Virus record (IMG/VR): IMGVR_UViG_3300022072_000072
Span: 1-32,526 of that record
Source of the DNA: a virus
DNA: 32,526 bases
Direction: 5' to 3' (one strand)
Numbering within the stretch: position 1 is the first letter of the stretch; each line of letters begins with the position of its first letter. A program made the position numbers and the translations under genes. Of the stretch, positions 1-32,526 are shown in pieces. Below the pieces are notes generated by a model, which saw nothing but the letters and a program-made list of their open reading frames with translations, did not search any database and had not been told where the DNA came from.

Positions 1-1
1 A

Positions 2-28
2 AAAAATAACTTTATGATTCCCTATTAA
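2..28 (+). CDS. 3' end of an upstream gene (partial)
   Basis: Of the three forward frames at the left edge only this one stays open from the edge to a TAA at 26-28; the other two meet stops at 7-9 and 15-17. It would give a C-terminus reading KNNFMIPY. The stop lies 7 bases before the next ATG, matching the tight spacing and TAA-only stops elsewhere in the window. Only eight codons are visible, so nothing can be said about the product, and the frame could be chance. Confidence 0.35.
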   Translation, partial: KNNFMIPY

Positions 29-35
29 AAAAAAA

Positions 36-1133
36 ATGGCAAAAAAACCAAGTAAAACGACGGTAGCAAAGAGTAGTTACAATCTAGAAGATTTTAAAAA
101 ATCTCAAGGCATTCAAAAAACAATAAAAGATAAAGACTTATCATGGATACCATTATCAAAAGCGTGGCATGATGCTATTAAATTACCTGGCTTTGCTAGA
201 GGATTTGTTAACTCAGTGAGGGGTTATTCAAATACTGGAAAATCAACTGCGTTTTATGAAGCAATTGCTGGCGCACAAAGAATTGGTGATTTACCAGTTA
301 TATTTGAAACAGAAGGTAACTTTAATTGGAAACACGCTAAAATGTGTGGTGTTGAGTTCCATGAAGATGTAGATGAGAGTACTGGTGAGATTACACATGG
401 TGGTAGATTTATATTCATGGGTAATAAAGATTTATTAGAAAGGTATCAATTATATGACCACCAACATAGTAAAAAAGTTTCAAAACCAATGAGGTTTGAA
501 CCTGTTTTAGAAGATATTGCATTGTACATGACTGAATTATTGGATATGCAATCTGAAGGTTTATTAAAAGAGAATTTATGTTTCTTATGGGATTCAATCG
601 GAACTTTAAATGGTTTTAAATCCGCAATATCTAAAACAACTAATAATATGTGGAATGCTGGCTCAATGAAAGTATTTCAAGCGATTGTTAATTTTAGAAT
701 TCCAACATCTAGAAGGGAAGATAGTGAATTTACTAACACATTTATTTGTGTACAAAAAATTTGGTATGATAGTATGAATATGAAAATCAAACACAGTTGT
801 GGTGAATTCATGTTCTTTAACTCTAGGTTAATAGTGCATTTAGGTGGTATTATTTCACATGGTACTGCTAAATTAAAAGCTACGGCTTTAGGTAATGAAT
901 TTCAATATGGAACTGAATGTAAAATTAATTGTGAGAAAAACCACGTTAATGGTATTGAGAAGAAAGGTAAAATAGCTTCAACACCACATGGTTATTGGAA
1001 TCCTGATGAGTTAGATGATTACAAAAAAGAGCATAGAGATTTTATACATGAGAATTTAAATGTTGAATATGGTGCTGATATATCGTATTCTACTGAAGAA
1101 GGTGAAAAGTCTGGTGAAGACTTTGGGGCCTAA
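36..1133 (+). CDS. uvsX: UvsX/RecA-like recombinase
   Basis: Predicted ATP-dependent strand-exchange protein for phage recombination, recombination-dependent replication and repair. Visible in the 365-residue product: a Walker A loop GYSNTGKST at residues 63-71; the segment VIFETEGNF (88-96), which matches the RecA/UvsX strand carrying the catalytic glutamate (probably E93); and a Walker B-like strand LCFLWDSIG (181-189) ending in Asp. Length is slightly below T4 UvsX (about 390). The acidic C-terminus (EEGEKSGEDFGA) is usual for recombinases. The ATG follows a run of A without a Shine-Dalgarno sequence. It heads a DNA-metabolism block and is followed 28 bases later by a 5'-3' nuclease, a context that fits UvsX. 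A more distant RecA/RadA-type ATPase is the alternative; the P-loop ATPase assignment itself is firm. Confidence 0.78.
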   Translation: MAKKPSKTTVAKSSYNLEDFKKSQGIQKTIKDKDLSWIPLSKAWHDAIKLPGFARGFVNSVRGYSNTGKSTAFYEAIAGAQRIGDLPVIFETEGNFNWKHAKMCGVEFHEDVDESTGEITHGGRFIFMGNKDLLERYQLYDHQHSKKVSKPMRFEPVLEDIALYMTELLDMQSEGLLKENLCFLWDSIGTLNGFKSAISKTTNNMWNAGSMKVFQAIVNFRIPTSRREDSEFTNTFICVQKIWYDSMNMKIKHSCGEFMFFNSRLIVHLGGIISHGTAKLKATALGNEFQYGTECKINCEKNHVNGIEKKGKIASTPHGYWNPDELDDYKKEHRDFIHENLNVEYGADISYSTEEGEKSGEDFGA

Positions 1134-1161
1134 ATATTAACCCTTTAAATAAATAAAGGAT

Positions 1162-2238
1162 ATGGCTAAAAAGCCAAGAAAACATGGTGTTTCTAAGGAA
1201 ACTAAAAACACCTTACTTGTTGATGGTAACGCACTATTTAAAATGGGGCTTTACGGTGCAAAAGATATGTTTACTAGGGATGGTGACCACATTGGTGGGC
1301 TATTTGTTTTCATTACCATCCTTAGAAAACTATTACAAGAAAACCTATACCATAGAGTGTTTGTATTTTGGGATGGTCAATTTAGTGGAAAAATGAGGTG
1401 GGAACTTTATTCTGACTACAAATCTGACCGTAATAAAGACTACATTAATGGTACACACCCAGTCGATATACAAGAAGTTACTGAAAAATTCTTAATTAGA
1501 CAGTACTTAGAAGAATTCTGTGTGCGACAAATGATTGATAATACTAACTCTGGGGTAGAAGCTGATGACTTTATCGCTTATTATTGTAAAACTAAAGATA
1601 GTGATGAAAAAATTACTATTTGTACCACAGATAGGGATTTAGCTCAATTAATAGCTAAAGATGTTAGGATTTACTTTTGTGATAAAAAAATAAGAGATTA
1701 TGTCACATTAGAAAATTACCAAACTTTCTTTAAGCATCATCAATCAAATAGTAAATTGATAAAAATTATAGGTGGTGATGGTAGTGATTGTATAAAAGGT
1801 ATTGCTGGTGTTAAAGAACCGACTTTACTTAAATTGTTTCCAGACTTAACTAAAAGGGCGGTAACATTAAAAGAAATACTTGAATCAGCTAAAGAACAAC
1901 AAGAGGAACGGCTTAAAGCTAAGAAGAAACCTCTCAAGTCACTGACTAATATTGTTGAGTCTAACACTGATGGAGTACAAGGTAAAGAAATTTACAAAAT
2001 AAATGAGATAATAATTGATTTAAGTAATCCACTTATCGATGAAAAAAATAGATTGTTACTCGAATATAATAAAAAGCCAATGGGTGATATTGAAGAAAGG
2101 GGTATCAAGAATGCTTATACATATATGAAACGAGATGGTATGGATAAACAAATTGAATCTTTTAGTACAAATTACTTATTACCGTTCAAAAAATTAATAG
2201 AAAGAGAACGTAAGCAAACAAATTTAATAAACAGTTAA
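1162..2238 (+). CDS. rnh: 5'-3' exonuclease / flap endonuclease (T4 RNase H type)
   Basis: Predicted metal-dependent 5' nuclease of the FEN/PIN superfamily, which in T4-like phages removes RNA primers and 5' flaps from lagging-strand fragments. The acidic metal ligands appear in family order over 358 residues: LLVDGNALF (D21), VFVFWDG (D71), VEADDFIAYY (E133, D135, D136), CTTDRDL (D157, D159), then the helix-3-turn-helix GGDGSDCIKGIAGV (204-217) with D206 and D209. Conserved basic YSDYKSDR (83-90) follows the second motif. The family is clear; whether it is the strict orthologue of T4 rnh or another phage exonuclease of the same fold is less sure. A short inverted repeat (1142-1147 with 1154-1159) sits just before the ATG and includes AAAGG, too close to the start to be a normal ribosome-binding site. 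The N-terminus MAKKPRK resembles that of the preceding gene. Confidence 0.82.
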   Translation: MAKKPRKHGVSKETKNTLLVDGNALFKMGLYGAKDMFTRDGDHIGGLFVFITILRKLLQENLYHRVFVFWDGQFSGKMRWELYSDYKSDRNKDYINGTHPVDIQEVTEKFLIRQYLEEFCVRQMIDNTNSGVEADDFIAYYCKTKDSDEKITICTTDRDLAQLIAKDVRIYFCDKKIRDYVTLENYQTFFKHHQSNSKLIKIIGGDGSDCIKGIAGVKEPTLLKLFPDLTKRAVTLKEILESAKEQQEERLKAKKKPLKSLTNIVESNTDGVQGKEIYKINEIIIDLSNPLIDEKNRLLLEYNKKPMGDIEERGIKNAYTYMKRDGMDKQIESFSTNYLLPFKKLIERERKQTNLINS

Positions 2239-2242
2239 AATT

Positions 2243-2803
2243 ATGATTAGAAAAACCGAGAACGTAAGACCATTTGAGTTTTCATTGAGAATTAACAACC
2301 ACATCATTTGTCAAAGATTTTTTAATATTAAAAATTATAACAATGATTGTAGAGAATCGTATGAGTTAAAAGAAATGCTTGATGAAATTATGGGTACTAA
2401 CCAACAATTAAAGTTGGGGTTAATTCCTGAGTACTTCAAATACAGATGTGTTGCAAATTCACACAAACCTTATCACTTACAAAATAATACTTTGTCTGAT
2501 AAAAAGGTTATTTTTAGTTTAGAAATATCTAAAAATAACGTTAATAAATTAAGAGAAGGGGGTAACAACTTTAATATCGAAGATTTAGAAAAAGAGGTTA
2601 TTTGTGTTGGTAGCTTCGATGGTAACTTATTTCACCCTAATGTGAGGTATGATGTGGATATTAGAAGTATTATACCAGATATAATTAAAGTGATATCAAA
2701 ATATATGAGTTTTAAAAACAACACCAATACATTTGGTGACGTTAAATTGACTAGGTTAAATAAGTTAACCCAAGATGAATTAGAGAAAACATATCAAAAT
2801 TAA
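2243..2803 (+). CDS. Hypothetical protein between nuclease and helicase genes
   Basis: I do not recognise this 186-residue protein. It starts 4 bases after the nuclease stop and ends 7 bases before the helicase start, so it is almost certainly part of the same transcript and probably a replication or recombination accessory factor. The sequence is mixed alpha/beta with no signal peptide, membrane segment, P-loop or cysteine cluster (isolated cysteines only). T4 keeps its helicase loader gp59 and other small accessory genes near rnh, uvsX and 41, so a loader or single-strand-binding accessory role is conceivable. No motif supports this, and it is positional inference only. Confidence 0.7.
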   Translation: MIRKTENVRPFEFSLRINNHIICQRFFNIKNYNNDCRESYELKEMLDEIMGTNQQLKLGLIPEYFKYRCVANSHKPYHLQNNTLSDKKVIFSLEISKNNVNKLREGGNNFNIEDLEKEVICVGSFDGNLFHPNVRYDVDIRSIIPDIIKVISKYMSFKNNTNTFGDVKLTRLNKLTQDELEKTYQN

Positions 2804-2810
2804 TAATAAT

Positions 2811-4244
2811 ATGAGTGAAGATAAAGATAGTTCTGGATTTGGATTTTTAGGTATTCCATATCAACAAAGATTGTTAGCTCAGTTAATTAATGACCATAGA
2901 TTTGCTTCAAATATCTTAAGTATAGTAGACCCAAACTACTTTACTGATATGTATTTGAGAATGATTGCAAAAGTAATTGTTGACGCATATGAAGTTGATG
3001 AGGTTGTACCAGATAAGGACAGCCTTATGTTTAGGTTAAATGCTAGAGAAGATAATGAAACTATTAAATTATTTTTAAAAGCCACATTAGAAAAAATAAC
3101 TGATGGTGATTTAAACGATTCTGATTTTGTCCAAAATATGGCAATGAAGTTTTGTAAGCAACAAGAGTTAAAAAAATCAGTGTCTGATATTCAAAATATA
3201 ATCGATAAGGGTGATTTAGATAGTTACGATGAATGTGAGGAAATACTAAAAAAGGCGTTGGAAATTGGTAGTAATAAAGATGCTGGTATTGATGTGTTTT
3301 ATGATATTGAAGATGTATTAAGTGAAAATTTTAGAAATCCAATACCAACAGGTATAAGTGGTTTAGACGATAAGATGGGTGGTGGTTTATCTAAGGGTGA
3401 ATTAGGGGTTATATTAGCACCATTTGGGGTTGGTAAAACAACTATGATAACTAAATTAGCTAACGAAGCTTATACACATGGACATAATGTATTACAAATA
3501 TTTTTCGAGGACATACCTAAAGTAATTCAACGAAAACATTTATCATGTTGGACTAAAATCCCATTAAATGATTTATCAATTGGGGTTAATCGACCAATGA
3601 TTGATGCGGCTATGATTAAACATAATGATGGTAAGGGGTATTTGGAATTAAAGAAGTTTTCTAGTGATGGTACAACAATACCAATGATTAAGAATTATGT
3701 TAGAAAATTAGCGGCTTCTGGTAGAAAACCTGATATTATATTACTTGATTACATTGATTGTGTTACTTCTAACAAAACATTTAACGCTGCATATGAATCT
3801 GAAGGTCCAATAATGAGACAATTTGAGTCGTTATTATCGGAATTTGATATGGTTGGTTGGACAGCAATACAAGGTAATAGAAGTTCTATAGGTGCTGATA
3901 CTGTTGATTCAACAATGATTGGTGGGTCAATTAAAAAAGGTCAAATAGGCCATTTTATAGTGTCAATAGCAAAAGATTTAGACCAAAAAGAGACTGGTAG
4001 GGCTAATATGGCTATATTAAAATCTAGATTTGGTGTTGATGGTATCATTTTTAGTGATATTGAATTTGATAACGCTAGAATTCAAATTTCAATTGATAAT
4101 GGTAACGTTATGAAAGCGTCTGAAATGGATGATTATAAACAAGCTAAAGGTACTGAAAGAGTTGGTGATTTACTTACTCAGTTTGATAATGACAAAAAAG
4201 CTAAATTAAAGGCTGAATTAATCGATTTAGAAAATAAAAAATAA
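2811..4244 (+). CDS. 41: DnaB-type replicative helicase (gp41-like)
   Basis: Predicted hexameric 5'-3' replicative DNA helicase that drives the fork and contacts the primase. The 477-residue length is almost that of T4 gp41 (475). The N-terminal part (about 15-150) resembles the DnaB/gp41 N-domain. The RecA-like core follows PTGISGLDDKMGGGLSKGELGVIL (179-202, the usual lead-in), with Walker A APFGVGKTT (203-211), a possible catalytic glutamate in FFED (231-234), Walker B IILLDYID (309-316), a polar sensor segment WTAIQGNRSS (350-359) and a late basic motif LKSRFGVDG (403-411) in the position of the arginine-finger/DNA-loop region. It is the last replication-fork gene before the nucleotide-reductase pair, 30 bases upstream of nrdB. 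A DnaB-like recombinase ATPase is much less likely given the N-domain and length. Confidence 0.88.
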   Translation: MSEDKDSSGFGFLGIPYQQRLLAQLINDHRFASNILSIVDPNYFTDMYLRMIAKVIVDAYEVDEVVPDKDSLMFRLNAREDNETIKLFLKATLEKITDGDLNDSDFVQNMAMKFCKQQELKKSVSDIQNIIDKGDLDSYDECEEILKKALEIGSNKDAGIDVFYDIEDVLSENFRNPIPTGISGLDDKMGGGLSKGELGVILAPFGVGKTTMITKLANEAYTHGHNVLQIFFEDIPKVIQRKHLSCWTKIPLNDLSIGVNRPMIDAAMIKHNDGKGYLELKKFSSDGTTIPMIKNYVRKLAASGRKPDIILLDYIDCVTSNKTFNAAYESEGPIMRQFESLLSEFDMVGWTAIQGNRSSIGADTVDSTMIGGSIKKGQIGHFIVSIAKDLDQKETGRANMAILKSRFGVDGIIFSDIEFDNARIQISIDNGNVMKASEMDDYKQAKGTERVGDLLTQFDNDKKAKLKAELIDLENKK

Positions 4245-4274
4245 AATTAACAAAATAAAAATAGATATTATATT

Positions 4275-5234
4275 ATGAGCAAGTATTTAAATATAGATAA
4301 TGGTGATAGAGACACTAAATTTCCAATAATTCACTCAGAGCTTTGGGCGTTTTATAAAAAACAACAAAGTAAAATATGGACGGCTGATGAATTAGATTTA
4401 TCTAAAGACACGTTAGAAGGTATTCCAGAAGGTGAAGTTGTTATATTAAAGAATTTATTAGCATTTTTTGGTGTATCAGATACATTAGTGCAAGATAATT
4501 TAGCTGATGAAATAGTTTCAGAATTTTCTTCTATTGAAGAAATTAAATCTAATTATGTTTACCAAGCATATATTGAAGATGTGCATAGTGAGACTTATTC
4601 ATTATTGATTGAGCAATTGATTAATAACGAAGAAGAGAAACAAGCTATGTTTAAAGCTATTCAAACTAATCCAATTGTAACCGCAAAGGTTAAGTGGGCC
4701 AAAAAATGGTTAGAAAATGGTTCTATAATACATAGAGTTGTCGCATTTTCATTATTAGAGGGTATGGGGTTTTCCAGTACTTTTGCAGTTCTTATGTTCT
4801 TTAGATTACAATACCCTCAATTAGCTGGATTAGGTCAAGCAAATGAACTGATTTTATCAGATGAGGTATTGCATATGCATTTTGGGATAAAGATGCATAA
4901 TGATTATATCAAAAAAGAATATAGGTTACCATCATCTGAAATTAAAGAAATGATTTTAGATTGTTACGAAACTGAGAAGCTTTTCGTTGAGTCAATTTAT
5001 GGCGGTAGTTATGTGTTAGGTTTACCTAAGGATGGGTTAATTCAATACATACAATACGTTACTGATAGCTTATTAATGTATTATAACATTGAAAGCGTCT
5101 TTAAAGTAGAGCAACCATTCGATTTCATGGCTTCATTTTCAATTGTTGAAAGACAAAACTTTTTCGAAACTAAAGGTGGTGAATATAATAGATTAACCAA
5201 TATTGGTGGTTCATTAACCACTGATGACTTTTAA
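4275..5234 (+). CDS. nrdB: Class I ribonucleotide reductase, small (radical) subunit NrdB
   Basis: Small subunit of aerobic ribonucleotide reductase, which houses the di-metal centre and tyrosyl radical used by NrdA to make dNTPs. All expected ligands are visible: D69 in FFGVSD, E101 and H104 in IEDVHSETY, E162 in LLEGMGF, and E197 and H200 in ILSDEVLHMHF. The radical tyrosine aligns with Y108, four residues after the first histidine, so the canonical Tyr-radical chemistry is expected. The C-terminus ends LTTDDF, an acidic-aromatic tail of the type that docks into the large subunit. At 319 residues it is compact compared with T4 NrdB (388). No intron or homing endonuclease interrupts it, unlike in several T4 relatives. 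It precedes nrdA by 11 bases. Confidence 0.95.
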   Translation: MSKYLNIDNGDRDTKFPIIHSELWAFYKKQQSKIWTADELDLSKDTLEGIPEGEVVILKNLLAFFGVSDTLVQDNLADEIVSEFSSIEEIKSNYVYQAYIEDVHSETYSLLIEQLINNEEEKQAMFKAIQTNPIVTAKVKWAKKWLENGSIIHRVVAFSLLEGMGFSSTFAVLMFFRLQYPQLAGLGQANELILSDEVLHMHFGIKMHNDYIKKEYRLPSSEIKEMILDCYETEKLFVESIYGGSYVLGLPKDGLIQYIQYVTDSLLMYYNIESVFKVEQPFDFMASFSIVERQNFFETKGGEYNRLTNIGGSLTTDDF

Positions 5235-5245
5235 AAAAAAAATAA

Positions 5246-7432
5246 ATGAAGATTATCAAAAAAGATGGCTCTAGCCAGAATTTTAACCCTAACAAGGTAT
5301 TAACTAGAATTAAAAGAACTGCAAAGAGTTCAAACCTAAAAATTGATAGCGATAGATTATCCCAAAAGGTAATCCCTCAAATTCAAGATGGTATGAGTAC
5401 TGACGATATCGATAATTTAGTTGTTATCGAATCGTTAGGTTCAGTTTCATTACATCCAGATTATTCAATGTTAGCTTCAGCTATTGAGATAGACATTACA
5501 CAAAAAAATCATAATTATAGAGATTTTGATTTTGAATTGGATTATAGCCGTGATTATACCTTTGACTATTTAGCTTGGGCCACATTTAAAAAATCATACA
5601 GAAATGGTGATGAATTACCTCAAGAAATGTATGCTAGAATTGCTACTTCATTATCGGAAGATAAAATAAATGTAGCCCCTAGTTATACAACTGATAAGTT
5701 TATGTATGAAATGCTTTCTACTAAACAAATGAACTTCGCCACACCAATTAATTTAACAGCTGGTACTGGTGCTAAAAACAATCGTTTTATTTCATGTGAT
5801 ATTAATTTTCTTATTGAAGATAGCCTTGAAGGGATTATTGATACGTTAGGTGAATTAGCTAAATCATCTAAAGATGGTTCGGGCATTGGAGTTTACATTG
5901 GGAATCTTAGAAGTTCTAAAAGTAGAGTAGGGGATTTCAATGGTAATGCAGCTGGAATACCAAGGTTTTCAGATTTAGCACAAGGTATCGCTAGATTCTT
6001 CAATCAAAGGGGTAGGAGAAACGGTGCATTCGCTTTATACGCACCAACATGGCACAAAGATATTATCTCACATTTAGAGTTGAGATTGAATGAAGGTGAT
6101 GAAAGGTTAAGAACTAGAGATATTTTTACTGGAGTGTGTGTAGATGATGTATTTATGGAGGCTCTAACGAAGGATAAAGATTATTACTTGTTCTGCCCTA
6201 ATGATATACTTAAAGCTGGTTTAAAACCATTCCATGACTGTTCTCCAGATGAATTTAAGGTAGAATATCAGAAAGCGATTGATTTAGGTATAGGTGAAAA
6301 AATTGACCCAAGAGCGATTTGGAATAAAATCTTATTATCTTGTGCGTCTACGGGAACACCATATATCATATTTAATGATAATATTAATAGAAAAAACATG
6401 CAAGAGCATTTTGGTCCTATTAAAAGTTCTAACTTATGTGCTGAAACTATACTATATGCTGATAAAGATGAGGTTGGTCAATGTGCTTTAGGTTCTATAC
6501 CATTAAAAACTTGTACTAACATTAGACTTGCGGCTAAAACATTATCATATGCAATTAATAAAGTTATTGATACGAATGTTTACTCTACAGAAAGAGCTGA
6601 AAGAGGTGGTTTAGGGCAAAGAACTATCGGTATTGGTGTTGCTGGGTTAGCGGAGTACTTATACTCAAGAGGATTAAATTTTGAGTGTGAAGAAGGTAAG
6701 GAAGCGTTTAAACATGTTATGAGAGAAATTTACTTGGGTGCCGTTGAAGGTTCACAAGATTATTACGAGGTACATAATGTAACTTTCAGGGATTATAATA
6801 ATTCATTATATGCTAAAGGTGTGTTTAACCCACAGAAATGGGGAATTCATGAATCTGAAATTGATATGAGTAGACCAGTTTCAAATAGTTTATTTACAGC
6901 ATTAATGCCAACAGCATCATCATCTAACCTTTTAAGTTGTACGGAAATGTTTGAAGTCCCAACTGGAATGGTGTATAGAAGAAAATTAGATAAAGGTGAA
7001 TTCATAGTAGTTCAGCGTAATTTAGTTGAGGATTTAGAAGAATTAGGTCTTTGGAATGATGTTATGGCTGAGAAAATAGTCACAGCTGGTGGTACAATTC
7101 AAGGGATTTATGAAATCCCAGAAAAATATAGAGATAAATATAAAACAGCTTTTGAAGTATCTCAAAAAGAGAGAATAACTATGATTAATAGAGCATTCCC
7201 TTATATTGACCAATCAACTTCATTGAATTTATATTACCCTGATGGTGATTTCACTAAAATGTCTTCAGCTTTAATATATGGTTGGACAATTGGTAATAAA
7301 ACTGGTTCTTATTATACAAGAATTAAGAAAAAAGATGCTGAAACAACAGCAGATTTGTTTAAGAGAAAAGAAGTTATAGCACCGAGTAAACCAGATGATT
7401 CAGAATTTGACTGTTTTGGTTGTTCAGCATAA
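5246..7432 (+). CDS. nrdA: Class I ribonucleotide reductase, large (catalytic) subunit NrdA
   Basis: Catalytic subunit reducing ribonucleoside diphosphates to deoxy forms with NrdB. The 728-residue product starts with an ATP-cone-like domain (MKIIKKDGSSQNFNPNKV, about 1-90), suggesting allosteric activity control. Active-site residues are present: redox cysteines C184 (FISCDINF) and C413 (VGQCALGS), the NxCxE triad N396-C398-E400 in SSNLCAE, the PTASSS phosphate-binding loop (555-560), and the radical-transfer tyrosine pair Y689-Y690 in GSYYTRI. The C-terminal shuttle dithiol is C723/C726 in CFGC, two residues from the end. No thioredoxin or glutaredoxin gene accompanies it here, so the reductant comes from elsewhere in the phage or from the host. 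It is the last gene before the terminator at 7462 and is uninterrupted by introns or inteins. Confidence 0.95.
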   Translation: MKIIKKDGSSQNFNPNKVLTRIKRTAKSSNLKIDSDRLSQKVIPQIQDGMSTDDIDNLVVIESLGSVSLHPDYSMLASAIEIDITQKNHNYRDFDFELDYSRDYTFDYLAWATFKKSYRNGDELPQEMYARIATSLSEDKINVAPSYTTDKFMYEMLSTKQMNFATPINLTAGTGAKNNRFISCDINFLIEDSLEGIIDTLGELAKSSKDGSGIGVYIGNLRSSKSRVGDFNGNAAGIPRFSDLAQGIARFFNQRGRRNGAFALYAPTWHKDIISHLELRLNEGDERLRTRDIFTGVCVDDVFMEALTKDKDYYLFCPNDILKAGLKPFHDCSPDEFKVEYQKAIDLGIGEKIDPRAIWNKILLSCASTGTPYIIFNDNINRKNMQEHFGPIKSSNLCAETILYADKDEVGQCALGSIPLKTCTNIRLAAKTLSYAINKVIDTNVYSTERAERGGLGQRTIGIGVAGLAEYLYSRGLNFECEEGKEAFKHVMREIYLGAVEGSQDYYEVHNVTFRDYNNSLYAKGVFNPQKWGIHESEIDMSRPVSNSLFTALMPTASSSNLLSCTEMFEVPTGMVYRRKLDKGEFIVVQRNLVEDLEELGLWNDVMAEKIVTAGGTIQGIYEIPEKYRDKYKTAFEVSQKERITMINRAFPYIDQSTSLNLYYPDGDFTKMSSALIYGWTIGNKTGSYYTRIKKKDAETTADLFKRKEVIAPSKPDDSEFDCFGCSA

Positions 7433-7461
7433 CATACTACTTATTACTTCATGTTAAGATT

Positions 7462-7498
7462 AAGAGGTTGAGCATTCGTGCTTATACCTCTTTTTTTT
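7462..7498 (+). terminator. Intrinsic terminator after nrdA
   Basis: Stem AAGAGGT (7462-7468) pairs with ACCTCTT (7486-7492). Inside it, T7469-A7484 and G7470-T7483 continue the helix past a single bulged T7485, then AGCA (7471-7474) pairs with TGCT (7479-7482) around a TTCG loop (7475-7478). An uninterrupted T run at 7491-7498 follows. It lies 30 bases after the nrdA stop and separates the DNA-metabolism block from the structural block. Confidence 0.88.
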
Positions 7499-7517
7499 GT
7501 TCAAAACTTTACTTTAA

Positions 7518-7527
7518 GATATTTATT
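7518..7527 (+). promoter_or_regulatory. Candidate late promoter element before gp25 gene
   Basis: GATATTTATT ends 13 bases before the ATG at 7541, directly after the terminator, where a new promoter is needed. It shares the core ATATTTAT with similarly placed sequences before the gp6-like gene and the fibre gene. In DNA this AT-rich the match could be accidental. Confidence 0.3.
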
Positions 7528-7540
7528 ATTAAATAATAAC

Positions 7541-7924
7541 ATGGCTAATAAGAGTATTAACATAAATTTCCCATTTAGAGATAGCCCTAAAGGTTTTTTC
7601 TTAGATTTAAATACGGTTGATAGTAAAGCAATAAAAGCTGACTTATTACACTTAATTTTAACCAATAAAGGTGAACGTTTATATTTACCAGATTTTGGTA
7701 CGAACCTTAGAAAATACTTATTTGACCCTTATGATGGGATTACAGAAAATGAGATAAAAAGTGAAATATCCGATGCTATTAAAAAATATATTCCAAATTT
7801 AAAGGTAAATTCGATTACTTTTGATGAGGCACCTCAAAGTCAATACGGTGTAGTTGTTAGATTAGACTATACTATCACTGAAGATGTCTTCGAAACTAAA
7901 GATTTTATAATAATAAACCTTTAA
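7541..7924 (+). CDS. 25: gp25-like baseplate wedge protein
   Basis: A 127-residue protein of the gp25/lysozyme-like baseplate family (T4 gp25 is 132 residues), which sits where the baseplate wedge meets the sheath and nucleates sheath assembly. The signature is visible: N-KGERLYLPDFGTNL with E45, R46 and the PDFG turn (50-53), followed by an acidic helical segment and the closing strands VVVRLDYTI and DFIIINL. The start chosen is ATG 7541 (MANKSI). A longer in-frame ATG at 7478 lies inside the terminator hairpin and adds a hydrophobic, implausible N-terminus. It is the first gene of the late block, immediately followed by gp6, as is typical of contractile-tail clusters. Confidence 0.88.
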   Translation: MANKSININFPFRDSPKGFFLDLNTVDSKAIKADLLHLILTNKGERLYLPDFGTNLRKYLFDPYDGITENEIKSEISDAIKKYIPNLKVNSITFDEAPQSQYGVVVRLDYTITEDVFETKDFIIINL

Positions 7925-7953
7925 ACTTTATTTTCCTAACTTTTTTATTATCT

Positions 7954-7963
7954 TATATTTATA
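7954..7963 (+). promoter_or_regulatory. Candidate late promoter element before gp6 gene
   Basis: TATATTTATA ends 17 bases before the ATG at 7981 in the 56-base gap between the gp25 and gp6 genes, one of the few real gaps in the window. It contains TATTTATA, the reverse complement of the T4 late consensus TATAAATA, and shares its core with the elements before the gp25 and fibre genes. Confidence 0.3.
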
Positions 7964-7980
7964 ATAAAAAGATTTATACA

Positions 7981-9798
7981 ATGGGAAAAGGTATTGCATA
8001 TTCAAGTAGAAACTTTGCTGATGTAAGAACGGAACTAATAGATTTCGTAAAACAATATTATCCAGATATCTTATCGGATTTTAACGATGCCTCTATTGGT
8101 ATGTTATTAATTGAGTTAAATGCTGCGGTAAGTGATATGCTTTCGGTAAACACCGATAGAATGTTTCAAGAAACGCAAATTGACTACGCTCAACAAAGAA
8201 GTTCTATATTATCAATGGCTAGGACATTTGGACTTAAAATACCAGCTAAAAGACCTTCAATTAGTATTGTAGACTTTTCAGTTACAGTGCCAGTTTTTGG
8301 TGACTCATTCGATGTTCGATACGCTCCAATTATTAGAGTTGGTGCACAAGTAGGTGGCGGTGGAAAGGTTTTTGAAACAGTAGATGACGTTGACTTCTCT
8401 AGTCCATTTACAACTGGAGGTTTACCTAATAGACTTATAATACCAAATTTAGACAGCAATAATAATATAATCAATTATACTTTAACTAAAAGGGAAATCG
8501 TTTTAAACGGTGTAACTAAAACATTTAAAAAAACAATATCATCCGCTGATGTAATTCCATTTTATGAAATAGTGTTACCAGATAATGATGTTCTATCTAT
8601 TAGTTCAATCATTACTAAAAATGGTACTAATTATACAACTGAACCAACTATCGATGAATTTCTTAATTTTGATAATAGATGGTTTGAAGTTGACGCTTTA
8701 GCTGAAGATACAAAATTTATTGAAGATGTTAACGCAGTTTCAGATAATTCAGGTGTAAACCCAGGTAAATGGGTTAGAATATCAAGGAAGTTTATTAAAG
8801 AATATACTGATAATGGGTTTATTAAACTAATTTTTGGTGGTGGAACTAACGATGTAACTTCATTAGAAGAATTTAACGTTGATAATTCATTAACTGATAG
8901 AATTGGTGATTTTATAAATAACCTATCTTTAGGGGAAACACTTAAATCTAATACAACCCTATTCATACAATATAGAGTTGGTGGTGGTGCTAACACAAAT
9001 TTAGGTTCTAACACTATTAATACAACTAGTTTGATTAATATGTTTGTTAATGGCCCTGTTGACTCAAATAATAAATCAGTTAGACAATCACTGGCGGTAA
9101 ATAACCCAGTACCAGCTTTAGGTGGTAGGGATGAACCTTCAATAGAAGAAGTTAGAAATTTAGTGAGGTATAATTTTGCATCACAAAATAGGGCTGTTAC
9201 AATTAAAGATTATCAAGCTAGAATTAGTCTAATGCCAGGTGAATTTGGGGTTCCATTTAGAAGTGGTGTGTTTGAAGAACAAAATAAAATATTGATTTAT
9301 ATATTAGGGTTAGACTCTAATAGTAGGTTAACTAACTCATCAACAAGTACATTAAAAACTAATATATCTAATTATTTAGCTGATTATAGAATGTTAAATG
9401 ATTACGTGGTAATTGCTGATGGTCAAATAGTAAATTTAGCTTTTGAATTTGATTTGTTGGTGGAAAAAGATTACCCACAATCTCAAATTATATCTAATGT
9501 GATATCAAGAGTTAAAGAATTCGTAGACATTAATAAGCGTCATATGGGTGAAAATATATATTTGGGTCAATTAATAGAAAATGTAAATAATGTTGGTGGT
9601 GTAACTAACGTAATTGATATTAGAGTTTTTAATAAAGTCGGTGAAGGTAAATATTCGATGAATGAGGTTGAACAACCTTATGAAGATGAAGCAACAAAAC
9701 AAATTAGAATTTCAGATGAATATACTTTATTCGGAAATCCTAAGAGTATGTTTGAAGTTCGTTTCCCAGAGAAGGACATCACTGTTAGAGTAAAATAA
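7981..9798 (+). CDS. 6: gp6-like baseplate wedge protein (Baseplate_J family)
   Basis: A 605-residue homologue of T4 gp6 / P2 gpJ, the wedge protein that dimerises around the baseplate and links wedges into the inner ring. The N-terminus (RNFADVRTELIDFVKQYYPD, then FNDASIGMLLIELNAAVSDML) is the typical gp6/gpJ helical start. The central region is beta-rich. Residues 381-416 include DEPSIEEVRNLVRYNFASQN and then RAVTIKDYQAR, the diagnostic baseplate-J segment. The C-terminal part (to about 605) has the ferredoxin-like repeats seen in the family. T4 gp6 is about 660 residues. It follows gp25 as in many contractile tails and ends 5 bases before a small membrane protein gene. Confidence 0.9.
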   Translation: MGKGIAYSSRNFADVRTELIDFVKQYYPDILSDFNDASIGMLLIELNAAVSDMLSVNTDRMFQETQIDYAQQRSSILSMARTFGLKIPAKRPSISIVDFSVTVPVFGDSFDVRYAPIIRVGAQVGGGGKVFETVDDVDFSSPFTTGGLPNRLIIPNLDSNNNIINYTLTKREIVLNGVTKTFKKTISSADVIPFYEIVLPDNDVLSISSIITKNGTNYTTEPTIDEFLNFDNRWFEVDALAEDTKFIEDVNAVSDNSGVNPGKWVRISRKFIKEYTDNGFIKLIFGGGTNDVTSLEEFNVDNSLTDRIGDFINNLSLGETLKSNTTLFIQYRVGGGANTNLGSNTINTTSLINMFVNGPVDSNNKSVRQSLAVNNPVPALGGRDEPSIEEVRNLVRYNFASQNRAVTIKDYQARISLMPGEFGVPFRSGVFEEQNKILIYILGLDSNSRLTNSSTSTLKTNISNYLADYRMLNDYVVIADGQIVNLAFEFDLLVEKDYPQSQIISNVISRVKEFVDINKRHMGENIYLGQLIENVNNVGGVTNVIDIRVFNKVGEGKYSMNEVEQPYEDEATKQIRISDEYTLFGNPKSMFEVRFPEKDITVRVK

Positions 9799-9803
9799 AA
9801 AAT

Positions 9804-10130
9804 ATGGGTTGTGGATGTAAAGGTGATAAAAAATCACCAAATTTAGTAAACGAAGAAACTGGTGAATTAAACATAAAAGGTAAATTACTTAAAATACCTA
9901 TGGCATTCGCTTTGACTTTATTAATGATTATTTTATCACCATTTTTGGTGGTATTAGTGTGGTGGATAGCAATCAAATCAATCTTTGGTAGCAATTCAGA
10001 TATAGTTAATTTAGTTTTAAGTAACTTTAAGAAAAAAATGGTCGTTGATAAAAATAATGAACCAAACATAGAAGAACTTGATTTTAATGAAGACGATTAT
10101 GAAATCGTAGGTGTAGATATAATAAAATAA
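9804..10130 (+). CDS. Small single-span membrane protein in the baseplate cluster
   Basis: A 108-residue protein with an N-terminal CxC motif (MGCGCKGDKK), a hydrophobic stretch at about residues 33-58 (including LTLLMIILSPFLVVLVWW) and an acidic, soluble C-terminal tail. I do not recognise a family. The span is long enough for one transmembrane helix. There is no lipobox or cleavable signal sequence. It lies 5 bases after the gp6-like gene, and its stop overlaps the next start in TAATG, so it is translated with the wedge proteins. It could be a minor baseplate component that enters the host membrane on injection, a lysis/holin-like protein, or an assembly factor. The sequence does not decide. 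Confidence 0.75.
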   Translation: MGCGCKGDKKSPNLVNEETGELNIKGKLLKIPMAFALTLLMIILSPFLVVLVWWIAIKSIFGSNSDIVNLVLSNFKKKMVVDKNNEPNIEELDFNEDDYEIVGVDIIK

Positions 10131-13100
10131 TGTCAAATAATATAAGAATACGTACTAACCCTAACGGTGGTGATACCCATTTAAAAGTTCAATTAAATCA
10201 AGATTTTGATTTTCTTGAAATTTTATCTTTAAAGATATCGCAAGAGGATGTATATCGTAGTTTTTATTCAGATTATGGTGTTGTCGTTGGTAGAGTTATA
10301 ATGAATAGTGGTGTTGGAGTTCCCAACGCTAGGATTTCTGTTTTCATACCCTTAACTGATGAAGATGCTGAAAACTCTGAACTTAAAAGTATTTACCCAT
10401 ACCAAGATTTACAAGATTTAAACTCAGATGGTGTAAGGTATAATACATTACCTAAAGATGCCCAAGGTGTGTGTCATGCACCAATAGGTACTTTCCCAAC
10501 CAAAAGAGAGTTAGTGGATAACGAATCTCTTTTAGAAGTTTTTGAAAAATACTATAAATATACAACAACTACAAACGGTGCTGGTGATTTTATGTTATTT
10601 GGTGTGCCAGTTGGTAATCACACATTAAACATTGACGTTGATTTATCTGACATTGGTATTTTCTCACAAAGACCGTATGATTTTATAGAACAAGGTAATC
10701 CAAAAAAATTATTTGAATCTCCAACTAAATTTAAAACCAACACAAATCTAAATAATCTTACACAAGTAAAAAATAGACAAGTTGGTGTTAATGTCATCCC
10801 ATTTTGGGGTGAGAATAACGCTAGTGAAGTAGGTATATCTAGAATTGATGTTGATTTAAATTATAATATAACACCCAATGCAATTTTCATTGGCTCAATA
10901 TTCGGTGATAACGAAAAAAATAGTGTAAATAAAAACTGTAGACCTAGAAAAAAAATGGGTAAAGTTTGTGAGATGGGAGAAGGTGAGGGTTCTATTCAAA
11001 TGCTAAGAAAAACTTTATATGGGGGAAATGAAAGGTATGATGTTGAAGGTGGTAGAGTTATAACTGATAAAGGAACTTGGGCTTATCAAATACCAATGAA
11101 TTTAGATTACGTCGTTACAGATGAATTTGGTAACCTAAGCCCTACGGATGACCCAACTAAGGGGATACCAACTAGAACTAATGTTAGGTTTAAAGTAAAT
11201 TTAGACCAAACTGGTGGTGAAAGTAGATTAAGGAGTAGAGCCAATTATCTAATACCACATAATCCAGAAAATAATAGTGAAGTTGATTATAGTTTTGATG
11301 AAAGTACACCTGATATTCATTTTAGAGAATTATATTGGAATAAAATTTATACAGTTAGAAATCACATTGCTAGATTTCAAAAAAGTGTTGGTGTCGAGAA
11401 TAGAAATTTTATTGGGTTTAAGGATGTTGATGATTGTGTAGGGGTTAAAACACCGTTACCATTTAATAAAATGGACACTGATTTTAATCCATTATATGTG
11501 GTAGTATGTGTAATAGTGTCAATAATATTAGAAATCATTGAACTTTTAAATGGTATAATTAAACTTAAGATTTTTATAGTAGGGAGAGTTTGTAAATTTT
11601 TAAACATTGGATGTGTATCAATCAATTGTAATGGTCTTCCATATTCCCCTGGATGTAGTAGTAAATGTGGTAATTCAGGCAACAATAATACAGGTGATGC
11701 ATTAGATTGTTTTCAAATAGCATTAGCTACTGCTTTAAATATTTTTAAATTTGATTTTTATAATGAATGGTTAAATGGGTCATTATATTCATTTTTATTT
11801 AAATATAAAAAACTTAAAAATTCAGACCCAAAATTTTGTGGTGATGGTAATGGGGATAATAATAATCACATTTTAAATACAAATGCACCAGGTAGTGACA
11901 CAAAAACTCCAGAACAATCAGAAATAGAAGAAGGGGTGATTGCTAGTTATGAAGGTGAGTTATTTTATAAACCCTTAACCGAAAAGGGTCATAAATTTTA
12001 TAGTACTGATTTATATAATTTAGGTGCAGTATTTCCGTGTGATTGGCAAGAAAAGCCTAAGATTCAAACTGAATTGATTGGCACAACTTATCAAATACCA
12101 CCATTAACAAAAGATGGTGATAAAATAAAAGAAAATGATGTCACACCAATTGACGGTTTATTATTTGATTTAAATTGTCTTAAAGCTAATGCTGGTCGAA
12201 CGCAATCTACAAGTATTCGAAGAATTTGTGAAATTGGTGTTGGGTTAGATGAATATCAAATTAACGACCCAAATGATGATAGTGATGATATACCAAACAA
12301 TAGGGAAATTGATAATGATGACATTGATAACACACTATTAAGAAGTAATTTAATTAAATTAAATGACGTTAATTATTATAATTTTAGTGTAGATAATATT
12401 GATTCAAATTTTAAGGATGGGCCTGAATATGAAACTTATAGGGGTAAAAAAGTTGTTGCTGGTATAACACAATTTTTCGGTAATTCATTTTATTTCTATT
12501 TTGGTACACAACCAAATAATGGTGCAATTGAATTAATGAATTCAAAGTATTTTACATCGTGTAGTAAAATAATTAAAAACGATATAATAATTACAGGTAA
12601 TATAACTGGTGATACTAATAGTAGTATTGATATTAATAACGGTAGTATTGAGGTGATTGTTAATGGTGGTACCCCAGAATATTTTTATGAATGGTATGAC
12701 AGTAATAATAATATTTTACCAAATGGAAGTGGTATTGGTGTTAATGTAGTTACTGGTTTAGCTGGTGGAAGTTATTATGTTATTGTGACTGATAAATGTG
12801 ATGAATTAAGTAGCACGAGAGATGAATGTGAGGGTAAACAAATTAAAAAAACGTTTGTAGTAAATGGTTTACTAGAATTATCGGTTGATGTATCTACTAT
12901 TAATGCTACTAGTTCATCTAGTTTAGATGGGGGAATGATATTCAATGTAATTGAGGGAGGTGTGTCACCATATGAGGTTTCAATTATAGGTCGAAGTCCA
13001 ATTGTATTTAATGAGACATTTAATGACATTGTATATTCATTAAATGTTGGTGAATTAGGTGTTGGTTTATATGATGTTGTTGTTAAAGATAGCAACATAC

Positions 13101-13621
13101 CAATTGATGATAAATCACTTGTGGTGGAAATTACAGTACCAAGTACATTAGAGATAATTAATTTTAACCCCACAAACACTAGTTGTTATGATTTTGATGA
13201 TGGTTCAATTATATTCCAAGTTATAGGTGGTACTCCAGAATATAACATTATTTTAAAGGATGGTAATGGTATAAATTACTCAGTAAATGAAAGTGCTAAT
13301 AACACATATAAATACAATGATTTACCAAGTAATACTTATTCATTAAGTATTGTGGACACACTTAGTCAAACTTTTGACAAAACAATAACCTTGACTAAAC
13401 CTAATGAATTAGTGTTATCAGCAATTAATCTAAAATATGGGGATTACAAATATACATGTACAAATACATTATCGGGTGTTCAATACAACTTAGAAGATGA
13501 CTTAAGTGTCACGGTAGATACGTTTGTCGGTGGTGGTACCATTATTAGGACCATAACCACAGCCAACATGTCGGGATATCAAGTTGTTAGTGAATTTGGT
13601 TGTGGAAGTAATATTTTATAA
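10130..13621 (+). CDS. Large baseplate-region protein with SprB-like repeats
   Basis: A 1163-residue putative virion protein, not matched to a named T4 gene. Residues 48-75 (VVVGRVIMNSGVGVPNARIS) and 145-172 (TNGAGDFMLFGVPVGNHTL) together read as a carboxypeptidase-regulatory-like beta sandwich split by an insertion. Residues 454-492 are strongly hydrophobic (YVVVCVIVSIILEII onward), followed by a cysteine-rich part (C495-C513). Three C-terminal units (837-890, 934-990, 1017-1080) have the pattern of SprB repeats: a GSI or GGM strand, GGTPEY or GGVSPY, then an L-x-x-G/N-x-Y-x-V-x-D strand. Its place after gp6 suggests the gp7/gp10 region of T4, a wedge or peripheral baseplate protein. The gene starts within TAATG of the previous stop. 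The structural role is inferred; the domain likenesses are by eye. Confidence 0.8.
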   Translation: MSNNIRIRTNPNGGDTHLKVQLNQDFDFLEILSLKISQEDVYRSFYSDYGVVVGRVIMNSGVGVPNARISVFIPLTDEDAENSELKSIYPYQDLQDLNSDGVRYNTLPKDAQGVCHAPIGTFPTKRELVDNESLLEVFEKYYKYTTTTNGAGDFMLFGVPVGNHTLNIDVDLSDIGIFSQRPYDFIEQGNPKKLFESPTKFKTNTNLNNLTQVKNRQVGVNVIPFWGENNASEVGISRIDVDLNYNITPNAIFIGSIFGDNEKNSVNKNCRPRKKMGKVCEMGEGEGSIQMLRKTLYGGNERYDVEGGRVITDKGTWAYQIPMNLDYVVTDEFGNLSPTDDPTKGIPTRTNVRFKVNLDQTGGESRLRSRANYLIPHNPENNSEVDYSFDESTPDIHFRELYWNKIYTVRNHIARFQKSVGVENRNFIGFKDVDDCVGVKTPLPFNKMDTDFNPLYVVVCVIVSIILEIIELLNGIIKLKIFIVGRVCKFLNIGCVSINCNGLPYSPGCSSKCGNSGNNNTGDALDCFQIALATALNIFKFDFYNEWLNGSLYSFLFKYKKLKNSDPKFCGDGNGDNNNHILNTNAPGSDTKTPEQSEIEEGVIASYEGELFYKPLTEKGHKFYSTDLYNLGAVFPCDWQEKPKIQTELIGTTYQIPPLTKDGDKIKENDVTPIDGLLFDLNCLKANAGRTQSTSIRRICEIGVGLDEYQINDPNDDSDDIPNNREIDNDDIDNTLLRSNLIKLNDVNYYNFSVDNIDSNFKDGPEYETYRGKKVVAGITQFFGNSFYFYFGTQPNNGAIELMNSKYFTSCSKIIKNDIIITGNITGDTNSSIDINNGSIEVIVNGGTPEYFYEWYDSNNNILPNGSGIGVNVVTGLAGGSYYVIVTDKCDELSSTRDECEGKQIKKTFVVNGLLELSVDVSTINATSSSSLDGGMIFNVIEGGVSPYEVSIIGRSPIVFNETFNDIVYSLNVGELGVGLYDVVVKDSNIPIDDKSLVVEITVPSTLEIINFNPTNTSCYDFDDGSIIFQVIGGTPEYNIILKDGNGINYSVNESANNTYKYNDLPSNTYSLSIVDTLSQTFDKTITLTKPNELVLSAINLKYGDYKYTCTNTLSGVQYNLEDDLSVTVDTFVGGGTIIRTITTANMSGYQVVSEFGCGSNIL
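11489..11605 (+). other. Hydrophobic segment within the 1163-residue protein
   Basis: Residues 454-492 contain about 39 mostly hydrophobic residues, broken by E468, E471, K478 and K480. It could form one or two short membrane helices or a buried coiled bundle. It is followed by a Cys-rich, Gly/Asn-rich stretch. Confidence 0.5.
12638..13369 (+). repeat. Three SprB-like repeats (protein level)
   Basis: Residues 837-1080 of the 1163-residue protein hold three degenerate units of about 55-65 residues. Each begins with a GS/GG-I-x-F/V strand, has GG(T/V)(P/S)PEY or similar, and ends with a G/N-x-Y-x-(V/L)-x-(V/I)-x-D strand. This is the pattern of the SprB repeat of Bacteroidota gliding adhesins. 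The units are diverged at DNA level, so the array is old. Confidence 0.6.
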
Positions 13622-13623
13622 TA

Positions 13624-15333
13624 ATGATGGATAAAAGAAAATATAGGTTAAATAATGCATCATCACAAATAGCTGTGAATGAGGATACCTTTGATAAAAT
13701 TAATATTGAATCAAATAGTAGGCTTTTACCAGTTGGTGAAACGAATAAAATTATTAATCTAGGTGAGCAATTTAATAAAGAGCGACAAGATTCAAAATAT
13801 TATAGAATTACAGGTGCATTCAATACACTATTTAATAATGTATTATTTAATATGAATGGTAAAAATAGTTGGTCATCGTTTAACCAAAGCTCATTTAAAG
13901 ACGGAAGTTTAAGTAATGACGAAGATTTAACATATGAAGAATCCATTACTAAACATTTAAAAGAAAATAATGGTTGGTTTGGTTATTTAGACCCAACACC
14001 CGCTAAATCTTCATTGTGTAGTTGGGTTGATATGGAACCTAATCGAAATTTATTTTCTTTAGCACCAAAGAATGGTGTTAAAAATTGGGAAATAACCATT
14101 TCATACCCATCTTATATAGATACGATAACTAAATCACCTGGTAATTCTAATCACGAAATAGTTAGGGGTGGGTTAATATTAATAAATGTTGTTGTTTCAG
14201 TTATTGGTAATAGAAATATGTTGACATTCACAACACCCGTTAAACATAATTTAAACCAAGGTGACGCTGTTGAAATAAATGGTTTGGAGATATTAGGTGA
14301 CTCAGGGTCAATAAGCCCTTACAATGGTCAATACAGTGTAATTAGGTTAGGTAAAGATAATGGTGATGATAAAGATTATTATTTTAGTGTAGATATAGGT
14401 GAGTTAGTTGGTGTTAGCACTAAGTCAAGGATGGCAAAAGTAGTGAATGGTAAAAAATCGTTATACTACGTTAGAGTTTTTAAAAAAGTAACAGTAAAAG
14501 GTGGGAAAGAAATTGAAGATGACGATTATGAGGTACACCCACTTGCATTTAGCCAAACAATTTATGAAGATAAAGAATGTCAATTTGTTTTTAATGAAGA
14601 TATTGATATTACTAACCTCGTTGATAACTTAGGTAGGCCATTAAGTGAATTATACTTAACTATCATTAAAACTGATAGCGATAATACCTTTACACCAGTT
14701 AAATCTGGCGTTAAAATGCCGCTATCAACTAATATTAGTAAAAGGGCGTTATCCAATATTAATAAAATAACGAATGATTCATTAAATAGTGATATTGAAA
14801 TTGAAAGTAATGTTATAATAGATAATGATTTATTTTATGGTGATGTAGTAGAATATAATTTACTTGAATTTAAGGAAACGGTTTTAGGTGATGTATACCA
14901 CACATTTAACACTATTGATAGAGAAAGTGATGGTGGTTCTGTAGCTGGTAAAGCTTTAGGTATAAGACATGAGGGGTATATGTATAAGCCACATCATAAA
15001 ATAGAAATTAGAAAATATTCTAATTATGTTGAAGAAGGTTTATTCAATACATTAGATAGACCAAAATATTCAAAATATGTTGGAACTAGAGAAGGTGGTA
15101 GATATTTATGGAGGGATTTATTAGATATTGGGTTAAATGATACACAAGAAACGTATTTGGATTACCCATTTTTAAATGGGTCACATTATATAAATAAATG
15201 TATTAACTTACCATTATTTAGACAAGACCCATTCGGTTTTTATGGGTTAAAATGGAATTCGTATCCAGCGGATGCTTCAGGAACTCCTATGGAAGATAAT
15301 ACAATAATAAAAAATTCACAAGATGTCTGTTAA
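13624..15333 (+). CDS. Putative baseplate/tail structural protein, 569 residues
   Basis: I do not recognise a named family. The protein is soluble and beta-rich. It has a segment TPVKHNLNQGDAVEING (204-220) followed by YNGQYSV (233-239), the H-N-L-x-x-G-D-x-V-x-I ... NGxYxV pattern of beta-sandwich domains common in phage virion proteins. Aromatic and Gly-rich C-terminal motifs (FRQDPFGFYGLKWNSYP) follow. There are no membrane segments or signal peptide. It begins 2 bases after the preceding stop (ATGATG, either possible) and its last 11 bases overlap the next gene, indicating translational coupling within the late operon. Position after gp6 and the 1163-residue protein makes a wedge role such as gp8 possible, but no gp8 motif is visible. 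Confidence 0.75.
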   Translation: MMDKRKYRLNNASSQIAVNEDTFDKINIESNSRLLPVGETNKIINLGEQFNKERQDSKYYRITGAFNTLFNNVLFNMNGKNSWSSFNQSSFKDGSLSNDEDLTYEESITKHLKENNGWFGYLDPTPAKSSLCSWVDMEPNRNLFSLAPKNGVKNWEITISYPSYIDTITKSPGNSNHEIVRGGLILINVVVSVIGNRNMLTFTTPVKHNLNQGDAVEINGLEILGDSGSISPYNGQYSVIRLGKDNGDDKDYYFSVDIGELVGVSTKSRMAKVVNGKKSLYYVRVFKKVTVKGGKEIEDDDYEVHPLAFSQTIYEDKECQFVFNEDIDITNLVDNLGRPLSELYLTIIKTDSDNTFTPVKSGVKMPLSTNISKRALSNINKITNDSLNSDIEIESNVIIDNDLFYGDVVEYNLLEFKETVLGDVYHTFNTIDRESDGGSVAGKALGIRHEGYMYKPHHKIEIRKYSNYVEEGLFNTLDRPKYSKYVGTREGGRYLWRDLLDIGLNDTQETYLDYPFLNGSHYINKCINLPLFRQDPFGFYGLKWNSYPADASGTPMEDNTIIKNSQDVC

Positions 15334-16156
15334 TAAATTTAAAATAAGAATAGGTGATTTTGATAAGGATAATAATCTAAAAATTCCATTATCATTAGAT
15401 TTTAGCTCTGCTGACCAATTAGAGGTAGTTAATAAGGAATTCATCTCTGTTGAAACTGAAAAGGCTATCAACCCAATTATTGATTATGATAAAGTCAGGT
15501 TCACGCCAATTAAAGCAAATCAAGTTGATTTAGTTAAAGATTTAAAAATTAATTTAAATTTCTTAAATAGTAGTGGGTCTTACAATAATATAACACATTA
15601 TAGTGATATTGGTTTTACTGATGACGATATTAAATTCAAAAAGAATAAATTTTTAAATTCATTCTTAAAACTTAGTTTTTATGATTCAGATGCGCCAACA
15701 AATCAAAATTTAGTTTCAATAGTTACGATATTTTCTAAAGTCACACAAAGTGATGTAAAACCCTTATCAGTTGTAGGTGGTGGTTTACCAAATAACGCTA
15801 ACAAATTTATTGTTAGGTATTTATTAAATAACCCAGTAACAACCCCAGAAGGTTTTGCGGAAGGGTTTTATTTATACCATTTTAAAAGTGATTTAGAAAC
15901 ACCTGATAATGGTATTAATTTATATATGAGAGCTGAATTTAATAATGCGGCTACAGGTAAAATAACAAAATTTATAACAACAAATGAGTTATTAAATATT
16001 AATTCATTGATTAAAAAGTTACATACAAAATATTTATTAACAAGGGATACTACTGGTTATTTTTATTCATTAGACCCATCATATAATAATGCAACTAATA
16101 TAACTGAAACAGGGACTGGTGTGACATTAGATTTATTTGAAATAAGAGTTGAATAA
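15323..16156 (+). CDS. Putative structural protein, 277 residues
   Basis: Unrecognised. The start overlaps the previous gene by 11 bases and the stop shares its last A with the next ATG (TAATG), so it is embedded in a co-translated set. The product is soluble, beta-rich and without cysteine. It has an opening KFKIRIGDFDKDNNLKIPLS that resembles the openings of adjacent late proteins (short basic strand, then an acidic turn). A segment LSFYDSDAPTNQNLVSIVTI (124-143) and a C-terminal aromatic/acidic strand LDLFEIRVE are visible. A tail or baseplate role is inferred from position only. Confidence 0.7.
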   Translation: MSVNKFKIRIGDFDKDNNLKIPLSLDFSSADQLEVVNKEFISVETEKAINPIIDYDKVRFTPIKANQVDLVKDLKINLNFLNSSGSYNNITHYSDIGFTDDDIKFKKNKFLNSFLKLSFYDSDAPTNQNLVSIVTIFSKVTQSDVKPLSVVGGGLPNNANKFIVRYLLNNPVTTPEGFAEGFYLYHFKSDLETPDNGINLYMRAEFNNAATGKITKFITTNELLNINSLIKKLHTKYLLTRDTTGYFYSLDPSYNNATNITETGTGVTLDLFEIRVE

Positions 16157-16899
16157 TGGAAATTATAAAAAGAAAAATATTAATCAATGATTTGGGTGAA
16201 AATATTTATTTTAAAATAAATATTTCTCAATCAATTGATAACATGGGTTTAATGACTGACATGCCATTTGATGGTAGTTGCATTACTCAATGTACTATTG
16301 GTTCAGACCCATTAATATTTATGAATGAGGGGATTAGTAGCGTTTGGTATAAACAAGGTGGTAAAGTAGTTTATGGTAGTGATTCTAAATTGAATCAACT
16401 AAAATCATACGATAAAAATGAAGTTTATAAATTAAATTTTAATATAAAAAGTGAGAGCTATGGAGATTTCCAATCACCATCAGTCAGGAATATTAATGGA
16501 GTTGACAAGGTGACTAAGATTGACGGTGATAACATTATTTATGTATTAAATGCAAAAAGAGACCTCACAATTGGTACTAGTCAACAATCTACTGGTATGT
16601 TATATGAAGATAACCCAGAAACGCCTTTAGATTTACCAAAGGAATTAGATAATGAAATAACAACAACTAGGGTTGAATATACTGGTGAAGGTTGGAATGA
16701 AACTAATACGTCATTAGAACCACAAATACAAGAAGATTATTTATTAGGTATCATTAGTGAACCAGAAGTGGAAACTGATGTATTTATAGATAGAAGCACC
16801 TTTAGTGTTTTAGATAAACATTTAAGATTATCTGAAATTGAAAGCCTAGACCATTTGACAAGATATGGTAATGGGTTTTATAATATTAATAGAAATTAA
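16156..16899 (+). CDS. Putative structural protein, 247 residues
   Basis: Unrecognised. It starts in a TAATG overlap with the preceding gene and ends 12 bases before the next. The N-terminus KRKILINDLGENIYFKINIS parallels the opening of the 277-residue neighbour, hinting that the two could be related or form a hetero-complex. The sequence is hydrophilic with Gly/Asn/Asp-rich loops and two isolated cysteines near residue 40 (SCITQC). No enzyme motif or membrane segment is present. Role as a late virion component is inferred from the operon. Confidence 0.68.
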   Translation: MEIIKRKILINDLGENIYFKINISQSIDNMGLMTDMPFDGSCITQCTIGSDPLIFMNEGISSVWYKQGGKVVYGSDSKLNQLKSYDKNEVYKLNFNIKSESYGDFQSPSVRNINGVDKVTKIDGDNIIYVLNAKRDLTIGTSQQSTGMLYEDNPETPLDLPKELDNEITTTRVEYTGEGWNETNTSLEPQIQEDYLLGIISEPEVETDVFIDRSTFSVLDKHLRLSEIESLDHLTRYGNGFYNINRN

Positions 16900-16911
16900 A
16901 AAATAATAATT

Positions 16912-17829
16912 ATGGCAACTGGAAATTATGGGACTGTTAGACCAGCAGATGTATCGTTAGATGACGTTGAAGTGTTTTTACATTACACCCCATCTAGAAA
17001 TGATATTGGTGATACAGTACTAACTAAATTAAATACTAAGGATGTTTTATCTCAAATAAACAACCCTAATAACCCTAACGCAATTGAGGTTTTTGGTGGT
17101 ATGTATACGTTAACACTACCTAGCACACTTTTTAGTGAAAAGGGTATTTACACTTTATCAATTAAACCAGTTGAAATTAGGACTAAAATATTAGACTGTG
17201 GTGTGTTATCAGCAAAGTCAGATATTAAAGGTTTAATTTTTGATACAGCCTCAAATAACTTAAATAGTACGTATACATCTAGATTCCAAAATGGTGGTTT
17301 AGTGGGTTATAGAATAGAATATTTAAGTAATAATAATTCAGATGGTGATGTTAAAGTTAGAAATTTCTCAAGACTAATCACTTCAAACAATAGAGTTGAT
17401 GTGGTAAATCAAAACTTAACTAATACTAATCAAAAAGCTGTTAGATATAATTTTAATGATAATTCAACATTAGTATTTGCAACAGTAACACCTAGTTCAT
17501 CATCAAATGTAAAACCAAACGTTTTACCATTTATTGGTGAACCTAATCAAGACGTTATAATCACAAACACATTCTTTAATCCAATTCAAGTAGAAATAGA
17601 AATGGTTGAGCATGACATAGAAACGATTGCTTATGGGTTATATGGCCCACAAAGTAAATCAGTTGAAGATGGTATTTATACTAACTATACATTTGATAAA
17701 GAAATTTATAAACAATATAACTTATTTGAAATTAAGGACCAATTTACAGGTGAACCTTTATTTGAAGTAAGAGAACCTAGAACAAATATTGATTTTAGTA
17801 AAGGATTTGATGAAATAAGTGAAGTATAA
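16912..17829 (+). CDS. Putative structural protein, 305 residues
   Basis: Unrecognised. It is preceded by an A/T-rich leader without Shine-Dalgarno and its TAA overlaps the next ATG (TAATG). The N-terminal half looks like a beta-sandwich (GGMYTLTLPSTLFSEKGIYT, then LSIKPVEIRTKI), the pattern of an Ig-like strand pair. The C-terminal half has Asn/Ser-rich loops and ends in an acidic tail (DFSKGFDEISEV). Coupling to the 980-residue gpI-like protein suggests the two are made together and may interact in the baseplate periphery. Confidence 0.7.
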   Translation: MATGNYGTVRPADVSLDDVEVFLHYTPSRNDIGDTVLTKLNTKDVLSQINNPNNPNAIEVFGGMYTLTLPSTLFSEKGIYTLSIKPVEIRTKILDCGVLSAKSDIKGLIFDTASNNLNSTYTSRFQNGGLVGYRIEYLSNNNSDGDVKVRNFSRLITSNNRVDVVNQNLTNTNQKAVRYNFNDNSTLVFATVTPSSSSNVKPNVLPFIGEPNQDVIITNTFFNPIQVEIEMVEHDIETIAYGLYGPQSKSVEDGIYTNYTFDKEIYKQYNLFEIKDQFTGEPLFEVREPRTNIDFSKGFDEISEV

Positions 17830-20771
17830 TGGCTAAAGTAAAAATAGTAGGTTATGCCAAAAAAGAGGTTTTTGGTAATGGTGTTGAATATAGAAATTTT
17901 TCACCAGATTTAGTAGGGAATCAATTCGCTAGTAATGAAGGTACACCTATTTTTACATCAGGTAATTTTAATATTACCACTAATTTAGATAGTAAAGTCG
18001 ATAAAGAATTTGTAACCAATAAATTTACTGATTTCATTTCTTTAGATTCACTTAATTTAGATGAAACACTAGAAAGTGTTTTAACTAAGTACTCTAAAAA
18101 TGCTAAACTTAATTTAGATTATACCGATGCGTTAACATACGCTTTTTTTGGTTCTTTTAGAGAATATATTAGAGTTTCATTAGAAAACATAATAATTAAG
18201 TGGCCAGCATCATTATATGTTAGAGAAATTAATGTTAACGACCCAGCACTAACGGGTAAAACAGTTGATAATTATGTTTATAGCTCATTAAATGATACTA
18301 GTACCTTCGAAATTTCAACGGATAGGATTGAAAACAACTTTGATATTAATTTTTTAAGTGGTGGTACAATAGAAAACACATTTAACGAAAGTAATGTATT
18401 ACGTAACTTAACGTTAAACTACGCAAGTTTTGTGATATCAAATATTAATGGTGATTTTCAAGTAACTAATTTAATTGGTGCAGCATCATTAACAAATTCA
18501 ACCCTTTACTTAACAGTTAAAGGTAATCCATTCCCAGACTATAGTTCAGATATAATTGATTATCATATTAAACCAAATAAAACTAAAATTGAGGGCTTTT
18601 TCTTTAATTTAAATGAATTTGAAAATAATTTATTAAATAGATTAACAATACCTGAATACACTAGTACTTTTACGGTATATAATGAGTCTGAAACGGGTAG
18701 TATTCTAGAAACGCAGAAGAAATTAACATGGCCAGTATCTGATGGGTATAACATAGATTTCAATTCATTAACATATATAAATTTTGTTAGTAAATTATTA
18801 GAAATAGCCGATGTTAATGACGATTCTAAATCTAATCTAATGGTTAGGTTTTTAGTGTCTAAATCTATTTCAGAATTTGATAGTATCCCAGATATTAATG
18901 GTACATATGTGGATGGTAATGGTCAAAAAATGACTAGCACTTTAAAAATATATGGAAGAGAATTTGATGAAATTAAAAAATACTCAGATGGTATTTCATT
19001 TGCGAATACTGTAACATATGATAAAAAGAATAACACCCCAGATATAGTATTAAAAAACTTAGCAAGGGTATTAGGGTGGGAGTTAACAACTTCTATATCC
19101 CAAATAGATGTGTTAGGTAATTTCTTATCATTAAATTCAAATTATTATGATGGTCACTCTAGGGGTTTAACAGACGCTGAAGCTGAAATTGAGTTATGGA
19201 GAAGAATAGTGTTAAATACACCTTGGATTTGGAAGTCTAAAGGAACTAGAAAAGCTATAGAATTTTTATTTAAATTTATTGGGGCACCAAGTGGTTTGGT
19301 TAGCTTTAATGAATATTTATATGTCGCTAAAACACCAGTAGATGTTGAGTTAACAACTCAAATGATGGAATATTTTAATGACACAACCGACCTTTCAAGT
19401 CTAAATTTAGACACTAACGGGTTTCCAAAGGTTTTACCAAATACCCCAGAAATGTATTTCCAAAAAGCTGGGTTATGGTATAGACAAACAGGTGGTGATA
19501 ACCCAGATATTGACTTACTTGAGGGTAATAACCCACACATAGGCCCATACGATGGTGGACAAGCTTATATGGAGCAATTCACCAATTGTTTAATACCTAA
19601 TTATAGTGGTAGTACTGGTGAGGTGTCTGACCTTGAAGAAAATGTTAATTTATTTACTAATTACGGTAATGGTACGTTTGATGAGTGTTGTGATTCAAGT
19701 GTTCTAGTTGTGTTAAATACTAACTACGATTTTCAAAGTATCGCAACAACAAATGTAAATAAAATATATGATAATTACTCAGTTACTGAAACTGGTTGTA
19801 CAATAAATAATTCATGGTCAATTGTCGCAGCATTAACTGGTGAAACTTTTTATAATGAAGTGTTTTTCAATAGCACAGGTGATGTCCCACCATCAGAATC
19901 AGATTATGTAAATGCATTAAATCAGTTAAGTGGTACTACTAATTTAACAGGGTCTACATTCAATTATAGTAGCGTTGATAAAACATTCACAATAATAAGT
20001 GATAATGATAATTGTGATAGTGAGTTATTAGATACGTATATTAAAGTTGAAATTTGTGTAGATTCAACATATAACTGTATAGATGAATGTATTTCAGGTT
20101 TAACATCATTCATGGTAAGTACTTTAACAGATGATGCTTGTTCCCCAACAAATGCTTTACCACTAAATGTGACATATTACCATAATGGTGCTGGTACACA
20201 TCCAACGGTAGGTGATACAGTTTACTCAAATATTTGTGGGTTAAACACTGTTTATCACCCTAGTGGGGATACTGTGTTTACTGATAATGGAATTGATTTT
20301 GCAATGCCTGAAGCTTGGTTACAAACCGACGCAAATGGTGTTATGGAAGAAATTATTTGTCCAGTAGTTGCGTGTACAGTTCAACTTGGTAGAGATTCAC
20401 TTAATATAAATGGTGTTAGTTATGATAGATTCTTTTTGACTGGGTTAAATGAATTAAATTATGTGTCAATGAATTATCAAATAACGAATATGCAGTTATC
20501 GCCAAATAGTACGGCCAATCCATTTATAACAGATAGTTTAGGTCAGCAGATTAAACCAACAAACTTATCCCCATTAGTTAATTTAGTTAATATAATTAAT
20601 GATACTACAAATGTATATGATTACACAGCGACCATTAACCCAAGGGGTAGTTATGACCCACTAATAGAGGGGTATAGTGTTGTGATTTCTGTAGTGTCTA
20701 TGGATAAGGATTGTTTAATTAATACGAACTCAATAACTTTTCATTATGGTACAAACCGACTAATAGTTTAA
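17829..20771 (+). CDS. Large tail/baseplate protein with tail-protein-I-like region
   Basis: A 980-residue putative baseplate protein. Residues 456-500 read LWRRIVLNTPWIWKSKG and then TRKAIEFLFKFIGAP, the pattern by which P2 gpI / tail-protein-I proteins are recognised (arginine pair, P-x-x-W/Y-K-x-K-G-T-x-x-A-I-E-x-L). gpI is the partner of gpJ/gp6 in wedges and corresponds to part of T4 gp7, so this may be the gp7-equivalent wedge protein. A following segment, NNPHIGPYDGGQAYMEQF (567-584), looks like a conserved core. The C-terminal third (from about 619, ECC) is cysteine-rich and beta-rich, with an NVTYYHNGAGTHPTVGDTVY motif (780-799), like an added decoration domain. It starts in TAATG overlap with the 305-residue gene. 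The gpI likeness is by eye and should be read as moderate. Confidence 0.72.
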   Translation: MAKVKIVGYAKKEVFGNGVEYRNFSPDLVGNQFASNEGTPIFTSGNFNITTNLDSKVDKEFVTNKFTDFISLDSLNLDETLESVLTKYSKNAKLNLDYTDALTYAFFGSFREYIRVSLENIIIKWPASLYVREINVNDPALTGKTVDNYVYSSLNDTSTFEISTDRIENNFDINFLSGGTIENTFNESNVLRNLTLNYASFVISNINGDFQVTNLIGAASLTNSTLYLTVKGNPFPDYSSDIIDYHIKPNKTKIEGFFFNLNEFENNLLNRLTIPEYTSTFTVYNESETGSILETQKKLTWPVSDGYNIDFNSLTYINFVSKLLEIADVNDDSKSNLMVRFLVSKSISEFDSIPDINGTYVDGNGQKMTSTLKIYGREFDEIKKYSDGISFANTVTYDKKNNTPDIVLKNLARVLGWELTTSISQIDVLGNFLSLNSNYYDGHSRGLTDAEAEIELWRRIVLNTPWIWKSKGTRKAIEFLFKFIGAPSGLVSFNEYLYVAKTPVDVELTTQMMEYFNDTTDLSSLNLDTNGFPKVLPNTPEMYFQKAGLWYRQTGGDNPDIDLLEGNNPHIGPYDGGQAYMEQFTNCLIPNYSGSTGEVSDLEENVNLFTNYGNGTFDECCDSSVLVVLNTNYDFQSIATTNVNKIYDNYSVTETGCTINNSWSIVAALTGETFYNEVFFNSTGDVPPSESDYVNALNQLSGTTNLTGSTFNYSSVDKTFTIISDNDNCDSELLDTYIKVEICVDSTYNCIDECISGLTSFMVSTLTDDACSPTNALPLNVTYYHNGAGTHPTVGDTVYSNICGLNTVYHPSGDTVFTDNGIDFAMPEAWLQTDANGVMEEIICPVVACTVQLGRDSLNINGVSYDRFFLTGLNELNYVSMNYQITNMQLSPNSTANPFITDSLGQQIKPTNLSPLVNLVNIINDTTNVYDYTATINPRGSYDPLIEGYSVVISVVSMDKDCLINTNSITFHYGTNRLIV

Positions 20772-20779
20772 TATAATAA

Positions 20780-21880
20780 ATGATATCAGGAACAACAAAT
20801 ACATGTCAAATTATAGATAATACACAATTTTATCTATCTGGGTTAACACAAACTAATACCGCATCAATTAATATACTTGGTAATGAAGGTTTAGATGTTT
20901 CAGAATGTTTTGGAATCTCAACTAATATTATCACTGTTGTAGGTGATAATGTAACATTAACTGGTGATTGTAATACTAGTTTAGAGATTCTAATAACTGA
21001 AGGTGTTGACACAACAGTGGAATGTCTTTATATTGACTATGATGAACAAACTTCAGGTTTAATTTTACTTACACTTAGCGGTGGTACAACAACGTTAAAT
21101 GTACATCCAGAGTGTTGTTTAGCGTTAGGTTTTGAACCTGAAATTGGTGTCGATAATTATTATGTATGTAGGGCTAGGGAAGAATGTGACCCTAATGATT
21201 GTGATAATTATACACAAACTGGGGTATTCGAAGGTGAATATATGGTTTTTGATTCTAATTGTGGTGCTTCTACAACGATAGTGCCTAGTGAAGAATGTTG
21301 TTTCCGAGCTGGGTTAATTTTATCAAACAGTGGTATGCATTGTATTATAGACCCACCCGAAGTTGACCCATGTGATGGCTTAACTATTTTCTCTGAACCA
21401 GATTTTGGTGATATAATATTTATAGATGCGAGTACTGGTTCACAAACACCATTGGTACCAACAGCTGAATGTTGTAGTAGCAACGGATTTAGCTATGTAA
21501 TTGATGGGAATAAGTATAGGTGTTATAAAACACAAATTCAAGAAGTTACAGTGTCTATAACTAATGATGAATGTTGTTTAGAAAGTGTTGTAGTCGTAGA
21601 CCCAGACCCTACTGGACCTATTTATGAATACATTTGGGTAAAAGGTTGTGTTGGAACAACATATGCACTTTTTGATGGTGTTGTAAGAGTATTGATATCA
21701 GACAATTGGACAGCTAATGGATTTGGTTTTACAGGAAACGTAAGAAGTGAGTACGGTTCTACATTCTATATATTAACCATTGCTACAGAACAACAATGGG
21801 TTGATGGAGCTGGAGACATGTCTTCGGTCTGGGGTTCACTTAAAGAATTTGGCGCACCAACACAAATAGGGTGTGGGTAA
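20780..21880 (+). CDS. Cysteine-rich late protein with three CC-x3-G repeats
   Basis: A 366-residue unrecognised protein with many cysteines. Three units carry the same motif: two adjacent cysteines, three residues, glycine, then 9-12 residues and a third cysteine (C112-C113...G117...C130; C173-C174...G178...C188; C231-C232...G236...C248). Each is preceded by a beta-hairpin-like stretch and a V-(P/H)-x-(A/E)-E-C-C lead-in. A fourth ECC occurs at 264-266 without the rest. A tryptophan-rich, cysteine-poor C-terminal domain (about 280-366) follows. No signal peptide or membrane segment is seen. Such repeats suggest small disulphide- or metal-stabilised modules on an exposed virion protein. It lies 8 bases after the gpI-like gene in the pre-fibre region, fitting a fibre-attachment or decoration protein. 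Confidence 0.72.
   Translation: MISGTTNTCQIIDNTQFYLSGLTQTNTASINILGNEGLDVSECFGISTNIITVVGDNVTLTGDCNTSLEILITEGVDTTVECLYIDYDEQTSGLILLTLSGGTTTLNVHPECCLALGFEPEIGVDNYYVCRAREECDPNDCDNYTQTGVFEGEYMVFDSNCGASTTIVPSEECCFRAGLILSNSGMHCIIDPPEVDPCDGLTIFSEPDFGDIIFIDASTGSQTPLVPTAECCSSNGFSYVIDGNKYRCYKTQIQEVTVSITNDECCLESVVVVDPDPTGPIYEYIWVKGCVGTTYALFDGVVRVLISDNWTANGFGFTGNVRSEYGSTFYILTIATEQQWVDGAGDMSSVWGSLKEFGAPTQIGCG
21050..21529 (+). repeat. Three CC-x3-G-x(9-12)-C protein repeats
   Basis: Residues 91-250 of the cysteine-rich 366-residue protein consist of three successive units of about 50-60 residues, each a predicted strand pair followed by the CC...G...C motif. The units are diverged in DNA sequence. A fourth copy occurs in the gene at 22761. 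Confidence 0.6.
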
Positions 21881-21897
21881 AATAAAATAAATGAAAT

Positions 21898-22734
21898 ATG
21901 TGTGTAATTAATATAAATATAAATGCTTCAACCCAAGCTGGTACAACAATATCATCCGCTAGTGGACGATATAGGAGAAATGGTGAAACAACTTGGGTTA
22001 ATTTCTCTATAACTAATATAAATGCAGCTAAAACACCCAATATTACAATACTTGGGCAATACGTGTTGGAAGTTAATGTAACTAATAACATAGGTAACAC
22101 AAGTGGTTGGGCGAGTAGCACGTTTTCAGTTACAAATGATTGTGGTGTAGACCCAATAGACCCAGACCCAATAGACCCAATAGAACCAATAGAACCAACA
22201 TCTGAAGAACCTTGTATTAGGTGGAAAATAGACCCATTCGAGTTACCACAAGGTGAAAGAATTGAAGTTGTTTACACTGCTTGTGATGGTTCAAGAGAGA
22301 CGATTAGTGTTGGTGATAGTAGTACAGCATATTTTTGTGCGCAAGAAGTTGTAAGTGTGGATATGATAACTCAAACATGGACAGGTTCATGGACTAGTTG
22401 GACGTTCAGTAATCAATATGGTGTTGTTGAATCACTTCAAGAGAGGTGTGGTTTACTTGAAGTTGAACCAGATTCACCATTGGGTGAAGATGAGTTTGTT
22501 GAAATAGGTGAAAATGCTTGTAATTATGATGGTACATATCATTATTATGCATTATCACCATGTGATATACAATATAGTTTATTATTTGTTAAAAGTAGAT
22601 ATAAATTAACAGTTGGGCGAATTTATCAACCAGCTGGTAGTGGGTATGTTGGTAAACAAGGTGCTATAGCCTACGTAGATTGTAACCAACAAGGTATTAT
22701 TCTAATAACATCAAATACTGAAGTGAGTTGTTAA
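21898..22734 (+). CDS. Late structural protein with DP/EP linker, 278 residues
   Basis: Unrecognised protein built from at least two parts. Residues 1-80 look like one Ig/fibronectin-type beta sandwich (VEVNVTNNIGNTSGWAS-like strands: YVLEVNVTNNIGNTSGWASS). Residues 85-100 form an Asp/Glu-Pro linker (DPIDPDPIDPIEPIEP). The rest is a cysteine-containing domain ending in ITSNTEVSC. A rigid Pro/acidic linker between globular modules is typical of extended virion appendages. The start at 21898 (MCVIN) is the only one giving a full-length frame; an ATG 7 bases upstream in another frame stops after six codons. It sits in the cysteine-rich trio before the fibre gene. Confidence 0.7.
   Translation: MCVINININASTQAGTTISSASGRYRRNGETTWVNFSITNINAAKTPNITILGQYVLEVNVTNNIGNTSGWASSTFSVTNDCGVDPIDPDPIDPIEPIEPTSEEPCIRWKIDPFELPQGERIEVVYTACDGSRETISVGDSSTAYFCAQEVVSVDMITQTWTGSWTSWTFSNQYGVVESLQERCGLLEVEPDSPLGEDEFVEIGENACNYDGTYHYYALSPCDIQYSLLFVKSRYKLTVGRIYQPAGSGYVGKQGAIAYVDCNQQGIILITSNTEVSC
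22150..22197 (+). repeat. GACCCAATA-type microrepeat encoding D/E-P-I linker
   Basis: Tandem 9-base units (GACCCAATA, drifting to GAACCAATA) with 6-base GACCCA interruptions encode a D/E-P-I linker of 16 residues between two domains of the 278-residue protein. The near-perfect unit suggests slippage expansion. Confidence 0.75.
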
Positions 22735-22760
22735 TAATTAATAATTAATATTTAATATAA

Positions 22761-24467
22761 ATGGTAGTAACGAATTGTACTGATATAAATGGTAATGGAT
22801 TAAACGAAATAAAGTTTAATGTCGATGGAACCGTTGTTGGAGTTTTAGACAATAATAACGGTGGTTTGGATAGTAATCTTAGTTATGATTGTTGTTTAGC
22901 CCAAGGCTATACATTTGACCCTAAGGATACTAAATGTTATTGGTCTACCACTTGTTTAAGTGGTGGGACATATAATATAGTTTTAGACCCAGAAGGCAAC
23001 ACAGGTGCATTTTTTCAAATAGATGAGGGTCAAGAGGATATATGTCATTTAGAAGTAAATTTAAAGTTTTTACTTAGGTTTGATTGTGAAATTTTAGTTA
23101 ACACTGACTTTAGATTAAGGGAAACATTAGAAACCCTTAAATTAGAATTTAGTTTAGAAAAAGTTATTTATGATGATAACTTACCTATACCTAATAATTT
23201 AGAAAACGTAATAACCACTGACTTATTCAATGTTACTGATATCACCAACTTTTTTGATGGAAACACAAATACTGGAATTTTATTAAATGGTGATTGTGGT
23301 TTTATAGAAAATAATTTATTAACTGATTTACAACCAAATAGTGATATAATAACTGATTTATCATTAAATTCAGATTGGGTTACTTTTAAATTAGTTATAG
23401 ATGACCCAACAATATTACAATCAATTTATAATGAAAGACTTAAATTATCTATAATAGGGAATAAGTTAATTAATTTTGCGATTTTAATTGATGATGTTCA
23501 ATTAAATAGAGTTTGTGATGTTGAGAAACCACCAACATTTTTAGATAAGGAATGTCCTAAATTTGAGCTTAGTAGGTTTATAGATAATAAAAAATCTTGG
23601 GTTAGTAATGAGGAATATAATTTAAGGGATTTTGACTTAGAAAGGAGAGTTACTGGGTATCCAATTAATGATGAGAGATTATCAATAAATACCAAAGAAG
23701 TTGACTTAGCAATAAACCCAGCACAAGCAATTGAAGATGATGTATTAGCATTTGCAATAAATAACCCATGTATATTAGCACCAAAGTCTGGTTGTACTGA
23801 TACATCACATTCTTGTGTTGATATATCTAAATTAATAACTACTGAAGATGCAGAAGGTATTGATTTTATAAATCAATTCATTGATGTTAAAAATAGAAAA
23901 ACATTAAGTGCTTATCCAACAATCGATTTATTATACCATAGGTATTTAAATAGCCTTGAGCATTGTGGGGTTGATAGTAATGCATTAGATTTAGAGTCAA
24001 TAAACATATTTGTAGATTTGATAGGTAGTTATTGGTCTGATTTAATAGAGCAAGTAGTCCCAGCGACAACGATATGGGGCTCTTCTTTAACAAATAGTGG
24101 TAATGTATTCGCTGGTGGTGGTGGAAGTGGTGTTAATAAGTTTGTATATAGAAAATATTCAGCACTATTATGTGACTCAATATATTACCCAGTTCAAAGC
24201 CCAGTTAAGGCTGAATCTGGCTCTGGAAAAACATCAACAGTTGATGTAGGTGTGTATACTGAAGATATAACTGAAGGTGATTCTAGCACTATCGGAGTTA
24301 AATTAACTCAAACCTGTAACTCACTAACAATCAAACAATTAAATTACGGTTCTGAATTTATAGGTACAATTTCAGTAATAGGTGTTGGTGAAGGGCCAAC
24401 AACTGGTAGTACAATATCAATTACCGAAACAATTGATGAAGTTTGTGATACGTTTGAAGACTGCTAA
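22761..24467 (+). CDS. Late structural protein preceding the fibre, 568 residues
   Basis: Unrecognised. The N-terminus carries one copy of the cysteine motif found three times in the gene at 20780 (C44-C45...G49...C59, then YW). The middle is beta-rich with DLRD/LERR-type helices (about 280-310). Residues from about 420 include YWSDLIEQVVPATTIWGSS, Gly-rich FAGGGGSGVNKFVYRKY and a C-terminal beta domain ending in cysteines (CDTFEDC). No membrane segment or signal is seen. It is the last complete gene before the giant fibre, separated from it by about 60 bases, so a fibre-connector or baseplate-to-fibre adaptor role is a reasonable guess. AESGSGKT in its C-terminal part resembles a P-loop but has no ATPase context. 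Confidence 0.72.
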   Translation: MVVTNCTDINGNGLNEIKFNVDGTVVGVLDNNNGGLDSNLSYDCCLAQGYTFDPKDTKCYWSTTCLSGGTYNIVLDPEGNTGAFFQIDEGQEDICHLEVNLKFLLRFDCEILVNTDFRLRETLETLKLEFSLEKVIYDDNLPIPNNLENVITTDLFNVTDITNFFDGNTNTGILLNGDCGFIENNLLTDLQPNSDIITDLSLNSDWVTFKLVIDDPTILQSIYNERLKLSIIGNKLINFAILIDDVQLNRVCDVEKPPTFLDKECPKFELSRFIDNKKSWVSNEEYNLRDFDLERRVTGYPINDERLSINTKEVDLAINPAQAIEDDVLAFAINNPCILAPKSGCTDTSHSCVDISKLITTEDAEGIDFINQFIDVKNRKTLSAYPTIDLLYHRYLNSLEHCGVDSNALDLESINIFVDLIGSYWSDLIEQVVPATTIWGSSLTNSGNVFAGGGGSGVNKFVYRKYSALLCDSIYYPVQSPVKAESGSGKTSTVDVGVYTEDITEGDSSTIGVKLTQTCNSLTIKQLNYGSEFIGTISVIGVGEGPTTGSTISITETIDEVCDTFEDC

Positions 24468-24490
24468 AACAAATATATTTATTTGGTTTT
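24466..24490 (+). terminator. Weak AT-only hairpin after the 568-residue gene
   Basis: AAAACAAAT (24466-24474) pairs with ATTTGGTTTT (24481-24490) with one bulged G and a 6-base loop, followed by an interrupted T-rich stretch to 24500. Its position directly at the stop codon suits a leaky terminator, but the stem has almost no GC and may be incidental. Confidence 0.3.
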
Positions 24491-24502
24491 AATTAATTTT
24501 TA

Positions 24503-24512
24503 TATATTTATA
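24503..24512 (+). promoter_or_regulatory. Candidate late promoter element before the fibre gene
   Basis: TATATTTATA, identical over ten bases to the element before the gp6-like gene, ends 14 bases before the fibre ATG. Placement suits a -10-type late element with a short leader. The chance rate is high in such AT-rich DNA. Confidence 0.35.
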
Positions 24513-24513
24513 T

Positions 24514-24520
24514 AGAAAGG
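24514..24520 (+). promoter_or_regulatory. Shine-Dalgarno sequence of the fibre gene
   Basis: AGAAAGG ends 6 bases before the ATG at 24527. It is the only well-spaced purine Shine-Dalgarno-like site in the window and supports this start for the fibre frame. Confidence 0.55.
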
Positions 24521-24526
24521 TATAAA

Positions 24527-27500
24527 ATGAGTATAAAGTCTATTAAAGATAAAATCATAAATATTGCTGATGGAGGTAGAAATACCGCATCTGAAATTAG
24601 AGAAGTTTTAATTGATATGACTGAATCATTATCAGGTGGTACTGCAACTTTTTCAGGTACTACAGATTATGTTAATGAGGGGTCAAATAATTTATATTAT
24701 ACTGATGAAAGAGTTAATTCACTAATAAGTGGTATAACATCTAATACAGATAACTATCTAACTGGCACAACATTTAATACAAGTACTGGTGATTTAGAAT
24801 TAAATCTTAAGTCAGGTTCAACAATTACCACTAACCTTGATGATAGATATTCATTAACAGGTCATACACATACTGAAAGTGATATAACTGACTTACAAGA
24901 TTATGCGTTGAATAACGCATTAACTGGCCACACAAGTGATTCATCAATTCATTTTACAGAAGGTTCAATTTCAATAACAGAATCTCAAGTATCAGATTTA
25001 CAAGATTATTCATTAACAGGACATACTCATACTGAAAGTGATATAACTGACTTACAAGATTATGCGTTGAATAACGCATTAACTGGTCATACAAACGATT
25101 CATCAATTCATTTTACTGAAGGTTCAATATCAATAACTGAATCTCAAGTATCAGATTTACAAGATTATTCATTAACAGGACATACTCATACTGAATATGT
25201 TGATACAACTGGAACTACATTAGCTAATCAATTAAGTATTTTCAGTGATGAAAAGACCATAACTGGTGACCCAGCTTTAAGTTGGTCTGGTGCTAGTAAT
25301 ACTCTATTAGTAAGTGGAAGTGTTAAAACTAATAATTTAACGTTTATTAGTGGTGAAACAATTAATTGGAATCCTGATTTCCATACAATAAATATACCAA
25401 CTGGTTTAGGTCCAGTAGTACAAGTAGGTCAAGAATTTGTTTTTCTTGTTGAGAATAATACTGGTGTAGATATAGCAGATGGTAAAGTAGTTACCGTTGA
25501 TGGTCTAAATGCCGTTCCAAATATAACATTGGCAAGAGCTGATGTCTATTCAAACTGTGATGGCTCACTCCTTGTAACAACTATGCTAATACCAGATGGT
25601 GAACAAGGTTTTGCATCATTAATAGGTAGGGTATCAGATATTGATATTGGTGGTATTCCACAAGGACAACCATTATATATATCAGCAACAGAATGGGGTG
25701 GTGTCACTAATATCAAACCAACATTTCCACACTACGTTATACCGTTAGGTAGTGTAGTAAGTGTGTCAGGAGGTTTAGCAACAATTAGCGTAAACTTTAC
25801 GGGAACAATAGATGATACATTTAATAACTTTTGGAATGGAACTATTAGAGAATCATTTGACGTATTTACAACAGTTACGGGTTCAACTATTGAGCTTAAC
25901 TTAGCTTCAAGTAATGGTGAACCTGATTTAACAATGATATTTTCTGATGGATTTGCTACGTTGACGGCAACACCACCAGCTACCGTTGTATTAACGGCTG
26001 GAACTAACTCCGTACCTCAAATGAATTATGTTTACATACCACAGGATACTAAACTTTTAACAGTTAGTTTAACTGGGTTTACGGAAACAGAACATATTGC
26101 TATTGCAAAATTATACATTCAAACAGCTGTTAAAACTGCGGATGAGGGTCCATTAATATTACAATCATTAAATGACCACATACAAAATACGACCTCAAAT
26201 CAAGGACATTTATCGCATATTTCAAAAAGGTTAAGACAAGAAAGTGCTAAGTGGAATTTAGGTGTGTCTGCAACAAACGATGTAACATCTGAGTCTAACT
26301 TGATTTCAACCACTAGTGGTTCAGTGTACCAATTACATAAACATTATTTTCCAGCATTTGATATGTCAACGGGAAGCCATGTACATATTACCAATGATTT
26401 TATCACACCATTTAAAGAAGTGTTTAACTTATCTGGAGAAACTGTGGATTCGTTAGGTAATTCAATGGATGGAAGTGCATTTAGTTTTGTGTTATGGGGT
26501 TCAATTTCTGATGAAGGTAATTCTAGATTATTTATCAATTTACCTAATGGTACATATAATAAGAATGCACCCGATTTAGCTGTGCAAGACGCACAAAGTA
26601 AATCTAACTACTCAATTCCAACGGAATTTAATGGTTCTGGGTTTTTAATTGCTAGGTTTACATATGTACTTAATACGGGTAATCTTTGGTCATTATACAA
26701 TTCTGAAGATTTAAGGGGTAATGCACCTGGTAGTTCTGGGGGTTCTGGTGGTAGTGAATTACCAGTAGATGTAACTACTGGACACTTATTGGTAGCAGAT
26801 GGTGCCAAATGGAACTCAGTGCTTATGGCTGGTGACGCTTCAATAGGAGCAGATGGTACTGTAATAGTTAATGCGGGGTCCTCAGATAGTCTTTTCTTAA
26901 CGGGTAAAGTAAATGAAGTTGGTGGGATTACTAAGGGTCGAGTTTTATATTTTAGTGGTGCGACAGGTGGACTTCCACAAGTATCCATTGCTGATAACAC
27001 AGACTTTGTAAAGTCTAATACGATAGCGATTGCTGCTGAAACAAAGAGTAATGGTCAAAATATTACCGTTATAACAACTGGTCTTTTAGAAAATATGGAT
27101 ACAAGTGGATTCATAGAAGGTGCGGTTCTATATTTAAGTACGGGTGGTACGATGACAAACACACACCCAATTGGTGTTGATGCGGTTCAAAGAGTTGGAA
27201 AGGCTATAAAAATAAATGCTTCCACTGGTAGTATGTACGTTAATATTGATGAGTTAACAGTAATTAACAACCATCAGGGTACTGTTAGACACCAAGTAGT
27301 TAATGAAAACCCTAATATATTCGCATCAGCTGGTTATACAGTTGTTAATGATGAAAGACATAGAGCCTCTTTTAATATACTAGGTAGTGGTTGGGGTGCT
27401 GGTAATGAGCATTTAGGAATATACAACGAAGGATATGGTAAGACTATATTCACAGTTGATGGTAATTATGACTTTGAATGGTACACAGATGCAACTGATG

Positions 27501-30500
27501 CTCACAATTTTGCATCGACAGTTAAAATGACTTTGAGTGCCGCTGGAGATTTATTATTATCTAGTGGTAGTACAACAGCACAATCATTTATAACAAGTGG
27601 TGGTACAAGTGCTGACTTTGTTAAAGGTGATGGTACATTAGATTCAAACGCATATTCATTAACTGGACATACTCATACTGAATCAGATATAACTGATTTA
27701 CAAGATTATGCTTTAAATAGTGATGTAACTAGCCACACTGGTGATACAAGTATTCACTTTACTAAAAATTCTATTAACCTTGATGATTTAGGTGCAACAG
27801 GACATACCCATAATTTATCTGAATTAAATGATGATGTCGGTTATTTGACTGGCGCAACAAATACAATTGATTTTAATACACATACTGGCGATACATCAAT
27901 TCATTTTACTAAAGGTTCTATTAGCCTTGATGATTTAGGTGCAACAGGTCATACACATTCTGAAAGCGATATAACTGATTTACAAGATTATGCTTTAAAT
28001 AGTAACCTTGATTCACATTCTGGCGACACATCAATACATTTTGAAATGTCTGCTATAACAATAACGGAATCACAAATATCTGATTTACAAGATTACAGCG
28101 TTACAGGGCATAATCATGATATATCTGAAATAACTGGATTCACAGATAATTCAACTAATTGGGATACAGCATACAATGATTCAATAACTGGAATGACGGT
28201 TACTGGTAGTGCAACTAAGACTATTACTCTTCAACAAAAAGATGGTAGTACCTTAACAGCTAATTTCACTGATAGTACAGGTGAATCAATCACTGGTGCA
28301 ACCTTTAATCCATCAACTGGTGATTTAGACCTTACAACAAATTCAGGTTCAACAATACAAACTAATTTAGATGGTAGATATAGCCTTACAGGGCATACAC
28401 ATTCTCAATATACTTTAAACAGTGATTTTGAGACATATACTGGCGATACAAATGATAGTCTTACAGCTTTAACAGCTTCAGTATTATTAAAAAATGATAA
28501 GTCAACTTTTAATACACACACTGGCGATACATCAATTCATTTTACTAAAAACTCTATTGATTTAAGTGATTTAGCTACAACTGGTCATACACATACTGAA
28601 AGTGATATAACTGATTTACAAGATTATGCTTTAAATTCAGCGTTAACAGCACATACAAATGATGCGACTATCCATTTCACTCAAGCTAGTATTTCAATTA
28701 CTGAGAGCCAAATATCTGATTTACAATCATATTCATTAACTGGTCATACACATACAGCTAGTGAAATAACTGATTTCCAATCAGCTATTAGTGGTAATAC
28801 TGCCGTGTCTAATAATACCGCAAAAACTGGTATAACAGAAACACAAGCGACAGATATTTTAACAAATAATGCTAAAACTGGAATAACCTCATCTCAAAGT
28901 AACGCTATTATAGGAAATACAAGCGGTTTAGCAAGCCATACTGGTGATACAACTATTCACTTTACAAAGGGTAGTATTAATCTTGATGATTTAGGTTCAT
29001 CAGCACACACACATAGTGAATATGTATTAGAATCTGATTTAGCTTCACATACTGGTGATACATCAGTTCACTTCACTCAAGGTAGTATTAGTATTACTGA
29101 AAGTCAAATATCTAACCTTCAAGATTACGCATTAAATACTAATTTAACAGGTCATACAAGTGATACGAACATACATTACACTAAAGGTAGTATAAATTTA
29201 TCAGATTTAGCTACAACTGCACATACGCATAGTGATTACGCATTAGATAGCGCATTGAATAATCACACTGGTGATACAAGCATACATTTCACTGAAGGTT
29301 CAATTTCAATTACTGAATCTCAAATCTCAAACCTTGGAACTTATCAGATAACTTCTGAGAAAGGAAATGTAAATGGGTACGCTGAATTAGATGGTTCTGG
29401 GTTTGTTCCAGCGAGTCAATTACCAGCATATGTTAATGATGTACTAGAATACGCAAATTTGGCTTCATTCCCATTAACTGGTGAAACAGGTATTGTTTAC
29501 ATTGCGATAGATACCAATTTAACTTATAGATGGTCAGGTAGTATATATGTAAAAATTGGAAATGATTTAGCTTTAGGTGAAACTTCAGCCACAGCTTATA
29601 GAGGTGATAGAGGCAAAATTGCTTATGACCACTCATTGGATTCAAACATACATTACCCTCAAAGTGGTATCACAATAACTGAAAGTCAAATTTCTGATTT
29701 ACAAAGTTATGCTTTAGATGGTAATTTTAATACACATACTGGTGATACATCAATTCATTTCACTAAAAACTCTATTGATTTAAGTGATTTAGCTTCAACT
29801 GGTCATACTCATACAGAATCAGAAATATCTGACTTACAAGATTATGCGTTAAATAGCGCATTAACTACACATACTGGTGATTCATCAATTCATTTTACTG
29901 AAGGAAGTATTTCAATTACTGAAAGTCAAATTTCTGATTTACAAGATTATGCGTTAAATAACGCATTAAGTACACATACTGGTGATACAAGTATACATTT
30001 CACTGAAGGTTCAATATCAATAACTGAATCTCAAGTATCTGATTTACAAGATTATGCGTTGAATAACGCATTAAATACACACACTGGAGATACATCAATT
30101 CATTTTACAGAAGGAAGTATTTCAATTACTGAAAGTCAAATTTCTGATTTACAAGATTATGCGTTAAATAACGCATTAAGTACACATACTGGTGATACAA
30201 GTATTCACTTTACAAAAGGTAGTATTAATCTTGATGATTTAGGTGCAACAGGACATACCCATAGTGAATACGCATTAGAATCTGGTTTAGCTTCACATAC
30301 TGGTGATACAAGTATTCATTTTACTGAAGGTAGTATTTCAATAACTGAATCTCAAGTATCTGACTTACAAGATTATGCGTTGAATAACGCATTAAATACA
30401 CACACTGGAGATACATCAATTCATTTTACTGAAGGTTCAATATCAATAACTGAATCACAAGTATCTGATTTACAAGATTATACATTAGATACTAATTTTA

Positions 30501-32526
30501 ATACACATACTGGTGATACAAGTATTCATTTTACTGAAGGTAGTATTTCAATAACTGAAAGTCAAATTTCAGATTTACAAGATTATGCGTTGAATAACGC
30601 ATTAAGTACACATACTGGTGATACAAGTATTCATTTTACTGAAGGTTCAATATCAATAACAGAAAGTCAAATTTCAGATTTAAAAAGTTATTCATTAATA
30701 AGTCATAATCATGATATATCTGAAATAACTGGATTCACAGATAATTCAACTAATTGGGATACAGCATACGATGACTCAATTACTGGGATAACTGTTACTG
30801 GTACGGTTTCTAAAACTATTACTCTTCAACAAAAAGATGGTAGTACCTTAACAGCTAATTTCACTGATAATGCAGGTGGTGGTTCAGGTGAATCAATCAC
30901 TGGTGCAACATTTAATACAAGTACTGGTGATTTAGACCTTACAACAAATTCAGGTTCAACAATTACCACTAACCTTGACGATAGATATAGCCTTACAGGA
31001 CATACTCATACTGAAAGTGATATAACTGATTTACAAGATTATGCGTTGAATAACGCATTAACTGGTCACACTGGAGATACAAGTATTCACTTTACTGAAG
31101 GTAGTATTTCAATAACTGAATCTCAAGTATCAGATTTACAAGATTATGCTTTAGATAGCGAATTCAATGCACATACTGGTGATACAAGTGTACATTTCAC
31201 TGAAGGTAGTATTTCAATAACTGAATCTCAAGTATCTGACTTACAAGATTATGCGTTGAATAACGCATTAACTACACACACTGGAGATACAAGTATTCAT
31301 TTTACTGAAGGTTCAATATCAATAACTGAATCACAAATATCTGATTTACAAGATTATGCGTTGAATAACGCATTAACTGGCCACACAAGTGATTCATCAA
31401 TTCACTTTACTGAAGGTAGCATATCAATAACTGAATCTCAAGTATCAGATTTACAAGATTATGCATTAGATAGTGAATTTAATACACATACTGGAGATAC
31501 AAGTGTTCATTTCACTAAAAATTCTATTGATTTAAGTGATTTAAGTTCAACAGGTCACACTCATACTGAAAGTGATATATCAGATTTAAAAGATTATGCA
31601 TTAGATAGTGAATTTAATACACATACTGGTGATACATCAATCCATTTCACTAAAAATTCTATTGATTTAAGTGATTTAGGTTCGACAGGACATACCCATA
31701 ATTTATCCGATTTAAATAATGACATTGGCTTTATAACTGGTGCGACAAGTACAGCTAATGATTATTTAACTGGTCACACATTTAATACAAGTACTGGTTT
31801 ATTTGAAAGTACATTACAATCAGGTGGTACAGTAAGTGTTAATTTAGATGGTAGGTATTTAACTGGATATACGTCACCAGCTAATATCGCATATATTGAT
31901 TCTGGAAATACTTTTTCAGTATCACAAAATTTTGTTGGGTTTAAAAGTCCAACTGGTGACATTGAAATGGCATCATCAAGTGATACAGTATTTATAGGTA
32001 CCACAGCTGCTGGTGCGCACAGTGATTTTGTGAAAATGTCAATTCAAGTAAATGGTTCTAGTGACCAAGGTTTAGGAATATTTACACCATTGTCAACATC
32101 AGCAAACACTGGTAGAGCTATGCAATTTGGTGTGATTGGGAATACATACTCTAGAACGATGATTTATTCTAGTGGTGTGATTGGTTTCGGACCAGGTAAT
32201 ATTACTAGAGATGTTTTTATGGGTAGAAGTGCCGCTAATACAATTAGAATTGGTAGTATTTACGACACTTCAGGTACTGGGGATTTAATCGTAACTGGTA
32301 ATATAACTGGTGCGACTATCGTAAAAGATGGTGGGTTAGCAACAGAATTCCTAAAAGCGGATGGAAGCGTTGATACGAATGTTTATTCATCAACGGGACA
32401 TACTCATACCGAATCTGATATATCAGATTTACAAGATTATGCGTTAAACACTAATTTAACTACACATACTGGTGATACATCAATTCACTTTACTGAAGGT
32501 TCAATTTCAATAACTGAATCTCAAAT
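24527..32526 (+). CDS. Giant repetitive tail-fibre protein (3' end beyond window)
   Basis: One frame runs open from ATG 24527 through the right edge, 2666 complete codons and no stop seen. The product is a phage fibre. Order: short N-terminal head (1-45, MSIKSIKDKI), first repeats (to about nt 25195), a beta-rich domain with VENNTGVDIADGKVV, a GSSGGSGGS linker (26729-26755), a second domain of the same NTG/KG-type (about 26900-27250), repeat block to about 29340, a cassette LPAYVNDVLEYANL followed by SATAYRGDRGKIAYDHS (about 29425-29640), the main repeat block to about 31740, a non-repeat domain, then repeats again. About 19 GHTH-type HxH motifs resemble those that bind metal along T4 gp37/gp12 trimers. 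Over 2666 residues it is far longer than T4 gp34 (about 1290). Receptor binding is inferred; the tip, and any chaperone domain, lie outside the window. Confidence 0.9.
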   Translation, partial: MSIKSIKDKIINIADGGRNTASEIREVLIDMTESLSGGTATFSGTTDYVNEGSNNLYYTDERVNSLISGITSNTDNYLTGTTFNTSTGDLELNLKSGSTITTNLDDRYSLTGHTHTESDITDLQDYALNNALTGHTSDSSIHFTEGSISITESQVSDLQDYSLTGHTHTESDITDLQDYALNNALTGHTNDSSIHFTEGSISITESQVSDLQDYSLTGHTHTEYVDTTGTTLANQLSIFSDEKTITGDPALSWSGASNTLLVSGSVKTNNLTFISGETINWNPDFHTINIPTGLGPVVQVGQEFVFLVENNTGVDIADGKVVTVDGLNAVPNITLARADVYSNCDGSLLVTTMLIPDGEQGFASLIGRVSDIDIGGIPQGQPLYISATEWGGVTNIKPTFPHYVIPLGSVVSVSGGLATISVNFTGTIDDTFNNFWNGTIRESFDVFTTVTGSTIELNLASSNGEPDLTMIFSDGFATLTATPPATVVLTAGTNSVPQMNYVYIPQDTKLLTVSLTGFTETEHIAIAKLYIQTAVKTADEGPLILQSLNDHIQNTTSNQGHLSHISKRLRQESAKWNLGVSATNDVTSESNLISTTSGSVYQLHKHYFPAFDMSTGSHVHITNDFITPFKEVFNLSGETVDSLGNSMDGSAFSFVLWGSISDEGNSRLFINLPNGTYNKNAPDLAVQDAQSKSNYSIPTEFNGSGFLIARFTYVLNTGNLWSLYNSEDLRGNAPGSSGGSGGSELPVDVTTGHLLVADGAKWNSVLMAGDASIGADGTVIVNAGSSDSLFLTGKVNEVGGITKGRVLYFSGATGGLPQVSIADNTDFVKSNTIAIAAETKSNGQNITVITTGLLENMDTSGFIEGAVLYLSTGGTMTNTHPIGVDAVQRVGKAIKINASTGSMYVNIDELTVINNHQGTVRHQVVNENPNIFASAGYTVVNDERHRASFNILGSGWGAGNEHLGIYNEGYGKTIFTVDGNYDFEWYTDATDAHNFASTVKMTLSAAGDLLLSSGSTTAQSFITSGGTSADFVKGDGTLDSNAYSLTGHTHTESDITDLQDYALNSDVTSHTGDTSIHFTKNSINLDDLGATGHTHNLSELNDDVGYLTGATNTIDFNTHTGDTSIHFTKGSISLDDLGATGHTHSESDITDLQDYALNSNLDSHSGDTSIHFEMSAITITESQISDLQDYSVTGHNHDISEITGFTDNSTNWDTAYNDSITGMTVTGSATKTITLQQKDGSTLTANFTDSTGESITGATFNPSTGDLDLTTNSGSTIQTNLDGRYSLTGHTHSQYTLNSDFETYTGDTNDSLTALTASVLLKNDKSTFNTHTGDTSIHFTKNSIDLSDLATTGHTHTESDITDLQDYALNSALTAHTNDATIHFTQASISITESQISDLQSYSLTGHTHTASEITDFQSAISGNTAVSNNTAKTGITETQATDILTNNAKTGITSSQSNAIIGNTSGLASHTGDTTIHFTKGSINLDDLGSSAHTHSEYVLESDLASHTGDTSVHFTQGSISITESQISNLQDYALNTNLTGHTSDTNIHYTKGSINLSDLATTAHTHSDYALDSALNNHTGDTSIHFTEGSISITESQISNLGTYQITSEKGNVNGYAELDGSGFVPASQLPAYVNDVLEYANLASFPLTGETGIVYIAIDTNLTYRWSGSIYVKIGNDLALGETSATAYRGDRGKIAYDHSLDSNIHYPQSGITITESQISDLQSYALDGNFNTHTGDTSIHFTKNSIDLSDLASTGHTHTESEISDLQDYALNSALTTHTGDSSIHFTEGSISITESQISDLQDYALNNALSTHTGDTSIHFTEGSISITESQVSDLQDYALNNALNTHTGDTSIHFTEGSISITESQISDLQDYALNNALSTHTGDTSIHFTKGSINLDDLGATGHTHSEYALESGLASHTGDTSIHFTEGSISITESQVSDLQDYALNNALNTHTGDTSIHFTEGSISITESQVSDLQDYTLDTNFNTHTGDTSIHFTEGSISITESQISDLQDYALNNALSTHTGDTSIHFTEGSISITESQISDLKSYSLISHNHDISEITGFTDNSTNWDTAYDDSITGITVTGTVSKTITLQQKDGSTLTANFTDNAGGGSGESITGATFNTSTGDLDLTTNSGSTITTNLDDRYSLTGHTHTESDITDLQDYALNNALTGHTGDTSIHFTEGSISITESQVSDLQDYALDSEFNAHTGDTSVHFTEGSISITESQVSDLQDYALNNALTTHTGDTSIHFTEGSISITESQISDLQDYALNNALTGHTSDSSIHFTEGSISITESQVSDLQDYALDSEFNTHTGDTSVHFTKNSIDLSDLSSTGHTHTESDISDLKDYALDSEFNTHTGDTSIHFTKNSIDLSDLGSTGHTHNLSDLNNDIGFITGATSTANDYLTGHTFNTSTGLFESTLQSGGTVSVNLDGRYLTGYTSPANIAYIDSGNTFSVSQNFVGFKSPTGDIEMASSSDTVFIGTTAAGAHSDFVKMSIQVNGSSDQGLGIFTPLSTSANTGRAMQFGVIGNTYSRTMIYSSGVIGFGPGNITRDVFMGRSAANTIRIGSIYDTSGTGDLIVTGNITGATIVKDGGLATEFLKADGSVDTNVYSSTGHTHTESDISDLQDYALNTNLTTHTGDTSIHFTEGSISITESQ
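24835..25195 (+). repeat. Fibre repeat block A
   Basis: Two near-identical copies of a composite unit: a GHTHTESDITDLQDY segment, an ALNNAL segment, an HTxDSSIHF segment and an ITESQVSDLQDY segment. The copies are almost identical in DNA, synonymous positions included, indicating recent duplication or gene conversion. Confidence 0.85.
27655..29340 (+). repeat. Fibre repeat block B
   Basis: Irregular array of the same building blocks (GHTHTESDI, HTGDTSIHFT, SI(N/D)L(D/S)DL, ITESQISDLQDY) with variable spacing, mixed with non-repeat stretches such as the NTAKTGIT segment near 28810-28900. It is more diverged than block C. Confidence 0.8.
28109..28402 (+). repeat. Segmental duplication in fibre gene, copy 1
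   Basis: A 294-base segment starting HNHDISEITGFTDNSTNWD and ending at the next GHTH motif recurs at 30704-31009. The copies are in the same reading frame and highly similar in DNA. The second copy has 12 extra bases giving a GGGSGES linker. Confidence 0.85.
29640..31740 (+). repeat. Fibre repeat block C with exact 105-bp arrays
   Basis: The histidine codon of the HTGDTSIHF motif recurs at 29870, 29975, 30080, 30185, 30296, 30401, 30506 and 30611 (steps of 105 bases except one of 111) and at 31067, 31172, 31277, 31382 and 31487 (steps of exactly 105). The unit is 35 residues: ALNNAL, HTGDTSIHFTEGSISITESQ, (I/V)SDLQDY. DNA identity between units is very high. Confidence 0.92.
30704..31009 (+). 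repeat. Segmental duplication in fibre gene, copy 2
   Basis: The 306-base partner of 28109-28402, separating the two 105-bp arrays of block C. It differs by scattered substitutions and a 12-base in-frame insertion. Confidence 0.85.
32390..32526 (+). repeat. Fibre repeat block D (runs off the window)
   Basis: After a non-repeat domain (about 31870-32390) the pattern resumes with GHTHTESDISDLQDYALN, HTGDTSIHFTEGSISITESQ and continues past the edge, so the protein is longer than what is visible. Confidence 0.85.

Follow-up and report, generated by a model that had tools for sequence, protein, structure and literature searches.

A giant modular tail-fibre gene with interleaved histidine-rich repeats in an uncultured virus

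The last gene of virus record IMGVR_UViG_3300022072_000072 probably encodes a long modular tail fibre, most likely a homotrimer and possibly stapled by metal, and lies at the end of a run of baseplate genes in a T4-like phage, probably of Bacteroidota. The whole record, 32,526 bases from an uncultured-virus collection, was analysed and is called the window here (Table 1). Because the window spans the entire record, the fibre gene is cut at its 3' side; it ends with the contig, before any tip or chaperone region. An initial annotation had described a giant fibre gene of at least 2666 codons, unfinished at the edge, and this is upheld by an ATG start and a frame without a single stop up to the contig end, compared with 217 and 395 stops in the two remaining forward frames over the same interval.

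Table 1. Features of the window; amino-acid (aa) positions refer to the fibre protein, HxH marks B units and H-x6-H marks A units
Feature	Position	Strand	Basis or remark
Baseplate assembly protein	7478..7924	+	31% to Flavobacterium phage immuto gp113
Baseplate wedge protein	7981..9798	+	28% to Flavobacterium phage immuto gp112
Giant modular tail-fibre gene	24527..32524	+	ATG start, 2666 codons, open at contig edge
Fibre N-terminal region, aa 1-66, presumed attachment end	24527..24724	+	Position upstream of first repeat
First A/B block, aa 113-240	24863..25246	+	Motifs; Pfam PTR passed
Non-repeat, probably globular module, aa 273-740	25343..26746	+	41-45% identity to L031/L097, L098 and L099 fibre modules
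Second A/B repeat block, aa 1041-1420	27647..28786	+	
Third A/B repeat block, aa 1465-1610	28919..29356	+	
NGYAELD...DVLEYA module (PHROG 15439), aa ~1601-1700	29327..29626	+	Also in tail proteins of Cellulophaga, Flavobacterium and crAss-like phages
Stretch richest in 35-residue A units, with B units among them, aa 1701-2070	29627..30736	+	
95-bp exact copy of 29900-29994	30110..30204	+	Contains point (30127) where sister contig parts
A/B repeat block, aa 2156-2400	30992..31726	+	This contig only, without sister-contig confirmation
Second non-repeat module, aa 2401-2620, then repeats again	31727..32386	+	

Two alternating units make up the shaft: B, GHTHTESDITDLQDYALN, of the PTR (phage tail repeat like) type, and A, HTGDTSIHFTEGSISITESQISDLQDY, with an identical terminal leg in both. 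Their spacings are nearly quantised, with A to A at 35 residues in 12 of 13 cases, A to B at 23 or 31 in all 14, and B to A mostly at 22 or 14. HxH occurs 21 times in the fibre (17 as HTH), and 19 of these lie within [GAS]H(T/N)H shaft repeats. The motif HTxDxSIHF has 20 exact copies, or 27 in the relaxed form H[TS][GSN]D...H[FYV], and H-x6-H occurs 28 times, always with Asp at +3 after the first His. Shuffling the fibre residues gave means of only 4.8 HxH and 4.7 H-x6-H, with maxima of 11 and 13, far below the observed counts. About 19 HxH and 27 HTxDxSIHF-type motifs had been counted at first reading, and the 19 shaft HxH agree with this. Among the loci fetched, the window fibre and that of a sister contig have the highest numbers of histidine motifs. 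The original proposal that HxH sites line most of a long shaft is right in that many do occur along it; A and B units cover about 57% of the protein, and aa 241-1040, a gap of 800 residues, has none.

The repeat units are kept at the protein level. The 17 A units have a mean nucleotide identity of 79% and an amino-acid identity of 88%, and the same Ser of the repeat units is encoded as TCA or AGT. The pN and pS values (0.13 vs 0.48 for the 17 A units; 0.07 vs 0.38 for eight B units) come from copies that are non-independent and motif-selected, and so they back translation and are no rate. A single-chain model of low confidence (mean pLDDT 56.6) has one helix of 17 residues per 35-residue unit, as seen in the run at aa 1701-2070, and consecutive helices are joined by the His loop. 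Across 63 fetched loci the ITESQISDL leg was hit 128 times, and about 55-59 of these hits keep the two His of the loop; these loci came from repeat searches and the His-loop share is no census. The A-unit His appear dispensable for the fold, because in relatives this leg often follows loops without both His. HTGDTSIHF, which had been named as a fibre module, is indeed a repeated unit, but a distinct loop-and-helix repeat whose His loop is often replaced across relatives by loops that lack these His.

Several lines back the first proposal of a giant fibre: the protein matches PTR, its motif recurs in a solved fibre, baseplate genes precede it, and it has homologues among fibres. Pfam PTR (PF12789) matches aa ~105-225 with a score of 32.0, above the curated cut-off of 27; the full-length fibre scores 25.7, just below it, with six stretches passing. 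In the PDB, a B-unit profile matched 9d93 ("Tail collar fibers, gp4") at 3.6e-5, with AHDHVAADVTDL and SHTHSIANVTGLQD; this entry is a relative of mycobacteriophage Smeadley gp4. With 19 shaft HxH and the 9d93 match, the protein has the motif in repeated shaft units and is a candidate for the trimeric, HxH metal-binding phage fibres. A literature search on the 9d93 structure and PTR repeat biology returned nothing. The whole fibre protein had no PDB match up to E 1, hence no detectable homology to T4 gp37 or gp12, and PDB searches with the A-unit profile and with NPHxVT repeats gave no fibre.

Homologues of baseplate assembly and wedge proteins lie upstream of the fibre gene, as expected in a tail and baseplate neighbourhood, and the fibre position after baseplate genes is comparable with that of the immuto tail fibre and spike genes. 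This placement argues against a whisker, collar or side fibre that adheres through its inserted modules instead of a long tail fibre with a receptor tip. That alternative draws on the collar-fibre name of the PDB relative and on the globular module, which lies close to the N-terminus in the window fibre but further towards the C-terminus in that of another uncultured phage (L031); we consider it quite unlikely. The baseplate and replication relatives nearest to the window are mostly from flavobacterial phages, with Tenacibaculum and Cellulophaga phages closest for an upstream ribonucleotide reductase. Between the baseplate genes and the fibre, positions 10130-13621 encode a protein of 1163 aa that scores above cut-off for the Pfam SprB repeat, whose name comes from a surface adhesin of Bacteroidota. 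Together, the immuto-related baseplate genes, the ribonucleotide reductase and the SprB protein suggest a contractile-tailed, T4-like phage with a Bacteroidota host; this host assignment is not firm given that one baseplate match is a Microcystis phage.

Metal binding by HxH has structural precedents. R1/R2 pyocin fibres, T4 gp37 and a number of phage spikes are trimers in which HxH pairs from the three chains combine into an octahedral iron site of six His, and such sites have been proposed, without experimental proof, to set folding register and stiffness (PMC6116203). The shaft of the window fibre strings together two helix-and-loop units that appear interchangeable. By analogy with pyocin fibres and T4 gp37, we infer that at each HxH the three chains probably come together on the trimer axis around a single metal ion, likely iron; such axial ions would act as staples that keep the chains in register down the shaft. 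A units might lengthen the shaft between staples, either with metal binding through His, Asp and His or by extension only. A competing explanation is a modular fibre in which most His bind no metal and GHTH and HTGD are polar turns or helix caps multiplied by repeat expansion. The units are homogenised copies, and motif number would then mostly reflect duplication; in relatives the same helical leg also bears loops that lack the A-unit His; and HKH-604 and HVH-618, the two HxH outside the shaft repeats, belong to a globular insert whose homologue does not keep them. Yet HxH is invariant in the aligned B units of the window and L031 (the motif itself served to select these units), distant phages repeat it with a 22-residue pitch, and solved trimeric fibres bind iron through it (PMC6116203); we regard the non-metal alternative as unlikely. 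If the HxH sites of the fibre are filled, a trimer would hold about 19 metal ions vs seven in T4 gp37 and six predicted in the Alteromonas phage R22Y fibre, a number relevant to the hypothesis of phage tails as carriers of iron in water.

The repeats are real but belong to a known and widespread type, and a multi-HxH shaft is not new. Strung HxH sites had initially been presented as a departure from known fibres, a claim overturned by precedents in Bacillus phage G, R22Y, Moraxella phage Mcat4 and an uncultured phage fragment (L108; IMGVR 3300009514_000025, 1-5808). The excess over known HxH shafts is the interleaving with H-x2-D-x3-H units. T4 gp37 tip and R1/R2 pyocin fibres have solved trimeric HxH metal sites (PMC6116203), but these are few, in short stretches and without A units. 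R22Y tail fibre gp12 has been published with six HxH predicted to bind iron in the trimer and is only 676 aa long (PMC11705849). The annotated tail protein gp369 of phage G (798 aa) has 12 HxH, eight of them consecutive at a 22-residue pitch that matches the most frequent B to A spacing here; it is far shorter than the window fibre and lacks H-x6-H units. The Mcat4 protein has 9 HxH in 728 aa, denser than the window fibre. L108, whose 5' end is missing, encodes at least 1936 aa of a giant repeat fibre; its 21 HxH are of the GHTHVMVDITDS type, at spacings mostly of 45 and 62, and it has no A units. The L108 fragment looks unrelated to the window fibre. Proteins with more than ten HxH, for which a homologue search had been advised, exist in phage G, L108 and Gordonia phage Stormageddon (gene 26, 11 HxH); the contig search for relatives was seeded with a narrow B-unit profile. 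A further candidate with 10 HxH (L010) was rejected as a relative since it shares only a short motif.

Closer relatives share modules as well as repeat units. Tail proteins of Cellulophaga phages phi38:1 (gp085, 976 aa) and Calle_1 (911 aa) have LLGHTHTESEIIDL units and an NGYAPL...DVLEF module like the window, but only three HxH; in gp085 three B units occur alongside the DVLE module, and the record annotates a C-terminal chaperone-of-endosialidase domain. Complete giant relatives occur in uncultured phages (L031, 2797 aa; L039, 2031 aa; L098, 1828 aa). The L031 fibre (L031/L097; IMGVR 3300007276_000480) shares A and B units with the window fibre, along with the globular module (45% identity); it differs in having only five HxH and five A units and in adding NPHxVT repeats. 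NPHxVT repeats are known from phages of Gram-positive hosts. The presence of A and B units with HTGDTANPHTVTATQVGL repeats in the L031 fibre suggests that the A-unit family and NPHxVT repeats may be kin. At L031:4644-5240, HTGDTNIHYTQGSISITESQ and HTGDTANPHTVTATQVGLGNVDD units occur in one protein.

A sister contig (L004; IMGVR 3300025508_000078) has 3 SNPs relative to the window over 12761-30126 (17.4 kb), none of them inside the fibre. Past 30126 its units differ and the NGYAELD module appears a second time, with frame and register kept up to the contig end, which also falls inside repeats. A second assembly therefore supports the fibre only up to base 30126 (aa ~1867), beyond which the sequence is either allele-specific or misassembled and the 2666-codon length is not secure. 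The early warning of an assembly error was apt in that the two contigs differ past this point; the frame itself is unbroken in both paths. It is somewhat unlikely, in our assessment, that the gene is real only up to 30126 and that the last 2.4 kb is a repeat misassembly of a shorter or reordered gene. In favour of such an error, so similar a contig diverges there, both contigs terminate within repeats, and a 95-bp exact repeat lies at the parting point. However, the bases just before the parting point recur elsewhere over only 17 bp, which usual assembly word sizes exceed, and both paths keep frame and unit register. We lean towards natural recombination or allele difference over misassembly of either contig. 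A search for sequence past the right edge recovered the sister contig alone, with no continuation of the window.

In-frame recombination between units probably lets repeat blocks grow and reshuffle, which would alter fibre length and module order. That a trimer has about 47 metal sites (19 HxH and 28 H-x2-D-x3-H), with length and module order reshuffled in this way in nature, is very unlikely as a whole. On that view the metal-stapled shaft would be a fast-changing trait. The near-identical contig pair that parts inside a repeat offers a direct test of the rate of length change in fibre shafts.

Where non-repeat modules interrupt the shaft, they probably stand out from it as knobs or adhesins. 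Relatives of the globular module in three other uncultured phages lie at differing distances from the protein ends. The module had no match in a search of the genome collection, and its AlphaFold model was rejected as unusable (mean pLDDT 29.6). Downstream of the L098 fibre, L098:17353-20769 encodes a 1139-aa protein of repeated DTSxWDTSxVTxMxxMF units.
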